Assembly (NCBI RefSeq): GCF_024448985.1
Contig: NZ_JAMOII010000001.1
Coordinates: 520,672 to 584,671 of the forward strand
Length of the DNA stretch: 64,000 nt
Origin: Stutzerimonas stutzeri
Lineage (GTDB): Bacteria; Pseudomonadota; Gammaproteobacteria; Pseudomonadales; Pseudomonadaceae
Reading direction: 5' to 3'
The notes under the pieces were generated by a model that saw only the letters and a program-made list of their open reading frames with translations, searched no databases and had not been told where the DNA came from. Made by a program: the position numbers and the translations under genes. Of the stretch, positions 1 through 64,000 are shown piece after piece; positions within the stretch are counted from its first letter, which is position 1; each line of letters begins with the position of its first letter.

Positions 1-660
1 ATGACGAGCTATTTCGGTCATGATCCCGATAATCTCGAGCACAGCGTCTTCGATCTGTTCCAGCACCAGGGTGCCGTGCCGGAAGGGCTGCCGTGGCAGT
101 TGCTATTGCCAACGAGTCACGAGCGGATTTCTCTGTTGCCGTCGAGCACGGTACTGGCAACCCTGGAGCGCCAGTCACCGGGCCAGAATGGTCTTGGTCT
201 GGTCGTTGCCAAGAGCCTTTCGCAGCTGTGGCAGGATTTCGATTACGCCATCATCGACAGCCCGCCGCTGCTTGGTGTGCTGATGGTCAACGCGCTGGCG
301 GCCAGTCAGCAGCTTGTCATTCCGGTGCAGACGGAATTCCTGGCCATGAAGGGCCTGGAACGGATGGTCAGCACGCTCGCGATGATCAATCGCTCGCGCC
401 GGCAGGCGTTGCCCTACACCATCGTGCCGACCATGTTCGACAGGCGTACCCAGGCATCGATGAATACCCTGAAGGTGCTGCGCAATAACTATCAGGCTAA
501 TCTCTGGCAGGCATACATCCCGATCGACACGCGCCTGCGCGATGCCAGTCGCGCCGGTGTGACGCCTTCGCAGCATGACCCCAACAGTCGAGGAGTCATT
601 GCCTACCGCGCGCTGCTCAAAACTCTGCTAGCCGCGCAGGCTTCTCCGCAGGTTGCTTGA
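1..660 (+). CDS. parC: ParA-family ATPase of the chemotaxis cluster (ParC-like), 5' end cut by window
   Basis: MinD/ParA-type ATPase thought to place chemotaxis arrays at the cell pole. The frame is open from base 1 and the visible part (219 residues) lacks the N-terminal deviant Walker A lysine loop, so the true start lies upstream; family members are about 260 residues. The Walker B region is visible as YAIIDSPPLLG near residue 82, followed by the ParA-type segment VIPVQTEFLAMKGLERM. It is followed after 84 bases by a ParP-like CheW-domain gene and then cheW, the order known for parC-parP-cheW in Vibrio and Pseudomonas. The name parC here is the polar ATPase, not topoisomerase IV. Confidence 0.85.
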   Translation: MTSYFGHDPDNLEHSVFDLFQHQGAVPEGLPWQLLLPTSHERISLLPSSTVLATLERQSPGQNGLGLVVAKSLSQLWQDFDYAIIDSPPLLGVLMVNALAASQQLVIPVQTEFLAMKGLERMVSTLAMINRSRRQALPYTIVPTMFDRRTQASMNTLKVLRNNYQANLWQAYIPIDTRLRDASRAGVTPSQHDPNSRGVIAYRALLKTLLAAQASPQVA

Positions 661-744
661 AGACGACGTACGGCCCGATCACGGTTCAAGTTCGCCGTGG
701 TCGTTGCCGATAGCCTATCCAGTTGGTTCGCACGAGTTGGTTTC

Positions 745-1569
745 ATGAGCCGTACCCTTCTTAAAGAAAGCCGATCACAACAGACGCTGCAGTCCTATCT
801 CGACGCACTGCTGCAGGATGCCGTCATGGAGTTGACCGAGTCGGTCAGCCCCGACGAATTCCAGGCTGCAGTGCTCGAAGAGCAGCAACGCGACGTCCAG
901 CGGGTGGTTCCGCTGCGGCAGGTCGTGCCCGAGCCTGAGCCGATTCCCGTGCTTGCGCCTGTGGCAGCCAAGCCGGAAGCCTTGCTTGAGCTGCCGCCTG
1001 AAACGCCGGCTGAAAAGGCGCCGGTACTGGTCGAACCGATTGCGGATATCAAATTGCAGGCGCACCTGCCCGGTGGCCCGCCGGCACAGGGCGGGCAGCC
1101 GGAGTGGGGCGAGGAGCCCTTCGAATGCTTGCTGTTCGATGTGGCCGGCCTAACCTTAGCGGTGCCTTTGGTCAGCCTCGGTTCCATCTATCCGCTGGCC
1201 GGTCAGGATCTGACGCCGTTGTTTGGCCAGCCCGCTTGGTTTCTCGGCATTTTGCCAAGTCAGGCCGGCAATCTGAAGGTTCTCGACACGGCGCGCTGGG
1301 TCATGGCCGACCGCTATCGCGACGATTTTCGCGAAGGGCTTCAGTATGTGATTTCGGTGCAGGGATACGAATGGGGGCTGGCGGTGCATCAGGTCAGCCG
1401 CTCGATTCGCCTGGACCCGAGGGAGGTCAAATGGCGCTCGCAGCGCACTCAACGGCCATGGTTGGCCGGAACGGTGATTGATCATATGTGCGCGCTGGTG
1501 GATGTGGCCGCGCTTGCTGAACTGATCGCTAGCGGTGCGACCCGTCATCTTAAGGGCGTACCGTCGTAG
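745..1569 (+). CDS. parP: CheW-domain coupling protein, ParP-like
   Basis: Chemotaxis coupling protein with an extended N-terminus. Residues 1 to about 110 are low complexity and rich in Pro, Glu and Ala, and the CheW-like beta domain follows (about 125-270). That is the layout of ParP, which links the polar ATPase ParC to the CheA/receptor array. I chose the ATG at 745 (MSRTLLKES...) because it opens with the charged helix typical of the family; a GTG at 697 would add 16 residues and has no better ribosome site. The gene sits between the ParA-type gene and cheW. A plain CheW paralogue is the alternative reading. Confidence 0.8.
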   Translation: MSRTLLKESRSQQTLQSYLDALLQDAVMELTESVSPDEFQAAVLEEQQRDVQRVVPLRQVVPEPEPIPVLAPVAAKPEALLELPPETPAEKAPVLVEPIADIKLQAHLPGGPPAQGGQPEWGEEPFECLLFDVAGLTLAVPLVSLGSIYPLAGQDLTPLFGQPAWFLGILPSQAGNLKVLDTARWVMADRYRDDFREGLQYVISVQGYEWGLAVHQVSRSIRLDPREVKWRSQRTQRPWLAGTVIDHMCALVDVAALAELIASGATRHLKGVPS

Positions 1570-1654
1570 ACAAATTGAACAACCAGGGGCGCGCGTGCAA
1601 CCCTGAGTAACCGATAGAATCGACCGCCACAGCGGTATATGAAGAGGTGGGACT

Positions 1655-2134
1655 ATGAAGATGACTTCCGCACAGGGTTCCGATGATCCGGTTCTGCAGT
1701 GGGTAACCTTCCGTCTGGACAACGAGACCTATGGCATCAATGTCATGCAGGTTCAAGAGGTGTTGCGTTATACCGAGATTGCACCGGTGCCGGGCGCGCC
1801 GAGCTATGTGCTCGGCATCATCAACCTGCGGGGCAACGTGGTCACGGTGATCGATACGCGTCAGCGCTTCGGTCTCGACACGGCACCTGTTTCCGACAAC
1901 ACCCGCATCGTCATCATCGAGGCGGATCGCCAGGTGGTCGGGATTCTGGTCGACAGCGTGGCTGAGGTGGTCTATCTGCGCCAGTCGGAGATCGAAACCG
2001 CGCCCAACGTCGGCAACGACGAGTCGGCCAAGTTCATTCAGGGTGTCTGCAACAAGAACAACGAGCTGCTGATTCTGGTCGAGCTGGACAAGATGATGAG
2101 TGAAGAAGAATGGGCGGATCTTGAGAGCATCTGA
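1655..2134 (+). CDS. cheW: chemotaxis coupling protein CheW
   Basis: Cytoplasmic adaptor that joins chemoreceptors to the histidine kinase CheA. The 159-residue protein is almost wholly one CheW domain (about 12-150) with the usual VLGIINLRGNVVTVID core and the end VELDKMMSEEEW. A run GAGGTGGG shortly before the ATG serves as the ribosome site. It lies 85 bases after the ParP-like gene, and the next gene (DUF2802) begins 3 bases after its stop, so the last two are probably co-translated at the end of the flagellar/chemotaxis operon. Confidence 0.95.
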   Translation: MKMTSAQGSDDPVLQWVTFRLDNETYGINVMQVQEVLRYTEIAPVPGAPSYVLGIINLRGNVVTVIDTRQRFGLDTAPVSDNTRIVIIEADRQVVGILVDSVAEVVYLRQSEIETAPNVGNDESAKFIQGVCNKNNELLILVELDKMMSEEEWADLESI

Positions 2135-2137
2135 CAC

Positions 2138-2551
2138 ATGATGGCGTCGCTGGTCGCGGCAGTCGTCGTGCTTGCTCTATGCTGCCTGGCACTGCTGGGC
2201 TGCTGCATCTGGCTGTTCCGTCGCCAGCGGCAGCAAGCCCAGTTGCAAGCGCGTGAAGACGCCGCTCGCGACAAACGCATCAAGGAACTTGCCGCACGTC
2301 TGGATACCTACCTCGATGGCAGCGTGCGCATTGGCAAGAATCTGCACGAACTGTCACGGGTCGTTGCGCCGTTGCCGGAAAGGCTCACTCAGCTCGAACA
2401 GCGCGATCCGAACAACTTCACCTTTTCCCAGGCCGCCAAGCTGATTGGCATGGGTGCCAGCGACGATGATCTGACGCAGTCCTGCGGGCTGTCCCAGTCG
2501 GAAGCCGAACTGATGCGCAAGCTGTACCAGGCGCGACGCAAGCCGAACTAG
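2138..2551 (+). CDS. DUF2802 family membrane-anchored protein
   Basis: Small protein of unknown function that habitually ends the polar flagellar/chemotaxis operon in Pseudomonas and Vibrio. One N-terminal transmembrane helix (about residues 4-27, rich in Leu, Val and Cys) is followed by a charged stretch and a conserved C-terminal helical region containing QAAKLIGMGASDDDLTQSCG and a helix-turn-helix-like segment up to residue 135. It starts 3 bases after cheW. The role in chemotaxis is inferred from position only. Confidence 0.8.
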   Translation: MMASLVAAVVVLALCCLALLGCCIWLFRRQRQQAQLQAREDAARDKRIKELAARLDTYLDGSVRIGKNLHELSRVVAPLPERLTQLEQRDPNNFTFSQAAKLIGMGASDDDLTQSCGLSQSEAELMRKLYQARRKPN

Positions 2552-2599
2552 GCGCTATCGGCGTTTTGTCGCTAGCCGCGTTGCTGCGCCAAAATTATC

Positions 2600-2656
2600 G
2601 TAGGGCCGAACTTGTTCGGCCTTCTCGAATCTGTTGCCGAGTAAATTCGGCCCCAC
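2600..2656. repeat. REP-like palindrome pair, family B
   Basis: The perfect palindrome GGCCGAACTTGTTCGGCC (2604-2621) preceded by GTAG is followed by a second, opposite partial copy ending in CGGCCCCAC. Similar paired units occur at 31445-31499 and 37050-37106. It sits in the 312-base gap 2552-2863 between the DUF2802 gene and the rhodanese gene; I see nothing else definite in that gap. Confidence 0.7.
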
Positions 2657-2863
2657 TGACTTGAACGTTCCCAAAAGAGTTTCTCTCGTAGTTCAGCCGT
2701 TGGCCGAAACGGGAGAGGCCCTTGGTTCTGCCCCCCCCATCCGTCGTTGCGGTTGCGTGACGAATGTCCGCAGCATTGAACGATATGATCATTGCTTCCT
2801 CCAAATCAGGACAGGGCTCTGCCATGTCCGCTGCAGGCCCATGCCTAGAAGGGCGAGGAGGAT

Positions 2864-3307
2864 GTGATGCTGCGCATTCTGATGCTGTGTCTGCTGGTCG
2901 CACCGACGTCGCTATGGGCGGCGGAAGCGCCGGTAGAGGTTGAAGGGGCGATGACCGTCAACGTGTTCCAGGCCAGGCAGCTGCATGAGCTGGGGGCGGT
3001 GTTCATCGACGTGCGTCCGACCCGTGAATGGGGCTGGGGACATGTCGAGGGCGCGGTGCATATGGATCTGGCTCGCGAATTTCTCGGGCTGGCGCATACC
3101 GATTGGCCTAGAACCGTGCCGCTGGTGGTCTATTGCGACAGCGAAGTCTGCCCGGCCAGCGCCGAGGCGGTTCGTCTCGCGGTCGCCTGGGGTTACGAGC
3201 AGGTGTTCTATTTCCGAGAAGGCTATTTCGCCTGGGTGCTGGCGGACTTCCCACAGGAGAAGAGCGGCTTCAGCGGCATCACGACGCTCAACGCTCAGGC
3301 CCATTGA
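2864..3307 (+). CDS. periplasmic rhodanese-like domain protein
   Basis: Single-domain rhodanese (sulfurtransferase fold) with an N-terminal signal peptide: MMLRILMLCLLVAPTSLWA ends in a good AxA-like cleavage site, so the product is probably periplasmic. The domain covers about residues 30-135. The active-site loop VVYCDSEVCPAS carries the expected Cys (YC) and a second Cys five residues on. Substrate is unknown. The gene is convergent with the FlhB-like gene and their 3' ends overlap by 20 bases. Confidence 0.8.
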   Translation: MMLRILMLCLLVAPTSLWAAEAPVEVEGAMTVNVFQARQLHELGAVFIDVRPTREWGWGHVEGAVHMDLAREFLGLAHTDWPRTVPLVVYCDSEVCPASAEAVRLAVAWGYEQVFYFREGYFAWVLADFPQEKSGFSGITTLNAQAH

Positions 3308-3611
3308 GCAGCGGAACGTCTGGTGAATGCCGTTGCTCGGCAAAGCCGGGCGGGCATTTGCCCTTCAGGTACCAGGCGAACGCGATGATTTCGGCGATGG
3401 TGCGATAAAGCGCCTCGGGTATCGCATCGCCCAATTCCAGACGCGCCAGTAGTTTCACCAGCTCGGCATTTTCATAGATCGGTACTTCATGCTCACGGGC
3501 GATCGCCAGTATCGCTTCGGCCAGCTCATCGTCGCCCTTGGCCGAGAGCGTGGGCGTGTTGGCACCATCGTAGGTGAGCGCGATGGCCTGTCGCGGTGTG
3601 TGGGCAGTCAT
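3288..3611 (-). CDS. FlhB-like C-terminal domain protein (type III export switch homologue)
   Basis: A 107-residue stand-alone version of the cytoplasmic C-terminal domain of FlhB/YscU, which switches substrate class in flagellar type III export. The region around residues 8-95 (AIALTYDGANTPTLSAKG, EHEVPIYENAELVKLLA, IPEALYRTIAEIIAFAWYLKG) matches that domain. The usual NPTH autocleavage site is absent, as in other stand-alone homologues. It overlaps the upstream FliK-like gene by 4 bases and is surely co-transcribed with it. Its function is not settled; a supporting role in flagellar export is inferred. Confidence 0.8.
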   Translation of the reverse strand: MTAHTPRQAIALTYDGANTPTLSAKGDDELAEAILAIAREHEVPIYENAELVKLLARLELGDAIPEALYRTIAEIIAFAWYLKGKCPPGFAEQRHSPDVPLLNGPER

Positions 3612-5128
3612 GCGGTTTCATCCACGAAGCGTTGATCGAGAGTGGTTCGCGGGCCTTGCGGTGGCGTTCCCTGGCGGCAGGCCAGTTCACTGACAGACAG
3701 CCCCGCTGTGACGAGACGCTGCCGCAGGTGATCCAGCTCCGCCGAGATCAGCGCGGCCGTACCGTTGCGTTCGGCCCATATCTGACTCGACAGGCTGCCC
3801 TGCAGCAACTGCGCCTGCACCTGTATCAGGCCCAGGGGCGCCACATCGAAGGCTAGTTCGACTTTCCAGAGGGTTTCCGGTTTCTCCTTGCGGTTTTGCG
3901 CGGGTTCGTCTTCACGCTGGAACTTCACCTGTAGCGGGACGATGTCGCGCTGATCCCGCATCGGAATTTCGACTTGCCAGGTGGTGACCTGAACGCCGTC
4001 CGGGTTGGTCTGGGTCTGAGCCAGACTGGACAGCTGATGGGTCTGAAGCCGCGATACCGCGGCCGCGGCGAGTTTCAGCAGCAACTCCAGGTCAGCTTCC
4101 TCGTCGGCGTTTGGCGCCAATCGGCTCGGCAATGGAAAGTTTTGCGCTTGCTGGCGTGCGTTGGGTTGTCCAAGGGCGCCCAGTGCATTGCGAGCGAAAG
4201 CCGGCAACGCCTGTCCGAACGCTCCCCCGGCCTGCATGGCCTGCGGAGCGCCGCCCGGTAGCCCCGGCAATTGGGCGATCAGGCGGAGCAAGGCGGCTTT
4301 CATGTCGGTCGGCAGGTCGTCCGCCTGGCCGCTCAATAAACTGGATTCGAGAAATACGCCGCTGCGCGCCAGCGCCTGCGCCAGCGTTTTTGCGTCGCTA
4401 AGTTGCTGCATGTCCGGAACCAGACCGAGTAAACGCTCGGCCGCGCCGCGCAATTGATCGGGCAATGCGGAGCTGGACGTGAGCGCGCCAAAAAGCCCTT
4501 CAATGGAACCTTGGCGGCTATGTTGCGCAGTCAACTGCTGGCCCAGCGCCAACTGATCGAGACGCCCACTCAGCGGCATGAACGACAAGGACTGGTCGCC
4601 CTGGACTCGGGCTGTTATCAAGCTCCCCGGCGCAAGGGGCATGGCCGATTCGACGTTCAGCTTCTGCCCGGCAAGAGGGGAGTTGAGCAGGCTGATCACG
4701 ACCTTGAACAGGGTTTTGCCGTCCTGCTGTATCTGCTGACTAGCCGTCACCTTTCCCTGCACGACGGTGCCCAGCGGAAGTTGGTCGAGGTCGATAGTGC
4801 TCAGCGGCTGACGGTTGCCGGGTTGCAGCGCGGCAATCAGACGGGTGTCGGACAACGCTGTAACGAGCATGGCCGCTCCAGGCGCGGCCGCTCTGGCACT
4901 GCTGGTTTCGACGGTTGCTTGCCGGCCGTTCTCCAACGTCAGGCGCAGCGTTAGCTGAAAGCTTTGCAGCGCTTCCTTAATGCGGACGACCTCGGCCTCG
5001 GCACTTTCCCCCGCAACGAGCAGTCCCTGCATCGGTTGCAGCAGTTTCAACGCCATCTCGGCCGGCGAGGCCGTCGGGCGAGACGGGCCGGAGGCGGGGA
5101 TCGCCGGGGTACTTTTGATCTCGGTCAT
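3608..5128 (-). CDS. flagellar hook-length control protein FliK-like
   Basis: 506 residues with the layout of FliK: a long Gln/Ala/Leu-rich N-terminal region and a C-terminal Flg_hook domain (about residues 400-490) with the segment KVELAFDVAPLGLIQVQAQL and the helix ISAELDHLRQRLVTAGLSV. FliK proteins act as the molecular ruler that stops hook growth by signalling to the C-terminal domain of FlhB; here the following gene encodes exactly such a domain. The pair is divergent from ccmA. Pseudomonads carry another fliK, so this may be a paralogue; whether it controls hook length is not shown here. Confidence 0.8.
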   Translation of the reverse strand: MTEIKSTPAIPASGPSRPTASPAEMALKLLQPMQGLLVAGESAEAEVVRIKEALQSFQLTLRLTLENGRQATVETSSARAAAPGAAMLVTALSDTRLIAALQPGNRQPLSTIDLDQLPLGTVVQGKVTASQQIQQDGKTLFKVVISLLNSPLAGQKLNVESAMPLAPGSLITARVQGDQSLSFMPLSGRLDQLALGQQLTAQHSRQGSIEGLFGALTSSSALPDQLRGAAERLLGLVPDMQQLSDAKTLAQALARSGVFLESSLLSGQADDLPTDMKAALLRLIAQLPGLPGGAPQAMQAGGAFGQALPAFARNALGALGQPNARQQAQNFPLPSRLAPNADEEADLELLLKLAAAAVSRLQTHQLSSLAQTQTNPDGVQVTTWQVEIPMRDQRDIVPLQVKFQREDEPAQNRKEKPETLWKVELAFDVAPLGLIQVQAQLLQGSLSSQIWAERNGTAALISAELDHLRQRLVTAGLSVSELACRQGTPPQGPRTTLDQRFVDETA

Positions 5129-5190
5129 TTTTACTTAAATGCTCTTACAACCTTTCGCCTTTGTGGCCTTCGGTGCCGGGGCTCGGCATG

Positions 5191-5231
5191 TATAATCCGG
5201 CCGCCCGACCTGCTCTCGCTGTAGCGGCCGG
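5191..5231 (+). promoter_or_regulatory. candidate ccm operon promoter (-10) and leader hairpin
   Basis: A perfect TATAAT at 5191-5196 has no good -35 partner at 17 bases. It is followed at once by the 8-base inverted repeat CCGGCCGC (5197-5204) and GCGGCCGG (5224-5231). The position, about 65 bases before the ccmA start, suits the operon promoter and a structured leader. Confidence 0.45.
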
Positions 5232-5260
5232 GCTTCTTCCATCTTGAGGGTAGCCCTAGC

Positions 5261-5896
5261 GTGTCCAGTCCCTTTCTAGAAACTGTGGCGCTTTCCTGCG
5301 AGCGGGACTGGCGTCTGCTGTTCGAGAGGTTAGACCTACGGATCGCCAAAGGGGAAATGTTGCAGATCGCCGGCCCCAACGGCAGTGGCAAGACCAGTCT
5401 GCTGCGGCTGCTGTCCGGGCTGATGCAGCCAACTGCGGGGAAGGTGCTACTCAACGGTCACGACCTCGAAAGCCAGCGCGGCGAACTGGCCCGCAACCTG
5501 TTATGGATTGGCCACGCGGCGGGTATCAAAGGACTTCTCAGCGCGGAGGAAAACCTGACCTGGTTATGCGCGCTGCACCAACCTGCGACCCGCGATGCGA
5601 TCTGGCAAGCCCTTGATGCGGTCGGGCTGCGCGGCTTCGAAGACGTGCCCTGCCATACGCTTTCCGCTGGTCAGCAGCGCCGTGTCGGTCTGGCGCGGCT
5701 GTACTTGTCGCCGCCGCCCTTATGGATACTCGATGAACCCTTCACCGCGCTCGACAAGCATGGCGTGGCGCAGCTCGAGAAGCATCTGGCGACCCATTGT
5801 GAGCAGGGTGGCATGGTCGTGCTGACCACCCATCATTCGCTCGTCGTAAAACCTGCGAGTTTCCGGGAAATCGATCTAGGGCAGCGGGCCGCATGA
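5261..5896 (+). CDS. ccmA: cytochrome c biogenesis ABC ATPase CcmA
   Basis: ATPase of the CcmAB(CD) complex that releases holo-CcmE during system I cytochrome c maturation; cytoplasmic face of the inner membrane. 211 residues; Walker A GPNGSGKT (38-45), signature region [14 protein letters not shown] and Walker [13 protein letters not shown] are all present. The start is a GTG preceded by a GAGGG ribosome site. The stop overlaps the ccmB start, the first of several overlaps in this operon. Confidence 0.97.
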
Positions 5897-6564
5897 GTAG
5901 TGTGTTCACCCTGCTATTGGCTCGCGAATCTCGACTGCTGTTTCGTCGGCCGGCTGAGCTGGCCAATCCCCTGGTGTTCTTCGCGATCGTCATCGCTTTG
6001 TTTCCCTTGGCCGTCGGCCCCGAGTCGCAATTGCTGCAAACGATCTCGCCCGGATTGATCTGGGTGGCGGCTCTATTAGCTGTGCTTCTCTCGCTGGACG
6101 GCCTGTTTCGCAGCGATTTCGAAGACGGTTCGCTCGAGCAGTGGGTCGTTTCGCCGCACCCTCTGGCTCTTCTTGTGCTCGCCAAGGTGCTGGCACACTG
6201 GCTGTTTTCCGGTCTGGCTCTGGTTCTGCTAGCACCTTTACTGGGACTCATGCTGGGCATGCCGGTCAGCGCGCTTCCGGTGCTGCTGGTCTCGCTTCTG
6301 TTAGGCACGCCGGTGCTCAGCCTGTTGGGCGCAGTCGGGGCGGCGTTGACTGTCGGCCTTAAGCGTGGAGGCTTGTTGTTGGCGCTACTCATTCTTCCGC
6401 TCTATATCCCCGTGCTGATTCTGGGCAGTGGGGCTCTGCAAGCGGCGTTGCAGGGACTGCCTGCGCTCGGTCACCTACTATGGCTTTCCAGCCTGACTGC
6501 ACTGGCAGTCACGCTGACTCCCTTTGCAATAGCCGCTGGCCTGAAAATCAGCGTCGGTGAATGA
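5893..6564 (+). CDS. ccmB: heme exporter membrane protein CcmB
   Basis: Inner-membrane partner of CcmA in cytochrome c maturation. 223 residues with about six transmembrane helices (strong hydrophobic blocks at roughly 22-42, 50-68, 98-120, 126-150, 158-180 and 195-218). Length and the opening [19 protein letters not shown] match the family. It overlaps ccmA by 4 bases and is followed by a 148-base gap before ccmC. Confidence 0.96.
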
Positions 6565-6712
6565 CGGGTTGCACGATGTATTTTTCCAGTATTGATGCGC
6601 GAATTGCCGATGCGAGACGACCGGCTTCGATGAGTTTACTGATTGCGAACAAATGGGTGCTGGCCTCTTTCGAGGCAGTATCGGCAGACGCCGTGGAAGT
6701 GAGGCGGGTTCT

Positions 6713-7465
6713 ATGAACTGGACATGGTTCCACAAGCTGGGTTCGCCCAAATGGTTCTATGAAATCAGCAGCCGCTGGATGCCGTGGCTGGCCTGGGCGT
6801 CGCTGATTCTGATCAGCGTAGGAGTAGTCTGGGGCCTGGCGTTTGCGCCGCAGGACTACCAGCAGGGCAACAGCTTCCGGATCATCTATATCCACGTGCC
6901 AGCTGCATTTCTGGCCCAATCAATCTACGTGATGATGGCGGTGGCCGGTGTCGTTGGGCTGGTGTGGAAGATGAAGCTGACCGACGTCGCCTTGCAGCAG
7001 GCCGCGCCCATCGGTGCCTGGATGACGTTCATCGCGCTGCTGACCGGTGCGGTATGGGGCAAGCCGACCTGGGGCGCCTGGTGGGTATGGGACGCACGGC
7101 TGACCTCGATGCTGATTCTGCTGTTTCTGTACTTCGGCATCATCGCCCTGGGCCAGGCGATCACCAACCGCGACAGCGCGGCGAAGGCTTGTGCGGTGCT
7201 CGCTATCGTCGGGGTGGTCAATATCCCGATCATCAAATACTCGGTGGAGTGGTGGAACACCCTGCATCAGCCAGCGACCTTCACCGTGACGGAGAAGCCA
7301 GCCATGCCAATGGAAATGTGGCTGCCGCTGCTGGTCATGGTCTTGGGTTTCTACTGCTTCTTCACGCTGGTGCTGTTGATGCGCATGCGCCTGGAGGTGC
7401 TGCGCCGTGAGTCGCGAAGCAGCTGGGTCAAGGCCGAGGTGAGCGCGCTGGTGGGCAAGCCATGA
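6713..7465 (+). CDS. ccmC: heme handling protein CcmC
   Basis: Membrane protein that presents heme to CcmE. 250 residues from the ATG at 6713 ([16 protein letters not shown]), chosen over an upstream in-frame ATG at 6653 because it gives the family length and start. Six membrane helices flank the tryptophan-rich heme-handling motif [18 protein letters not shown] (about residues 113-130); a periplasmic His in the HVPAAF segment is the usual axial ligand. The stop overlaps the ccmD start by 4 bases. Confidence 0.96.
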
Positions 7466-7638
7466 ACTTCTCGTCGTTTTCCGAATTCATCGCCATGGGG
7501 AATCATGGCCTGTATGTATGGACGTCGTACGGCATCAGCCTGACTGTCCTGATCCTGAACGTGGCGCTGCCAATGATGGCGCGCCGACGTTATCTGCAAG
7601 ACGAGGCGCGCCGTTTGCGCCGGGAGGAGATGAAGTGA
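7462..7638 (+). CDS. ccmD: small membrane protein CcmD
   Basis: 58-residue protein with one transmembrane helix (about 20-40, [18 protein letters not shown]) and a basic cytoplasmic tail. CcmD helps the CcmABC complex release holo-CcmE. It overlaps ccmC at its start (ATGA) and ccmE at its end, where GTGA carries both the ccmE start and the ccmD stop. Confidence 0.93.
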
Positions 7639-8102
7639 ATCCTGTGCGCAAAAAGCGTCTGTTCATCGTGCTGGCCATTCTGGCCGGTGTGGGCATCGCG
7701 GTGGCGCTGGCGCTGACCGCTCTGCAAGAGAACATCAACCTCTTCTATACGCCAACGCAGATCGCCGCGGGCGAAGCCCCGGAAGGCACGCGGATTCGTG
7801 CTGGCGGTCTGGTCGAGGCCGGCTCGGTGACACGCAGCAGCGATTCGCTCACCGTCTCCTTCCGTGTTACCGATAACAACGAAACGGTCACCATCCAGTA
7901 TCAAGGCATCCTTCCCGATCTGTTCCGTGAAGGGCAAGGCATCGTCGCCCTTGGGCGGGTCAATGCCGATGGCGTTCTGATTGCTGACGAGGTACTGGCC
8001 AAGCACGACGAAAACTACATGCCGCCGGAAGTCAGCCAGGCGCTGGAGAAGAGCGGGATGATGAAGCATTACGAAGGCGACAAGCAGGAGTATGCGAAAT
8101 GA
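7635..8102 (+). CDS. ccmE: periplasmic heme chaperone CcmE
   Basis: Carries heme covalently on a histidine and passes it to CcmF. 155 residues from the GTG at 7635 ([10 protein letters not shown]); the start is fixed by the overlap with the ccmD stop. N-terminal membrane anchor (about 8-28), then the OB-fold domain. The heme-attachment motif [12 protein letters not shown] is complete, with His124 and Tyr128 at the expected spacing. It overlaps ccmF by 4 bases. Confidence 0.97.
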
Positions 8103-10072
8103 TCCCTGAGCTCGGCCATCTGGCAATGATTCTGGCGCTGTGCCTGGCTGTCGTGCAGGGCACGCTTCCGCTTATCGGCGCCTGGCGGGGCGATCGTCAG
8201 TGGATGGGGCTGGCACAACCGGCGGCCTGGGGGCAGTTCAGTTTTCTGGCATTTTCCTTTGCCTGCCTCACCTACGCGTTCATGGTGGATGATTTCTCCG
8301 TCGCCTATGTCGCGCAGAACTCCAATAGCGCCTTACCCTGGTATTACAAATTCAGCGCCGTTTGGGGCGCTCATGAGGGCTCGCTACTGCTGTGGGCTTT
8401 CATCCTGGCAGGCTGGACCTTCGCGGTAGCGATCTTTTCACGGCAACTACCGGAGGACATGCTGGCCCGGGTACTCGGCATCATGGGGCTGATCAGCATC
8501 GGTTTCCTGCTGTTCCTGATCGTTACTTCCAATCCATTCGAGCGCCTGCTGCCGCAAGCTCCGATGGATGGCCGTGATCTCAATCCGCTGCTTCAGGACT
8601 TCGGCCTCATCGTCCACCCGCCGATGCTCTACATGGGCTACGTCGGTTTCTCGGTGGCCTTTGCGTTCGCCATTGCCGCGCTGCTCGGTGGCCGGCTGGA
8701 TGCCGCCTGGGCGCGCTGGTCGCGTCCCTGGACCCTGATCGCCTGGGCCTTTCTGGGCGCCGGCATCGCGCTGGGTTCTTGGTGGGCCTATTACGAATTG
8801 GGCTGGGGCGGCTGGTGGTTCTGGGATCCGGTGGAAAACGCATCCTTCATGCCCTGGCTGGTAGGGACCGCATTGATCCATTCGCTGGCCGTGACGGAAA
8901 AGCGTGGCGTCTTCAAAAGCTGGACGGTGCTGCTCGCGATTGCCGCTTTCTCGCTCAGCCTGCTGGGCACGTTCCTAGTCCGCTCTGGCGTACTAACTTC
9001 GGTTCATGCCTTCGCCACCGATCCGGAGCGTGGCGTTTTCATTCTTGCGTTTCTGCTGTTGGTCGTAGGCGGCTCGCTGACTCTCTTCGCCCTGCGTGCA
9101 CCAGTGGTGAAGAGCCAGGTCGGCTTCGGCCTGTGGTCGCGTGAGACGCTACTGCTGGTCAATAACCTGCTGCTGGTGGTCGCCACGGCCATGATTCTGC
9201 TGGGAACGCTGTATCCGCTGCTGCTCGATGCGCTGTCGGACACCAAACTCTCGGTCGGGCCGCCCTATTTCAACGCGATGTTCCTGCCGCTGGTCGGCGC
9301 ACTGATGCTCGCGCTTGGCGTGGGCGTGCTGGTGCGCTGGAAGGACACCCCGGTGAAGTGGCTGATGAGCATGCTGACACCGGTACTGATCACCAGCGCC
9401 GTGCTTGGCGGCTTGGGCTCGATGCTGTTCGGGGACTTCCATTGGGCGGTGCTGGCGGTCTGTCTGCTGGCCGCTTGGGTGGTTACCGCCGGGGTACGCG
9501 ACATTCTCGACAAGACCCGCCATAAGGGTCTGCTGAAGGGCGTGCGGAGCCTGGCGCCCAGCTACTGGGGCATGCAGCTAGCGCACCTCGGGCTGGCGGT
9601 CTGCGCAATAGGGGTGGTGCTCACGAGCCAGCAGAGCGACGAGCGCGACCTGCGTCTCGCACCCGGCGAATCGCTGGAGCTGGGCGGTTACAGCTTTGTC
9701 TTCGAAGGTGCCGAGCATTTCGAAGGCCCCAACTACACGTCCGACAAGGGCACCATTCGCGTCTTCGATGGCGACAAGCAGGTCGCGACCCTGCATCCCG
9801 AGAAGCGGCTCTACACCGTGCAGCAGATGCCGATGACCGAGGCGGGCATCGATGCAGGTTTCACTCGTGATCTCTATGTGGCTCTTGGCGAGCCTCTGGA
9901 AAACGGCGCCTGGGCGGTGCGGGTGCACATCAAGCCGTTCGTTCGCTGGATCTGGCTGGGCGCTTTGATGATGTCCCTGGGTGGTGTGCTCTCGGTCACT
10001 GACAAGCGTTACCGAGTGAAAGTCAGAACGCGTGTCCGCGAGACGCTCGGTTTGGCCCAGCAAGGAGCCTGA
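8099..10072 (+). CDS. ccmF: cytochrome c heme lyase subunit CcmF
   Basis: Large inner-membrane protein that takes heme from CcmE and ligates it to apocytochrome c with CcmH/CcmI. 657 residues, around 14-15 membrane helices. The WWD heme-handling motif is [17 protein letters not shown] (about residues 236-252), and the ExxLxxW-type segment [10 protein letters not shown] lies near residue 91. ATG start inside the end of ccmE. Ordinary member of the family. Confidence 0.97.
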
Positions 10073-10073
10073 G

Positions 10074-10607
10074 ATGAGAAGATTACTGATGTTGCTGCCG
10101 CTGGCGATCTTTCTGGTGGTAGCGGGATTCCTCTACAAGGGGCTTTACCTCGATCCCAAAGATATTGGCTCGACCATGATCGGAAAGCCGCTGCCGTCGT
10201 TTTCCCTGCCATCGCTCGAAGAGCCGCAGCGGCTGGTCAGCGCTGAAGATATCAAGGGCAAACCGGCGCTGGTCAACGTCTGGGCAACCTGGTGTCCGAC
10301 CTGCAAGGCTGAACACGAGATGCTCAACAAGCTGGCGGCGCAGGGTGTCCTGGTGTACGGAATCAACTACAAGGACAACGGTGATGCGGCTCGCGACTGG
10401 CTGCAGATGTTCGGTAATCCGTACGGCTTCAACGTCGAGGACCCAGAGGGGAGCCTGGGCTTCGATCTGGGCGTCTATGGCGCTCCGGAAACCTTTGTCG
10501 TCGACAAGCGGGGCATCATTCGCGACAAGCTCGTAGGCGCCATTGACGAACGCATCTGGACCGAAAGGCTCGGGCCGCTCTATCAGGCACTGGTGAACGA
10601 GCAATGA
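10074..10607 (+). CDS. ccmG: thiol:disulfide oxidoreductase CcmG (DsbE)
   Basis: Membrane-anchored periplasmic thioredoxin that keeps the heme-binding cysteines of apocytochromes reduced. 177 residues from the ATG one base after the ccmF stop. N-terminal anchor (about 5-22) and a thioredoxin fold with active site WATWCPTC (Cys74 and Cys77) and the cis-proline segment YGAPETFVVD. It overlaps ccmH by 4 bases. Confidence 0.96.
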   Translation: MRRLLMLLPLAIFLVVAGFLYKGLYLDPKDIGSTMIGKPLPSFSLPSLEEPQRLVSAEDIKGKPALVNVWATWCPTCKAEHEMLNKLAAQGVLVYGINYKDNGDAARDWLQMFGNPYGFNVEDPEGSLGFDLGVYGAPETFVVDKRGIIRDKLVGAIDERIWTERLGPLYQALVNEQ

Positions 10608-11077
10608 TCCGCTTCCTCGCTACCGCTTTGCTGGGCCTTCTGCTCAGCCTCGCTGCCCATGGCGCAATCGATACCTATGAATTCAAGAGCGAGGCCGACC
10701 GGGAGCGATACCGTACGCTGATCGAGGAGCTGCGCTGCCCCAAGTGCCAGAACCAGAACATCGCCGACTCCAACGCGCCCATAGCTATGGATCTGCGCCG
10801 GGAGATCTACCGCATGCTGGATGAAGGGCAGAGCAACGAACAGATCGTCGACTACCTCGTCGCTCGTTATGGCGACTTCGTGCGCTACAAGCCGCCTGTC
10901 AATGCCAAGACACTCGTGCTCTGGTACGGCCCGATCGCTTTACTGGCGCTGGGGTTCGTCGTGCTGGCAATCATTCTGATACGCCGCCGCCGAGGCGCAG
11001 CCAGCCAGGCGTCGAATACACTTTCCGAGGCCGAACGCACGCGCCTCGCCACGTTGCTGGATAAAAAAGAACCATGA
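10604..11077 (+). CDS. ccmH: cytochrome c maturation protein CcmH
   Basis: Thioredoxin-like protein that works with CcmG and CcmF on the CXXCH site of apocytochromes. 157 residues: signal peptide (1-20), the conserved RCPKCQNQ motif with Cys45 and Cys48, and a C-terminal membrane helix (about 104-127) followed by a basic tail. This is the short CcmH; the TPR part is the separate next gene, CcmI, as usual in pseudomonads. It overlaps ccmI by 4 bases. Confidence 0.95.
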
Positions 11078-12291
11078 TCGATTTCTGGATAGGTGCGGGC
11101 CTGCTATTGCTGGCCGCCCTGGCGTTCCTGCTGCTCCCGGTATTACGGGGGCGTCGCTTACAGGCAGAAGAGGACCGAACGGCGCTAAACGTCGCGCTCT
11201 ACCAGGAGCGGCTCGGTGAGCTGACCGCACAGCAAACGGCCGGAACCCTTACGTTGGAGCAGTATGAGATGGGCCGCGCCGATGCGGCGCGGGAACTACT
11301 CGACGACACCGAGGGTAGTGATGCACATCGCAGCAGCAACCTGGGCAGGGCCGTTCCGCTGATTGTGGCCATCCTGGTGCCCTTATTTGGCTATGGCCTG
11401 TATATGCAATGGGGTGCGAGCGACAAGCTGCAACTGACGCGGGAGTTCGCGGTGCAGCCTGGAAGTATCGAAGAGATGACCGCGAGGCTGGAACGCGCGG
11501 TCAAGGCACAGCCCGAGTCCTCCGAGGCGTGGTATTTCCTAGCCAGAACCTACATGAGCCAGGAGCGTCCGGCCGATGCGGCGGCGGCTTATGAGCAGGT
11601 CGTCAATCTGGCCGGACGCCAGCCTGAACTGCTGGGACAGTGGGCGCAGGCGCTCTATTTCGCAGAAAATCGTCAGTGGACGCCGCGCATGCAGCAGCTC
11701 ACCGATGAGGCCTTGCAGGCAGACCCTCATGAGGTCACCAGCCTTGGCCTGCTCGGCATCGCCGCTTATGAAAACGAGCGGTTCGATGAAGCAATAGGCT
11801 TCTGGGAACGACTGGTGGCAACCTTGCCTGCCGAGGACCCCTCGCGCGAGGCCATCCAGGGTGGCATCGCCCGAGCGCAAGAGCAACTGGGCGAGACGGC
11901 CTCCGGCAGTGTGGCGAAACCCACTGGCGAGCCGGTTGCAGCTACCGGCGTAGCCCTGAGGGTCGATGTGCAGCTGGGCGCGGCACTTGCAGGCGAAGTC
12001 CAGCCCACTGATACGGTATTCGTCTTTGCTCGTGCGGTTTCCGGCCCGCCGATGCCGCTGGCGGTGAAGCGCCTGACGGTGGCCGATCTACCGGCTACCG
12101 TCAGTTTGTCCGACGCCGATGCAATGACTCCGCAGCTTCGCTTGTCCAACTTCGAGCAGGTCAGGTTGTTCGCTCGCATCTCCCGGGATGGAGACGCGAC
12201 TCGGGGCGAATGGCAAGGCAGCAGTGAACCGTTGACGTTGCACAACGAAGACGCGATTGAACTGACTATCGATCAACCGGAAGCGCCTTGA
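11074..12291 (+). CDS. ccmI: apocytochrome c chaperone CcmI (CycH)
   Basis: Brings apocytochrome c to the CcmF/CcmH ligation complex. 405 residues: two membrane helices (about 2-22 and 92-112) around a cytoplasmic loop, then periplasmic tetratricopeptide repeats (about 145-265, for example [20 protein letters not shown]) and a C-terminal beta-rich domain. Last gene of the ccm operon; no clear rho-independent hairpin follows. Confidence 0.94.
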
Positions 12292-12319
12292 CGTAGAGGC
12301 GCTCGAGAGGGCAGGGCTA

Positions 12320-12748
12320 ATGGTGAGGGGTTCGGTTTCGGCAGGTTTTTCTATCCTGCCTCGAATGGGCGCTGTAACGATGCTGGCGCTGCTGCTAGGC
12401 GCTTGTGCTGGTAATCCGTATCAGGCTTCGGAACCAGCACCGGCACCGACTCCGCCGGCGTCCGAGCCTCGCGGGCCGGTCATAAACCCACCCCCCGTAC
12501 GTACGCCACCTGCACCGCGTCCACCCGCCACGCAAAAAAGCCATCCTCGTTACGCACCGCCGCCTCATGCCCCTGCGCATTGGGACAATCGCCTGGGTGT
12601 CTATGTCGTGGAGGGGCGGAACATGTTCTATCGCGAGCGGCTTTACTACCGTTGGGATGGTGACTGGTATTGCGCCGGTCGTCCCGATGGCCCTTGGGAG
12701 CCGGTCGCGCCCCCCAGCGTCCCTACAGGATTACGCAGCCTGCATTGA
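12320..12748 (+). CDS. proline-rich lipoprotein, hypothetical
   Basis: 142 residues; function not recognised. The signal region ends in the lipobox LLLGAC, predicting lipidation at that Cys (residue 29 with the ATG at 12320; an ATG at 12365 gives a more usual signal length). A run rich in Pro and Ala follows, then a C-terminal aromatic segment (HWDNRLGVYVVEG, FYRERLYYRWDGDWYCAG). It follows ccmI by 28 bases and may be read from the ccm operon. Confidence 0.65.
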   Translation: MVRGSVSAGFSILPRMGAVTMLALLLGACAGNPYQASEPAPAPTPPASEPRGPVINPPPVRTPPAPRPPATQKSHPRYAPPPHAPAHWDNRLGVYVVEGRNMFYRERLYYRWDGDWYCAGRPDGPWEPVAPPSVPTGLRSLH

Positions 12749-12869
12749 TCGTTTTTAACCGGTCGTGCTAAAGGTCGATCGAAAACTGCCGATACAGGCT
12801 TGAGTCGCAGTAGACTCCCGAGCGGCCTTGCAGGCTCGCCCTTGTAACCAGTTCATCCGGAGCGGATCC

Positions 12870-13166
12870 ATGAGTGCAGCAGTCAAACGTCTTGAGGAAA
12901 CCGGCAACGCCTTGCGCGATGCGATGGTGCAGCAGGACTGGACCGCCATCAGCGTCCTGGATCTGCAATGCCGGCAGGTCGTTGAAGCTGCGATGATTGA
13001 AGCCCGCGAGAATGAGGCTGCGATTCGTCAGCGTCTGGAAGAGCTGGTGAGCCTCTATCGTGAACTGGTCACGACTTGTCAGTCCGAGCAGCGTCGCGTC
13101 GCTGATGAGCTCATTCAGCTCAATCAATCCAAACACGGTGCAAACGTCTACAAGCTGTTTGGCTGA
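12870..13166 (+). CDS. fliT: flagellar protein FliT-like (export chaperone)
   Basis: 98-residue helical protein of the FliT type, the small chaperone/regulator linked to FliD. It is rich in heptad-like Glu/Arg/Leu helices throughout and ends in HGANVYKLFG. The ATG at 12870 is preceded by GGAGCGG. In P. aeruginosa the order is fliD-fliS-fliT-fleQ; here fliT and fleQ are kept but fliD and fliS are not upstream. Identification rests on size, helical nature and position before fleQ. Confidence 0.7.
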   Translation: MSAAVKRLEETGNALRDAMVQQDWTAISVLDLQCRQVVEAAMIEARENEAAIRQRLEELVSLYRELVTTCQSEQRRVADELIQLNQSKHGANVYKLFG

Positions 13167-13309
13167 TTTCGCGCGCTTGGATCTACAAGCCGTTAGGGTG
13201 ATGCCTTGCTGTATTCGCAGGCCCAGGTCCGCGTACCGCCGAATGCTCCTGCCGACCAAGTCTCGCATTGCCGCTGAGGCAGCAAATCCCTTCCGTTGTG
13301 CCAGATCTG

Positions 13310-13347
13310 GCGCACAGGATCGATAGGTATTAGCCGATCCTGTGCGC
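13310..13347. terminator. 13-base perfect inverted repeat between fliT and fleQ
   Basis: GCGCACAGGATCG (13310-13322) and CGATCCTGTGCGC (13335-13347) are perfect inverses around a 12-base spacer. There is no T-run after it, so it may be a terminator of poor form or a regulator site. It is the main feature of the 363-base gap 13167-13529. Confidence 0.4.
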
Positions 13348-13420
13348 GCTCCATTCCTTCCGTTCCCCACGAAAAATACGACGTTTTTCCTGCTCTTTGT
13401 CGTTGAGCTACGTCATAAAT

Positions 13421-13449
13421 TTGACTCCGGGCGTTTTTTTTAATTAACT
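13421..13449 (+). promoter_or_regulatory. possible fleQ promoter
   Basis: TTGACT (13421-13426) is followed after 17 bases by TTAACT within an AT-rich run. The -10 match is poor. The position about 80 bases upstream of the fleQ start is reasonable for the sigma-70 promoter known for fleQ in Pseudomonas. Confidence 0.3.
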
Positions 13450-13529
13450 ACCTCCCATCTGCCGAGACGTAGTCGTTTCTGCCGGAGACGAGCGCAGGCC
13501 TCCTATCAGCCTCTAGAGCTATAAACAAG

Positions 13530-14999
13530 ATGTGGCGTGAAACCAAGATTTTGTTGATAGACGACGACAAGGATCGTCGCCGGGATTTGGCGGTCATTCT
13601 CAGCTTTTTGAGTGAAGACCATATCGCTTGCGCTAGCAGCGAATGGAAAGCCGCCGTCGATGCGCTGGAATCGAGCCGCGCCGTGCTGGGCGTCCTGCTG
13701 GGTGCGGTGTCGGCCAAGGGCGGCGCGGTCGAACTGCTCAAACAGATCAGCAAGTGGGACGAGAACCTTCCGCTCATACTGATTGGCGAGCCCGCCCCGG
13801 CGGATTGGCCTGATGAGATCCGTCGTCGGGTGCTGACCAGCCTTGAAATGCCGCCGAGCTACAACAAATTGCTCGATTCGCTTCATAGGGCTCAGGTCTA
13901 TCGGGAAATGTATGACCAGGCGAAGGCGCGCGGACGACAGCGCGAGCCCAACCTGTTTCGCAGCCTGGTAGGCACCAGCCGCGCGGTGCAGCATGTCCGG
14001 CAGATGATGCAGCAGGTCGCCGATACCGAAGCGAGCGTATTGATCCTCGGTGAGTCGGGAACTGGCAAAGAGGTCGTTGCACGCAACCTGCATTACCATT
14101 CCAAGCGCCGCGGCGGGCCTTTCGTGCCCGTCAACTGTGGAGCGATTCCAGCTGAACTGCTGGAAAGCGAGCTGTTCGGCCATGAAAAAGGCGCGTTTAC
14201 GGGGGCGATCACCTCCCGTGCCGGTCGTTTTGAACTCGCTGAAGGCGGAACTCTGTTCCTCGACGAGATTGGTGACATGCCGTTGCCAATGCAGGTCAAG
14301 CTGTTGCGGGTTCTGCAGGAGCGCACCTTCGAGCGTGTGGGCAGCAATCGCACCCAGAATGCCGACGTACGCATCATCGCAGCGACCCACAAGGATCTGG
14401 AGAAGATGATCGTGGACGGCAGTTTCCGTGAGGATCTGTATTACCGTCTCAATGTGTTCCCCATCGAAATGGCACCTCTGCGCGAGCGTATCGAGGACAT
14501 TCCGTTGCTGATGAACGAGCTCATCTCGCGTATGGAGCACGAGAAGCGCGGCTCCATCCGTTTCAATTCGGCGGCCATCATGTCGCTTTGTCGTCATGAC
14601 TGGCCTGGCAACGTGCGAGAGCTGGCGAACCTGGTCGAGCGTATGGCAATCATGCATCCGTACGGCGTGATCGGCGTTATGGAGTTGCCGAAGAAGTTCC
14701 GCCATGTGGATGATGACGACGAGCAATACGTGGTCGACTTGCAAGACGAAATAGAGGCACGCGCGACTATCAACACCCCCCTTGTCGCAGCCGGGACGCA
14801 GGCCATGTTGCCCATCGAGGGTCTCGATCTAAAGGAGTACCTGGGCAATCTCGAGCAGGGCCTCATCCAGCAGGCCCTTGAGGACGCTGGCGGCGTCGTG
14901 GCACGTGCCGCTGAGCGCTTGCGTATCAGACGGACGACGCTGGTCGAGAAGATGCGCAAGTACGGTATGAATCGACGCGAAGACGATCTCGACGAGTAA
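13530..14999 (+). CDS. fleQ: master flagellar regulator FleQ
   Basis: Sigma-54 enhancer-binding activator of flagellar genes that also responds to cyclic di-GMP and controls exopolysaccharide genes. 489 residues: degenerate receiver domain (1-125; the phospho-acceptor position is not Asp, as is known for FleQ), AAA+ domain with Walker A GESGTGKE near residue 175 and sigma-54 loop GAFTGA near 222, and a C-terminal Fis-type helix-turn-helix (about 450-480, [19 protein letters not shown]). The nearest downstream target, fleSR, has a sigma-54 promoter. Confidence 0.96.
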
Positions 15000-15054
15000 A
15001 CCTGTTTACACCGCCGCCGTTCTGGCGGCGTAACGCCTGCCTTTCTCCGCCTTC

Positions 15055-15071
15055 TGGGCATGATCCTTGCT
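15055..15071 (+). promoter_or_regulatory. sigma-54 promoter of fleSR
   Basis: TGGGCATGATCCTTGCT has the GG-N10-GC spacing required by RpoN (GG at 15057-15058, GC at 15069-15070). It lies 39 bases before the fleS start and follows a GC-rich hairpin (CGCCGCC at 15012-15018, GGCGGCG at 15024-15030) after fleQ. FleQ with RpoN is known to drive fleSR. Confidence 0.7.
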
Positions 15072-15109
15072 GCTAGTCATTTCACCGACCATCTTTTTGA
15101 CGGATACGC

Positions 15110-16315
15110 GTGCCAGTGACCTCAGCATTCTCTTCATCGGCTCCCCGACGACCGGCCGAAACGACCGCGAGCGAAGAGCTTGAGCAATCGCTCGAGTTGT
15201 TTACCCGCATGTCCGGCCGGTTGGGCGAATCCCAGCAGCTGCTGCAGATGCGCGTAGCCGAGTTGAAGGATCAGCTGGCTGAAACCAGCGCGCAGCGCCG
15301 ACGTGAATTCGACGAGAAGGAGCGTTTGGCCAACCGGCTGCAGAGTCTGCTGGATCTATTGCCCGGCGGCGTCATCGTGATCGATGCGCAGGGCGTGGTT
15401 CGAGAAGCCAATCCAGTTGCCCAGGAGCTTCTCGGCGAGCCGCTGGAAGGTGCGCTCTGGCGCGAAGTGATCGCCCGCAGCTTCGCCCCACGCAGGGACG
15501 ATGGTCATGAAATTTCATTGAAGGATGGGCGTCGCGTGTCCATCGCCACGCGCTCGTTGAACGGCGAGCCAGGCCAGCTGGTATTGCTGACCGATCTGAC
15601 CGAGACGCGGCGGTTGCAGGAGCAATTGGCGCGCCATGAGCGTTTGTCTGCGCTGGGGCGGATGGTGGCATCGCTTGCTCATCAGATTCGCACACCGCTT
15701 TCCACGGCGCTGCTTTATGCAAGCCATCTGGAGCAGGGTGGGCTGACTGTCGAGCATCAGCAGCGCTTTGCCGGACGTCTGAAGGACCGGCTGCACGAGC
15801 TGGAGCATCAAGTTCGCGACATGCTGGTTTTCGCTCGGGGCGATCTGCCGCTGGAGGACCGCCTGACCCCAGCCGAGTTGCTCGCATCGCTGCGTGCGGC
15901 GGCCGAGGCGCGAGTGGGCGATATCGCCATACGTTGGCAATGCGATGCGCACTTAGGTGCGCTGCTGTGCAACCGCGACACGCTGGTCGGTGCATTGCTC
16001 AATCTGATCGAGAATGCGCTTCAGGCTACCGGCAACGACCGCCGGCTAAAGGTGCATCTCTACGCTCGGGCTTCAGCGCTGCGCATCAGTATCAGCGACA
16101 ACGGTTCGGGCCTCGACGCCACGACTCTGGCACTCCTCGGCGAGCCCTTCTTCACCACGAAGGCGACCGGGACCGGGTTGGGACTGGCGGTGGTCAAATC
16201 AGTAGCGCGGGCGCATTCCGGTTCGCTCGAGCTGCGCTCGCGGCCGGGTCGAGGTACCTGCGCCACCTTGCAACTGCCGCTGCTTGCAGTGCTATCACCG
16301 GCAATTTCGGAGTGA
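15110..16315 (+). CDS. fleS: flagellar sensor histidine kinase FleS
   Basis: Soluble histidine kinase of the second flagellar regulatory tier, partner of FleR. 401 residues with no membrane helix: N-terminal coiled coil (about 15-75), PAS domain (about 80-165), dimerisation/phosphoacceptor helix with LAHQIRTPLS (His191), and the HATPase domain with N box LLNLIENALQAT and G box ATGTGLGLAVVKS. Start is a GTG 39 bases after the sigma-54 promoter. The stop lies 5 bases before fleR. Confidence 0.94.
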   Translation: MPVTSAFSSSAPRRPAETTASEELEQSLELFTRMSGRLGESQQLLQMRVAELKDQLAETSAQRRREFDEKERLANRLQSLLDLLPGGVIVIDAQGVVREANPVAQELLGEPLEGALWREVIARSFAPRRDDGHEISLKDGRRVSIATRSLNGEPGQLVLLTDLTETRRLQEQLARHERLSALGRMVASLAHQIRTPLSTALLYASHLEQGGLTVEHQQRFAGRLKDRLHELEHQVRDMLVFARGDLPLEDRLTPAELLASLRAAAEARVGDIAIRWQCDAHLGALLCNRDTLVGALLNLIENALQATGNDRRLKVHLYARASALRISISDNGSGLDATTLALLGEPFFTTKATGTGLGLAVVKSVARAHSGSLELRSRPGRGTCATLQLPLLAVLSPAISE

Positions 16316-16320
16316 GGCCC

Positions 16321-17727
16321 ATGGCTGCGAAGATTCTATTGGTCGAAGACGACCGCGCATTGCGTGAGGCGCTGGGCGATACCCTCGAACTCGGCGGCTA
16401 TGCCTACCGCGCGGTCGAGAGCGCCGAAGCCGCGTTGCAGGTACTAGAGCAAGAAAGTTTTGGCTTGGTCGTCAGCGATGTGAACATGCCCGGTATGGAC
16501 GGTCACGCATTGCAGGCTCTGATTCGTCAGCGATACCCCCAGGTGCCGGTCTTGCTGATGACAGCATACGGAGCCGTCGAACGCGCAGTCGAGGCGATGC
16601 GTCAGGGGGCTGTTGACTATCTGGTCAAACCATTTGAGCCGAGGATGTTGCTTGGGCTGGTTGCTCGGCACGCGTGCGGCCAGCTGGGCACGTTCGACCA
16701 ACAGGGGCCCGTCGCCGTCGAACCGGCGAGCCGGCAGCTGCTGGCACTGGCCGCCCGTGTCGCTCAGAGCGACTCGACGGTGCTGATTTCCGGTGAATCC
16801 GGAACTGGCAAAGAGGTGTTGGCCCGCTACATCCATCAGCAATCGGCACGTGCGAACAAGCCCTTCATCGCGATCAACTGCGCGGCGATACCGGACAACA
16901 TGCTCGAGGCGACGCTGTTCGGCCACGAGAAGGGCGCCTTCACCGGTGCCATCGCAACTCAGCCGGGAAAATTCGAGCAGGCCGACGGCGGCACGCTGCT
17001 GCTCGATGAGATTTCCGAAATGCCGCTGGGGCTTCAGGCCAAGTTGCTGCGCGTGTTGCAGGAGCGCGAGGTCGAGCGTGTCGGTGGTCGCAAGCCAATT
17101 GTCCTAGACATTCGTATCGTCGCCACCACCAATCGTGAGCTGGCTGACGAGGTGCGCGGCGGGCGTTTCCGTGAAGACCTGTTCTATCGCCTTTCCGTGT
17201 TTCCGCTCGCTTGGCCCGCGCTACGCGAGCGACCTGGGGACATCGTACCGCTTGCCGAGCGATTGCTTGCCCAGCACGCCGTGAAGATGCGCCAAGCAAA
17301 CGTCCGCCTCACGGCCGAGGCGCGTCAAAATCTGCTCAGTCATCCTTGGCCCGGCAATGTTCGTGAGCTGGACAACGCCATTCAACGCGCCTTGATCCTA
17401 CAGCAGGGCGGTCTGATTCGGCCGGAAGACCTGTGCCTGACTGCCGTGGCCGGATCTGCCTCGCGAGCGCCGATCACGGCATTTGATGCCGTTCCGTCGA
17501 TGCCGGCAGCCGTAGCGCCGCAAGTGCCGACCGAGGCGGCTGGCGCGCTGGGAGAAGATCTGCGTCGTCGCGAGTTCGAGCTGATCATCGATACCTTGCG
17601 CGCCGAGCGTGGCCGCCGCAAGGAGACGGCTGACCGTCTGGGCATCAGCGCGCGGACACTGCGCTACAAACTTGCCCAGATGCGTGACGCCGGCATGGAC
17701 CTGGATGCCGCCTTGTATGCCAGCTGA
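16321..17727 (+). CDS. fleR: flagellar response regulator FleR
   Basis: Sigma-54 dependent activator of basal-body and hook genes, phosphorylated by FleS. 468 residues from the ATG at 16321 ([11 protein letters not shown]): receiver with phospho-acceptor Asp53 in [15 protein letters not shown]+ domain with [14 protein letters not shown] and DEISEMP, and a C-terminal Fis-type helix-turn-helix ([18 protein letters not shown]). In P. aeruginosa fliE follows; here it is followed by tpm, so the flagellar cluster breaks at this point. Confidence 0.95.
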
Positions 17728-17795
17728 AAACCCTTGAACGTTCGGTGCGGTTGGCTCTGATAAGCTCGACCGTCGATGCTCATGAGGGTTTGGAT

Positions 17796-18455
17796 ATGAA
17801 TGAAGGGTTCTGGCAGCGGCGCTGGGCGCGCAACGAGATCGGCTTTCATTTGAACGAGGTCAATCCTTATCTGCGCCGTCACTGGCCGGGTATGCAATTG
17901 GCTGAAGGTGCCCGCGTGCTAGTGCCGTTGTGCGGTAAGAGTCTCGATATGCCTTGGTTGGTCGCGCAGGGTTTTGCAGTGCTCGGCGTCGAGCTGAGCG
18001 AACGTGCCGTGGAAGATTTTTTTGCCGAACAAGGCCTGGCCGCTGAAGTCAGCACCCGTGGTGAGTTCAAGGTGTATCGTGCCGGCGCGCTGGAAATCCG
18101 CTGTGGCGATTTCTTTGCCCTGAGCAGTAGCGATGTTGCTGATTGCGACGGGCTCTATGACCGTGCTGCGCTGATCGCATTGCCGGCGGCCATGCGCCAG
18201 CGCTATGTCGAACATCTGGCGAGCATTCTTGCGCCGAGCTGCCAGGGTTTGCTGATCACCCTGGATTACGAGCAGGAGCAGATGTCCGGTCCGCCTTTCG
18301 CGGTGAGTGACGCCGAAGTCCGGCGCTCCCTGGGCGCGCGTTGGGACATCGAGCTGCTGGAGCGGGCGAACGTGCTGGATGGCAATTGGAAGTTTCTTCA
18401 GCGCGGTTTGTCGCGTCTGGAGGAGAACTGTTATCGACTCGGTGCGCGGCGGTAG
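17796..18455 (+). CDS. tpm: thiopurine S-methyltransferase
   Basis: SAM-dependent methyltransferase of thiopurines and, in pseudomonads, of selenium and tellurium species. 219 residues from the ATG at 17796 ([18 protein letters not shown]), a typical family start; an upstream start would add 17 unsupported residues. The SAM-binding segment [16 protein letters not shown] (about 45-60) and [15 protein letters not shown] are clear. It stands alone, convergent with the DUF2959 gene. Confidence 0.93.
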
Positions 18456-18526
18456 GGTGTTTGCAAGGCCTGCATAGCGGAGATGCCACGTTGCAGGCTC
18501 GCGATCAGCTCATGATTTCCTTCGCA

Positions 18527-19171
18527 TCACTGATTGCTTTGCAGCTGGCGAATGAACACGTCGGCCTCATCTATTGCCCGCTGCATGTCGGCCAGTAACT
18601 GATCGACGTTCCCCTCCAGCGTGCGGTATTCCCCCTGCAGTGCACCGATGGCACGGGCGTTGAGGTTGTGCTTGAGAAACAGCACCTGATCGCGCAGCAC
18701 GTCGAGCACGGGGTCGATGCGCTTTTCTGCCGCCTTCATGCGTTGCAGCAGCACCCGATAGTCTTTCTGGGTGCGCTCCAGGTCCTTGGCGCTGGCAGCC
18801 TTCAGGCTCGCATTGTTGTACTCACCGAGTTCTTGTTTCCACTCCTTGAACAGTGCATTGGCGACGTCCTCGACCGCCTCGATCCTGTTTCGCACATCGC
18901 GCGCGCTGCTCTCGCTGGCTTCGAATTCACTATTGAGCGCCTCGTAGCGCTCTTCCAGCTCGCCACCTTGAACCTGCACCACGCTGCGATAGCGCTCCAG
19001 GGCGTCCTTGAATTGTTCCTTGGCCTGTTGCTGGGAATCACGGGCATCTTCAACGCGGTCCACCAGGATGTCGCGCTTGTGCAACCCGACCTTTTCCATT
19101 GCCGAGTAATAGGCGCTCTGGCAGCCGGCCAAAGCGAGCAGAATGAAGCTGAGTAGCATGAAGTGGCGCAT
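18527..19171 (-). CDS. DUF2959 family lipoprotein
   Basis: 214 residues of a conserved gammaproteobacterial family without known function. The signal sequence ends in LLALAGC (Cys16), so it is a predicted lipoprotein. The mature part is predicted almost entirely helical with long coiled-coil stretches, for example ARDSQQQAKEQFKDALERYR and a later MQRAIDEADVFIRQL. No operon partner is evident. An envelope role is inference. Confidence 0.75.
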   Translation of the reverse strand: MRHFMLLSFILLALAGCQSAYYSAMEKVGLHKRDILVDRVEDARDSQQQAKEQFKDALERYRSVVQVQGGELEERYEALNSEFEASESSARDVRNRIEAVEDVANALFKEWKQELGEYNNASLKAASAKDLERTQKDYRVLLQRMKAAEKRIDPVLDVLRDQVLFLKHNLNARAIGALQGEYRTLEGNVDQLLADMQRAIDEADVFIRQLQSNQ

Positions 19172-19300
19172 GAGGAATGTCCTTGTTCAGTTAATGCGCT
19201 TGCTTCGACAGGCATGCCGCCGCTACGTGCAAGATCGGGACGAAAAAAGGTGGCCAGTACCTTTGACGCATGAGCCGCGGCAATGCTTGTGATGCTGTAG

Positions 19301-19445
19301 AAAGCCGGGCCTCGGGGTGATGTTTGGCTTTGATGTTGACAGGGAATCTGCTTTCGCCGCGGGGCGCGCCTCCTACGATAAGCGGATCGGCGTGGGCGGC
19401 AGCATTGTGCTTTTGATTTTGGGAGGCCCGCCTCGGGGCGAAGCG
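19301..19445. repeat. REP-like palindromes, family A
   Basis: Units of the type CGCCGCGGGGCGCGCCTCCTAC and GGGAGGCCCGCCTCGGGGCGAAG, in opposite orientations. Related units recur at 24235, 29278, 35613, 39205, 60620 and 63978. They fill much of the 331-base gap 19172-19502 between the DUF2959 and htpX genes, where I see no gene. Confidence 0.65.
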
Positions 19446-19502
19446 TTGACGTTTCGCGGTTCGAGGGCGGCCTAACACCCGCCCTTGTCCCGCCGCGCCC
19501 GG

Positions 19503-20375
19503 TTAGCCGCGCTGACGCAGGGCTTCGATACGATCTTCCAGCGATGGGTGAGTCATCAGCAGTCCGGCGAGGCCGTTACGCAGAGCACCGTTGATGCTGA
19601 AGGCCTTGAGGCTGTCTGGCATGTCTACCGGCACGCCCTGTTCCGCACGCAGACGCTGCAGGGCGCCGATCATGGCGGAAGTGCCGGCCAGCTGTGCGCC
19701 GGCCTCGTCGGCGCGGAACTCACGTTTGCGCGAGAACCACATGACGATGATGCTGGCGAGGATGCCCAGTACCAGTTCGGCGAAGATGGTGGCGACGAAG
19801 TAGCCGATACCGTGGCCGTCTTCGTTCTTGAGAATCGCCTTGTCGACGAAGTTACCGAAGATCCGCGCGAAGAACATGACGAAGGTGTTCACCACGCCCT
19901 GAATCAACGCGAGTGTGACCATGTCGCCGTTGGCCACGTGTCCGATCTCATGTGCCAGTACCGCCTTCACCTCGTCGGGCGAGAAGCGCTCCAGCAATCC
20001 CTGGCTGACCGCTACCAGCGCGTCGTTCTTGTTCCAGCCGGTGGCGAAGGCGTTGGCTTCGTACGCGGGGAAAATACCCACTTCAGGCATTTTGATGCCG
20101 GCGTCGCGGGAAAGCTGTTCGACGGTTTGCAGCAACCATTGTTCATGGCGGGTGCGAGGCTGGCTGATGATCTCGGTGCGGGTACTCATCTTCGCCATCC
20201 ACTTGGAAATGAACAGCGAAATAAGTGCTCCAGCGAAGCCGAATACCGCACAGAAAGCCAGCAGGCTGCCGTAGTTCTGACCCGTATAGCGATCTACCCC
20301 GAGTAGCTTCAGGGTGACGCTGGCAACGACCAGTACAGCCAGGTTGGTGGCCAGAAACAAGAAAATGCGCATCAT
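19503..20375 (-). CDS. htpX: membrane zinc protease HtpX
   Basis: Inner-membrane M48 metalloprotease that degrades misfolded membrane proteins. 290 residues: two N-terminal helices (about 5-25 and 32-52), the zinc motif HEIGH (about residues 142-146) in [14 protein letters not shown], two further membrane segments, and the third zinc ligand Glu in the [10 protein letters not shown] segment. The opening [15 protein letters not shown] is the standard start in Pseudomonas. It lies 97 bases after the 150-residue conserved gene. Confidence 0.95.
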
Positions 20376-20472
20376 GTTGCGGCAAACTCCAAGGGGAACA
20401 ATAAGGAACGATAGGCTATATAAGGTGCCGGTCGGCGCTATTCAACCGAGCGACTATTTCAAGCTATGTCGC

Positions 20473-20925
20473 CTATGGTGCGGGTGCGCTCAGGGTCAGC
20501 TGGAGAGTGAACAGCCGACGGGTCAGGCGCGCCAGTCGTTCGCCATGACCGTCGCGTAGTGCCAGGCGCAGTTGGTGAGCCAGGCTCGTGTGCACCCGGT
20601 GCACGCTCGGAGGTAGCGTTTCGCTCGCCTGCGCGACGTCGGGAACGGCACTGGTCAAGCGCAGGAAGGCCTTTTCGGTAAGCACCGCCTGGTCGATAGC
20701 CAGGAACTGAATGTTGCTTTCGAAGCGTAAATAGCCTTCCTCGGCCAACCACAGCAGTGCTGCGAGGCAGCTTTGGTGTCGCTTGCTGGGCAGGCCGAAT
20801 TCGTCGGGCTCTTCATGGCCGATCAGGTCTTCCACGTACAGCGTGATCTTGCGCGGAAAGGCTTGGTAAAGCATCAATAGCCCGGCCGCGGCATCTCGCT
20901 GGAAGTCGTCGATCTGCAGATCCAT
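20473..20925 (-). CDS. conserved hypothetical protein next to alaA and htpX
   Basis: 150 residues, no signal peptide or membrane helix, function not recognised. It has an N-terminal helical segment (FQRDAAAGLLMLYQAFPRKI), then FGLPSKRHQSCLAALLWLAEEGYLRFE, which resembles a winged-helix type fold, and a C-terminal helix. It starts 4 bases after the aminotransferase stop, so translation is probably coupled. The same neighbours occur in P. aeruginosa, which argues that it is a real gene. Confidence 0.65.
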   Translation of the reverse strand: MDLQIDDFQRDAAAGLLMLYQAFPRKITLYVEDLIGHEEPDEFGLPSKRHQSCLAALLWLAEEGYLRFESNIQFLAIDQAVLTEKAFLRLTSAVPDVAQASETLPPSVHRVHTSLAHQLRLALRDGHGERLARLTRRLFTLQLTLSAPAP

Positions 20926-20929
20926 GCAG

Positions 20930-22141
20930 CTACTGGCTGTAGGTCTTTAGGAAACTACCGATGCGACCGATCGCCTGTTCCAGATCATCGACCCGCGGTA
21001 GCGTGACCACGCGGAAATGATCCGGCCAAGGCCAGTTGAAGGCGGTGCCCTGAACGATCAGCAGCTTCTCGGACAACAGCAGGTCGAGTACGAACTTCTC
21101 ATCATTGTGGATCGGGCAGATCTTCGGATCGATGCGGGGGAAGGCATAGAGCGCACCCATCGGTTTTACGCAGCTAACGCCGGGGATGTCGTTGAGCAAT
21201 TCCCAGGTGCGGTTGCGCTGCTCGAGCAGCCGGCCCGGCGGCAGCACCAGGTCGTTGATGCTCTGATACCCGCCCAGGGCCGTCTGGATGGCGTGCTGTG
21301 AAGGCACGTTGGCGCACAGGCGCATGTTGGCGAGGATGTCGATGCCCTCGATGTAGCTCTGCGCCTTGTGCTTGGGCCCCGTGATCACGACCCAGCCGGA
21401 GCGGAAACCAGCGATCCGGTAGGACTTGGACAGTCCATTGAAGGTCAGGCAAAGCACGTCCGGCGCCAGCGATGCCGTGCAAATATGCACAGCATCGTCA
21501 TAGAGAATCTTGTCGTAGATTTCATCGGAGAACAGCACCAGCTTGTGCTGACGCGCCAGTTCAACCATGCCTTCCAGCACTTCCTTCGGATAGACCGCGC
21601 CGGTCGGGTTGTTCGGGTTGATCAGCACCAGTGCTTTGGTGTTCGGCGTGATCTTGGCCTTGATATCCGCCAGATCCGGCCACCAGTTGGCCTGCTCGTC
21701 GCAGAGGTAGTGCACCGGTTTGCCGCCCGCCAAGCTCACGGCGGCCGTCCACAATGGATAATCCGGAGCCGGAATCAGTACCTCGTCACCGTTGTTGAGC
21801 AGTGCCTGCATGGACATCACGATCAGCTCGGATACGCCGTTACCGAGGTAAATGTCTTCGATGGTCACGCCTTCTACCTGCTTCTGCTGGTAGTACTGCA
21901 TGATGGCCTTGCGTGCGCTGAACAGACCTTTGGAATCACTGTAACCTTGCGCGGTGGGCAGGTTGCGGATCACGTCCTGAAGGATTTCTTCGGGGGCTTC
22001 GAAACCGAACGGCGCCGGATTGCCGATGTTCAGCTTGAGGATGCGATGACCTTCCTCTTCCAGTCGTTTGGCGTGCTTGAGCACCGGCCCGCGGATGTCA
22101 TAGCAGACATTGGCGAGCTTGTTCGATTTGCTGACCTGCAT
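20930..22141 (-). CDS. alaA: AlaA-type alanine/glutamate-pyruvate aminotransferase
   Basis: PLP-dependent class I/II aminotransferase that most resembles AlaA (YfbQ), making alanine from pyruvate and glutamate. 403 residues, standard length. Visible: GNPAPFGFEAPEE near the N-terminus, the PNNPTGAVY loop, FSDEIYDKI, and the lysine segment FNGLSKSYRIAGFRSGW with the Schiff-base Lys near residue 240. The gene is divergent from msrB, with 190 bases between them. Confidence 0.9.
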   Translation of the reverse strand: MQVSKSNKLANVCYDIRGPVLKHAKRLEEEGHRILKLNIGNPAPFGFEAPEEILQDVIRNLPTAQGYSDSKGLFSARKAIMQYYQQKQVEGVTIEDIYLGNGVSELIVMSMQALLNNGDEVLIPAPDYPLWTAAVSLAGGKPVHYLCDEQANWWPDLADIKAKITPNTKALVLINPNNPTGAVYPKEVLEGMVELARQHKLVLFSDEIYDKILYDDAVHICTASLAPDVLCLTFNGLSKSYRIAGFRSGWVVITGPKHKAQSYIEGIDILANMRLCANVPSQHAIQTALGGYQSINDLVLPPGRLLEQRNRTWELLNDIPGVSCVKPMGALYAFPRIDPKICPIHNDEKFVLDLLLSEKLLIVQGTAFNWPWPDHFRVVTLPRVDDLEQAIGRIGSFLKTYSQ

Positions 22142-22331
22142 GATCCTGAGTGTCCCGAAGTGAAGACGTGCCCGGCTCTCGATGGCTGGCGACGTTTGGC
22201 ATGAACCCGGGCGCCTTGGCAGCCTGAAACCCCGCTGCCAGACTAGGCGTCTAAGAGCAACGCATCATACGTGCGGCCCGATCACCGGAAAAGGTACAGA
22301 TCCGCCTTTTTTGAAATCACGAGGTGTACCG

Positions 22332-22730
22332 ATGGACAAGCTTGAAAAACCGCTTGAAACCTGGCGTGAAGAGCTCTCCGACGAGCAATTTCAGGTCTGC
22401 CGGCTCGGTGCGACTGAGCGCCCCTTTACCGGTAAGTACAACGACACCAAAACCCCCGGCATCTATCATTGCGCCTGTTGCGATGCGCCGCTGTTCGACT
22501 CGGACGCCAAGTTCTCTTCTGGCTGCGGCTGGCCGAGCTATTTCCAGCCGGTCAGCGATACGGCCATCACCAGCCTCGACGATTTCAGCCACGGTATGCA
22601 TCGTATCGAGGTCAAGTGCGCTCGCTGCGATGCTCATCTGGGGCATGTATTTCCTGACGGACCGGCGCCGACCGGCATGCGTTATTGCATCAATTCCGCT
22701 TCGCTCGATCACAAGCCGCGCGACGCCTGA
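22332..22730 (+). CDS. msrB: peptide-methionine (R)-S-oxide reductase MsrB
   Basis: Repairs the R form of methionine sulfoxide. 132 residues from the ATG at 22332 with GAGGTG ribosome site; an upstream frame extension is not supported. Zinc cysteines Cys47/Cys50 (CACC) and Cys96/Cys99 (CARC), GCGWPSY, and the catalytic Cys119 in [10 protein letters not shown] are all present. It is followed at a short distance by the glutathione peroxidase gene, so the two form an oxidative-damage pair, the same pairing seen in P. aeruginosa. Confidence 0.96.
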
Positions 22731-22762
22731 CGGCCTTCGCAATGCCTTACCGGGACACCATC

Positions 22763-23245
22763 ATGCGCGATCCGCTGTTTGAGATTCCCTGCGTCACTAT
22801 TGACGGCAATGAGACCACCCTGGCCGATTTCGGTGGCAAGGTTCTGCTGGTGGTCAATACGGCCAGTCAGTGCGGCTTCACACCCCAGTACAAAGGGTTG
22901 GAGGCGCTTTGGAAGCAATATCGTCAACAGGGATTGTTGGTGCTCGGGTTTCCCTGTGATCAGTTTGGTCATCAAGAACCGGGTGACGAGGCGCAGATCG
23001 CTACCTTCTGCGAGCGGAACTTCGGCGTCAGCTTCCCGCTATTCGCCAAGGTGCGGGTTAATGGCGGTGATGCCCATCCGCTGTTCGTGCAATTGAAGAA
23101 GCGCGCACCCGGCCTGCTCGGCAGCAAGGCGATCAAGTGGAATTTCACAAAGTTTCTCATCGCAGACGAGGGCCGGTGGGTGGAGCGGTTCTCGTCGCGC
23201 ACGGCTCCGGAGGCGCTCGCAGCGCGCATCGAAGCCCACCTGTAG
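22763..23245 (+). CDS. glutathione peroxidase family protein (Cys type)
   Basis: Reduces hydroperoxides with glutathione or, in most bacterial members, thioredoxin. 160 residues from the ATG at 22763 (MRDPLFEIPCVTIDG); an ATG at 22742 would add seven residues. The peroxidatic residue is Cys37 in NTASQCGFTPQY rather than selenocysteine; the Gln and Trp of the active site lie in GFPCDQFGHQEPG and IKWNFTKFLI. It lies 32 bases after msrB. Confidence 0.92.
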   Translation: MRDPLFEIPCVTIDGNETTLADFGGKVLLVVNTASQCGFTPQYKGLEALWKQYRQQGLLVLGFPCDQFGHQEPGDEAQIATFCERNFGVSFPLFAKVRVNGGDAHPLFVQLKKRAPGLLGSKAIKWNFTKFLIADEGRWVERFSSRTAPEALAARIEAHL

Positions 23246-23291
23246 CGTTTTCTGGCAATGCCTGCCCGTAGAATATTTCTGGAGTCGTTGA

Positions 23292-24170
23292 ATGGATGCC
23301 GAGCTGAAAGCTTTTTTGCAGCGCGCCGATGCGCTGATGACGCGCCTGGAGCCCCTGCTGCCGGCGCCGCGTGCGCCAGTCGATTGGAACAGCAGCCTGG
23401 CGGCACGCTGGCATCGTGAAGGGCAGGGCGGTTATTTGCAGCCGCTGAAGGTGTCGCTGGATCTGAATCTGGCTGATCTGATCGGCATCGACCGGCAGCG
23501 CGAGCTGCTGGCGAATAATACCCGCCAGTTTGTGTCCGGCCTGCCGGCAAATCACGTACTGCTTTGGGGCGCGCGCGGGACCGGTAAGTCTTCGTTGATC
23601 CGGGCACTGCTGGCCGAGCATGCGCCGGCAGGTCTGCGCCTCATTGAAATCGAGCGGGATCATCTGGCTGACCTGCCTAAAGTGGTCGAGCAGCTCGTCG
23701 GCCAGCCTCAGCATTTCGTGGTGTTCTGCGACGACCTGTCATTCGAGGCGGGTGAGGGCGACTACCGCGTGCTGAAAAGTGTGCTGGACGGCTCCCTGGA
23801 GCGAGCGCCGGAAAATGTGCTGCTGTATGCCACGTCGAATCGTCGGCATCTGGTCCCTGAGCGCCAGAGCGATAACGAGAACTGGCAGATGATCGACGGC
23901 GAACTGCATCCCAACGAGGCGGTGGAAGACAAGATCGCCCTGTCGGACCGCTTCGGACTCTGGCTTTCGTTCTATCCCTTCAGTCAGGAACATTATTTGA
24001 ACGTGGTGCGGCACTGGATCGGCTCGCTGGCTGAGCAGGCCGGCCTCACCTGGAGCTGGGATGAGGCGCTGGAGAAAGATGCGATTCGCTGGGCCACGGC
24101 ACGCGGTAACCGCAACGGTCGTTGCGCCTATCAGTTTGCGCGGCAGTGGGTAGGGATTCGTCTGCTTTGA
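23292..24170 (+). CDS. DUF815 family AAA ATPase
   Basis: 292-residue P-loop ATPase of the DUF815 family, whose role is unknown. The Walker A loop GARGTGKSS lies near residue 95, and a Walker B-like VVFCDDLSFE near 145. A sensor-like TSNRRHLVPER segment and a C-terminal helical lid (about 235-290) complete an AAA+ layout. It stands 46 bases after the glutathione peroxidase gene on the same strand. Confidence 0.85.
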   Translation: MDAELKAFLQRADALMTRLEPLLPAPRAPVDWNSSLAARWHREGQGGYLQPLKVSLDLNLADLIGIDRQRELLANNTRQFVSGLPANHVLLWGARGTGKSSLIRALLAEHAPAGLRLIEIERDHLADLPKVVEQLVGQPQHFVVFCDDLSFEAGEGDYRVLKSVLDGSLERAPENVLLYATSNRRHLVPERQSDNENWQMIDGELHPNEAVEDKIALSDRFGLWLSFYPFSQEHYLNVVRHWIGSLAEQAGLTWSWDEALEKDAIRWATARGNRNGRCAYQFARQWVGIRLL

Positions 24171-24234
24171 AGACAAGCGCTGGGTCTAGCTGCAGCGGAT
24201 GTGCTTGGCTTTGTTCTAGTCTAGGCTGAAAGGT

Positions 24235-24318
24235 TGTTTCGCCGCCAGGGCGCGCCTCCCACGGATCCGGCATCCAGCTGCTCTTGTAGGAGGGCCGCCC
24301 CCGGCGCGAATGCTTTTG
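24235..24318. repeat. REP-like palindromes, family A
   Basis: Units TTTCGCCGCCAGGGCGCGCCTCCCAC and GTAGGAGGGCCGCCCCCGGCGCGAATGC in opposite orientations, separated by about 20 bases, between two convergent genes. Confidence 0.6.
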
Positions 24319-24336
24319 GCTTCGGGACAGGATGAA

Positions 24337-25020
24337 TCAATCCGGCTGCTTCGCCTTCTTACCTATCTCGATGAGCTTTGCCGTCATGCGCTGCTCGCCC
24401 GGTAGCACGCTTTCAACCGAAGCAAGCCCTTTCATTCGGGTGAAGTGAGCGGCCAGCGCCGGCCAGCGATTGGCGTCGATCAGTTCGCCGCCATGCTCCA
24501 TGTTGATCAGCTGGCAGGCGAAAGCGAGGTCCGCTATCGAAAGCTGGTCGCCGACAAAGTACGTTCTTTCGCCGAGTTGACGCTCGAGATAGTCGAAGTG
24601 CGGCGGTAGCTTTTCGTTCAGAGCGGCCTGCACCTTGACTTCGTTACAGGTGTGGCCGGAACTGGGCTTCAGCACACGGTTGCGGAAAACCCCAAAGGTC
24701 GTCAGGGGCGCTAGTTCGTAGTCGGCGTACTTCTCCAGCCAGCGGATCTGCGCACGTTCTATCGCGCTGTTACCGTACAGCCGAACGGTCTGTTCGAACG
24801 TTTCTTCGAGGTACTGGCAGATTACGCTGGAGTCGGCGAGGCTGAGTTCGCCATCTTTTAAGGCTGGAATACGGCCGAGCGGGTTGAGCTGCAGATACCA
24901 CTCGGGCGGTGTGAATGGCATGACGACTTCTAGCTGGTAATCCAGACCCTTTTCCAGCAGGCAAAGACGTGCCTTGCGAACGAATGGTGACAGTGGGGCA
25001 CCGAACAAGGTCAGGGACAT
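24337..25020 (-). CDS. glutathione S-transferase family protein
   Basis: 227 residues: thioredoxin-like N-terminal domain (about 1-78, with FGAPLSPFVRKARLCLLEKG and the SNAIL/TRAP-like segment LADSSVICQYLEETF) and an all-helical C-terminal domain (about 88-215, with LSIADLAFACQLI containing the conserved Asp of the N-capping box). Substrate unknown. No close operon partner; a stringent-starvation SspA role is less likely because sspA sits with sspB. Confidence 0.88.
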   Translation of the reverse strand: MSLTLFGAPLSPFVRKARLCLLEKGLDYQLEVVMPFTPPEWYLQLNPLGRIPALKDGELSLADSSVICQYLEETFEQTVRLYGNSAIERAQIRWLEKYADYELAPLTTFGVFRNRVLKPSSGHTCNEVKVQAALNEKLPPHFDYLERQLGERTYFVGDQLSIADLAFACQLINMEHGGELIDANRWPALAAHFTRMKGLASVESVLPGEQRMTAKLIEIGKKAKQPD

Positions 25021-25144
25021 TGATTTTCTCCGCGGCAGGACAGGCGCGGCAGTGCCAGTGAGCGGATGAGTATTAAGTTGCGAAGCAACGGAGCACGATG
25101 CATTCGCCTCTCAAGTCATTTTTCGCACCCGTCCGGACCTGCGC

Positions 25145-25921
25145 CTAGTAGATGTTGTTCTTCTTCCAGTCATCTTCGCTTTCAAAGTTCTTCAAACCTT
25201 CGGTCAGCTCGCTGGGTTCGTCAAGCTTCGGTTGTTGCTGAGTCTGCTCGAGCTTGTTGGCATGGGTGTAGCTCGCTTCGAGCTGCGCCAGTTGGGATTG
25301 GAATTCGGCAGGGTTGGGTTGCTTGCGGACGTGCTGAATGCCGCGTTCGAATGCGAGACGTGCCTTGTGGGGACTACCTTGCTTCAAGGCCTCCTGGCCG
25401 ACGTTGGTGAAATATTCAATATGCAACATCACCGTCATGTGCTGGATGTGCTGGATCCAGCGTTTGGCTGCAGCCGTATCGAGCTGGTTCTGCTTGTTGG
25501 CCCAGACGATCAGAGCGTACAAATCTTCCAGCCGGAGGCGAATTTCTTTCACCTGGGCTTCTGTGGCCACTTTAACTGGCGCATTCGGCACTTCGATCTC
25601 GTCAGCCTTGGCGGCAGCGCTGCGCAGCGCATCAACCCGCGCACTGACGGTGCTGTTCTTCTTGTCCAGCTGTAACAGTCGTTCGCCTAGATGCAATTCC
25701 AGTCGCGTCAGCGTTAACTTGAGCGCTGGCGTCATCATCTGGGCTGGCAGGCTGTCGGAGAGATTGGCGCAGCGCCGCATGCGATCACTGAGATCGGCTC
25801 GGATGCGCGCTTTTTCCAGATTGTTCTTTTCGACGATCTGGTTAATCACGCCAATGGCTATCAATATGAACAGGCCAGCAACGACCAATCCTGCAATCAG
25901 AACCGGGGACACGGGGCGCAC
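25145..25921 (-). CDS. membrane-anchored hypothetical protein
   Basis: 258 residues, function not recognised. One N-terminal membrane helix (about 8-28, VLIAGLVVAGLFILIAIGV) is followed by a mostly helical cytoplasmic or periplasmic part. Residues about 165-240 look like a helical hairpin array (YFTNVGQEALKQGSPHKARL) of TPR-like character. It is upstream and divergent from the tRNA operon. Confidence 0.65.
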   Translation of the reverse strand: MRPVSPVLIAGLVVAGLFILIAIGVINQIVEKNNLEKARIRADLSDRMRRCANLSDSLPAQMMTPALKLTLTRLELHLGERLLQLDKKNSTVSARVDALRSAAAKADEIEVPNAPVKVATEAQVKEIRLRLEDLYALIVWANKQNQLDTAAAKRWIQHIQHMTVMLHIEYFTNVGQEALKQGSPHKARLAFERGIQHVRKQPNPAEFQSQLAQLEASYTHANKLEQTQQQPKLDEPSELTEGLKNFESEDDWKKNNIY

Positions 25922-26027
25922 CTCTCTAACCGGGCGGTTTCTGCCGAGTGTAGAGCGTTAGATGGCAAGCTGATAGCTCAAAAGCAGCTTCAATTAATCG
26001 ACCCTTAAAAAATTTCAGCAAGGCGCT

Positions 26028-26056
26028 TGACGGCCCTATGCGAGCTCCATAGAATG
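26028..26056 (+). promoter_or_regulatory. promoter of the tRNA-Glu/tRNA-Gly operon
   Basis: TTGACG (26028-26033), a 17-base spacer, and TAGAAT (26051-26056): near-consensus sigma-70 boxes. A GC-rich GCGCGCC run follows the -10 box, resembling a stringent discriminator. The first tRNA begins 72 bases on. Confidence 0.8.
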
Positions 26057-26128
26057 CGCGCCACTTGCAGCGTGAAGCACATCGCAAACGCTGAAAGCCG
26101 GAATGAAAGCGATAAGCTTCCGGGCTGC

Positions 26129-26204
26129 GTCCCCTTCGTCTAGTGGCCTAGGACACCGCCCTTTCACGGCGGTAACAGGGGTTCGAGTCCCCTAGGGGAC
26201 GCCA
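26129..26204 (+). tRNA. tRNA-Glu (anticodon TTC)
   Basis: 76 bases with encoded CCA. The acceptor stem GTCCCCT pairs with AGGGGAC, the anticodon loop reads CCTTTCACG, and the T loop is GGTTCGAGTCC. Anticodon TTC at the middle of the loop gives glutamate. Confidence 0.97.
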
Positions 26205-26223
26205 TTTTTGTTGTAGATGTAAC

Positions 26224-26299
<76 letters not shown>

Positions 26300-26333
26300 A
26301 ATAAGCTGCGAAAGGCCAAGGCTAATCGCAAGC

Positions 26334-26367
26334 ACAAAAAAAGCGACCTAGAGTCGCTTTTTTTGTG
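26334..26367. terminator. rho-independent terminator after the tRNA pair
   Basis: A-run, stem AAGCGAC (26341-26347) and GTCGCTT (26353-26359) with a 5-base loop, then a T-run. The flanking A and T tracts make it usable from both sides. Confidence 0.9.
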
Positions 26368-26608
26368 TCTGTAATTCCTGTCCGTCGGCACGCTCGGATG
26401 CCGACACCTCTGTCGAGCAATCGCTCAAGCTCGGCGCGTGCCCACCACCCTTCGAATAGCCGGCCAAACTCACCGAGCCCGTTACGGTCCTATCCCATAG
26501 ACGCTCGTCTTGCTTCGTACGCAGTGGGGGCCGCTTGGTAGAACGACCGCTCGGTCGCCCCTTCGTCAGTTACGACCGGCGAAAATTTCGATAATCGGGG
26601 CTTTCATC
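26368..26608. other. intergenic region before the ZIP transporter
   Basis: No gene seen. It holds a 7-base inverted repeat GTCGGCA (26384-26390) and TGCCGAC (26399-26405) and a small GACCG/CGGTC hairpin near 26543. A CGGGG run before the ATG at 26609 is the likely ribosome site. Confidence 0.5.
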
Positions 26609-27538
26609 ATGGCAAGCACTCAAAGCGCCGCAGCCACGCTGCGCTCGGCATGGATTGCTCATGCACAGGCAAACCCCATCGTCGCATTGGGGCTTATCGG
26701 TACGGTTCTGGTTGTGTTGATACTGCTGGGCGCCAGTGCTTACGGCGCATTTCAGAACGGCGATGAAAGCAATATCCGCTATGCGCTGCTCGGCGGCACG
26801 GCAGGCTTCGCGGCGACGGCACTGGGTGCGCTGATGGCGATTGCGCTGGGCAATATTTCCACGCGCACCCAGGACAGCATGCTTGGCTTCGCCGCCGGCA
26901 TGATGCTCGCGGCCAGTTCGTTTTCCTTGATCCTTCCGGGCCTCGCGGCAGCACGGGATCTGTTCGACAGCGGCCCAGCGGCCGCATTGACTGTAGTGGT
27001 GGGCCTCGGCTTTGGCGTGCTGTTGATGCTCGGGCTGGATTATTTCACGCCCCACGAGCATGAGGCCGCCGGTGCCTTCGGGCCTCATCACCAGCGCATG
27101 AGTCGGGTCTGGCTGTTCGTGTTTGCGATCATCCTGCACAACATTCCGGAAGGCATGGCGATAGGCGTGAGCTTCGCCAAGGGCGATCTGGAGGTTGGTT
27201 TGCCGCTCACCAGCGCCATCGCCATCCAAGACATTCCCGAAGGGCTGGCTGTTGCGCTGGCTTTGCGCACCACCGGCTTGTCCGCCTGGCGGGCGATACT
27301 GGTCGCTGCGGCTTCAGGCCTGATGGAGCCTCTCGGCGCCCTGGTGGGTTTGGGAATTTCCAGCGGTTTGGCCGTCGCTTACCCGGTCAGCCTCGGCTTG
27401 GCTGCCGGCGCGATGATCTTCGTGGTATCGCATGAAGTGATTCCCGAAACTCACCGTCATGGTCATCAGACGCCGGCAACGGTCGGCTTGATGGGTGGTT
27501 TCGCGGTGATGATGTTTCTGGATACCGCGCTGGGCTAG
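26609..27538 (+). CDS. ZIP family metal transporter
   Basis: Inner-membrane divalent metal (probably zinc) permease of the GufA/ZupT type. 309 residues from the ATG at 26609 (MASTQSAAATLRSAW); the longer frame from 26510 lacks support. Eight or so membrane helices. The two metal-binding helix motifs are HNIPEGMAIGVSFAKGD and QDIPEGLAVALAL, and a His-containing loop (PHEHEAAGAFGPHHQ) lies between helices as in other ZIP proteins. It is convergent with the oxidoreductase gene. Confidence 0.9.
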   Translation: MASTQSAAATLRSAWIAHAQANPIVALGLIGTVLVVLILLGASAYGAFQNGDESNIRYALLGGTAGFAATALGALMAIALGNISTRTQDSMLGFAAGMMLAASSFSLILPGLAAARDLFDSGPAAALTVVVGLGFGVLLMLGLDYFTPHEHEAAGAFGPHHQRMSRVWLFVFAIILHNIPEGMAIGVSFAKGDLEVGLPLTSAIAIQDIPEGLAVALALRTTGLSAWRAILVAAASGLMEPLGALVGLGISSGLAVAYPVSLGLAAGAMIFVVSHEVIPETHRHGHQTPATVGLMGGFAVMMFLDTALG

Positions 27539-27571
27539 GAAGCATCGAGCTGCCGGTTACCGATATATCGC

Positions 27572-27595
27572 TGCGCCGTCTCTGATGACGGCGCA
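27572..27595. terminator. bidirectional hairpin between convergent genes
   Basis: Perfect 9-base stem TGCGCCGTC (27572-27580) and GACGGCGCA (27587-27595) with a 6-base loop, exactly between the ZIP gene and the oppositely oriented oxidoreductase gene. Weak T-tracts. Confidence 0.5.
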
Positions 27596-27602
27596 AGTCT
27601 AA

Positions 27603-28983
<1,381 letters not shown>

Positions 28984-29011
28984 TTGTAAGTTGGGAATAA
29001 GCCGGTACAAT
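28984..29011 (+). promoter_or_regulatory. promoter of the 4.5S RNA gene
   Basis: TTGTAA (28984-28989), a 16-base spacer, and TACAAT (29006-29011). The mature RNA starts about 33 bases on, leaving a short 5' leader as in other bacteria, where RNase P removes it. Confidence 0.65.
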
Positions 29012-29043
29012 GGCGCCGCTCGCCGCCAGGCGGGTTTCGTTAT

Positions 29044-29156
29044 GGTGGGCCCTGCCGGTCCCCTCGCAACGATCAGCCGTGAACCCGGTCAGGCCCGGAA
29101 GGGAGCAGCCGCAGCGGTGACATTGTGTGCCGGGGTGTGGCTGGTAGGGTTCACCT
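29044..29156 (+). ncRNA. ffs: 4.5S RNA of the signal recognition particle (small SRP type)
   Basis: One long hairpin: the 5' arm GGTGGGCCCTGCCGG pairs with the 3' arm CTGGTAGGGTTCACC, and the conserved apical domain reads GTCAGGCCCGGAAGGGAGCAG, with the GGAA tetraloop and the AGCAG asymmetric loop that bind Ffh. A sigma-70-like promoter lies just upstream. No T-run terminator was found downstream. Confidence 0.93.
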
Positions 29157-29277
29157 CCATAACGACGATTTCCTTCCCCTTTTCTATCGTTCGATTGCAC
29201 CGACCTCTTTGGGAGATTCTGCGAATCTGCGTGCCCGCTTGTTTCTCATGATCGCTGGCGGACGGCGGTCGAAAGCC

Positions 29278-29485
29278 TGTAGCTTCGCCCCGAGGTTGGG
29301 CTTCCTGCAAAGGCAGCAAACTCGCGCTAACTATCATAGGAGACGCGCCCCTGTGGCGAATACGCGTCGCAGGCCTGCCGAAAAGCCTAAAGCTTCGCCC
29401 CCGACTCCTGCAAAGGCAGCCGGCGCGCACCGATAATCGTAGGAGGCGCGCCCTCGCGGCGAATGCAGGCCGCAGGCCTGCCGTA
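29278..29485. repeat. array of REP-like palindromes, family A
   Basis: Four or more imperfect units (GTAGCTTCGCCCCGAGG, TAGGAGACGCGCCCCTGTGGCGAATACG, AAAGCTTCGCCCCCGA, GTAGGAGGCGCGCCCTCGCGGCGAATGC) in alternating orientation, with CAGGCCTGCCG as a recurring spacer. They fill the gap 29157-29554 between the SRP RNA and earP. No gene seen. Confidence 0.7.
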
Positions 29486-29554
29486 ATCTGTATTCTTCGC
29501 GAGTATTCATCCAGGCACGAATACGTGGCATCCCTCGTTCAAGGAGTATTTGGT

Positions 29555-30694
29555 TTGTCGGTCAAAGCAAGCTGGGACATCTTCTGCGTGGTCGTCGATA
29601 ACTACGGCGACATCGGCGTGACCTGGCGTCTGGCGCGGCAGCTGGTTGCCGAGCATGGCCAGCGGGTGCGTTTGTGGGTCGACGATCTCGATACTTTCGC
29701 CCGGCTCTGTCCGGGTTGCAGCGCCACGGCAAGCCAGCAATGGCATGAAGGTGTCGACGTGCGGCACTGGCTGCCCGAATGGACCGGCGCCGAGCCCGCG
29801 GACGTGGTGATCGAGGCGTTCGCCTGCCAGCTGCCCGTCGCCTATATCGAGGCGATGGCCAACAGCGAGCGCCGCATTCTCTGGCTCAATCTGGAATACC
29901 TGAGCGCCGAGGACTGGGTGGTCGGCTGTCATGCGCTGCCTTCGATGCAGCCCGATGGCCTGCAGAAGTACTTCTTCTTCCCGGGATTCGAGCAGGGTAC
30001 TGGTGGCCTGATTCGCGAAAGTGACCTGATGGCACGAAGGGAAGCATTCCAGCGCGATCCGACGTTGCGCGAGGCTTTTCTGCAGAGCCTGGATTTTACG
30101 GTGGAACCCGGCGCGCGATTGGTCTCGCTGTTCGCTTACGAAAACCACGCCGTTGCGGGATGGCTCGATGCATTGGCGGTAGATACGCGCCCAACGCAAC
30201 TGATGGTTCCGGAAGGCCGGGTCCTCGGCGACGTCGCACGCTGGCTAGGGGTAGAGCAGCTTCGAGCCGGTGTTCGCCATAGCCGTGGTGAGCTGCAGAT
30301 CGCTGTGCTGCCATTCATGACTCAGAACGAGTACGACATGTTGTTGTGGTGCTGCGACTTCAATGCCGTGCGCGGCGAGGAATCGTTCATCCGCGCACAG
30401 TGGGCCGGGCGGCCATTGGTCTGGCACATCTATCCACAGGAGGAAGATGCGCACTGGGTCAAGCTCAACGCCTTCCTCGAACTCTATCTGTGCGACCTGG
30501 CGCCAGCGGCCGCCGCCGCGCTCAAGAACTTCTGGCATGCCTGGAACAAGGGCGAGGGGAGCGGGGCGGCCTGGTCCGACTTGCTCCGTCACGAGGTCGA
30601 GCTGATAGCCCATGCCGAACGCTGGACGCACAAGCAGGTTGCCAACGGCGATCTAGCTGGAAAGCTGGTGTTTTTTTACACAGATTGGCTATGA
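29555..30694 (+). CDS. earP: EF-P arginine rhamnosyltransferase EarP
   Basis: Transfers rhamnose from dTDP-L-rhamnose to Arg32 of elongation factor P, which EF-P needs to rescue ribosomes stalled at polyproline. 379 residues with a TTG start at 29555, picked because AAGGAG lies 8 bases before it and the next residues ([17 protein letters not shown]) are the family N-terminus. The nucleotide-sugar site [18 protein letters not shown] is present. GT-B fold, GT104. It is immediately followed by its substrate gene efp. Confidence 0.95.
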
Positions 30695-30734
30695 TACGCG
30701 GCCTGTTTTGTCTCTAATCCCATCGGATATTCGT

Positions 30735-31301
30735 ATGAAAACCGCACAAGAGTTCCGTGCCGGCCAGGTGGCCATCATCAACGGCGCACCCTGGGTCATC
30801 CAGAAAGCCGAGTTCAACAAGTCCGGCCGTAACAGTGCCGTGGTCAAGATGAAGCTGAAGAACCTGCTCAATGGTTCCGCTACCGAGACCGTATACAAGG
30901 CCGACGACAAACTTGAGCCGGTGATTCTCGAGCGCAAGGAAGTTACCTATTCCTACTTCGCTGACCCGCTCTACGTCTTCATGGATGAAGAGTTCAACCA
31001 GTACGAAATCGAAAAAGACGACTTGGAAGGCGTGATGACCTTCATCGAAGACGGCATGACCGACGTCTGCGAAGCTGTCTTCTACAACGACAAGGTAATC
31101 TCGGTCGAACTGCCGACCACCATCGTTCGTGAAATCGTCTACACCGAGCCGTCCGTACGTGGCGACACCTCCGGCAAGGTCATGAAGACTGCCCGCCTGA
31201 AGAACGGTGCAGAGCTGCAGGTTTCCGCCTTCTGCGAAATCGGCGACTCGATCGAGATCGATACCCGTACCGGCGAGTACAAATCCCGCGTCAAGGCCTG
31301 A
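30735..31301 (+). CDS. efp: elongation factor P
   Basis: Translation factor that relieves stalls at consecutive prolines. 188 residues from the ATG at 30735 ([10 protein letters not shown]). The loop that reaches the peptidyl-transferase centre reads [11 protein letters not shown] with Arg32 at its tip, the residue that EarP rhamnosylates, so this is the Arg type and not the Lys/EpmA type. A TATGAT -10-like box overlaps the earP stop codon at 30690, so efp may have its own promoter besides read-through. Confidence 0.97.
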
Positions 31302-31315
31302 CCTTCGCAGGATGC

Positions 31316-31344
31316 AAAAAGCCCGGCAGACGCCGGGCTTTTTT
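31316..31344 (+). terminator. rho-independent terminator of efp
   Basis: A-run, then GCCCGGC (31321-31327) and GCCGGGC (31332-31338) with a 4-base loop, then six T. It follows the efp stop by 14 bases. Confidence 0.92.
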
Positions 31345-31444
31345 GTGGCTGAGCGAACGGGAAGGGAGGATGCCAGCGCGTTTATCATTCAGCCTGAGAC
31401 CTGTCCCGTTTCGTCACGACCGCACGGAACCGGTTTCGCAGGAC

Positions 31445-31499
31445 GTAGGGCCGAACTTGTTTGGCTTTGCAATCCGCAGCCGAATGAATTCGGCCCTAC
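31445..31499. repeat. REP-like palindrome pair, family B
   Basis: GTAGGGCCGAACTTGTTTGG and the opposed unit CCGAATGAATTCGGCCCTAC form a 55-base inverted pair in the gap between efp and the DASS transporter gene. Same family as 2600-2656. Confidence 0.7.
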
Positions 31500-31553
31500 A
31501 GGTTCGATATCCAGCAAAGCTCCGCGGCTTCAGCAGCGAATGAAGCTAGAAGC

Positions 31554-33002
31554 TCAGTTCGCCCAGAGCCAGCCAACCATCAGATAGCAAAGGCCGGTTA
31601 CCAGGAACACACCAAAGATGTTCAGGGCGAAACCGGCCTTGATCATCGACTGAATGGTGACTTGACCGGTGCCGAACACGATGGCATTCGGCGGGGTCGC
31701 CACCGGCATCATGAAGGCACAGCTGGCGGCGATAGCGGCGGGAATCGCCAGCATTTCCGGTGGCAAGCCCTGTGCGACGGCCAGTGCTCCGAGTAGCGGC
31801 AGGAAGGCGGCCGCGGTAGCGGTATTGGAGGTGATCTCGGTGAGGAAGGTAATTACCAACGCAACCAGGCCGATCATCAGGATCAGTGGCAGCATACCGA
31901 AGCCCTGTAGGCTTTCAGCAATCCACTCGGCGAGTCCCGAAGCGCCGATCACACCGGCCAGCGACAAGCCGCCGCCGAACAGCAACAGAACCCCCCACGG
32001 GACTTTGTTGGCGGTATCCCAGTCCATCAGGAACACCCGGTTCTTCATGTCGACCGGGATGAGGAACAGGATCAGCGCCGCGGCGATGGCGATGCTGGTG
32101 TCGTTGACGCCATCGATGTACTGGACCAGAAACGGCTGGAAAATCCACGCCGCCGCCGCCAGGCCGAATACCACGGCAACCATTTTCTCTGGCTTGGACA
32201 TGGGGCCGAGCGTGGCCATTTCCTGTTCCAGCATGGCACGGCTGTCCCCGCCGACCAGTTTGAAGCCGCCACGGGTCAGCCACCACCAGATGAACAGCAG
32301 CATGCCGACGCTGACCGGTACGCCCAACAGCATCCACTGACCAAAGCCGATATGCACGTCGTAGCTGTCGCGTAGAAACGCGGCGAGAAGGGCGTTCGGT
32401 GGCGTGCCGATCAGAGTCGCGATGCCGCCGACGCTTGCGGCATAGGCGATACCCAGCAACAAGGCGGTGGCGAAGCGTGTGCCTTCTTTTTCTTCGCTGC
32501 CTTCGACGAGCAGGGCAATCACGGAAATGCCGATGGGCAGCATCATGATGCTGGTGGCGGTGTTGCTCACCCACATACTGATGAAGGCCGTTGCGATCAT
32601 GAATCCCGCAATCTGCCGGCTGGGCGCGTTGCCGACGGCCAGCAGCGTAGCCAACGCGATGCGCTTATGCAGGTTCCAGCGCTGCATGGCCAGCCCCAGC
32701 AGAAAGCCGCCGAAGAAAAGAAAGATTGTTGGGTTGGCATAAGGCGCGGTCGCTTTCCCCAGCGTATCGATACCCAGCAAGGGAATCAGCAGGATGGGCA
32801 GCAGCGAGGTGGCCGGGATCGGGATGGCCTCGGTTGCCCACCAGACGGCCATTAGTGCCGCCATGCCGACGGTTAACCAAGCTATGTCCGAGAGCCCGGC
32901 AGGCGGGTCGGTCAGGATGCAAAGCAACAAGAGCAGCGGCCCGAGAAAAAGGCCGATAGAGGCCGCCAAGGCCGCTCCTTTATTCTCTGGTGAATCGGTC
33001 AT
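31554..33002 (-). CDS. DASS/SLC13 family anion:sodium symporter
   Basis: Inner-membrane transporter of the divalent-anion:Na+ symporter family (dicarboxylates, possibly sulfate). 482 residues, about 12 helices plus two helix hairpins. The two inverted-repeat SNT motifs that bind Na+ and carboxylate are visible as SNTATSIMMLPIG (about 146) and SNTATAAAFLPLL (about 395). No sensor or lyase neighbour indicates the substrate. An AT-rich cluster of repeated ATTAG words lies upstream of its start. Confidence 0.9.
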   Translation of the reverse strand: MTDSPENKGAALAASIGLFLGPLLLLLCILTDPPAGLSDIAWLTVGMAALMAVWWATEAIPIPATSLLPILLIPLLGIDTLGKATAPYANPTIFLFFGGFLLGLAMQRWNLHKRIALATLLAVGNAPSRQIAGFMIATAFISMWVSNTATSIMMLPIGISVIALLVEGSEEKEGTRFATALLLGIAYAASVGGIATLIGTPPNALLAAFLRDSYDVHIGFGQWMLLGVPVSVGMLLFIWWWLTRGGFKLVGGDSRAMLEQEMATLGPMSKPEKMVAVVFGLAAAAWIFQPFLVQYIDGVNDTSIAIAAALILFLIPVDMKNRVFLMDWDTANKVPWGVLLLFGGGLSLAGVIGASGLAEWIAESLQGFGMLPLILMIGLVALVITFLTEITSNTATAAAFLPLLGALAVAQGLPPEMLAIPAAIAASCAFMMPVATPPNAIVFGTGQVTIQSMIKAGFALNIFGVFLVTGLCYLMVGWLWAN

Positions 33003-33082
33003 AAAGGTTTCCTCTGTCGATGACCCGGCTGCGAGAGGGCGTAGGAAATCCGGATCAAATACAGCGCAAGTCTATCGCGATT

Positions 33083-33131
33083 AATTAGCAAGCGAATTAG
33101 TAGTTGTCGTAATGATTAGTTTGCTAATTAG
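33083..33131. promoter_or_regulatory. ATTAG-repeat cluster upstream of the DASS transporter
   Basis: AATTAGCAA (33083-33091) and TTGCTAATT (33121-33129) are perfect inverses, and ATTAG occurs four times at 33084, 33096, 33115 and 33127. It lies about 80-130 bases upstream of the leftward gene start, so an operator is possible. Part of the 369-base gap 33003-33371. Confidence 0.4.
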
Positions 33132-33251
33132 TTTGAGGGCGCTTGCTGAGCGATCACGATTGGCTACCGCGTTACGGATTTAGACAGCACTGCATGGTGT
33201 GGTGCTGGCCTCTTGTCGACTCGCGCAAGCAGATGCGGGTGTGTCAATGGC

Positions 33252-33310
33252 GTAGGGTGGGCTTCAGCCCACCGACGCGTTAGTAATTGGTGGGCTGAAG
33301 CCCACCCTAC
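33252..33310. repeat. 22-base perfect inverted repeat, REP-like family C
   Basis: GTAGGGTGGGCTTCAGCCCACC (33252-33273) and its exact inverse (33289-33310) around a 15-base spacer. Each arm is itself nearly palindromic (GGTGGGCT/AGCCCACC). It lies after the type II DAHP synthase stop (leftward gene), where it might end transcription. The remaining gap sequence shows no gene. Confidence 0.75.
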
Positions 33311-33371
33311 AACTGAAGCCCGCTCTACAACCGGAGCGCCGCCGACCCAAGCCAAGCTCCGCTAGGCGCTA

Positions 33372-34721
33372 TCAGCTCGGCCGCACCTGCTTCAGCGTCT
33401 CGGCAATCATGAACGCCATTTCCAGCGATTGATCGGCGTTGAGCCGAGGGTCGCAGTGGGTGTGATAGCGATCAGAAAGACCATCCTCGGTGATCGGCCG
33501 CGACCCGCCGATGCATTCGGTGACGTTCTGCCCGGTCATCTCGATATGAATGCCGCCCGGGTAGCTGCCCTCGGCGCGGTGCACGTCGAAGAACTGCCGC
33601 ACCTCGGCGAGAACCCGTGCGAAATCCCGCGTCTTGTAGCCGCTGGACGCCTTCATGGTGTTGCCGTGCATCGGGTCCGAACTCCACAGCACCTGGCGGC
33701 CTTCGGCCTGCACCGTCTGAATCAGGCGTGGCAGGCCTTCTTCGACCTTGTCGGCGCCCATTCGTACGATCAGGTTCAGGCGGCCCGGATCGTTGTCCGG
33801 GTTGAGGATGTCGATCAGGCGGATCAGCTCCTCGCCGTCCATGCTCGGTCCGACTTTCACCCCGATCGGGTTGCCCACGCCGCGCAGGAACTCAACATGA
33901 GCACCGTCCAGCTGCCGCGTGCGGTCGCCAATCCAGAGCATATGCGCGGAGCAGTCATACCAGCCGCCGTTGAGGCTGTCCTGCCGAACGAACGCCTGCT
34001 CGTAATTAAGCAGCAGGGCTTCATGTGCGGTGAAGAAATTGGTCTCGCGCAACTGAGGTGCGTTATCCATCCCACAGGCGCGCATGAATCTCAGCGCCTG
34101 ATCGATCCGTTCACCTAGTTGGTGATATTTCTCCGCCATTTGCGAGTTGGCTATGAAGTCGAGATTCCACTGATGCACCTGATGCAGATCGGCGAAACCG
34201 CCCTGGGCGAAGGCGCGCAATAGGTTCAGGCTGGACGTGGACTGATGATAGGCCTGCAGCAACCGCTCCGGATCCGGCACACGGCTTTTCTCGTCGAAAC
34301 CGATGCCATTGACGATGTCGCCGCGGTAAGCGGGCAGGGTGACGCCATCGATGGTCTCGTTGCCAGACGAGCGTGGCTTCGCAAACTGTCCGGCCATGCG
34401 CCCGACCTTGATCACCGGACAGCCCGCAGCGAAGGTCATGACCACCGCCATCTGGAGCAGTACCTTGAAGGTGTCGCGGATTTTCGGTGCGGAAAACTCG
34501 GCAAAGCTTTCCGCGCAATCCCCACCCTGCAGAAGGAATGCGCGGCCTTGGGTCACCTCGGCGAACTGCCGACGCAGCTCCCGTGCCTCGCCGGCGAATA
34601 CCAGCGGCGGCAGGCTCGCCAGCGTCGCCTCTACGCGCTGGAGATGCTCGGCGTCAGGATAGTCGGGCTGCTGCTGGATGGGTTTATGTCTCCAGCTGGT
34701 GGGGCTCCAGGTGTGGCTCAT
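33372..34721 (-). CDS. class II 3-deoxy-7-phosphoheptulonate synthase
   Basis: First enzyme of aromatic amino acid synthesis (PEP plus erythrose 4-phosphate), plant-like type II family. 449 residues from the ATG at 34719-34721 ([14 protein letters not shown]), matching the roughly 450 residues of Pseudomonas homologues; the longer frame from 34835 is not supported. Visible: [14 protein letters not shown] with the metal Cys, [28 protein letters not shown], and [19 protein letters not shown]. Pseudomonads have several such enzymes; the allosteric type cannot be assigned here. Confidence 0.93.
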
Positions 34722-34834
34722 CGGATTGATTCCTGCGCAAAAGTGCGCGGATTTTACCTGATGCGCTGCGCCGTCGCTGATAGCCCTTGCCAATCGGGCT
34801 GCTAAGATGCGCCGACCGGTTTGGAGTGAGCGCA

Positions 34835-35584
34835 ATGGACAAGCAGGAAGTATTGCTGGCCGAAGTACATGACGCTTTTGGCTTGATCCGTGTGCTGGAA
34901 GTAGGGGATTACAGGTTTCTGGAATTCGGCGCGGCGGTCGAGCAAAGCTGTGTGTTCACGCGAGACCCCAGCTGGTTGGAGTATGACTACACGCGCGCCA
35001 TGCTGATGGGTGGCCTGATGCACGCACAGCCCGAGACCGCCCTGTTTCTCGGTCTCGGCGCGGGGACGCTAACTCAAGCGTGCCTCGAATTCCTGCCGCT
35101 CGAAGACGTCGAGGCCATTGAGCTGCGCCCGGATGTGCCGGAGTTGGCGATGCGCTATCTGGGCCTGCAGAACGACTCGCGGCTCTACATACGCATCGGC
35201 GACGCGGTAGAGCTGCTCGACTCGGCCGAGACCGCCGATATGATATTCGTCGATCTCTACACCGATGTGGGCCCGGCTGCGGCGCATCTGGCGTGGCGCT
35301 TTCTCGAGCGCTGTCAGCAAAAGCTGAACCCAGGCGGTTGGCTGATCATCAATCAGTGGGGCACCGACGAAGACAAACCGCTCGGTGCTGCTCTGCTGCG
35401 CGGCTTGTTCCACCGCCATTATTGGGAGTGCCCGGTGAAGGAGGGCAATGTCGTCCTGTTCGTTCCCGCTGATCTGGAACAGATGCTCGACATAGCGGCC
35501 CTGCGCGAGCGCGCCGCGACCCTGGCACCGCGTCTTGGTTATTCACTGGATTCATTGATCGATGCGCTACGACCAGCCAGTTAA
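34835..35584 (+). CDS. spermidine synthase-like methyltransferase-fold protein
   Basis: 249 residues with the polyamine aminopropyltransferase fold: [18 protein letters not shown] in the N-terminal strands, the nucleotide loop [15 protein letters not shown] (about 70-84), [14 protein letters not shown], and [17 protein letters not shown]. It lacks parts of the SpeE substrate gate, so it may be a homologue with another substrate. ATG at 34835 after GGAGTGAG. Divergent from the DAHP synthase gene and directly upstream of the IS110 element. Confidence 0.75.
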
Positions 35585-35612
35585 AGGCAGGGTGCCGCAG
35601 CCCCGCGCCGCT

Positions 35613-35691
35613 TTCGTAGGAGGCGCCCCGCGGCGAATGCCGACCTTCGGTCAGCTCAAAAATTAAACGTTTCGTCCCAAGGTCGGGCCTT
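35613..35691. repeat. REP-like palindromes flanking the IS element, family A
   Basis: GTAGGAGGCGCCCCGCGGCGAATGC followed by the partial opposite unit CGTTTCGTCCCAAGGTCGGGCC. It directly borders the left end of the IS110 element. With the following structured region it fills the gap 35585-35919. Confidence 0.6.
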
Positions 35692-35706
35692 GTATGGTTT
35701 CCACGC

Positions 35707-35891
35707 AAGTCCTAAAAGGGACTTGTCAGGGTGGAGGGGGCAAACGGGCCTTCCGGCCTTTCGGCACGGACTGTGGGAGATTTAGCCCCCGCCCTTCTCA
35801 TCAAAGCGCCGATAGAGAATCCATCGGCGGAGCCTAGCCGCTCATGACCGACGAAATGTTGCAAGCCAGCGTTCGATGAGCCCTGACAAGT
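35707..35891 (+). ncRNA. candidate bridge (guide) RNA of the IS110 element
   Basis: Bases 35721-35731 (ACTTGTCAGGG) pair perfectly with 35881-35891 (CCCTGACAAGT), closing a domain of about 170 bases. Inside are two arms: GGGGGC (35736-35741) with GCCCCC (35785-35790), enclosing a GGCC/GGCC hairpin at 35747-35758 and a large loop; and CTCATC (35797-35802) with GATGAG (35875-35880), enclosing CGCCGAT (35807-35813) with ATCGGCG (35823-35829). A small 5' hairpin CAAGTCC/GGACTTG (35706-35725) precedes it. Two loop-bearing arms plus a 5' stem-loop is the layout of IS110 bridge RNAs; expression is not shown. Confidence 0.6.
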
Positions 35892-35919
35892 GAAATTACC
35901 TTAGCTTGGAGGACCAGTC

Positions 35920-36882
35920 ATGGCAAAGCCCATTGAGTCAATCATGGTCGGTATCGATGTCAGCAAGGCCGAGCTGGTCATTGCCCGTAGTGATTCGAAG
36001 AGTCTGGAGAGGATTACCAACACACCACGAGCCATCAGCCGCTGGCTGAAGACGCTGCCTTGCGGGACTCAGCTAGCGTTCGAGGCCACAGGCGCCTATC
36101 ACCGCACCTTGGCGTCGCTGGCGCATCAGGTTGGCTTTGCGCTCTATCTGCTCGATGGTTATCGGCTCAACCGGTATCGCGATGGCATTGGTAATCGCGC
36201 CAAGACCGACCCGGCTGATGCCCGGTTGATCCTGCGCTACCTGAGCAAGGAACTGAGCGAGCTCAAGCCCTGGGTGCCACCTCACGAGGCGTTTTATCGC
36301 ATCCAGAGCCTGCTGCGACGCCGGGCTTCGCTTGTGCATACCCGTGTTGCCCTGGCCCAGAGCCTGAGCGATGTGCCCGAACTCAAGAGCGCGTCCAAGC
36401 GCCTGAGCAACAACATCAAGGACATCGAAAGATTGATCGAGCGCCGCCTCACAGAGGCCATGGCTGAAGTCGGCTGGGGGGCGGATGCCCAGCGCTGCAA
36501 GGCCATTGAAGGTATTGGAGAACTCACCTGCGCAGCGCTGGCCAATACGTTCCACCGAGGTGAATTCAAGAGCAGTGATGCCTTCATTGCCTACTTGGGC
36601 ATGGACGTTAGGGTACGAGACTCAGGCAAGCAGGTTGGCCGCCGGAAGCTGACCAAGAAAGGGGATCCAGAAATGCGACGCCTCTTGTATAACGCCGCGA
36701 TGTCGGCCCGTCGAACAAAGGCTTGGGCTGGTCAATATGAAACCTATCTCAGCCAGGGACTGAAGACGACCCAGGCCTTGGTTAAGCTCGCCAGGAAGCT
36801 GGCCCGAATTGCCTTCGCCCTGATGAAAAATCAATCAACATATCGACCGAAAATGCCAGTTACTTGTTGTGCCGCACCATAG
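35920..36882 (+). CDS. IS110-family transposase (DEDD recombinase)
   Basis: 320-residue recombinase with an N-terminal RuvC-like DEDD domain (VGIDVSKAELVIARS near residue 10, LAFEATGAYHR near 55, KTDPADARLILRYL near 92) and the C-terminal Transposase_20 domain with the helix-hairpin-helix segment KAIEGIGELTCAALA (about 190) and the conserved Ser region GRRKLTKKGDPEMRRLLYNAAMSA, in which the catalytic serine normally lies. GGAGG ribosome site 9 bases before the ATG. The frame is complete, so the element may be active. Confidence 0.95.
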   Translation: MAKPIESIMVGIDVSKAELVIARSDSKSLERITNTPRAISRWLKTLPCGTQLAFEATGAYHRTLASLAHQVGFALYLLDGYRLNRYRDGIGNRAKTDPADARLILRYLSKELSELKPWVPPHEAFYRIQSLLRRRASLVHTRVALAQSLSDVPELKSASKRLSNNIKDIERLIERRLTEAMAEVGWGADAQRCKAIEGIGELTCAALANTFHRGEFKSSDAFIAYLGMDVRVRDSGKQVGRRKLTKKGDPEMRRLLYNAAMSARRTKAWAGQYETYLSQGLKTTQALVKLARKLARIAFALMKNQSTYRPKMPVTCCAAP

Positions 36883-36954
36883 AATCTCCCACAAAAGCAA
36901 AGGCTATGTCTGGATTAGCAGTTGCCAATCGGTTCCGGGAAGGCTCCGAGCTTT

Positions 36955-37106
36955 GTAGGGTAGGCCGGGCGGCGTTCCGCTTTAGCCCACGCTGACCACG
37001 TTGGTGCGCTGAAACGGAACGCCGCCGGCCCTGTGTTCTCATTTTGTCTGTAGGACCGGTTTCATTCGGCCGCATCCGCACAAAGGCCGAACAAGTTCGG
37101 CCCTAC
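36955..37106. repeat. two REP-like palindromic units (families C-like and B)
   Basis: GGCGGCGTTCCG (36968-36979) and CGGAACGCCGCC (37015-37026) form a 12-base inverted repeat, followed by an opposed family B pair (37050-37106) containing the palindrome GGCCGAACAAGTTCGGCC. They occupy the first part of the 587-base gap between the IS element and the helicase gene. Confidence 0.7.
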
Positions 37107-37250
37107 GAGCCTCGGGGCCGACCCTACGGACCTTTGCACCAACCCCAACACTTGACGCAGACTTAGCCAAAGCAAAACGCAGTCGCTTGCCGAGTCGCCA
37201 CGAACTTAACCCACAAGACAAAATGCGCGCACAGCTTCACAGAATTCCGG

Positions 37251-37256
37251 TATAGT
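37251..37256 (+). promoter_or_regulatory. candidate -10 box of the DEAD-box helicase gene
   Basis: TATAGT sits about 215 bases before the helicase ATG; no good -35 box at 17 bases. A long leader with GC-rich hairpins (for example GAAGCGCTGCTTC near 37300) follows, as is common for cold-shock helicase genes. Confidence 0.35.
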
Positions 37257-37469
37257 ACGCGCCGGCTGAAACCCAGCCTGCGTTCAGGTACTGCAACACA
37301 CGAAGCGCTGCTTCGGCTGCTGTCCGCTTCTCGCGGCTGTCCTAGACGATTCATCATTCAATACGTTTTCGCAAACCCCGCCGACCAGGCTGCCAGGGTG
37401 ACCTTCGGGTTTTGCATGGCATGCGCAGCTTCGGAACATGGGTCTTTGCGGAGCATCAGGAAAAGACCC

Positions 37470-39131
37470 ATGACCCAGGAAATCGGCGGCTTTGCCGCAC
37501 TCGGTATTCATCCCTCTGTACTCGCTGCCGTCATCGCGGTGGGCTACGAAGAGCCTTCGGCGATCCAGAGCCAGGCTATCCCGGTAATTCTCGGCGGCCA
37601 CGACATGATCGGCCAGGCCCAGACCGGTACCGGCAAGACCGCAGCCTTCGCGCTGCCCATTCTGTCCAAAATCGATCCGGCCAAGCGTGAGCCGCAGGCG
37701 CTGATCCTCGCGCCAACCCGCGAGCTGGCCCTGCAGGTCGCCACCGCGTTCGAAACCTATTCCAAGCAGATGCCCGGCGTTGGCGTTGTCGCCGTCTACG
37801 GCGGCGCCCCTATGGGCCCGCAGCTCAAGGCCATCCGCCAAGGTGCGCAGATCATCGTTGCCACCCCAGGCCGTTTGGTCGACCACCTGAGCCGCAATAG
37901 CACACTGCTTTCGACCATTCAGTATCTGGTGCTCGACGAAGCCGACGAAATGCTCAAGCTGGGCTTCATGGATGACCTTGAAGTCATTTTCGAAGCCATG
38001 CCGGAAAGCCGTCAGAGCGTATTGTTCTCCGCGACCCTGCCACACTCCATCCGCGCAATCGCCGAGAAGCACCTGCGCGAGCCGCAACACATCAAGGTCG
38101 CTACCAAGACCCAGACTGTCGCCCGCATCGAGCAGGCGCATCTGATGGTTCATGCTGATCAGAAGATCCCGGCCGTGCTGCGCTTGCTGGAAGTCGAAGA
38201 TTTCGACGCACTGATCGCCTTCGTACGTACCAAGCAGGCCACTCTTGATCTGGCCGCTGCGCTGGAAGCCAAGGGCTACAAGGCCGCTGCTCTGAACGGC
38301 GACATCGCTCAGAACCAGCGTGAGCGCGTTATCGAATCGCTCAAGGACGGCCGTCTGGACATCGTCGTTGCTACTGACGTTGCCGCTCGCGGTCTCGACG
38401 TGGCGCGCATCACCCATGTATTCAACGTGGACATGCCCTACGATCCGGAGTCCTACGTGCACCGTATCGGCCGTACAGGCCGTGCCGGCCGGGAAGGGCG
38501 CGCACTGCTGCTGGTCACCCCGCGTGAACGCCGCATGCTGCAAGTCATCGAGCGCGTCACCAACCAGAAGGTTGCCGAAGCCCGTCTGCCCAACGCCCAG
38601 CAGGTGTTGGATGCGCGCATCAAGAAACTTACCAACAGCCTGTCGCCGCTGGTTGCTGATGCTGAAGCCAGCCATGGCGAACTGCTCGACAAGCTGGTTG
38701 CCGACATCGGCTGCAGCCCGCGCGCCCTAGCCGCTGCGCTGCTGCGCAAGGCCACCAATGGTCAGGCGCTGACCCTGGCCGAAGTGGAAAAAGAGCAGCC
38801 GCTGGTCCCGACCAGCGCTCCTCGCGAACGCTCCGATCGTCCAGAGCGTAGCGGTGATCGCGAGCGCCGTGCCCCGATTCCGCTGGCCGAAGGCCGCGCC
38901 CGCTGCCGTACCCCGCTGGGTGCCCGCGACGGCATCGCCGCACGCAACCTGCTCGGCGCCATCCTCAACGAAGGCGGCCTGGCCCGCGAAGCCATCGGCC
39001 GTATTCAGGTACGTGACAGCTTCAGCCTGGTCGAACTGCCGGAAGAAGGCCTGGAGCGTCTGCTCGGCAAACTCAAGGACACACGCGTGGGTGGCAAACA
39101 GCTCAAGCTGCGTCGCTATCGCGAGGATTGA
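37470..39131 (+). CDS. deaD: DEAD-box ATP-dependent RNA helicase
   Basis: RNA helicase of the DeaD/CsdA type, used in ribosome assembly and mRNA turnover, especially in the cold. 553 residues from the ATG at 37470 (MTQEIGGFAALGIHP), preceded by CAGGAAAAG. Q motif, Walker A AQTGTGKT, PTRELALQV, VLDEADEML, SATLP, and HRIGRTGRAGREG are all present. The C-terminal DbpA-type RNA-binding domain (about 470-550, PLAEGRARCRTPLGARDGI) confirms the DeaD type. It ends in a strong terminator. Confidence 0.93.
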   Translation: MTQEIGGFAALGIHPSVLAAVIAVGYEEPSAIQSQAIPVILGGHDMIGQAQTGTGKTAAFALPILSKIDPAKREPQALILAPTRELALQVATAFETYSKQMPGVGVVAVYGGAPMGPQLKAIRQGAQIIVATPGRLVDHLSRNSTLLSTIQYLVLDEADEMLKLGFMDDLEVIFEAMPESRQSVLFSATLPHSIRAIAEKHLREPQHIKVATKTQTVARIEQAHLMVHADQKIPAVLRLLEVEDFDALIAFVRTKQATLDLAAALEAKGYKAAALNGDIAQNQRERVIESLKDGRLDIVVATDVAARGLDVARITHVFNVDMPYDPESYVHRIGRTGRAGREGRALLLVTPRERRMLQVIERVTNQKVAEARLPNAQQVLDARIKKLTNSLSPLVADAEASHGELLDKLVADIGCSPRALAAALLRKATNGQALTLAEVEKEQPLVPTSAPRERSDRPERSGDRERRAPIPLAEGRARCRTPLGARDGIAARNLLGAILNEGGLAREAIGRIQVRDSFSLVELPEEGLERLLGKLKDTRVGGKQLKLRRYRED

Positions 39132-39146
39132 TCGTCCTTAGATGAC

Positions 39147-39178
39147 AAAAAGGGTGGGCTTAATAGCCCACCCTTTTT
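39147..39178. terminator. rho-independent terminator of deaD
   Basis: AAAA, AGGGTGGGCT (39151-39160), TAAT loop, AGCCCACCCT (39165-39174), TTTTT. Perfect 10-base stem. Confidence 0.95.
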
Positions 39179-39204
39179 CGTTTCAGCGACTCGTACCGTT
39201 TTTG

Positions 39205-39430
39205 GCGAACACACGCCCCAAAAGCTTCGCCCCGAGGTCGGGCTTCCTACGGAAAGCACGTGCTCCGACACTGCTTGTAGGAGGCGCTCCTCCGCGGCGA
39301 ACGCGCACCCTATGTCAGCTCAAAAGCAAAAAGCATCGCCCCGAGGCCGGGCCTCGCACGCAAAACTTAAGTCCAAGATCGCACCGTTTCGTAGGGGGCC
39401 GCCTGGCGGCGAATGCAGGTCGTAGGCCTG
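39205..39430. repeat. REP-like palindromes, family A
   Basis: At least four units, including AAAGCTTCGCCCCGAGGTCGGG, GTAGGAGGCGCTCCTCCGCGGCGAACGC, AAAGCATCGCCCCGAGGCCGGG and GTAGGGGGCCGCCTGGCGGCGAATGC. They occupy most of the 430-base gap between deaD and ihfB; the ihfB promoter must lie in the last 130 bases but is not clear. Confidence 0.7.
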
Positions 39431-39561
39431 CCAAATCCCGGCCATCCCTATCAAACCCTCCAAAACCTGACCCAAACGTCCAGGCTGTTCAAACTCTGAG
39501 CAACATGCTACAAACGAACGCAACCCAAATGATCTAGCCGCTTGAAAACGAAGGGAAAACC

Positions 39562-39846
39562 ATGACCAAGTCGGAGTTGATCGAGCGTATCGTCACCCAA
39601 CAAGGGCTGCTTTCGTCCAAGGATGTGGAACTGGCAATCAAAACCATGCTTGAGCAGATGGCTCAAGCACTGGCAACCGGAGACCGTATCGAAATCCGAG
39701 GCTTCGGCAGTTTCTCTCTCCATTACCGCGCCCCGCGCGTCGGCCGTAACCCCAAGACTGGCCAATCCGTCCCGCTCGATGGCAAGTTCGTCCCGCATTT
39801 CAAACCGGGGAAGGAGTTGCGTGATCGTGTTAACGAGGACGAATGA
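39562..39846 (+). CDS. ihfB: integration host factor subunit beta
   Basis: DNA-bending nucleoid protein; with IhfA forms the IHF heterodimer that aids sigma-54 promoters and recombination. 94 residues, exact family length. [10 protein letters not shown] start, [22 protein letters not shown] beta-arm with the intercalating Pro (RNPKTG), and the C-terminal [11 protein letters not shown] helix. In P. aeruginosa ihfB (himD) marks one border of the O-antigen locus, and the same holds here. Confidence 0.96.
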
Positions 39847-40033
39847 ACAGGTCTTCATTGGTGAAGTAATCGCGTCACGTTGCTCTCAGTCAGCATCGTA
39901 AAAGCACTTCGTCGAAAAGTTCCTCGGACAATCCTTTATTTTTAAGTCCGCACTTGGTGTGAGGGTAAGCGCGTGGCAGAATGCCGCCGTTTTTGAGACG
40001 CCTCTCACATTGCCAGGTTAAAGGAACTAACCG

Positions 40034-41518
40034 ATGACATATCCGCAAATCACTCACCACGGAGCCGTCAACGGCGTGACCGGCTCGTGCCATGAACTAC
40101 ATGCCGATGCGGCCAACAGCTACCTGATCGATTGTGGCCTGTTCCAGGGTGCCGATGTTTCCAGTGACGGAAGAGCAGGGCAGGGTAGCCTGGAAATTGA
40201 TTTCCCGCTGGGTACCGTGCGGGCACTGATCGCAACGCATGTTCACATCGATCACGTTGGCCGAATCCCATATCTGCTCGCCGCTGGATTCGAAGGTCCG
40301 ATTCTCTGCAGCGAACCCTCCGCCAAGTTGTTGCCTATCGTGCTGGAGGATGCGTTCAAGCTCGGCGTCAGCCGCGACCAGAAGCAGGTTGAGCGCTATA
40401 TAAAGCTGATCGAGCAACGCATCATCGCCTTGCCCTACAACACGTGGTTCAACTTGCGCGACGCAGACGATCTTGTTTGCCGTATCCGCTTGCAGCGAGC
40501 TGGGCATATCCTCGGTTCGGCGTATGTCGAGTTTGATCTGACTTATCCGAAAACTGGCGAAAAGAAGCGGGTTGTATTTTCCGGTGACCTTGGTGCGCCA
40601 CATGCACCGTTATTGCCGGCGCCCAAGCCACCTCACTGCGCGGATATTCTCGTTATCGAAAGTACCTACGGCAATCGCCAACACGAGAACCGCCGCACCC
40701 GGCGGCAGCGCCTGGAGCGTGTTATCGAGCAAGCGCTCGAAGACAACGGCACAGTGCTGATCCCTGCGTTCAGCATAGGCCGAACCCAAGAATTGCTATA
40801 TGAGCTAGAAGAGATCATCCATCTCGCACAAACCAAGTCTCCTCTCCGTTCTGGGGAGAGGGCTAGGGCGAGGGGACATGACGGCAGCGCTCAGACGTCT
40901 AATGTAGAAGCCAACTGGCCCGAACTCCCAATCATCCTTGACTCCCCCCTAGCCAGCCGCTTCACTGCAGCCTATCGACAACTGCAGCCCTTCTGGAATC
41001 AAGAGGCGCTCAAGCGTGTACAATCCGGCCGCCGTCCACTGGGCTTCGAGCAATTGATAACAGTCGATAGCCATAGCGCACACATGCGCATGGTCGAGCA
41101 CCTTACACATACCGCTCGTCCGGCAGTCGTAATTGCTGGTAATGGCATGTGCTCAAGTGGCCGTATCGTCAATTACTTGAAAGCCATGCTGGGCGATAAA
41201 AGGCACAACGTCTTGTTCGTCGGCTATCAAGCGGCAGGCACGCCAGGTCGGGCGATTCAGGCCTATGGCCCGACTGGTGGCTATGTCGATCTCGATAGTG
41301 AACGTTTCGATATACGGGCAGGTATTGCAACCATTGGCGGTTATTCGGCGCATGCCGATCAGGATGGCTTAGTCAGGTTTGTAACCGGGATGCGGAGAAA
41401 GCCATCCCATATTCGCATCGTTCACGGTGAACAAAAGGCGAAACAGGCATTAGCCGAAAGGCTTGATGCTTTCTATCAAGGCAAGCAACAAGCGTTGCAG
41501 CTCACAATCCCGCAGTAA
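40034..41518 (+). CDS. beta-CASP metallo-beta-lactamase fold nuclease-like protein
   Basis: Member of the CPSF73/RNase J-like MBL family with beta-CASP and RNA-specificity (RMMBL) domains; bacterial members of this branch are possible ribonucleases. 494 residues: [13 protein letters not shown] zinc motif (about 74), [26 protein letters not shown], beta-CASP domain with [17 protein letters not shown] (about 242), [14 protein letters not shown], and [12 protein letters not shown]. An in-frame stretch of about 25 residues after the LEEIIHLAQ segment comes from a palindromic repeat. The target and its role at the head of a polysaccharide locus are not known. Confidence 0.85.
40841..40880. repeat. 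palindromic repeat embedded in the beta-CASP gene
   Basis: CCTCTCC (40841-40847) and GGAGAGG (40855-40861) form a hairpin, followed by GCTAGGGCGAGGGG. This matches the common genomic repeat type CTCTCC...GGGGAGAGGGCTAGGG. It is read through in frame ([13 protein letters not shown]). Confidence 0.6.
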
Positions 41519-41550
41519 GGCGTTGCGCCGACTCAAACTATGGATACGGT

Positions 41551-42681
41551 ATGACAGTCAAAACCCTCTGTGTGTTCGGCACACGTCCCGAAGCAATCAA
41601 AATGGCGCCCTTGGCTCTTTCATTGAGCGCAGACGCGCGTTTCGATGCCAAGGTTTGCGTAACTGGCCAACATCGCCAGATGCTCGACCAGGTGCTTGAA
41701 TTATTTGAGCTCGAACCAGACTTCGACCTGAATATCATGAAGCCCGGCCAAGACCTTACCGACGTCACTAGCGCCATCCTGCAAGGTATGAAGCGAGTCT
41801 TCGCAGAATTCAAACCCGACGTTGTGCTGGTTCATGGCGATACCGCCACTACTTTCGCTACCACGGTAGCGGCTTATTACCATCAAATATCTGTCGCTCA
41901 TGTCGAGGCAGGGTTGCGCACCGGCAATATTTATTCGCCATGGCCGGAAGAGGGGAATCGCAAGTTGACGGGAGCATTGGCTGCCATCCACTTCGCCCCA
42001 ACCGAAACCTCTCGTCAGAATCTGCTGCGTGAAGGCATCACAAGCGGCATCGAAGTTACCGGCAATACGGTCATCGATGCGCTCCTGCAGGTCGTTGCAA
42101 AACTCGACAAAGACACCGAGTTGCAGCAGCGTTTTCAGGAGCAGTTCGCCTTCTTGCGTGCAGATAGCCGCCTAGTGCTAGTCACCGGACACCGCCGTGA
42201 GAGCTTTGGTGGCGGCTTCGAGCGTATCTGCCAAGCATTGGCAGATACGGCAAAGGCCTTTCCTGATGTTGAGATCGTCTATCCCGTTCACCTGAATCCG
42301 AATGTAAGAGAGCCTGTAAACCGCCTTCTTGCTGGCATCGACAATATTCACTTAATCGAACCGTTGGACTACCTGCCGTTTGTTTATCTAATGAACCGCT
42401 CTTACCTGATTCTCACCGACTCAGGTGGCATACAAGAAGAAGCCCCCTCGCTGGGCAAGCCTGTCCTCGTGATGCGTGACACTACCGAGCGCCCAGAAGC
42501 AGTAGAGGCCGGCACCGTGAAACTGGTCGGCACTCAGGTAGAAGCGCTGACGAGCAATCTCAGAAAGCTTCTGACTGACGACGAGGCTTACCGTGAAATG
42601 AGCTTCGCCCACAACCCCTACGGCGATGGCCTCGCGTGCGCACGCATTCTCGAAACACTTTCGCAACTCAAGAAGAACTGA
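41551..42681 (+). CDS. wecB: UDP-N-acetylglucosamine 2-epimerase (non-hydrolysing)
   Basis: Converts UDP-GlcNAc to UDP-ManNAc, the precursor of ManNAcA. 376 residues, standard length; [55 protein letters not shown] and [16 protein letters not shown] are all present. It starts 32 bases after the beta-CASP gene and is followed 2 bases after its stop by wecC. Confidence 0.95.
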
Positions 42682-42683
42682 AA

Positions 42684-43931
42684 ATGAACTTTGAAACTAT
42701 CTCTGTCATTGGTCTTGGCTATATTGGGCTGCCGACCGCAGCGGTTTTCGCTGCCCGCAAGAAAAAAGTCATCGGTGTCGATGTAAACGAACACGCGGTT
42801 ACGACCATTAACCGCGGCGAGATTCACATCGTCGAGCCTGATCTGGATATGGTCGTGCACGCCGCCGTCACTGAGGGTTATCTTCGCGCTACTACCAAGC
42901 CGGAGCCTGCCGACGCCTTTCTGATCGCCGTGCCCACGCCATTCAAGGGCGATCATGAGCCGGACCTTTCTTACATCGAATCTGCCAGCAAGGCCATTGC
43001 GCCAGTGCTGAAGAAAGGGGATCTGGTCATTCTGGAGTCCACCTCACCCGTAGGTGCGACCGAGCAGATGGCTGCTTGGTTGGCTGAGGCTCGGCCGGAT
43101 CTGAGTTTTCCGCAGACGCAAGGCGAAAATTCAGATGTGCGCATCGCTCACTGTCCCGAGCGTGTCTTACCTGGCCACGTACTGCGTGAGCTGGTCGAGA
43201 ACGACCGCATTATTGGGGGATTGACCGCCAAATGCTCCGCAGCTGCCGCCGCGCTCTACAAGACCTTTGTGGAGGGCGAATGCATCATTACGAACGCCCG
43301 CACAGCCGAGATGTGCAAGCTCACCGAAAACAGCTTCCGTGACGTCAATATCGCATTTGCCAATGAGCTCTCCATCATCTGCGAAAAACTCGAAATTAAC
43401 GTCTGGGAGCTGATCCGCCTCGCGAACCGTCATCCACGGGTGAATATCCTCCAACCTGGGCCCGGCGTAGGCGGCCATTGTATCGCGGTTGATCCGTGGT
43501 TCATCGTGGCGCAATCACCAAGAGAAGCCCGGTTGATCCGCACCGCACGCGTCGTCAACGACAGCAAGCCGGATCTGGTAGTCGAGCAGATATCACAACA
43601 TGCAAAAGCACGTAGCAACGATACCGTCTACTGCCTGGGCGCCGCATTTAAGCCGGATATCGACGACCTTCGTGAAAGCCCGTCCATGGGAATCATTCGC
43701 CGCCTGCTCGCTGCCGGTTTTACAGTCAAGCTCGTCGAACCCAACATTCAGGAGCTTCCGTCCGGTCTCGATAGTGGGCGCTGCAGCCTGGTCGGCTTCG
43801 AGGAATGCCTCGCCGAAGAAGGTAATGCCCTCGTTGCGATCCTCGTAGCCCATAAACAGTTTAAAGACTCCGAGCAGCTCAAGAGCAAAGCCTGTTTGGA
43901 CTTCTGCGGCGTATTGAATCAAGGGCTCTAA
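42684..43931 (+). CDS. wecC: UDP-N-acetyl-D-mannosamine dehydrogenase
   Basis: NAD-dependent four-electron oxidation of UDP-ManNAc to UDP-ManNAcA. 415 residues from the ATG at 42684 (MNFETISVIGLGYIGLP), whose Rossmann motif fixes the start. NSFRDVNIAFANEL and the catalytic cysteine motif GVGGHCIAVDPWF are present, plus the C-terminal domain (AAFKPDIDDLRESPSMG). The stop overlaps the ATG of the giant gene (TAATG), so the three genes are translationally linked and the polymer made here probably contains ManNAcA, an acidic sugar. Confidence 0.95.
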   Translation: MNFETISVIGLGYIGLPTAAVFAARKKKVIGVDVNEHAVTTINRGEIHIVEPDLDMVVHAAVTEGYLRATTKPEPADAFLIAVPTPFKGDHEPDLSYIESASKAIAPVLKKGDLVILESTSPVGATEQMAAWLAEARPDLSFPQTQGENSDVRIAHCPERVLPGHVLRELVENDRIIGGLTAKCSAAAAALYKTFVEGECIITNARTAEMCKLTENSFRDVNIAFANELSIICEKLEINVWELIRLANRHPRVNILQPGPGVGGHCIAVDPWFIVAQSPREARLIRTARVVNDSKPDLVVEQISQHAKARSNDTVYCLGAAFKPDIDDLRESPSMGIIRRLLAAGFTVKLVEPNIQELPSGLDSGRCSLVGFEECLAEEGNALVAILVAHKQFKDSEQLKSKACLDFCGVLNQGL

Positions 43932-46900
43932 TGATGGCAACCACTTTGCACGAACATCCGTTTAACGGCGAGCAACAACAGGGCAAAGTGGTTGCTTTGT
44001 CTATCGGAACCAAGCACTACAGTATCTATTTGCCTAACGCCGATATTGACTACATACAGAAAAAGATAAGCACCGAACTCCAGCCTTATGAGCTGGAAAT
44101 GCTCCAGGACATACAGGCAAACGTATCCGCAGGGGACTTGGTGCTGGACGTTGGCGCGAACATCGGTAATCACACTCTTTATCTCGCCGCGATAGCAGAA
44201 TGCAAAGTAGTCAGCTTTGAGCCCAATTCCTCGCTGATCGAGGCAATGCGTCGCAGCGTGGAAATCAATCAATTAAGTGAGCGCGTGACGCTGATGCCCT
44301 ATGGAGTAGGGCATACGGCAGGTAAAGGACACTTCGCCGCGCTAATGGAAGAGAACCTCGGCGGGCAGAGCATCGAAGTAGGCGAGGGCGATATTCGTAT
44401 CGTTGCGCTCGATGAGCTTGAACTACCTGGGCGCGTGAGGTTGATCAAGGTCGATGTGGAGGGCATGGAGCTGCCAGTGCTGGAAGGCGCTGTAGGATTG
44501 ATAGAAAAAGACCGGCCGCTTATCTATGTCGAGTGCATAAATGCGGACCACTACAAAACCATTTCCACTTGGATGGAAAGCCACGGTTACGTGTACTGGG
44601 ATACATTTAACGCCACTCCGACACATCTCTTCCGGCCAGCAGAGAGCGTTTCGCTCGACATGCGCCTCGCACGGCTTCAACACCATGACGTTCTAGCGAA
44701 CTACCAGAACGCACAGCTGCTGAAAACAACGCGTGACAACCTTGCCAACGCCAACCAGAAGTATCGTGAAGCCTGCCAGCGAATCGATGTATTGAAGGAG
44801 CAGCTTCACAGCAGTGACACGCGCCAACAAGAGCTAAAGGTGAAGTTGAGCGAGCGGCAGCAGGAACTTGAAGCGGCCCGGCAGGATGTCGAACAGATGC
44901 GCCAGCGCCTGCATCAGGCAGAGCGGGAATACACCGCAAGACTCGATGAACTCGCGTCGACAATGACAGACATCGCTGCCGAGAAGGCCCGAGGGCGGGC
45001 GCATGAACAGGAACTCGGGGCGCAACTCGCCGAGGCCAGACGGGCGCTGGAGTCCGAGCGCGCTCGTAGCAGCCTGCTGGAAAAAAATCTAGCCGAGCGT
45101 GAGCAACTGGCTACGCAGCAGGTCGCAGAGCTAGCCGTGCATCGCGAGCACAGTGCCGAGCTGCGCGCCGCTTATGACGCGCTCAGCGAAGAGCTGGAAC
45201 GATTCAAGGCTCAATATGACGAAGAGCTGCGCAACGGGCAGTCCATCCGGGAGCTCCTGGAGGCTACCCAGGAGCACGGACTGGAGAGCCGGCGCCAACT
45301 GGAAAATGTACAGGACGCCTGGAACAGCGAACGCAAGGTGTTCATCGAGCAGGTTTCGCTTCTCAATCAACGGGTGGATACCAAAGCCGGTTTATTGCAG
45401 CAGCGCGAGCATGGCGTAGCGTTGTTAGAAGCCGAGCTCGAGCAGGAAAGAGAGCAGCACGAGAAGCTGATTCAGGAGCACAGGAGCACAACAGTCCATA
45501 TCGAAACGATCGAGCAGCAGCTTGTCAACGAACAGACGGCCAAAAAAGCGCTGGAAAGCGTATTGGCCAGCACTGAAACACATGCGGCGCAGCTACAAGC
45601 AAGGCTCGATGAGTTTCAAGCGAACGACCGACAACATGAGCTGAAGGAACGAGTTTCCCTCTTGGAAGCAGAGTTAGACCGCTCCAGAGAGGATGCAAAA
45701 AGAGCATGTGGGGAACTCGTTGCGGCTCACGAGCAGCAGCTCACTGAAGAGCAGGTGGCCAAAAAAGCGCTGGAAAGCGTATTGGCCAGCACTGAAACAC
45801 ATGCGGCGCAGCTACAAGACAGACTCGACGAACTTCAGGCAAACAACAAACAAGAAGAATTGAACGCAAAGATCGCCTTGCTGGAACTGGAGCTGGACCG
45901 CGTCACGGGGGAGGGGAACAAATTGCGGGAAGAATTGATAGCAGGGCACAAACAAAGCGAAGAGCAACGCCGTAATGGCCACGAGGCGGAACTGGCGGAG
46001 CTGCGTCGAGCGCTGGAGCAGCAACAGGCTCAGATCAAGTCCCTGACGCAGGAGCTCAGCAAGGAAAGTGACAAGCGCCGAGTCGCCGAGCAGAGATTGA
46101 TCCAGGCGCGCGCCAGCATGACCTATCAGCTCGGCTATCAACTAAAGAACGCCAGATCGCTCGGCGGTTTAGTGCGCCTCCCAATTTCATTAGCTCGGTT
46201 GTATCGGCAGGCAAACAAGCAGCGCCAATCTCGCGCCCGCCAGCCTGCCACGATCGAAGCGCCGAAGGTTTTCGAGCATGCACCCGCCGATAGGCCAGTC
46301 GAACCAGAAGTGCTCGCCGATGCCAGGCAGTCCGCCGCTTTGCTGCCGCAGCGCATGGCGCAAGGTCAGCTCAAGATCGCCTGCATCATGGATGATTTCA
46401 CCTTCGGCTCCTATCAGCCCGAAGCGCAGCTACAACAGCTCACGCCGACAGCCTGGCAGGCAGAACTCGAAGATTTCCAGCCAGAGCTGCTGTTCATCGA
46501 GTCCGCCTGGCGTGGCAAGGATGAACTTTGGGGTAGCAAGGTAGGCCACAACGCCAGCGAATTGCAGCAGATCGTGCGCTGGTGCAAGACGCGCGGCACC
46601 CCCACGATGTTCTGGAACAAGGAAGACCCGGTTCATTTCGAAACCTTCCTGACCACGGCCAAGCAGTTCGACTTCGTGTTCACCACCGACATGGACTGCA
46701 TCCATCGTTACAAAGCCGCATTGGGGCATGACCGCGTCTATTTCCTGCCGTTCGCCTGCCAGCCCAGTGTCCACAACCCCATCGAACTCTACGAGCGCAA
46801 GGATGCCTTCTGCTTTGCCGGTGCTTACTATGCGCGTTATCCCGAGCGGACGCGGGATCTAGGCAACTTCGTCGCGAAGCTGCCCGAATTCCGCCCCGTG

Positions 46901-49537
46901 GAAATCTATGACCGCAACTACGGCAAGAACGACCCCAACTACCAATTCCCGGCTGAATATCAGCCATTCATTGTCGGCACGCTGCCCTTCTCGGAAATCG
47001 ATCGGGCCTACAAGGGCTATCGCTACGCGATCAACCTGAACTCCATCAAGCAATCGCAGACCATGTTCGCCCGCCGCGTGTATGAGCTGCTGGGCTGCAA
47101 TACCGTCACCGTCAGCAACTACTCACGTGGCGTACGCCTGATGTTTGGTGACCTGGTCATCACCACCGACAGCGGCGAAGAAATGGTGCGCCGACTGCAA
47201 GCGCTGGCGGGTGATGAAGAGAGTAGCGGCAAGCTGCGTCTGGCCGCCCTGCGCAAGGTCATGCTTGAGCACACCTATGAGCAGCGCCTGAACTACATCG
47301 TGGCCAAGGTGAGCGGTACATCAGTAGCCAATCCGCTGCCTGATGTAGCCGTCCTCGGCTACGCGCGTAGCGAGGAGCATCTGCAAGCCGTCCTTGCTAA
47401 CTTCCAACGGCAAACCCACACGAGCAGCATTCTCTACCTGGTCTTGGGGCGCAAGGTTCAGCAGCCCACCGGAAAAGACACGCGTGTTCATTTCCTTCGT
47501 CGCAAGGAGCTCGAAGGCAAGTGTATCGGCGACGTGATTGGCAATGCGGAGCTCCTGGCCGGCATGGTTGCCGATGATTACTACGGCCCCAACTACCTGC
47601 TGGATATGGCCATTGCCACGCGCTATAGCAGCGCGAATGCCTTTGGCAAGGTAACACGCTACAACTACGTAGAAACCGGTATCGAATTGCTGGAGCCAGG
47701 CCGCGCCTACCACAACGCTGGCTCACTGCAGCTGCGCAGTACCGTAGTGCGTGCCCAGCTTTTAGCCGCGTTCGACTGCTTCGATTGGTGCCGAGCTTTG
47801 TCGAGTAGCCGCTATGGCGAAGGCTCGTTACTGGCGGTCGACCCCTTCAATTATTGCCAGGGTGGTGCTGCGGCCGAAATGGATGCAGTTCATCAGCGCG
47901 TCGACGACCTTTCGCTGGACACCGGCTTCACCATCGAAGAGCTGCAGGCACGCGCGGAACGCATCGCTCCAGCCGAACAAGGTGCGATTGATGTACCGGA
48001 AATACGCCTCCAGCAACTGCAGGAAACCTTCGGGCCTTGCAAAAGCAGCAACGTCTCCTTTCAGATGGAGGAGCACGGCTGGCTGGTAACTTCCACGCTG
48101 GAGGATGGCAAGCATGAGTATATCTACGCCGCACGGGACCTGACGCCTGAGGAGCTGGGTGGCAAGGAGCAGCTGAAGTTCTTCCTCGATGTAACCCCCG
48201 GGTTGAATCTTCAATTGGTCATGCTTTTCCTCGATGCGCAGAAACAGCGTATCAGCCACGTGATCAAACATGCCAACCGCAACAAGGTGGTGGATGTACC
48301 GCCAGAAACTGCTTTCATCCGCATGGGCTGGCGCGTATACCAAGGCGGCTGCGCGGAAATCAAAGGCCTGCTGCTCGGCCACAAGGATCTGCAGCCCGCT
48401 GAAATGCTGGGCCAGGCAGAGCACTTGCTGATCACCAACCACTACCCCAGTTATGAGGATCTCTACCGCAACGGCTTCGTCCATAGCCGGGTGGCAGCCT
48501 ATCGCGAGCGTGGCGTGAATGTGGACGTGTTCAGGCTGCGTAAAGACGACGCAGCGACATATCATGAGTTTGAAAATATAGACGTGATTACGGGCTCCCA
48601 GTCCACGCTCAGGAAATTGTTGGACTCAGGTCGTTATCGAAACGTACTGGTGCATTTCCTTGATCCTGATATGTGGGAAGTCCTAAAAGACTACGTCGAT
48701 CGGCTCAATGTGATTGTTTGGGTGCATGGCGCGGAAATTCAGCCTTGGTGGCGCCGTCAGTTCAACTTCAAGACCGAAGAGCAGCTGCAAGTGGGCAAGT
48801 TGCAGAGCGAGCAGCGGCTGAGCTTCTGGTCAGGTCTGCTCAAGGAAATGCCGGCCAACCTCAAACTGATCTTCGTGTCGCACTTCTTTGCTGAGCAGGT
48901 GATGGAGGACCTTGGTTTCCGGCTTTCCGAAGAGGACTATCGAGTTATACATAATCCGATCGACACGGTCCTGTTCAACTATATTGAGAAGCCAGTTGAG
49001 CAGCGCAAGAAAATTCTGTCCATACGCCCCTACGCATCGGCAGTGTATGCAAATGATCTGAGCGTTAAGGCCATTGAATTGCTGTCAACGAAGCCTTGGT
49101 TCCATGAATTGGAATTTCGAATGATTGGCGAGGGCCCGCTGTTCGAGGAAACGCTGAAGCCACTGGAAAATTATCCCAATGTGAAGATCGAACGTAGATT
49201 CTTGCCGCGCAGCGAAATTGCCGTTCTGCACAAGGACTATGGTTTGTTCCTTTGCCCCAGCCGCATGGATACCCAGGGGGTTTCACGGGATGAGGCTATG
49301 GCATCGGGCTTGGTTCCAGTGACCAATGCCGTAGCGGCCATTCCGGAGTTCGCTGATGAAGGTTGTGCCATCCTAGCGCCCGAAGAAGATTATGCCGCGA
49401 TGGCGGAAGGTATTGCCCTGCTGGTGGAGAATCTCCAGTTGTTCAGCGCCATGTCGAAGGCCGCAGTCAAGCGGGTTGAGGAAAAAACGGCAGCGGATCT
49501 GATCGTCGAACAGGAACTCGAGCTTTTTTGGGATTGA
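43931..49537 (+). CDS. giant FkbM methyltransferase - coiled coil - multi-glycosyltransferase protein
   Basis: 1868 residues, no signal peptide or membrane helix. Order: FkbM-type methyltransferase (about 50-240; LVLDVGANIGNHTLYLA, IKVDVEGMELPVLEGA); coiled coil (about 257-730) containing a 73-residue internal repeat; an amphipathic YQLGYQLKNARSLGGLVRLP segment; a CgeB-like glycosyltransferase (about 815-1127); a GT2-like region with VADDYYGPNYLLD (about 1137-1343); a beta-rich domain (about 1354-1490); and a C-terminal GT4 glycosyltransferase (about 1497-1868; VSHFFAEQV, MIGEGPLFEETL, CPSRMDTQGVSRDEAMASG). It probably extends and caps a surface glycan at the membrane. Methyltransferase plus coiled coil recalls the chain-length ruler WbdD; that parallel is inference. 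Confidence 0.85.
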   Translation: MMATTLHEHPFNGEQQQGKVVALSIGTKHYSIYLPNADIDYIQKKISTELQPYELEMLQDIQANVSAGDLVLDVGANIGNHTLYLAAIAECKVVSFEPNSSLIEAMRRSVEINQLSERVTLMPYGVGHTAGKGHFAALMEENLGGQSIEVGEGDIRIVALDELELPGRVRLIKVDVEGMELPVLEGAVGLIEKDRPLIYVECINADHYKTISTWMESHGYVYWDTFNATPTHLFRPAESVSLDMRLARLQHHDVLANYQNAQLLKTTRDNLANANQKYREACQRIDVLKEQLHSSDTRQQELKVKLSERQQELEAARQDVEQMRQRLHQAEREYTARLDELASTMTDIAAEKARGRAHEQELGAQLAEARRALESERARSSLLEKNLAEREQLATQQVAELAVHREHSAELRAAYDALSEELERFKAQYDEELRNGQSIRELLEATQEHGLESRRQLENVQDAWNSERKVFIEQVSLLNQRVDTKAGLLQQREHGVALLEAELEQEREQHEKLIQEHRSTTVHIETIEQQLVNEQTAKKALESVLASTETHAAQLQARLDEFQANDRQHELKERVSLLEAELDRSREDAKRACGELVAAHEQQLTEEQVAKKALESVLASTETHAAQLQDRLDELQANNKQEELNAKIALLELELDRVTGEGNKLREELIAGHKQSEEQRRNGHEAELAELRRALEQQQAQIKSLTQELSKESDKRRVAEQRLIQARASMTYQLGYQLKNARSLGGLVRLPISLARLYRQANKQRQSRARQPATIEAPKVFEHAPADRPVEPEVLADARQSAALLPQRMAQGQLKIACIMDDFTFGSYQPEAQLQQLTPTAWQAELEDFQPELLFIESAWRGKDELWGSKVGHNASELQQIVRWCKTRGTPTMFWNKEDPVHFETFLTTAKQFDFVFTTDMDCIHRYKAALGHDRVYFLPFACQPSVHNPIELYERKDAFCFAGAYYARYPERTRDLGNFVAKLPEFRPVEIYDRNYGKNDPNYQFPAEYQPFIVGTLPFSEIDRAYKGYRYAINLNSIKQSQTMFARRVYELLGCNTVTVSNYSRGVRLMFGDLVITTDSGEEMVRRLQALAGDEESSGKLRLAALRKVMLEHTYEQRLNYIVAKVSGTSVANPLPDVAVLGYARSEEHLQAVLANFQRQTHTSSILYLVLGRKVQQPTGKDTRVHFLRRKELEGKCIGDVIGNAELLAGMVADDYYGPNYLLDMAIATRYSSANAFGKVTRYNYVETGIELLEPGRAYHNAGSLQLRSTVVRAQLLAAFDCFDWCRALSSSRYGEGSLLAVDPFNYCQGGAAAEMDAVHQRVDDLSLDTGFTIEELQARAERIAPAEQGAIDVPEIRLQQLQETFGPCKSSNVSFQMEEHGWLVTSTLEDGKHEYIYAARDLTPEELGGKEQLKFFLDVTPGLNLQLVMLFLDAQKQRISHVIKHANRNKVVDVPPETAFIRMGWRVYQGGCAEIKGLLLGHKDLQPAEMLGQAEHLLITNHYPSYEDLYRNGFVHSRVAAYRERGVNVDVFRLRKDDAATYHEFENIDVITGSQSTLRKLLDSGRYRNVLVHFLDPDMWEVLKDYVDRLNVIVWVHGAEIQPWWRRQFNFKTEEQLQVGKLQSEQRLSFWSGLLKEMPANLKLIFVSHFFAEQVMEDLGFRLSEEDYRVIHNPIDTVLFNYIEKPVEQRKKILSIRPYASAVYANDLSVKAIELLSTKPWFHELEFRMIGEGPLFEETLKPLENYPNVKIERRFLPRSEIAVLHKDYGLFLCPSRMDTQGVSRDEAMASGLVPVTNAVAAIPEFADEGCAILAPEEDYAAMAEGIALLVENLQLFSAMSKAAVKRVEEKTAADLIVEQELELFWD
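45538..45818. repeat. 62-base perfect direct repeat inside the coiled coil
   Basis: Bases 45538-45599 recur unchanged at 45757-45818, 219 bases (73 codons) apart and in frame. Each encodes AKKALESVLASTETHAAQLQ. Flanking sequence (EQQL...EQ.AKK) is also similar, so the unit is a 73-residue duplication. Confidence 0.97.
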
Positions 49538-49855
49538 ACTAATTATCAACAGGCTCTGTAACTGCCTACGGATAAAGAATCAGTACATGTGCGGCGTGGG
49601 GGAGCGCTATGCCTGTCCACTTTTTAGGCAAGGTATATTGGAGCGGTTCGTATGCTTAGTCCATTGCGATAACCAATTAGATGCCGTGCTTATTTAGGAT
49701 ACTCCGATGAATTGCCAAACACGCGATTCGAGACTCTCTATCGCTCGAACACCAATGAGAAACACTATTGCTATGCTGTTTTCGTATGGTCATTACAAGT
49801 TTTAAGTTGTCTTTTGAGACACGCAGCCAGTACGAGCTTATAAAAAGGTTTTTGC
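49538..49855. other. AT-rich intergenic region before the DUF6270-heparinase gene
   Basis: 318 bases, clearly more AT-rich than the chromosome around it. No gene and no strong hairpin. TATAAA at about 49840 is too close to the ATG at 49856 for a normal promoter. It separates the wecB-wecC-giant gene unit from the heparinase unit, so a promoter for the latter is likely here but cannot be pinned down. Confidence 0.45.
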
Positions 49856-52783
49856 ATGAGATTTGTGATTTTTGGTAGCAGCGCTAGTCGCGATGTGTTT
49901 GAACTTGTTGATAGAGGCGCTTGCGTTCTGGTCCGATATTTCGCAAGGAGCTCGCTTGGCAGTGCCTATGCCGAAGGCAAGGTTGTGGATGTGGATGTTT
50001 CCAAGATTACTTCGGCTTTTCAGCGTGGGCTTGTTTGTGCCGATTTAAATAAGGAGTTCAGGGGTTTCTTGGATTCTAGCGATTTCGACTGCCTGATCTA
50101 CGACCCGATCGACGAGCGGTTCGATCTTCTGTTGCTTAAGGGCGAGAAGGTTTGCACGCTCTCGAATGAGTTCAAGCAAGTCTATGAGGACAAGGGCGAG
50201 GTCGGTGGACGTCGCCTGAAATCGGGCTCGGAGGAGTTTTACGCATGCTGGGAAAATGGCTGGAGCGCCTTGATAGCGCAACTGGACAGCCTGGGCAAGC
50301 GTGCGGCACTACGTATCAACAAGGTGTTTTGGGCGGAAAGAACCGAGGCGGGCGATGATTTCCGGCCGGGCCACGATGCCGACGGGATCAAACGCGCCAA
50401 TGAATTTCTGGAGAAGATTTACTCGCGGATGTCGAGGGATCTCACGCCGGAACAGTTCTTCGAGTTTCCTCAGGGACTAATGGTCGGTGCCTGCGAGCAT
50501 AAATGGGGGAAAAGCCCATTCCACTATGTGGAGGCCTACTATCGCAAACTGGCCAACGTGCTGGAGGTTCTGGCTGATGGCGCTGAGGGTGTTGCCACTG
50601 GTAAGAACACGGCACATCGATCAAGCTTCGAGAGTTGTGTTGTCGAGCGCAAACTCGAGAAGTCTTCAGTATTCGGTGTGCGGAGTGGTCGATTCATTGA
50701 TGCTGCGGGCGAGGAAACCAGCAATATAAAGGTGGCCGGGAAGGGCAAGACAAGATTATGTGATGACCATGTGCTCTCCGAGTTTTCGGGGAGGGCGGGC
50801 AGTTTCGAGTTGCGCCTTTTGCTAGATGAGCCTGTCGTTTACGGCAACGGCATTTCCGTCTGTTACCGGATCAGTGGCTGGCAGGAGATCAAGTATCTGG
50901 CCATAGGCTATACGGTTGGAAGTGTCTTTCGTCATGTGAAGTTGCCCAACTCCCGGCAGGACACTTGGGAAGACTTGAGTTTTTCGATTGACGATCTGAT
51001 CTATGGCTTCCAGAACAAGTGGATATTGCCCGAGCCCAGCCAGCAGATTCAGGATATCCGCCTCTATGTGAAGGGCACTCCCGGCGAGGCCGGTGCGCAA
51101 ATTGGTTGCAAGTGGGGGGCTGCATGGCAAGAGTTGCCCTACTCGGTAGAGGATTTCCCATTTCCCCGGCAGCGGGGAGAAAATAGTGCACCTTCGCCCA
51201 AGCACGATGTGGTCGATGCCATTGTTCGCTATATAAAAGACTGCAATGTAAGTCTTGAGAAGCATGCGCGGGAATTCCTGGACTACGGTCGCCTTCCCTT
51301 GAATGGCGATAAGTACCTTTCTTGGGGTATTGAACAACCACTCCCGGATGCCCTGGAAGAGTCCGGCACCTATCGCTACCTGTGGCATTCGATGCACCCG
51401 GCGCGGACGCTGATTGTATATGGCAAGGAAAACTCTGATCTGAGGGCAATATTCGCGGCACGCGATTACATGTCTGCTTGGCTCGACAGGAGCTATTTCA
51501 GTCCCGATGCTGATATCAAGTTCACCTGGTACGATCACGGAACTGCTGAGCGCCTGCTGGCTTTTCTGCTCATGCATGAGGTGGGGCGTGAGTATTCGTT
51601 CGACTTCCGCTTCATGTCACGGCTCCGAAGTGCGATCTTGAAGCATGGCAATCTGCTGGAATCAGAGGCATTTTATGCCGCTCACCAGCCTACGCGCTAT
51701 CACAACCATGCCTGGTTCCAGGATATGGCGCTGATTGCCGCAGGGCAGATCATGGTGGATTATCCGTGTGCCGATCGCTGGTTGACTAAAGGCGTAGCCA
51801 GACTGACCGATCAGCTAGAGAACCTGCTGGTTCGCGATCAGGGGTATGCAATTTTCGTCGAAAACTCCATCGGCTATCACCATGGTATCCAGCACCTGGC
51901 GAAGTTTGCCGGGAATTTGACCAGTGCTTCTGGGCGGGATTCGCTGATTCCCCAGGTCGCCCAAGAATTGAGCAGGTGGTCGGATTTTCTGCGCTATCCG
52001 GATAACAGGAGTCCTACGCATGGAGACACCTTCCGTCTGCCGAATGCAACTGAGGAGCCTGTGCGGAGAGGGCAGCCGTATAGTGATCCGCTCTGTCTTG
52101 TCTTGGATAAGGCCGGATATGCTGTGGTGAAAGGCAATCAAGAACACTTGCCGTTCATGCTATGCATGTTTGCGACGTCAATCTGCAAGACGCATAAGCA
52201 TGAAGATAACCTGTCGATTACTTTGTTCTTTGATGGCGTTGAGTGGCTGATTGATCCTAGCTTCTTTTCGCATGAGTATTCTAATAGCGAGCCGGCTTTC
52301 CTTAAAAGTGCAGCCGCGCACAATGCGATATGTATAGATGGAGTCGAGTATGATATTTCGCCAGGATTGGCTTTTGTGTCTGGCGCGTGTGCTGAAGGTT
52401 GTTACTCGATAGAAGGTAGGCATTGTTCATACAAAGAAACGGAGATAAGTCGGTCTGTCAATGGGCGATTGGACGCTCTCGATATTTCGGTAATAGATAA
52501 AGTGACTTCGCTAAAAAAGCGGACGGCTAAGTTGGTCTTTAGCCTAGGTGAGGGGGTCTTCGCTACGGCACAAGGAAGCTCTATCTGTCTGAGGCATCAG
52601 GCATCAAATTACGAGTTGGAGATAGAGATTTTGAGCGCTGGTATTCGATCAGAGATCGTGCCAAGTATCGCTGGAGGCGGATTCATGCAGTTTTCGGAAG
52701 TTCAGCGAATTTGCCTCGATGTTCCATCGGAGACAGGTGAGATCGTTTGGAAGCTTCGAGCGGTAGATGTCGCGGATATTTAA
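49856..52783 (+). CDS. DUF6270 - heparinase II/III fusion protein
   Basis: 975 residues without signal peptide. The N-terminal domain (about 1-235) resembles DUF6270, an SGNH-like fold (MRFVIFGSSASRDVFELV, YFARSSLGSAY). A beta-rich, carbohydrate-binding-like stretch follows (about 250-440), then a polysaccharide-lyase toroid (about 450-740; YHNHAWFQDMALIAAG near 617 and IGYHHGIQHL near 675) and a C-terminal beta-sandwich with the heparinase II/III metal motif HKHEDNLSI (His780, His782, Asp784) and AHNAICIDG. It may trim or modify an acidic glycan inside the cell. Codon use is AT-shifted, suggesting transfer. Lyase activity is inferred. Confidence 0.8.
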   Translation: MRFVIFGSSASRDVFELVDRGACVLVRYFARSSLGSAYAEGKVVDVDVSKITSAFQRGLVCADLNKEFRGFLDSSDFDCLIYDPIDERFDLLLLKGEKVCTLSNEFKQVYEDKGEVGGRRLKSGSEEFYACWENGWSALIAQLDSLGKRAALRINKVFWAERTEAGDDFRPGHDADGIKRANEFLEKIYSRMSRDLTPEQFFEFPQGLMVGACEHKWGKSPFHYVEAYYRKLANVLEVLADGAEGVATGKNTAHRSSFESCVVERKLEKSSVFGVRSGRFIDAAGEETSNIKVAGKGKTRLCDDHVLSEFSGRAGSFELRLLLDEPVVYGNGISVCYRISGWQEIKYLAIGYTVGSVFRHVKLPNSRQDTWEDLSFSIDDLIYGFQNKWILPEPSQQIQDIRLYVKGTPGEAGAQIGCKWGAAWQELPYSVEDFPFPRQRGENSAPSPKHDVVDAIVRYIKDCNVSLEKHAREFLDYGRLPLNGDKYLSWGIEQPLPDALEESGTYRYLWHSMHPARTLIVYGKENSDLRAIFAARDYMSAWLDRSYFSPDADIKFTWYDHGTAERLLAFLLMHEVGREYSFDFRFMSRLRSAILKHGNLLESEAFYAAHQPTRYHNHAWFQDMALIAAGQIMVDYPCADRWLTKGVARLTDQLENLLVRDQGYAIFVENSIGYHHGIQHLAKFAGNLTSASGRDSLIPQVAQELSRWSDFLRYPDNRSPTHGDTFRLPNATEEPVRRGQPYSDPLCLVLDKAGYAVVKGNQEHLPFMLCMFATSICKTHKHEDNLSITLFFDGVEWLIDPSFFSHEYSNSEPAFLKSAAAHNAICIDGVEYDISPGLAFVSGACAEGCYSIEGRHCSYKETEISRSVNGRLDALDISVIDKVTSLKKRTAKLVFSLGEGVFATAQGSSICLRHQASNYELEIEILSAGIRSEIVPSIAGGGFMQFSEVQRICLDVPSETGEIVWKLRAVDVADI

Positions 52784-52922
52784 TCTTCTTAGTCAGTTTC
52801 AGAGCAGCATTGTCTCGTGGAGTAGTCCAGTTTGGCTGGCTTTACAAATGGTTAGGTTGCTTCGCTCCGTGCAGAAGTTTGGAAAAGGAGCAGAGTTTAA
52901 TTTTCTAAAAAGGAGAGAGTCG

Positions 52923-53360
52923 TTGAAAAGAGTATTAGGGTTATGTGCGGCGGCCTTATTAGTTGGCTGTGATACGGGTGCGGGCCAGAGCACTGCGCCT
53001 AAATCACTGCCGGTGGCAGCGAACTACTTTTCGAAGAATGCCATTTATTTTCCTGACGGCGCGGGCCTCCAGTTTAGCGGCAAGTTACGGAGCTATGTGC
53101 TGGTAGAAGATGAGAAGGGTAAGTTTGATCGTTATGTCTTTGAGTTTCCCGAGGATGTAATGACAGTTGAGGGTGCGGTTTTTGCAACACTCGCTAAAAG
53201 CGGTTATCAGCGCAAAGTACGCCGTGAAGATGCGAAGAGCTTCGTTGTCGACTATATAAAAGGGGGCTCTGCGCCAGTTACTATGATCTATGAGCGAGTA
53301 CCGGCCAGCAATGACATGGAGGCTTTTTCTCGACTAAGAGTAAGCTGGAAGAATATCTGA
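52923..53360 (+). CDS. small lipoprotein of the heparinase cluster
   Basis: 145 residues; not recognised. The start is a TTG at 52923 with AGGAG 7 bases before it, giving a clean signal MKRVLGLCAAALLVGC with the lipobox LVGC (Cys16). An in-frame ATG at 52767 would place a long tail before the signal and overlap the previous gene. The mature part is about 130 residues and beta-rich (LRSYVLVEDEKGKFDRYVFE). A terminator follows. Probably a periplasm-facing partner of the neighbouring membrane protein or anchored heparinase; that is inference. Confidence 0.7.
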   Translation: MKRVLGLCAAALLVGCDTGAGQSTAPKSLPVAANYFSKNAIYFPDGAGLQFSGKLRSYVLVEDEKGKFDRYVFEFPEDVMTVEGAVFATLAKSGYQRKVRREDAKSFVVDYIKGGSAPVTMIYERVPASNDMEAFSRLRVSWKNI

Positions 53361-53370
53361 TAATGTGTAC

Positions 53371-53396
53371 AGGCCCTTCACTGAGGGGCCATTTTT
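53371..53396 (+). terminator. rho-independent terminator inside the polysaccharide locus
   Basis: GGCCCTTC, loop ACT, GAGGGGCC (53372-53390; one G-T pair) and a T-run. It lies between the lipoprotein gene and the membrane-kinase-like gene. Confidence 0.8.
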
Positions 53397-53408
53397 GAGT
53401 GCTGGGAA

Positions 53409-55154
53409 ATGAAAGTTCTGTCTGCGCTGCGCTGGTTTGCTTCTGTCGGGTTTAAGGTGTTTCGTGTCGTGCCTTGGGCTACCAGTCTGGGCGTGGTGTG
53501 CACGCTGGCGTCACAGGTTGCCTCTTTACTGGCGGCACTATTGCCGTTAAAAGTGATCATTCTGCTCGGCTCTGAGCGCATCCCCTCATATTTTCCCGAA
53601 CTCCTGCAGGCATATGGCAAGACGGTGCTTATTGTAGGGCTTGGTGGGGCGGCCTTAGTTTTTTTTGCTGTTCATCTTTTGGCTGAATGGTTTATTGCCA
53701 GATTAGCGTCCTTTGGTGCGCGTGAGCTTATTTCAAATAGTCGTAAGCTAGCCTTGTTCGAAAATCAGGAATTATTGCTTACCAAGGCGTATCAGCGATT
53801 CGCAGAGGCTTTAGCCGGTGGTGTATTTCTTGGGTTTGCTGGCTTGGCGCTTGCCTGGATATATCCGCTGCAGGCAATATTCGCCGGTAGTTATACCATA
53901 GTGGTATGGCTAGTATTGGTAATTACTCAGCGCTTGGGCAAAGTTTGGCGGGAACAGCAGGTTGGTGAGTTCATCCGTTTGGTCGGTGTGCTGGCCAATA
54001 TCGGTTTTTTTTTGATCTTTTCTGCCATCGTTTTCGATGTGCTAATGGGTACCAATGTCTCGGTTTTTTGGGCCATCGTCACACTGTTGTTGGTAAGGCA
54101 ATTGTTTCGCCGTCTGACTTCGCTCGTAGGAGACATCGCCAATTTGTATTCGCAACGACTGCAACTAAATGCGCTGTTATTTCATGGGCATCTATATGCG
54201 GGTAATGTGGTATCGGAAGATTCGAGCGGACTATGGACTCTCGCGGATCCCGAATCCTACACCGGCTGGTTAGTGCCCCTGGTTGAGCGTATCTCGGGGC
54301 CGGTGACGGTACCACTAGAGGTGCGTTGGGTGCAGTCTGGAATACCCGATATACTAATGGGGATAATACATATCGGGCCGGAGCCGAAGCAGTGTTATTT
54401 GGTCAAGTTGTACGGCGAGAATCGTAATTCGCTGGCACGACACGAAGCGAGCCTGTTTGGTAACGTTGGCGAAGTTTCCGCGCCTTTGCCCCGTATACGT
54501 TTGGTTGAGCAGGTCGCGAGCTTCAATTGCCATTTTTTTGATTGGTCTACGGTCGATAAGGTTACTCTACGTGAAGCAAAAAATGCGGCGATGAAAGTGA
54601 CAGCGGGTTTGTTTAACAGTCGACCTTCAGCTTCTCTCGTCGATATGTATGCTCGTTCACGTCCGATGCTATGGCAGAGACTCGACGATAAGCCTCTGGA
54701 GCGACTTCTTCTTTTTGCGTGCGAAACCGAAACTTTCTCGCTACAGCGTTTTGTCGACCAATTAAACTCGATAAAGTCAAGGCTTGAGGCGATGCCATTG
54801 GCGATCGTTGCCCCGGATCTCCCACAGGATGCTCTATGGATTGATAGGCATGGAGTCGTCTCGGCTTCGCAATGGGTATTCTGGACGCTTGAGCCAGTGG
54901 GGGCTGGTTGGCCTACCAACGAGCAGGCTCTGCCATTATTGCCGGCGGCTTTTGAAAAGGCGCAGGGCCTGCGTACCGATCTAAACACAATAACCGTCAA
55001 ACACGCTGAGTTGGCGGCGCTGATGTTCGCTTTCGACAAGGCTTGTCAGCGCCAGGCATATCGGACTGCGATTGAGCTTGTTGAGCCAATACTGAGTGCC
55101 TACGACGACTTAGATGGTCAAGCTCCCAAAGGAAGACGAGGTGACAGTGCGTAG
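53409..55154 (+). CDS. ABC-exporter-like membrane domain fused to a degenerate kinase-like domain
   Basis: 581 residues. The N-terminal half (about 1-270) has about six membrane helices (18-52, 69-97, 133-175 as two, 193-235 as two) arranged like the membrane domain of an ABC exporter, but no nucleotide-binding domain follows. Instead residues about 290-530 resemble a phosphotransferase/kinase fold: YLVKLYGENRN (beta-3 Lys), ARHEASLF (helix C Glu), and APDLPQDALWIDRHG in the place of the catalytic HxDxxxxN loop, with the His and Asn lost and the metal-binding Asp replaced (ASQW). So it is probably a pseudokinase. Export or regulation of the glycan is inferred from position. Confidence 0.65.
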   Translation: MKVLSALRWFASVGFKVFRVVPWATSLGVVCTLASQVASLLAALLPLKVIILLGSERIPSYFPELLQAYGKTVLIVGLGGAALVFFAVHLLAEWFIARLASFGARELISNSRKLALFENQELLLTKAYQRFAEALAGGVFLGFAGLALAWIYPLQAIFAGSYTIVVWLVLVITQRLGKVWREQQVGEFIRLVGVLANIGFFLIFSAIVFDVLMGTNVSVFWAIVTLLLVRQLFRRLTSLVGDIANLYSQRLQLNALLFHGHLYAGNVVSEDSSGLWTLADPESYTGWLVPLVERISGPVTVPLEVRWVQSGIPDILMGIIHIGPEPKQCYLVKLYGENRNSLARHEASLFGNVGEVSAPLPRIRLVEQVASFNCHFFDWSTVDKVTLREAKNAAMKVTAGLFNSRPSASLVDMYARSRPMLWQRLDDKPLERLLLFACETETFSLQRFVDQLNSIKSRLEAMPLAIVAPDLPQDALWIDRHGVVSASQWVFWTLEPVGAGWPTNEQALPLLPAAFEKAQGLRTDLNTITVKHAELAALMFAFDKACQRQAYRTAIELVEPILSAYDDLDGQAPKGRRGDSA

Positions 55155-56988
55155 GTCCGTATTGGCTGCTTGTGGCCTGTTTGTTGTCGTAATGGTAATG
55201 GCAGGCGCAATCTATTTGAACGGGACCGGTGCCACCCCAACTCCATGTGAGTGGATCGATAGTGGGCGTTCGGCTCAATCCTGTGCTACTTCCGATGTGT
55301 GGGATGGGATGGCGAAGCAAGCCGAGCGGGCCCCATCCGTTACCGCTCGAAACGCCAATATCGCAGTTACGCGCGGCGCGGTAACCCAGGCTCGCCAATT
55401 GTGGGAAACAGGTTTCGTCCCGGCGGGGCGTGATGTGGCCCCTTGGCCGTTCCAGCTCCCACTGGATTGGAACGCCGATCCGTTCAAGGATCGCAACTGG
55501 CGCTATCAACTGCACGCTTGGCGCATGCTAGACCCTCTTCTCGGAGCCTGGGAGCAGAGTGGCAATACCAACTATTTGGACGATACGTTGCGCATCGTAT
55601 TCGATTGGTACGAATACCATGCAGTTCGCGGGCAGAAAAGCGACTACCAGTGGTATGACATGGCGGTCGGCCTACGGGCGATGAAACTGGCCTACCTTGT
55701 TCAACGTGCATTCGAAGGTGATGTGCAGCTCGATGATGCGGGGAAGGAGAAGCTTATTCACTTGGCGTGGTTACACGCTCAGAGCCTGATGGACAAACGC
55801 TTGCTTTCCAAGGGTAATCATGGACTGTTCCAGCTGCACGGGCTGATGGCGCTATGCAGTGTTGTACCTTCTATCGAAACCTGTGCTGGTGCACGGGATT
55901 TCGTAGGGGTGGAAATGCAGGATTTGCTGTTACGGCAATTCAGTTCCGAGGGTGTGCATCTAGAAAACGCACCTGAGTACCACTTCTTCGTTTACAACAC
56001 CGTCAAGCGCTTTATGGATACCGGCTGGTACGAGCAGTTCGGCTTCATCCGCGAACTCATGGAGCGAGTTGAGCAGAATAGGGTATGGATGGTGCACCCT
56101 GATAAAACGATCGTGACGGTGGGCGATTCGGAGCCAAAGCCAGTGAATATCGACTGGCCTGAATCGTCCGACAGTTGTCGAGACGTGAAAGCCTCCTGCT
56201 ATTTACTCCGGAATTTCGAGGAGTCCGGGTATGCAATCGTTCGCAGCGATTGGGCGGTGCCGGCGCAGAAGGCCTCCATGCTGTTTTTCATGGGGATGTT
56301 TTTCCAGACGGGGCATAAGTTGCCTGATGATCTCAGCTTCGAGTGGTTTGATCAGGGCGAGCGGATATTGACTAATGCGGGTAAATATTCATATAGCAAG
56401 GGTCCGTTTCGCGACTACGTCACCTCGACTGCTGCCCATAACACGGTCGAGGTCGATGGCAGGACACCGAAGCTGTCAGAGGCTACGCGTTACGGCTCGG
56501 CGATCAAGGACGCCAGGGCCATGGGCGAGACTTTTCTGATTCGTGGTGCAGTACCACGAGAGGAGGGCATAGAGCAGGAGCGCCTGGTGTTGTTTACGCC
56601 TCAACGCTGGCTTGCGATTGTTGACGTTTTGCAAGGGGATACATTGCATGAGTACACGCAGTGGTTTCATTTCGCGCGGCAATGGCGGCTCGAAAATACT
56701 GAAGGTGACATGCGGTTGGTGAGTTCGTCGGGGCGTACGGTTCTGGTTCGGCCCCTTTCAGGCGCGCAACTCGTTGCTCCACGAGGCCAGAAGCAGCCGA
56801 AGCTTCAAGGCTGGGTAACGGAAGGCTACGGGACTATGGTTGACCGTCAGGCGCTCGGCTTCACTGCCGGTGGGCGCTCGGTTCGCCTTGTCACGCTTTT
56901 CGGCTTTGATGAAGCGGCCCTTGATGAGGCAAGCGCTGCGGCGGCTCTTCATGTGCCAGCAACTCAGCCCTCTTCGGATGTGAATTAA
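55141..56988 (+). CDS. membrane-anchored heparinase II/III family protein
   Basis: 615 residues from the GTG at 55141, with AAGGAAG just before it; an ATG at 55114 is possible. N-terminal signal anchor (about 5-27), so the enzyme faces the periplasm. Toroid domain with KGNHGLFQLHGLMAL and ENAPEYHFFVYN, which hold the Asn/His and Tyr positions used by heparinase II/III-type lyases, then the beta-sandwich with AHNTVEVDG. The metal motif reads HKLPDDLSFEW, so the second His of the usual HKHxD is missing. It overlaps the preceding gene by 14 bases. Probably cleaves or edits the uronic-acid glycan during export. Confidence 0.8.
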   Translation: MTVRRSVLAACGLFVVVMVMAGAIYLNGTGATPTPCEWIDSGRSAQSCATSDVWDGMAKQAERAPSVTARNANIAVTRGAVTQARQLWETGFVPAGRDVAPWPFQLPLDWNADPFKDRNWRYQLHAWRMLDPLLGAWEQSGNTNYLDDTLRIVFDWYEYHAVRGQKSDYQWYDMAVGLRAMKLAYLVQRAFEGDVQLDDAGKEKLIHLAWLHAQSLMDKRLLSKGNHGLFQLHGLMALCSVVPSIETCAGARDFVGVEMQDLLLRQFSSEGVHLENAPEYHFFVYNTVKRFMDTGWYEQFGFIRELMERVEQNRVWMVHPDKTIVTVGDSEPKPVNIDWPESSDSCRDVKASCYLLRNFEESGYAIVRSDWAVPAQKASMLFFMGMFFQTGHKLPDDLSFEWFDQGERILTNAGKYSYSKGPFRDYVTSTAAHNTVEVDGRTPKLSEATRYGSAIKDARAMGETFLIRGAVPREEGIEQERLVLFTPQRWLAIVDVLQGDTLHEYTQWFHFARQWRLENTEGDMRLVSSSGRTVLVRPLSGAQLVAPRGQKQPKLQGWVTEGYGTMVDRQALGFTAGGRSVRLVTLFGFDEAALDEASAAAALHVPATQPSSDVN

Positions 56989-57083
56989 GGCTGGTCTGTG
57001 AACGATGCGAGGAGCTTGCCGCGGCACTTCCTCTATCATTTGAACCCTTTCGGCATTTTCTAGTCTCTGATTGGTTCATTTCA

Positions 57084-57110
57084 GGAAGGGCCTTTATCGG
57101 CCACTTTTAT
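57084..57110 (+). terminator. weak hairpin before the GT4 gene
   Basis: AAGGGCC and GGCCACTT (one bulged A) around TTTATC, then CTTTTATT. The ribosome site of the next gene follows immediately, so this may act as an attenuator rather than a terminator. Confidence 0.3.
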
Positions 57111-57121
57111 TGGGAGGTAAT

Positions 57122-58375
57122 GTGGCTCAAGTGGCCATGGTCGTCTGGAACGAGTTCCGCAATGATGCGCGAGTTCTGAAGGAAGCAGAGACACTATCTA
57201 CGGCGGGCCATCAGGTCACCGTTCATGCCTTGCACACACCTGGAGTTACGCAGGAGCGTGAAGTACTTTCGAGTGGGGTGTGTGTCGTACGAGTTGCTCG
57301 CAGTCCGCTATGGAAATGGCGCAAAGGAAACGGTCATGTGGACCCAGCGGTGGCTCCGGTAGTCAAGACGGCGGCGCCCGGGGCAAGCGGCCCGATTGGG
57401 CGGTTGAGTCCTTTCAAACAGGTGCTTCGCATATGTGCAAGATTGTGGACCCATGCGGGCTTGCTCTGGCACTTGACACGCTGCCGCGCCGATGTCGTGC
57501 ATGCACATGACGTGAATACGCTTCCAACCGCTTGGCTGGCTGCGGTGTTTTCCGGCGCGAAGCTTGTGTATGACGCCCATGAAATCAGCACCAGCCGCGA
57601 AGGCTACTCTAGCTTCCGCAGGCTGGTTGCGGTGGTCGAGAAGGCGCTCATGCCGCGCGCGAATGGCACCATTACTACCACGGTGGCGCGCGCCAAGTTT
57701 TTCGCCCGGGCTTATGGGATCGAACGTCCGGTAGTGCTGCAGAATCGACCGCGACATCAGCAGTTTTTTTTAGCCTCCAACCGTATTCGCAAAGAGTTGG
57801 GGCTTGTTCGACCTTGGCCGATTATCCTTTACCAGGGCGGGGTGCAGCAGGGGAGGGGGTTGGAGCGGTTGGCGCGTGTGGCCGCTGACGTATCCGACGC
57901 TTACTTCGTCTTCATCGGCGGTGGGCGGCTCGATACCAGCCTGCGTTGTATCGTCGTTAAGTTGCAGCTGGAAGAACGAGTGCGCTTCATTCCTACGGTC
58001 GCTCTGGCCGAGCTGCCGAGCTATACCGCATCGGCTGATATCGGCGTGCAGCCGATCGAGAACACTTGCCTGAATCACTACACCACCGATTCGAACAAGC
58101 TTTTTGAGTATGTGCAGGCCGGGTTGCCGGTGGTTGCTTCGGATCTGCCCGAGATCCGCCGGGTGGTCAGGGAGCATGATCTTGGTCTGCTCGTTCCGCC
58201 CGGCGATAGTGCCGCGTTGAGCGCGGCATTGCGCGAGCTGGTTGCCAATAAGAGCAAGCGCCAGTATTACGCCGCTCAGTCACGCAAGGCTTCGGCGATC
58301 CTTAGCTGGGAGAGCCAGGAGCACGAATTGCTCGCATTGTACGAGAGGGTGTTGTCCAATCCCGTTCCGGCTTGA
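57122..58375 (+). CDS. GT4-family glycosyltransferase
   Basis: 417 residues. I chose the GTG at 57122, which follows GGGAGG by four bases and starts MAQVAMVVWNEFRNDARVLKEA; a TTG at 57071 would add 17 residues. GT-B fold: N-terminal domain with DVVHAHDVNTLPTAWLAA and KLVYDAHEISTSREGY, C-terminal domain with ILYQGGVQQGRG, VFIGGG, IGVQPIENTCLNHYTTDSNKLFEY (conserved Glu position near the donor sugar). It adds one sugar of the repeat; donor not known. It follows the heparinase gene by 133 bases. Confidence 0.85.
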   Translation: MAQVAMVVWNEFRNDARVLKEAETLSTAGHQVTVHALHTPGVTQEREVLSSGVCVVRVARSPLWKWRKGNGHVDPAVAPVVKTAAPGASGPIGRLSPFKQVLRICARLWTHAGLLWHLTRCRADVVHAHDVNTLPTAWLAAVFSGAKLVYDAHEISTSREGYSSFRRLVAVVEKALMPRANGTITTTVARAKFFARAYGIERPVVLQNRPRHQQFFLASNRIRKELGLVRPWPIILYQGGVQQGRGLERLARVAADVSDAYFVFIGGGRLDTSLRCIVVKLQLEERVRFIPTVALAELPSYTASADIGVQPIENTCLNHYTTDSNKLFEYVQAGLPVVASDLPEIRRVVREHDLGLLVPPGDSAALSAALRELVANKSKRQYYAAQSRKASAILSWESQEHELLALYERVLSNPVPA

Positions 58376-58388
58376 CCAGCACTGTGTA

Positions 58389-59579
58389 ATGCCTAAACGA
58401 ATTCTGCTGCTGACATTTTTTTATCCCCCCGATCTTTCGGCGGGTTCTTTCCGCGCGCGGGCGCTGGTCCAGGCGCTGCGTGCACATGCTGGCGGGGCAG
58501 TACACGTCGATGTGCTTACCACACAGCCCAATCGCTATCACGAACATGCCAGCGAAACACAGGTTATCGAGAGCGGGGGCGACGTGCGGGTTCGGCGCAT
58601 TCGGTTGCCCGCGCATCGCAGCGGTTTTCGGGATCAGGCGGTGGCTTTCGTGGCTTTTGCCTATCAGGCAATGCGCCATGCCAGCGATGGACGTTATGAC
58701 CTGGTTGTCGCTACCTCCTCGCGGTTGATGACAGCTGTACTTGGCGCCTGGATCGCTTATCGCCAGGGCGCCCGGTTGTATCTGGATATCCGCGATATCT
58801 TTGTCGAAAACCTCGGTGAGCTTTTCTCTTCTCCTGTTTCCAAGATATTGATGATGGGGTTTGGCGCCTTGGAGCGCTGGGTCATTCGGCGTGCTGATAA
58901 AGTGAATCTGGTGACGGCGGGCTTTCTTGGGTATTTCCAACCGAAGTATCCGGAACGGCGCTTTTCGCAGTATACGAATGGTGTGGACGAAGATTTCGTT
59001 GACTTTCCGTTGTGTGGCTGCGGCGACACCGGTGCTGAACGGCCGCTGCAGATTCTGTATGCCGGCAACGTAGGGGATGGGCAGGGTTTGCACCGGATCG
59101 TTCCTGAGCTAGCGCAGTGCCTGGGTGGCGAAGTGCATTTTCGTATTGTGGGTGGCGGTAGTCGCTTACAGCTATTGCGAGAGGCTATAGCGGCTGGGGG
59201 GCTGGAGAATGTCGAACTGGTGGAGCCGGTGGCCCGAGAGCAGTTACTGAGCCTCTATCATCAGGCGGACGTGCTGTTTCTGCATTTGAATGACTTCAGG
59301 GCGTTTCGCCGCGTGTTGCCATCAAAGGTGTTCGAATACGCAGCCACTGGCAAGCCCGTATGGGCCGGTGCGGCGGGTTACGCCGCCGAATTTATTCATA
59401 CTGAAATTTCCAATACTGCAGTATTCGCTCCCTGTGATAGTGCTGGGGCGATAGAGGCGTTGCGACGGCTGAAGCGGGAGCAGACGCCCCGCCCGGAGTT
59501 TGTCGCACGCTATGCGCGTAGTCGGATCATGCGCTTGATGGCTGCGGATGTACTTGAACTCGTCGAGGATGCCAACTGA
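58389..59579 (+). CDS. GT4-family glycosyltransferase, WbuB-like
   Basis: 396 residues from the ATG at 58389 (MPKRILLLTFFYPPDLSAGS), 13 bases after the previous stop. The opening YPPDLSAGSFRARAL and the layout resemble WbuB-type transferases that act on N-acetyl sugars of O-antigen. C-terminal donor domain: ILYAGNVGDGQGLHRIV, FRIVGGGSRLQLL, LPSKVFEYAATGKPVW. The stop overlaps the next ATG (TGATG), so translation is coupled to the epimerase/reductase gene. Confidence 0.88.
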   Translation: MPKRILLLTFFYPPDLSAGSFRARALVQALRAHAGGAVHVDVLTTQPNRYHEHASETQVIESGGDVRVRRIRLPAHRSGFRDQAVAFVAFAYQAMRHASDGRYDLVVATSSRLMTAVLGAWIAYRQGARLYLDIRDIFVENLGELFSSPVSKILMMGFGALERWVIRRADKVNLVTAGFLGYFQPKYPERRFSQYTNGVDEDFVDFPLCGCGDTGAERPLQILYAGNVGDGQGLHRIVPELAQCLGGEVHFRIVGGGSRLQLLREAIAAGGLENVELVEPVAREQLLSLYHQADVLFLHLNDFRAFRRVLPSKVFEYAATGKPVWAGAAGYAAEFIHTEISNTAVFAPCDSAGAIEALRRLKREQTPRPEFVARYARSRIMRLMAADVLELVEDAN

Positions 59580-60556
59580 TGCGGGTATTGGTGACGGGGG
59601 CAAGTGGCTTTGTTGGTAAAGCGTTGGTGCGACGTATGGCGAGCAAGTCTGGATACTCGATTATTGCTGCCGTGAGAGTGTTCGAGCGTGGTGGGTTATC
59701 TTTCGAAGACTCGCATGATACGGCGGTGCGGTGGGTTGAGTTGGGCGATCTGGCTGGTGCCGAGCCTATTCCCGATTTGTTTGCTGACGTAGACGTGGTT
59801 GTCCACTGCGCGGCCCGGGTTCATGTGATGTATGAAGTGGATGCCGATCCGCTGGCGGCGTTCCGTGCTGTCAATGTGCATGGCACGTTAAAGCTGGCTA
59901 ACGCAGCCGCTCAGGCAGGGGTCAAACGCTTCGTTTTTCTCAGTTCGGTAAAGGTACATGGTGAGAGCTCATCGTGTGGAAAGCCTTTCACCTCTGATGC
60001 CGCGCTTTGCCCGGTTGAGCCTTATGCGATATCTAAAATGGAAGCGGAAAAGGCGCTGCGGGAACTTGCAGCGGAGACGGGGCTGGAAGTGGTTATCGTG
60101 CGGCCCCCATTGGTGTATGGGCCGGGTGTCAGAGCGAATTTCCATAGCATGATGAAATGGCTTGATCGGAGCATTCCGCTGCCGCTTGGTGCCATACGAA
60201 ACTGCCGTAGCCTCGTAGCGCTGGATAATCTGATCGATTTGATGATGGTTTGCCTGGATCACCCACATGCTGTCGGGCAGGCTTTTCTGCTCAGCGATGG
60301 AGAAGATCTTTCGACTACTGAGCTGTTACGTCGCCTGGGCATGGCGCTTGGAAAACCGGCGCGGTTGATCCCCGTTCCGCCTGGGTTGCTACGGGGTGCG
60401 GCTGTTCTGCTCGGCAAGCGAGCTGTGATGGAGCGCGTATGCGGTTCGCTGCAGATCGATATCGAGAAGACCCGAAACATGTTGGGATGGTCACCGCCGG
60501 TAAGTGTGGATAGTGCATTGGCATCGACGGCGGCTGCGTTTGTGGCGGGGCTTTGA
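59579..60556 (+). CDS. wbpV: NAD-dependent epimerase/dehydratase, WbpV-like 4-keto-sugar reductase
   Basis: 325-residue extended SDR: VTGASGFVGKALVRRM (NAD loop), VVHCAARVHVM, LSSVKVHGE, and the catalytic YAISK. Position between glycosyltransferases and wbpL-wbpM and the AARVHVM signature match WbpV, which reduces UDP-4-keto-6-deoxy-GlcNAc made by WbpM to UDP-D-QuiNAc (some homologues give UDP-D-FucNAc). So the first sugar of the repeat is likely QuiNAc or FucNAc. The choice between them cannot be made from sequence alone. Confidence 0.85.
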   Translation: MRVLVTGASGFVGKALVRRMASKSGYSIIAAVRVFERGGLSFEDSHDTAVRWVELGDLAGAEPIPDLFADVDVVVHCAARVHVMYEVDADPLAAFRAVNVHGTLKLANAAAQAGVKRFVFLSSVKVHGESSSCGKPFTSDAALCPVEPYAISKMEAEKALRELAAETGLEVVIVRPPLVYGPGVRANFHSMMKWLDRSIPLPLGAIRNCRSLVALDNLIDLMMVCLDHPHAVGQAFLLSDGEDLSTTELLRRLGMALGKPARLIPVPPGLLRGAAVLLGKRAVMERVCGSLQIDIEKTRNMLGWSPPVSVDSALASTAAAFVAGL

Positions 60557-60619
60557 CAGGGTGCTGTGGGGCGGGGCGATGCGGCTTGAACCTGTTGGGC
60601 AGGCCTTGCCGCTTGCAAT

Positions 60620-60692
60620 GGACGCGAGGGCGCGCCTCCCACTGATTTTGTGGCTCTTTTACTGCTTTTGTGGGCCCGACCCGGGGCGATGC
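60620..60692. repeat. REP-like palindromes, family A
   Basis: GACGCGAGGGCGCGCCTCCCAC and GTGGGCCCGACCCGGGGCGATGC in the gap between wbpV and wbpL. Related to the units outside the locus, so these repeats also invaded it. Confidence 0.5.
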
Positions 60693-60820
60693 TTTCCTAG
60701 GCTTCAAGCTTCAAGTAGGTCTTGTGCCAGCATCGCATCGTTGCGAAGGCGCGGCGTCAGCAAACACGATGGAGGCGATCGCTCCTGTGATCGGTGACTG
60801 CAAAACTATGGAGTTGAACG

Positions 60821-61852
60821 ATGAGTGCCGTGTTCTGGTTGTTACCGCTGGTTTTCGGCGCTTCGTTTTTCTTGACCTGGGCGCTGCTACGTTACGCGTT
60901 GCGCCGTGATCTTATCGATATACCCAATGCCCGTAGCTCGCACGTTATACCCACCCCTCGGGGGGGAGGGGTCGCGATCGTTATCAGTCTGCTCGTCGTT
61001 TTGCCGATTATCGCCTCGATGGGGCTGATCTCATGGGGGGTAATGCTGGCTCTATGGGGCGCCGGCTGCGGTGTGGCGATACAGGGGTTTCTTGATGACC
61101 ACGGTCATATCCCCGCGCGTTGGCGCCTGCTCGGGCATTTCCTGGCGGCAGTCTGGGCTCTATTCTGGCTCGGTGGTCTCCCCCCGCTGGAATTGTTCGG
61201 GCTAACGCTGGAGCTTGGTTGGTGGGGGCAAGCGTTCGCAGTGATCTGGCTCGTCTGGCAACTAAACCTTTACAACTTCATGGATGGAATAGATGGCATT
61301 GCGAGCGTTGAGGCATTGGCCGTCTGCCTTGGTGCCGCAGCGATTTATGCCTTGGTGGGCTTTCCGGACGATACACTTGTGCCTGTTTTACTGGCTACAG
61401 CGGTAGCGGGATTTCTCTTCTGGAATTTTCCACCTGCGCGGATATTCATGGGGGACGCGGGAAGCGGCTTTCTCGGCATCGTTATCGGCGTACTTTCAAT
61501 CCAGGCCGCCTGGTTGGCGCCGCAACTTTTATGGTGCTGGTTGATCCTACTTGCGGTTTTTATCGTGGATGCGACCTGGACGCTGCTGCGTCGCCTGTTG
61601 CATGGTGACAAGGTGTACGAGGCTCATCGTAGCCACGCTTATCAGGTTGCTTCACGTCGCTTTGGAGCGCACTTACCGGTGACGTTGGGTGTTCTGGCTA
61701 TAAACATTATGTGGCTGCTGCCCATCGCGCTGATGGTCGGGCTGGAGCGCTTGGAAGGGGCATTGGGTCTGTTGATCGCCTATGCTCCGTTGGTATGGAT
61801 TGTCGCAAGGCTGAAGGCCGGGTACTCCGATGAGGGTCATACTCGGCTCTAG
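60821..61852 (+). CDS. wbpL: initiating sugar-phosphate transferase WbpL (undecaprenyl-P type)
   Basis: WecA-like polyprenyl-phosphate HexNAc-1-P transferase that starts O-antigen (and common antigen) units on undecaprenyl phosphate. 343 residues, about 10-11 membrane helices. Motifs: RSSHVIPTPRGGG near the N-terminus, GFLDDHGHIPARWR (the DDxxD-type metal site), NLYNFMDGIDGIA, FMGDAGSGFLG, and the carbohydrate loop EAHRSHAYQVASRR. It is followed by wbpM after 77 bases. Confidence 0.93.
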   Translation: MSAVFWLLPLVFGASFFLTWALLRYALRRDLIDIPNARSSHVIPTPRGGGVAIVISLLVVLPIIASMGLISWGVMLALWGAGCGVAIQGFLDDHGHIPARWRLLGHFLAAVWALFWLGGLPPLELFGLTLELGWWGQAFAVIWLVWQLNLYNFMDGIDGIASVEALAVCLGAAAIYALVGFPDDTLVPVLLATAVAGFLFWNFPPARIFMGDAGSGFLGIVIGVLSIQAAWLAPQLLWCWLILLAVFIVDATWTLLRRLLHGDKVYEAHRSHAYQVASRRFGAHLPVTLGVLAINIMWLLPIALMVGLERLEGALGLLIAYAPLVWIVARLKAGYSDEGHTRL

Positions 61853-61929
61853 CATGAGTAGCGCGTTGATGAGCGCAGGCGCTTCGTGAGCGTCTCGTTA
61901 CAGAACAGGGATTACGATGAGGTGCTGCC

Positions 61930-63942
61930 ATGTTGAGATTGGCTGAAAAGTGGCGTCGACACCTTGTCCGATTACCTCGCAGGATCAAAAGGCTCGTTCA
62001 GGTTTCGACGGATGTCGTTCTGGTATGGATGGCGCTGTGGTTATCGTTCGTGGTCCGCTTGGGTGATGCGAAGTCGATTGATCCCTTCGGTGTGCATGCG
62101 TGGTTGTTTGCTATAGCACCGATTATCGCGATCCCCTTGTTCATCCGTATTGGTATGTATCGTGCGGTGATGCGTTACTTCGGCAATGATGCTCTGATGG
62201 CCATCGTCAAGGCTGTGACGCTTTCAGCGCTTATGCTTTCTTTAGCCGTTTACTGGTATCAGGACGCGCCGAAGGTCATTCCTCGTTCTCTGGTTTTGAA
62301 CTATTGGTGGTTGAGTCTGGTACTGATTGGCGGGCTGCGGTTGGTCATGCGCCAATATTTTATGGGCCACTGGTTTGCGGCTGGGCAAACTCTGAACTTC
62401 AAACGATCGGATGCTGGTCTGGCGCGTGTAGCTATATATGGTGCAGGTGCAGCAGGCAACCAGTTGGTTGCGGCACTGCGAATGGGCAGGACGATGCGTC
62501 CGGTCGCGTTCATTGATGACGATCCGAATATCGCAAATAGGACCATCTCGGGACTTCGGGTCTACAAGCCAAAACACATTCAACAACTCATTAACGAGAC
62601 GGCTGCACAACAAATTCTCCTGGCCATTCCCTCCGCATCTCGTGCGCGCAGACGCGAGGTGCTGGAAAGTCTGGAACCGTTTCCGCTGCATGTACGAAGC
62701 GTGCCGGGTTTCATGGATCTGGCGAGTGGCAGAGTAAAGGTAGAGGATCTGCAGGAAGTCGATATCGCTGACTTGCTAGGGCGTGATGCGGTACCCGCAC
62801 GTCAGCAACTCTTCGAGCATTGCATTCGAGACCAAGTCGTATTGGTGACTGGCGCTGGTGGCTCTATCGGCAGTGAGCTATGCCGTCAGATCATTCGTAC
62901 TAAGCCAAGAACCTTGCTCCTTTTTGAGCACTGCGAGTTCAACCTCTACCGTATCCATAGTGAGCTGGGAAGTAGGGCCGAGCGTGAGTCGCTTCCGGTG
63001 CGGCTGGTGCCAATTCTCGGCTCAATTCGAAACGGCATTCGCATGATTGATGTCATGCGCACCTGGAAGGTTAACTCCGTCTATCACGCTGCTGCCTACA
63101 AGCACGTCCCGATGGTTGAGCACAACATTGCCGAAGGGGTGCTGAACAATACGTTTGGAACGCTCTATACGGCGCAGGCGGCAATTCAGGCTGGCGTCTC
63201 GAATTTCGTGCTTATCTCAACCGATAAGGCGGTTCGGCCTACCAATGTTATGGGCAGCACCAAGCGCGTGGCCGAAATGATTTTGCAGGCCCTGAGTCGT
63301 GAGACCGCACCGGTTCTTTTCGCTGCCGAAGAAGGAGTTCATCATGTCAACAAGACCCGCTTCACCATGGTTCGCTTTGGTAATGTCCTGGGTTCGTCTG
63401 GTTCGGTAATCCCACGGTTTTATGAGCAAATTCGTGCTGGTGGGCCAGTGACGGTTACTCATCCCAAGATTACACGTTACTTCATGACCATCCCCGAAGC
63501 GGCGCAGCTGGTGATTCAAGCGGGTTCGATGGGGCAGGGCGGTGACGTATTCGTGCTGGACATGGGGCAACCGGTGCTGATCGCTCAACTGGCTGAGAAG
63601 CTAATTCGCCTATCGGGCCTTAGCATTCTTTCGGAGAAAAATCCTCACGGTGACATTGAGATCGAGTTCACCGGGCTGCGGCCGGGTGAGAAGCTGTATG
63701 AGGAGCTGCTGATCGGCGACAACGTGAGCCCTACCGAGCATCCGATGATCATGCGCGCCGATGAGGAGTACTTCACTTGGGATGCGCTGCGTAGTGCGCT
63801 GGCGAAACTGCTCAAAGCTGTCGAGCAGGATGACTATCCGCAGGTTCGGGTATTGCTGCGTGAGGTAGTGAGTGGTTATGTGCCTGAAGGTGAAATCGTT
63901 GATCTGATTTATCAGCAGCGGAAAGTGGGGCCGACGGAGTAG
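61930..63942 (+). CDS. wbpM: UDP-GlcNAc 4,6-dehydratase WbpM
   Basis: Membrane-bound SDR that makes UDP-4-keto-6-deoxy-GlcNAc for QuiNAc or FucNAc. 670 residues: four N-terminal membrane helices (about 18-150), a first Rossmann domain with VAIYGAGAAGNQLVAALRMG (about 159), and the catalytic dehydratase domain with VLVTGAGGSIGSELCRQI (about 300) and ISTDKAVRPTNVMGSTKR, where the SDR Tyr is replaced by Met as is normal for WbpM. Last complete gene in the window and the usual end of the Pseudomonas O-antigen locus. Confidence 0.95.
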   Translation: MLRLAEKWRRHLVRLPRRIKRLVQVSTDVVLVWMALWLSFVVRLGDAKSIDPFGVHAWLFAIAPIIAIPLFIRIGMYRAVMRYFGNDALMAIVKAVTLSALMLSLAVYWYQDAPKVIPRSLVLNYWWLSLVLIGGLRLVMRQYFMGHWFAAGQTLNFKRSDAGLARVAIYGAGAAGNQLVAALRMGRTMRPVAFIDDDPNIANRTISGLRVYKPKHIQQLINETAAQQILLAIPSASRARRREVLESLEPFPLHVRSVPGFMDLASGRVKVEDLQEVDIADLLGRDAVPARQQLFEHCIRDQVVLVTGAGGSIGSELCRQIIRTKPRTLLLFEHCEFNLYRIHSELGSRAERESLPVRLVPILGSIRNGIRMIDVMRTWKVNSVYHAAAYKHVPMVEHNIAEGVLNNTFGTLYTAQAAIQAGVSNFVLISTDKAVRPTNVMGSTKRVAEMILQALSRETAPVLFAAEEGVHHVNKTRFTMVRFGNVLGSSGSVIPRFYEQIRAGGPVTVTHPKITRYFMTIPEAAQLVIQAGSMGQGGDVFVLDMGQPVLIAQLAEKLIRLSGLSILSEKNPHGDIEIEFTGLRPGEKLYEELLIGDNVSPTEHPMIMRADEEYFTWDALRSALAKLLKAVEQDDYPQVRVLLREVVSGYVPEGEIVDLIYQQRKVGPTE

Positions 63943-63977
63943 CGGGGAGCTGGGTTTTGGCGATAGCTTCAACCTGA

Positions 63978-64000
63978 AAGCAAAAGCTTCGCCCCGAGGG
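63978..64000. repeat. start of a REP-like unit cut by the window end
   Basis: AAAGCAAAAGCTTCGCCCCGAGG matches the arm seen at 29278, 39220 and 39330. Truncated here. Confidence 0.5.

Follow-up and report, generated by a model that had tools for sequence, protein, structure and literature searches.

The window, that is, the whole analysed stretch of 64,000 nucleotides of Stutzerimonas stutzeri DNA, carries at positions 53409 to 55154 a gene whose 581-aa product joins a membrane domain to a kinase-like domain. The product belongs to a conserved bacterial family without a name, found among surface-sugar genes. The gene, its parts and its neighbours are the following:

41551..49537, + strand: UDP-GlcNAc 2-epimerase, UDP-sugar dehydrogenase and a 1868-aa FkbM-methyltransferase/glycosyltransferase protein, in the same cluster
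49856..52783, + strand: flanking gene, DUF6270 fused to heparinase II/III-like domains (Pfam)
52767..53360, + strand: 197-aa ORF without a Pfam match, internally LKRVLGLCAAALLVGC, between the DUF6270 fusion and the pseudokinase gene
53409..55154, + strand: membrane-pseudokinase gene, 581 aa, ATG start; six-helix membrane domain and cytoplasmic APH-like pseudokinase
53409..54209, + strand: membrane half, residues 1-267; about six helices, N-in/C-in, ABC-exporter-like profile
54210..55151, + strand: kinase-like half, residues 268-581, with a helical C-terminal tail read by eye
54405..54407, + strand: K333, at the kinase beta-3 Lys position (K in 38/43 members)
54441..54446, + strand: H345-E346, E346 standing at the helix-C Glu position (E in 43/43)
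54810..54833, + strand: degenerate catalytic loop A468-P469-D470...A475 (Asp in 22/43, Asn in 8/43)
54870..54884, + strand: Q488-W489..W492 at the DFG position, the Asp being lost here (Asp in 5/43)
55114..56988, + strand: heparinase II/III-like protein; its ORF shares 41 bases with the end of the pseudokinase gene
57071..58375, + strand: GT4 glycosyltransferase "GT4a", more constant than any other neighbour of the family; here the heparinase gene intervenes
58242..59579, + strand: GT4 glycosyltransferase "GT4b", the second most constant neighbour; its listed TTG start overlaps GT4a
60821..61852, + strand: polyprenyl-phosphate sugar-phosphate transferase, family PF00953 (Pfam)

A previous sequence-only reading placed the gene between two heparinase-fold proteins. 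This is the case in the window, where the 197-aa ORF, absent from that reading, also flanks it; from its lipobox, read by eye, this ORF is probably a shorter lipoprotein. The true start of GT4b probably lies further in than the listed TTG. Given the PF00953 gene, undecaprenyl phosphate is the probable starting point of glycan assembly. Apart from this transferase and the membrane-pseudokinase gene, the only polytopic gene in the cluster is a Polysacc_synt_2 dehydratase. That the locus is devoid of a flippase was borne out for the window: none was seen in the cluster, and the closest Polysacc_synt match lies about 126 kb away. The contig, which ends about 9 kb past the gene, has no ABC exporter, Wzy_C or ABC-2 match. 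Genome-wide, our flippase searches concern types other than MurJ (PF03023), and contigs end near some of the loci.

The reading frame and its architecture are real and beyond chance, since they are common to full-length homologues across many genera. We built an alignment of 45 members, mostly full-length, of which 43 have the kinase half; an earlier set comprised 27. The gene is the sole match within its own genome. The protein gave no match in a Pfam scan and nothing significant against NCBIfam (best E 0.14), and the whole protein and each half retrieved from PDB sequences either nothing or chance matches (E 0.86-0.91). The top PDB match of the kinase half of another member (L055), TOM20 at E 0.019, was also judged to be due to chance. 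Relatives were absent from single-protein scans of genome contigs and from the viral contigs and plasmid tblastn.

Within residues ~17-235 of the membrane half, hydropathy defines six helices when the cut-off is strict; a looser one adds a seventh immediately ahead of helix 1. Over the 45 members, the loop charges (+3.2, -1.1, +3.1, -0.2, +0.7, -0.8, +2.0) follow the alternating pattern of a six-helix protein whose N- and C-termini are both cytoplasmic. A motif, LPLKVxxLLGSxxxPxYFP, is located after helix 1. In the 27-member set, 22 of ~267 positions of this half are invariant, and its mean column identity is 59% versus 41% for the kinase half. Being the better conserved half, the membrane domain is more than an anchor and may well have its own function, for example in transport.

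This half had been described as having the helix pattern of a type IV ABC exporter. The six helices agree with this description. ABC exporters (PF00664 + PF00005), which share with the family the N-in/C-in topology and a soluble domain past helix 6, are its best match among the families compared: the 45-member profile scored 34.8 locally and 24.2 globally with 28 ABC exporter sequences, helices 1-6 being co-linear in the global alignment, while ABC-2, Wzx/MATE, Wzy_C, WbaP, SbmA-type and reversed profiles stayed at or below 20.6 and 8.8. Of 60 permutations in blocks of 20 columns, none reached 34.8 (maximum 26.6). Moreover, in a pool of 656 proteins searched with the family HMM, seven of the eight best non-family matches were ABC exporters. 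On the other side, undoubted ABC relatives score 93-133 with each other, no single member out of 27 matched ABC_membrane at E up to 10, and the reciprocal search of the family with an ABC HMM gave noise (best E 0.19). The earlier 27-member profile scored 27.9, with reversed profiles at 21.7-22.6, and one of 60 permutations in blocks of 40 columns exceeded the observed score (maximum 40.3). A PglK-like pair (PglK/WlaB-type flippases of glycan loci) scored 18.6 with the family. Compared with ABC exporters, about 50 residues are missing between helices 4 and 5 in the global alignment; the remaining loop averages 16 residues and the second of the two coupling loops is absent. ABC exporters also have ATPase motifs, and we found neither GxxGxGK[ST] nor an LSGGQ-like motif in any of the 45 members (a looser P-loop pattern occurs in two), nor Pfam ABC_tran on the window's protein. 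The data are suggestive of a descent of the membrane half from ABC exporters, with loss of the ATPase and of the second coupling loop. The profile sets contained 28 ABC, 25 APH and 25 Polysacc_synt_3 sequences, the first two excluding L073, L093, L106, L108, L115, L116 and L117, whose frames were missing, too long or on the wrong strand.

Membrane domains of ABC type that work without an ATPase are already known. The SbmA/BacA (SLiPT) transporters are of this kind, SbmA being proton-driven (PMC13316013). As to the earlier remark that no transporter of this make-up was known to have been described, the pairing with a pseudokinase was not found in the literature searched. Unlike the family, SbmA/BacA proteins import peptides, and those used here have no kinase-like domain (E. 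coli, 406 aa). Membership in this group was rejected, the scores being at noise level with three SbmA/BacA proteins (11.1) and after the addition of four ABC-type relatives (19.6). SbmA itself, a proven structural relative, scored only 18.4 with the same 28-sequence ABC set, which indicates that the profile method misses true relatives. As for Wzx/MurJ flippases (PF01943, PF13440, PF03023), which would fill the same step if the protein were a translocase, Pfam gave no Wzx-type match and the score with 25 Polysacc_synt_3 proteins was 15.4. These flippases have 12-14 helices, whereas the family has about six.

The kinase-like fold that had been recognised in the place of the ATPase was supported by profile comparison. 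The 43-member kinase profile scored 48.0 with 25 APH sequences (E 6.1e-6, probability 85), while reversed and other-family controls did not exceed 16.7 and none of 60 block-permuted profiles reached this value (maximum 29.0); the 27-member profile gave 45.3, and 12.5 when reversed. With Pfam APH, one of 27 single members matched at E 3.3e-4 (20.9 bits, under the 23.2 cut-off) and a second at E 0.059, also under it. A relationship of the C-terminal half to APH-type kinases (PF01636) is thereby supported at the profile level; the two have in common the N-lobe, the catalytic region and the Lys/Glu pair, and the APH "DW" aligns with the family's W at the DFG site. WaaP/Kdo kinases, which also combine a kinase fold with a location in LPS loci, scored 15.6 (six sequences), which is noise, and kinship with them was rejected.

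Unlike APH-type kinases, the family's half is fused to a membrane domain and has lost the catalytic loop and the DFG Asp. The nucleotide-site Lys and the helix-C Glu are kept, as had been claimed. The claimed loss of the catalytic loop applies to its His and Asn, the HxD Asp still being present in the window's protein (D470). In this alignment, none of the 43 members jointly retains the Asp, the Asn and the DFG Asp, and six retain two of the three. In place of the DFG Asp, 38/43 have another residue (19 His, 13 Asn), as have 21/43 in place of the HxD Asp; W489 and W492 are each present in 42 members. The protein presumably does not hydrolyse ATP.

In one genome of the same genus (L013), the two halves are separate genes. 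The membrane half stands alone at 9550-10353 and is followed by an alpha/beta-hydrolase-like ORF, the kinase (11384-12394) and then a GT4a like that of the family. This split kinase carries NHNDCKPANV and TDWD, passes the APH cut-off (E 6.5e-7), is the top non-family match of the family's kinase HMM (E 0.0091) and, judging from these motifs, looks intact. With L034, there are two stand-alone membrane halves; the membrane part can therefore exist without a fused kinase. The locus of a divergent branch of the family is of the adhesin-like/type I secretion kind, and no glycosyltransferase was found there.

We compared 33 neighbourhood entries, namely 26 named loci, six genome stretches and the window. 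Since some are duplicates (L009 repeats L050, L010 repeats L052), counts are given for the 26 named loci where possible. L049, L050, L052 and L063 are G421, G033, G043 and G667 again, and L051, L054 and L059 are shortened by contig ends. GT4a is the most constant partner, being present in 21/26 loci and at most 120 bp downstream in 19/26; in three of the five loci without it, a GT2-like ORF adjoins (by eye). A heparinase-fold gene, whose co-occurrence had been proposed as a check, lies within 10 kb in 7/26 loci only, and we rejected it as the defining context. WaaP/Kdo kinases (PF06293) occur in 6/33 entries, one of which was checked with Pfam.

No recognised flippase was found within 10 kb in 23/26 named loci, as judged from hydropathy and ATPase motifs with Pfam on the unclear cases, with a Wzy_C-cluster gene present in 13. 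Candidates do exist in loci of the family: L039 has an ABC exporter, PglK-like by eye, adjoining a Wzy_C gene; L047 has a MurJ family gene; L057 has a Polysacc_synt match under the cut-off; G667 has an ABC exporter at 15 kb; and G585 has an ABC ATPase 9 kb off, at the stretch edge. Six other loci have Polysacc_synt matches at 14-45 kb. An ABC exporter at L045 was read as type I secretion. In the single-contig genome G498, a Wzy_C gene and, by eye, a WbaP-like ORF are present at the locus. Polysacc_synt and Polysacc_synt_3 are without a match in this genome, ABC-2 has a single, distant one, and there are two ABC exporters, one of them about 20 kb from the gene, which we take to be MsbA.

As a side observation, sulfotransferase, PAPS or sulfate-permease genes occur within 10 kb in 8/26 named loci and in 7/16 genome stretches, 13-84 kb long, with three genomes common to both lists, and in 0/16 Wzx control loci of 15-16 kb. 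A Pfam tally compared 104 ORFs of 15 family loci with 105 ORFs of 15 Wzx loci, leaving out one antisense ORF of 105 chosen test ORFs and L220, one of 16 fetched control loci. Heparinase (6), APS kinase (3) and Sulfotransfer_2 (3) are among the 25 commonest of 75 families in the former and absent from the 25 commonest of 122 in the latter, where the lowest listed count is 3. Sulfation is kept apart from the argument because the test loci themselves supplied the seeds, the stretches are unequal in length and the window has none of these genes.

It had been proposed that the protein is the glycan exporter or its regulator. We tentatively favour, at somewhat less than even confidence, an inner-membrane glycan-assembly factor, scaffold or regulator. 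It is well supported that about six membrane helices are joined to an APH-fold domain with the Lys/Glu pair kept and the catalytic loop mostly lost, and that the family is conserved over its full length and usually fixed beside glycosyltransferases in surface-glycan loci. A regulatory or assembly role fits better than that of sole exporter, because a flippase or an ABC gene of exporter type is present in five loci or more and because of the secretion locus of the divergent branch; the occurrence of the family with and without a recognised flippase also suits an accessory better than the transporter itself. The same five loci led us to reject that the protein is always the flippase, and leave "the exporter" as a possible, not an established, reading. 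Against an assembly factor are the higher conservation of the membrane half, the stand-alone membrane halves and the lack of a glycosyltransferase in the divergent locus. A translocase is rather unlikely on balance: the ABC-exporter-type domain would flip the glycan on its undecaprenyl carrier with no ATPase of its own, powered by an ion gradient or a downstream ligase and gated by the pseudokinase, with a substrate like that of PglK and an energy source like that of SbmA. It would fill the missing-Wzx gap, and is favoured by the ABC scores, by the SbmA precedent, by the few other polytopic genes in the window's cluster, by the 23 loci without a recognised flippase, by G498, and by Cobetia, whose O-antigen regions are reported (PMC11766843) to be without Wzx except one, an unknown protein being proposed. 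The candidates at L039, L047, L057, G667 and G585, the more distant Polysacc_synt matches, the G498 exporter and the adhesin-like locus speak against it.

Quite unlikely, in our view, is a chance resemblance between helical profiles, the membrane half being an unrelated six-helix anchor or another type of transporter. The failure of single members and of the reciprocal search, the narrow margin of the 27-member profile, the one higher coarse permutation and the low PglK-like and SbmA scores would fit. However, other membrane families and reversed profiles stay lower, no 20-column permutation reaches the score, ABC exporters dominate the best matches in the 656-protein pool, and a proven relative such as SbmA also scores low. 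We give little credence to the idea that the protein is an active, if unorthodox, phosphotransferase or nucleotidyltransferase acting on the glycan, on the lipid carrier or on a partner protein: the near-invariant Lys and Glu, the six members with two catalytic residues and the split relative, an intact APH-type kinase by its motifs, are in line with it, but the substitution pattern at HxD and DFG is unlike that of a conserved active site, no member having all three residues.

For the assembly factor that we favour, the membrane domain would be a platform in the inner membrane, and the pseudokinase may bind the GT4 enzyme encoded nearby, a nucleotide or a nucleotide-sugar. Through such binding, the protein could keep the GT4 enzyme at the lipid-linked glycan or switch it there, and perhaps act likewise on the flipping step. 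The membrane protein may once have partnered a separate active kinase, as the L013 genome would still show.

How a lipid-linked sugar crosses the membrane when its cluster shows no recognisable Wzx, Wzm/Wzt or PglK is a question also raised in print for Cobetia (PMC11766843), and the family offers a concrete, deletable candidate or a regulator for this step. By analogy with SbmA, it could even be a novel glycan flippase, an unlikely reading in which an ABC-exporter-type domain shed its ATPase, gained a pseudokinase gate and now moves O-units linked to undecaprenyl. This would concern Halomonadaceae, Stutzerimonas and related bacteria in whose clusters no Wzx is seen, although an initiating transferase and a protein of the Wzy_C family are often there. 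If so, the family would be the unknown translocating protein postulated for Cobetia. It would also be an unusual case of protein evolution, in which an ABC-type membrane domain swapped its ATPase for a kinase fold, along a path that may include a split relative whose kinase still looks active.

The ORF at 53409–55154 has exactly the coordinates given in the sequence-only reading, encodes 581 aa and is the sole family match in its own genome. It has no match in Pfam, and comparisons with NCBIfam and PDB sequences returned chance matches only. The gene lies in a glycan cluster, which contains, in order:

UDP-GlcNAc 2-epimerase
UDP-sugar dehydrogenase
1868-aa FkbM-methyltransferase/glycosyltransferase protein
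DUF6270-heparinase fusion
52767–53360, 197-aa ORF
53409–55154, pseudokinase gene
second heparinase-fold gene
two GT4 enzymes, including GT4a at 57071–58375
epimerase
PF00953 sugar-phosphate transferase
Polysacc_synt_2 dehydratase

A TTG near 52923 is probably the true start of the 197-aa ORF, which would then encode a short lipoprotein (LLVGC lipobox, by eye); locus L061 has a distantly matching sequence (35% over 155 aa).

The pseudokinase membrane protein is one of a real family. Searches matched 7/97 relatives (own genome included), 10/390 genomes of the order, 12/369 of the class and 4/398 of the phylum; these sets overlap and all four phylum matches are from the same order. A pattern scan of genome contigs yielded 26 named loci, in Halomonas, Billgrantia, Vreelandella, Salinicola, Chromohalobacter, Marinobacter, Microbulbifer, Stutzerimonas, Pseudomonas, Thioalkalivibrio and one Balneolaceae MAG. 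The family alignment comprises 45 members, 43 of them with both halves. In the membrane-half tree, the copy of S. stutzeri RM2 pairs with that of Billgrantia montanilacus (L052/L056, 100/99) and not with other Stutzerimonas, which suggests, as far as the tree goes, a transfer between families. The only non-proteobacterial member, on a 3.3-kb contig of the Balneolaceae MAG (L059), groups with Thioalkalivibrio copies (100/97) and may reflect a binning error or a transfer.

The soluble half had been read as a kinase-like fold that keeps the Lys and Glu of the nucleotide site, and the sequence comparisons support this for the family. Compared with 25 APH sequences taken from other genomes, the 43-member profile scored 48.0 (E 6.1e-6, probability 85), with reversed and other-family profiles at ≤16.7 and 60 block-permuted profiles at ≤29.0; a 27-member profile gave 45.3 (12.5 reversed). 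Among single members, 2/27 matched Pfam APH marginally, both under the cut-off (E 3.3e-4 and 0.059). In the profile alignment K333 and E346 fall near the nucleotide-site pair, these positions being K in 38/43 and E in 43/43 members, and APDLPQDALW falls on the HGD...N loop. The loss of most of the catalytic loop was also borne out: the HxD Asp is kept in 22/43 members, the Asn in 8/43 and the DFG Asp in 5/43, and no member of the 43 has all three. On these alignments, we consider the soluble half to be a pseudokinase. About 5 kb downstream in a Thioalkalivibrio locus (L055) lies another kinase-like gene (17023–18081), which matches the APH profile with E 6.4e-5.

In the membrane half, proposed to be that of an ABC exporter, hydropathy resolves six segments, or seven when the cut-off is loosened, and across the 45 members the loop charges (+3.2, -1.1, +3.1, -0.2, +0.7, -0.8, +2.0) alternate as for an N-in/C-in protein. 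The 45-member profile scored 34.8 locally and 24.2 globally when compared with the membrane domains of 28 ABC exporters, the global alignment pairing helices 1 to 6 in order with a gap of about 50 residues between helices 4 and 5. Local scores were ≤20.6 for ABC-2, Wzx/MATE, Wzy_C, WbaP and reversed profiles, and global scores ≤8.8 for these together with SbmA-type profiles. In a pool of 656 proteins, ABC exporters were the top non-family matches of the membrane HMM (E 2.6e-5 and 4.4e-4) and 7 of the first 8. Other results speak against the proposal. ABC_membrane matched 0/27 members at E up to 10, and the reciprocal HMM search stayed at noise level (best E 0.19). The 27-member profile scored only 27.9 for the membrane half and 33.5 for the whole protein (reversed 21.7–25.4), and half-samples scored 24–34. 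Permutation in 20-column blocks gave at most 26.6 (0/60 at 34.8), and in 40-column blocks 1/60 exceeded the observed score (40.3). A PglK-like pair scored 18.6 against the family. On the same scale undoubted ABC relatives score 93–133, and SbmA/BacA, structurally proven relatives, reach only 18.4. Taken together, these results suggest, as a likely reading, that the membrane half is related to ABC exporters.

The two halves also occur apart. In a split system (L013, 8165–12394) of G018, a genome of the same genus, a separate 267-aa gene encodes the membrane half:

pyruvyltransferase-like ORF (by eye)
9550–10353, membrane half alone
a/b-hydrolase-like ORF (by eye)
APH kinase
GT4a

This 336-aa kinase has an intact catalytic loop, matches Pfam APH above the cut-off (E 6.5e-7) and gave the family's kinase HMM its top non-family match (E 0.0091). 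G585 has another membrane half standing alone. Both are long branches placed apart in the membrane-half tree, that of G585 among fused proteins in a group with support (96/92) and that of G018 less certainly (94/80); joining or parting of the halves therefore probably happened more than once.

The most constant neighbour is GT4a, present in 21/26 named loci and ≤120 bp downstream in 19/26, with copies 56–72% identical to that of the window (31–39% for the family itself). Of the five loci without it, L051, L054 and L063 have an adjoining GT2-like ORF (by eye). The association with heparinases holds for the window cluster, with its two heparinase-fold genes, but extends to only 7/26 named loci (≤10 kb). 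A Wzy_C-cluster gene lies within 10 kb in 13/26 (Pfam run on two representatives). The dehydratase gene ending the RM2 cluster (L010, 3614–5592) may be broken, since its sequence is divided between two ORFs of 342 and 309 aa.

As had been noticed, no flippase is recognisable in the window locus: the nearest Polysacc_synt match is about 126 kb from the gene, but the contig ends about 9 kb past it. Using hydropathy, ATPase motifs and Pfam for unclear ORFs, no recognised flippase was found within 10 kb in 23/26 named loci, three of the 26 being shortened by contig ends. Three loci depart from this:

L039, ABC exporter, PglK-like by eye
L047, MurJ family
L057, Polysacc_synt below cut-off

An ABC exporter in L045 was read as type I secretion. 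In wider stretches, an ABC exporter lies 15 kb away in G667, an ABC ATPase 9 kb away at the edge of the G585 stretch, and Polysacc_synt matches 14–45 kb away in G018, G180, G358, G448, G1157 and G1159. No Polysacc_synt or Polysacc_synt_3 match occurs in G498, a single-contig genome, which has one distant ABC-2 match and two ABC exporters; one of these exporters, about 20 kb from the gene, we take to be MsbA. Beside the family gene of G498 are a Wzy_C gene and an ORF that by eye is WbaP-like. Wherever no Pfam match is given, WbaP, WbpM, PglK, MsbA and CysQ are labels that we presume. In Cobetia, one study reports that a single O-antigen region contains Wzx and postulates that an unknown protein carries out the translocation (PMC11766843).

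Of the 26 named loci, 8 have sulfotransferase, PAPS or sulfate-permease genes, a count from biased search seeds; the search that found them elsewhere found no sulfotransferase or PAPS genes in the window. Sulfotransferases and PAPS-synthesis genes lie near the gene in L048 (5608–6291), L049 (7831–8535) and L061 (12226–12744), and in stretches of G421, G1157, G448 and G180. Part of the family may thus belong to sulfated glycans.

One branch of the family is divergent (L022/L023). Its locus carries a giant adhesin-like protein, type I secretion HlyD and ABC genes, a MurF-like ligase and a regulator of the LuxR type. In L221 (1–19900) and L222 (1–14000), divergent members have the giant adhesin-like protein on one side and the type I secretion genes on the other. 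They adjoin a 357-aa ORF that contains an HExxH motif but matches nothing in Pfam, and an unusual protein of 1063 aa whose C-terminus resembles the ligase MurF (Mur_ligase_M, E 1e-37). Six flanking ORFs of L221 were compared with Pfam, and none matched a glycosyltransferase. This speaks for a role of the family broader than a single flipping step.

The literature searched described no ABC-membrane/pseudokinase combination, in keeping with the remark that no transporter of such make-up was known, and it yielded no paper on DUF6270 or on Stutzerimonas/O-antigen/wzx. A translocase without an ATPase, the main rival reading, has a precedent in SbmA, a proton-driven ABC-type membrane domain (PMC13316013), and seems to us rather unlikely. 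We tentatively prefer to see the protein as a platform in the membrane, or a regulator, for glycan assembly, built around the glycosyltransferase next to it.
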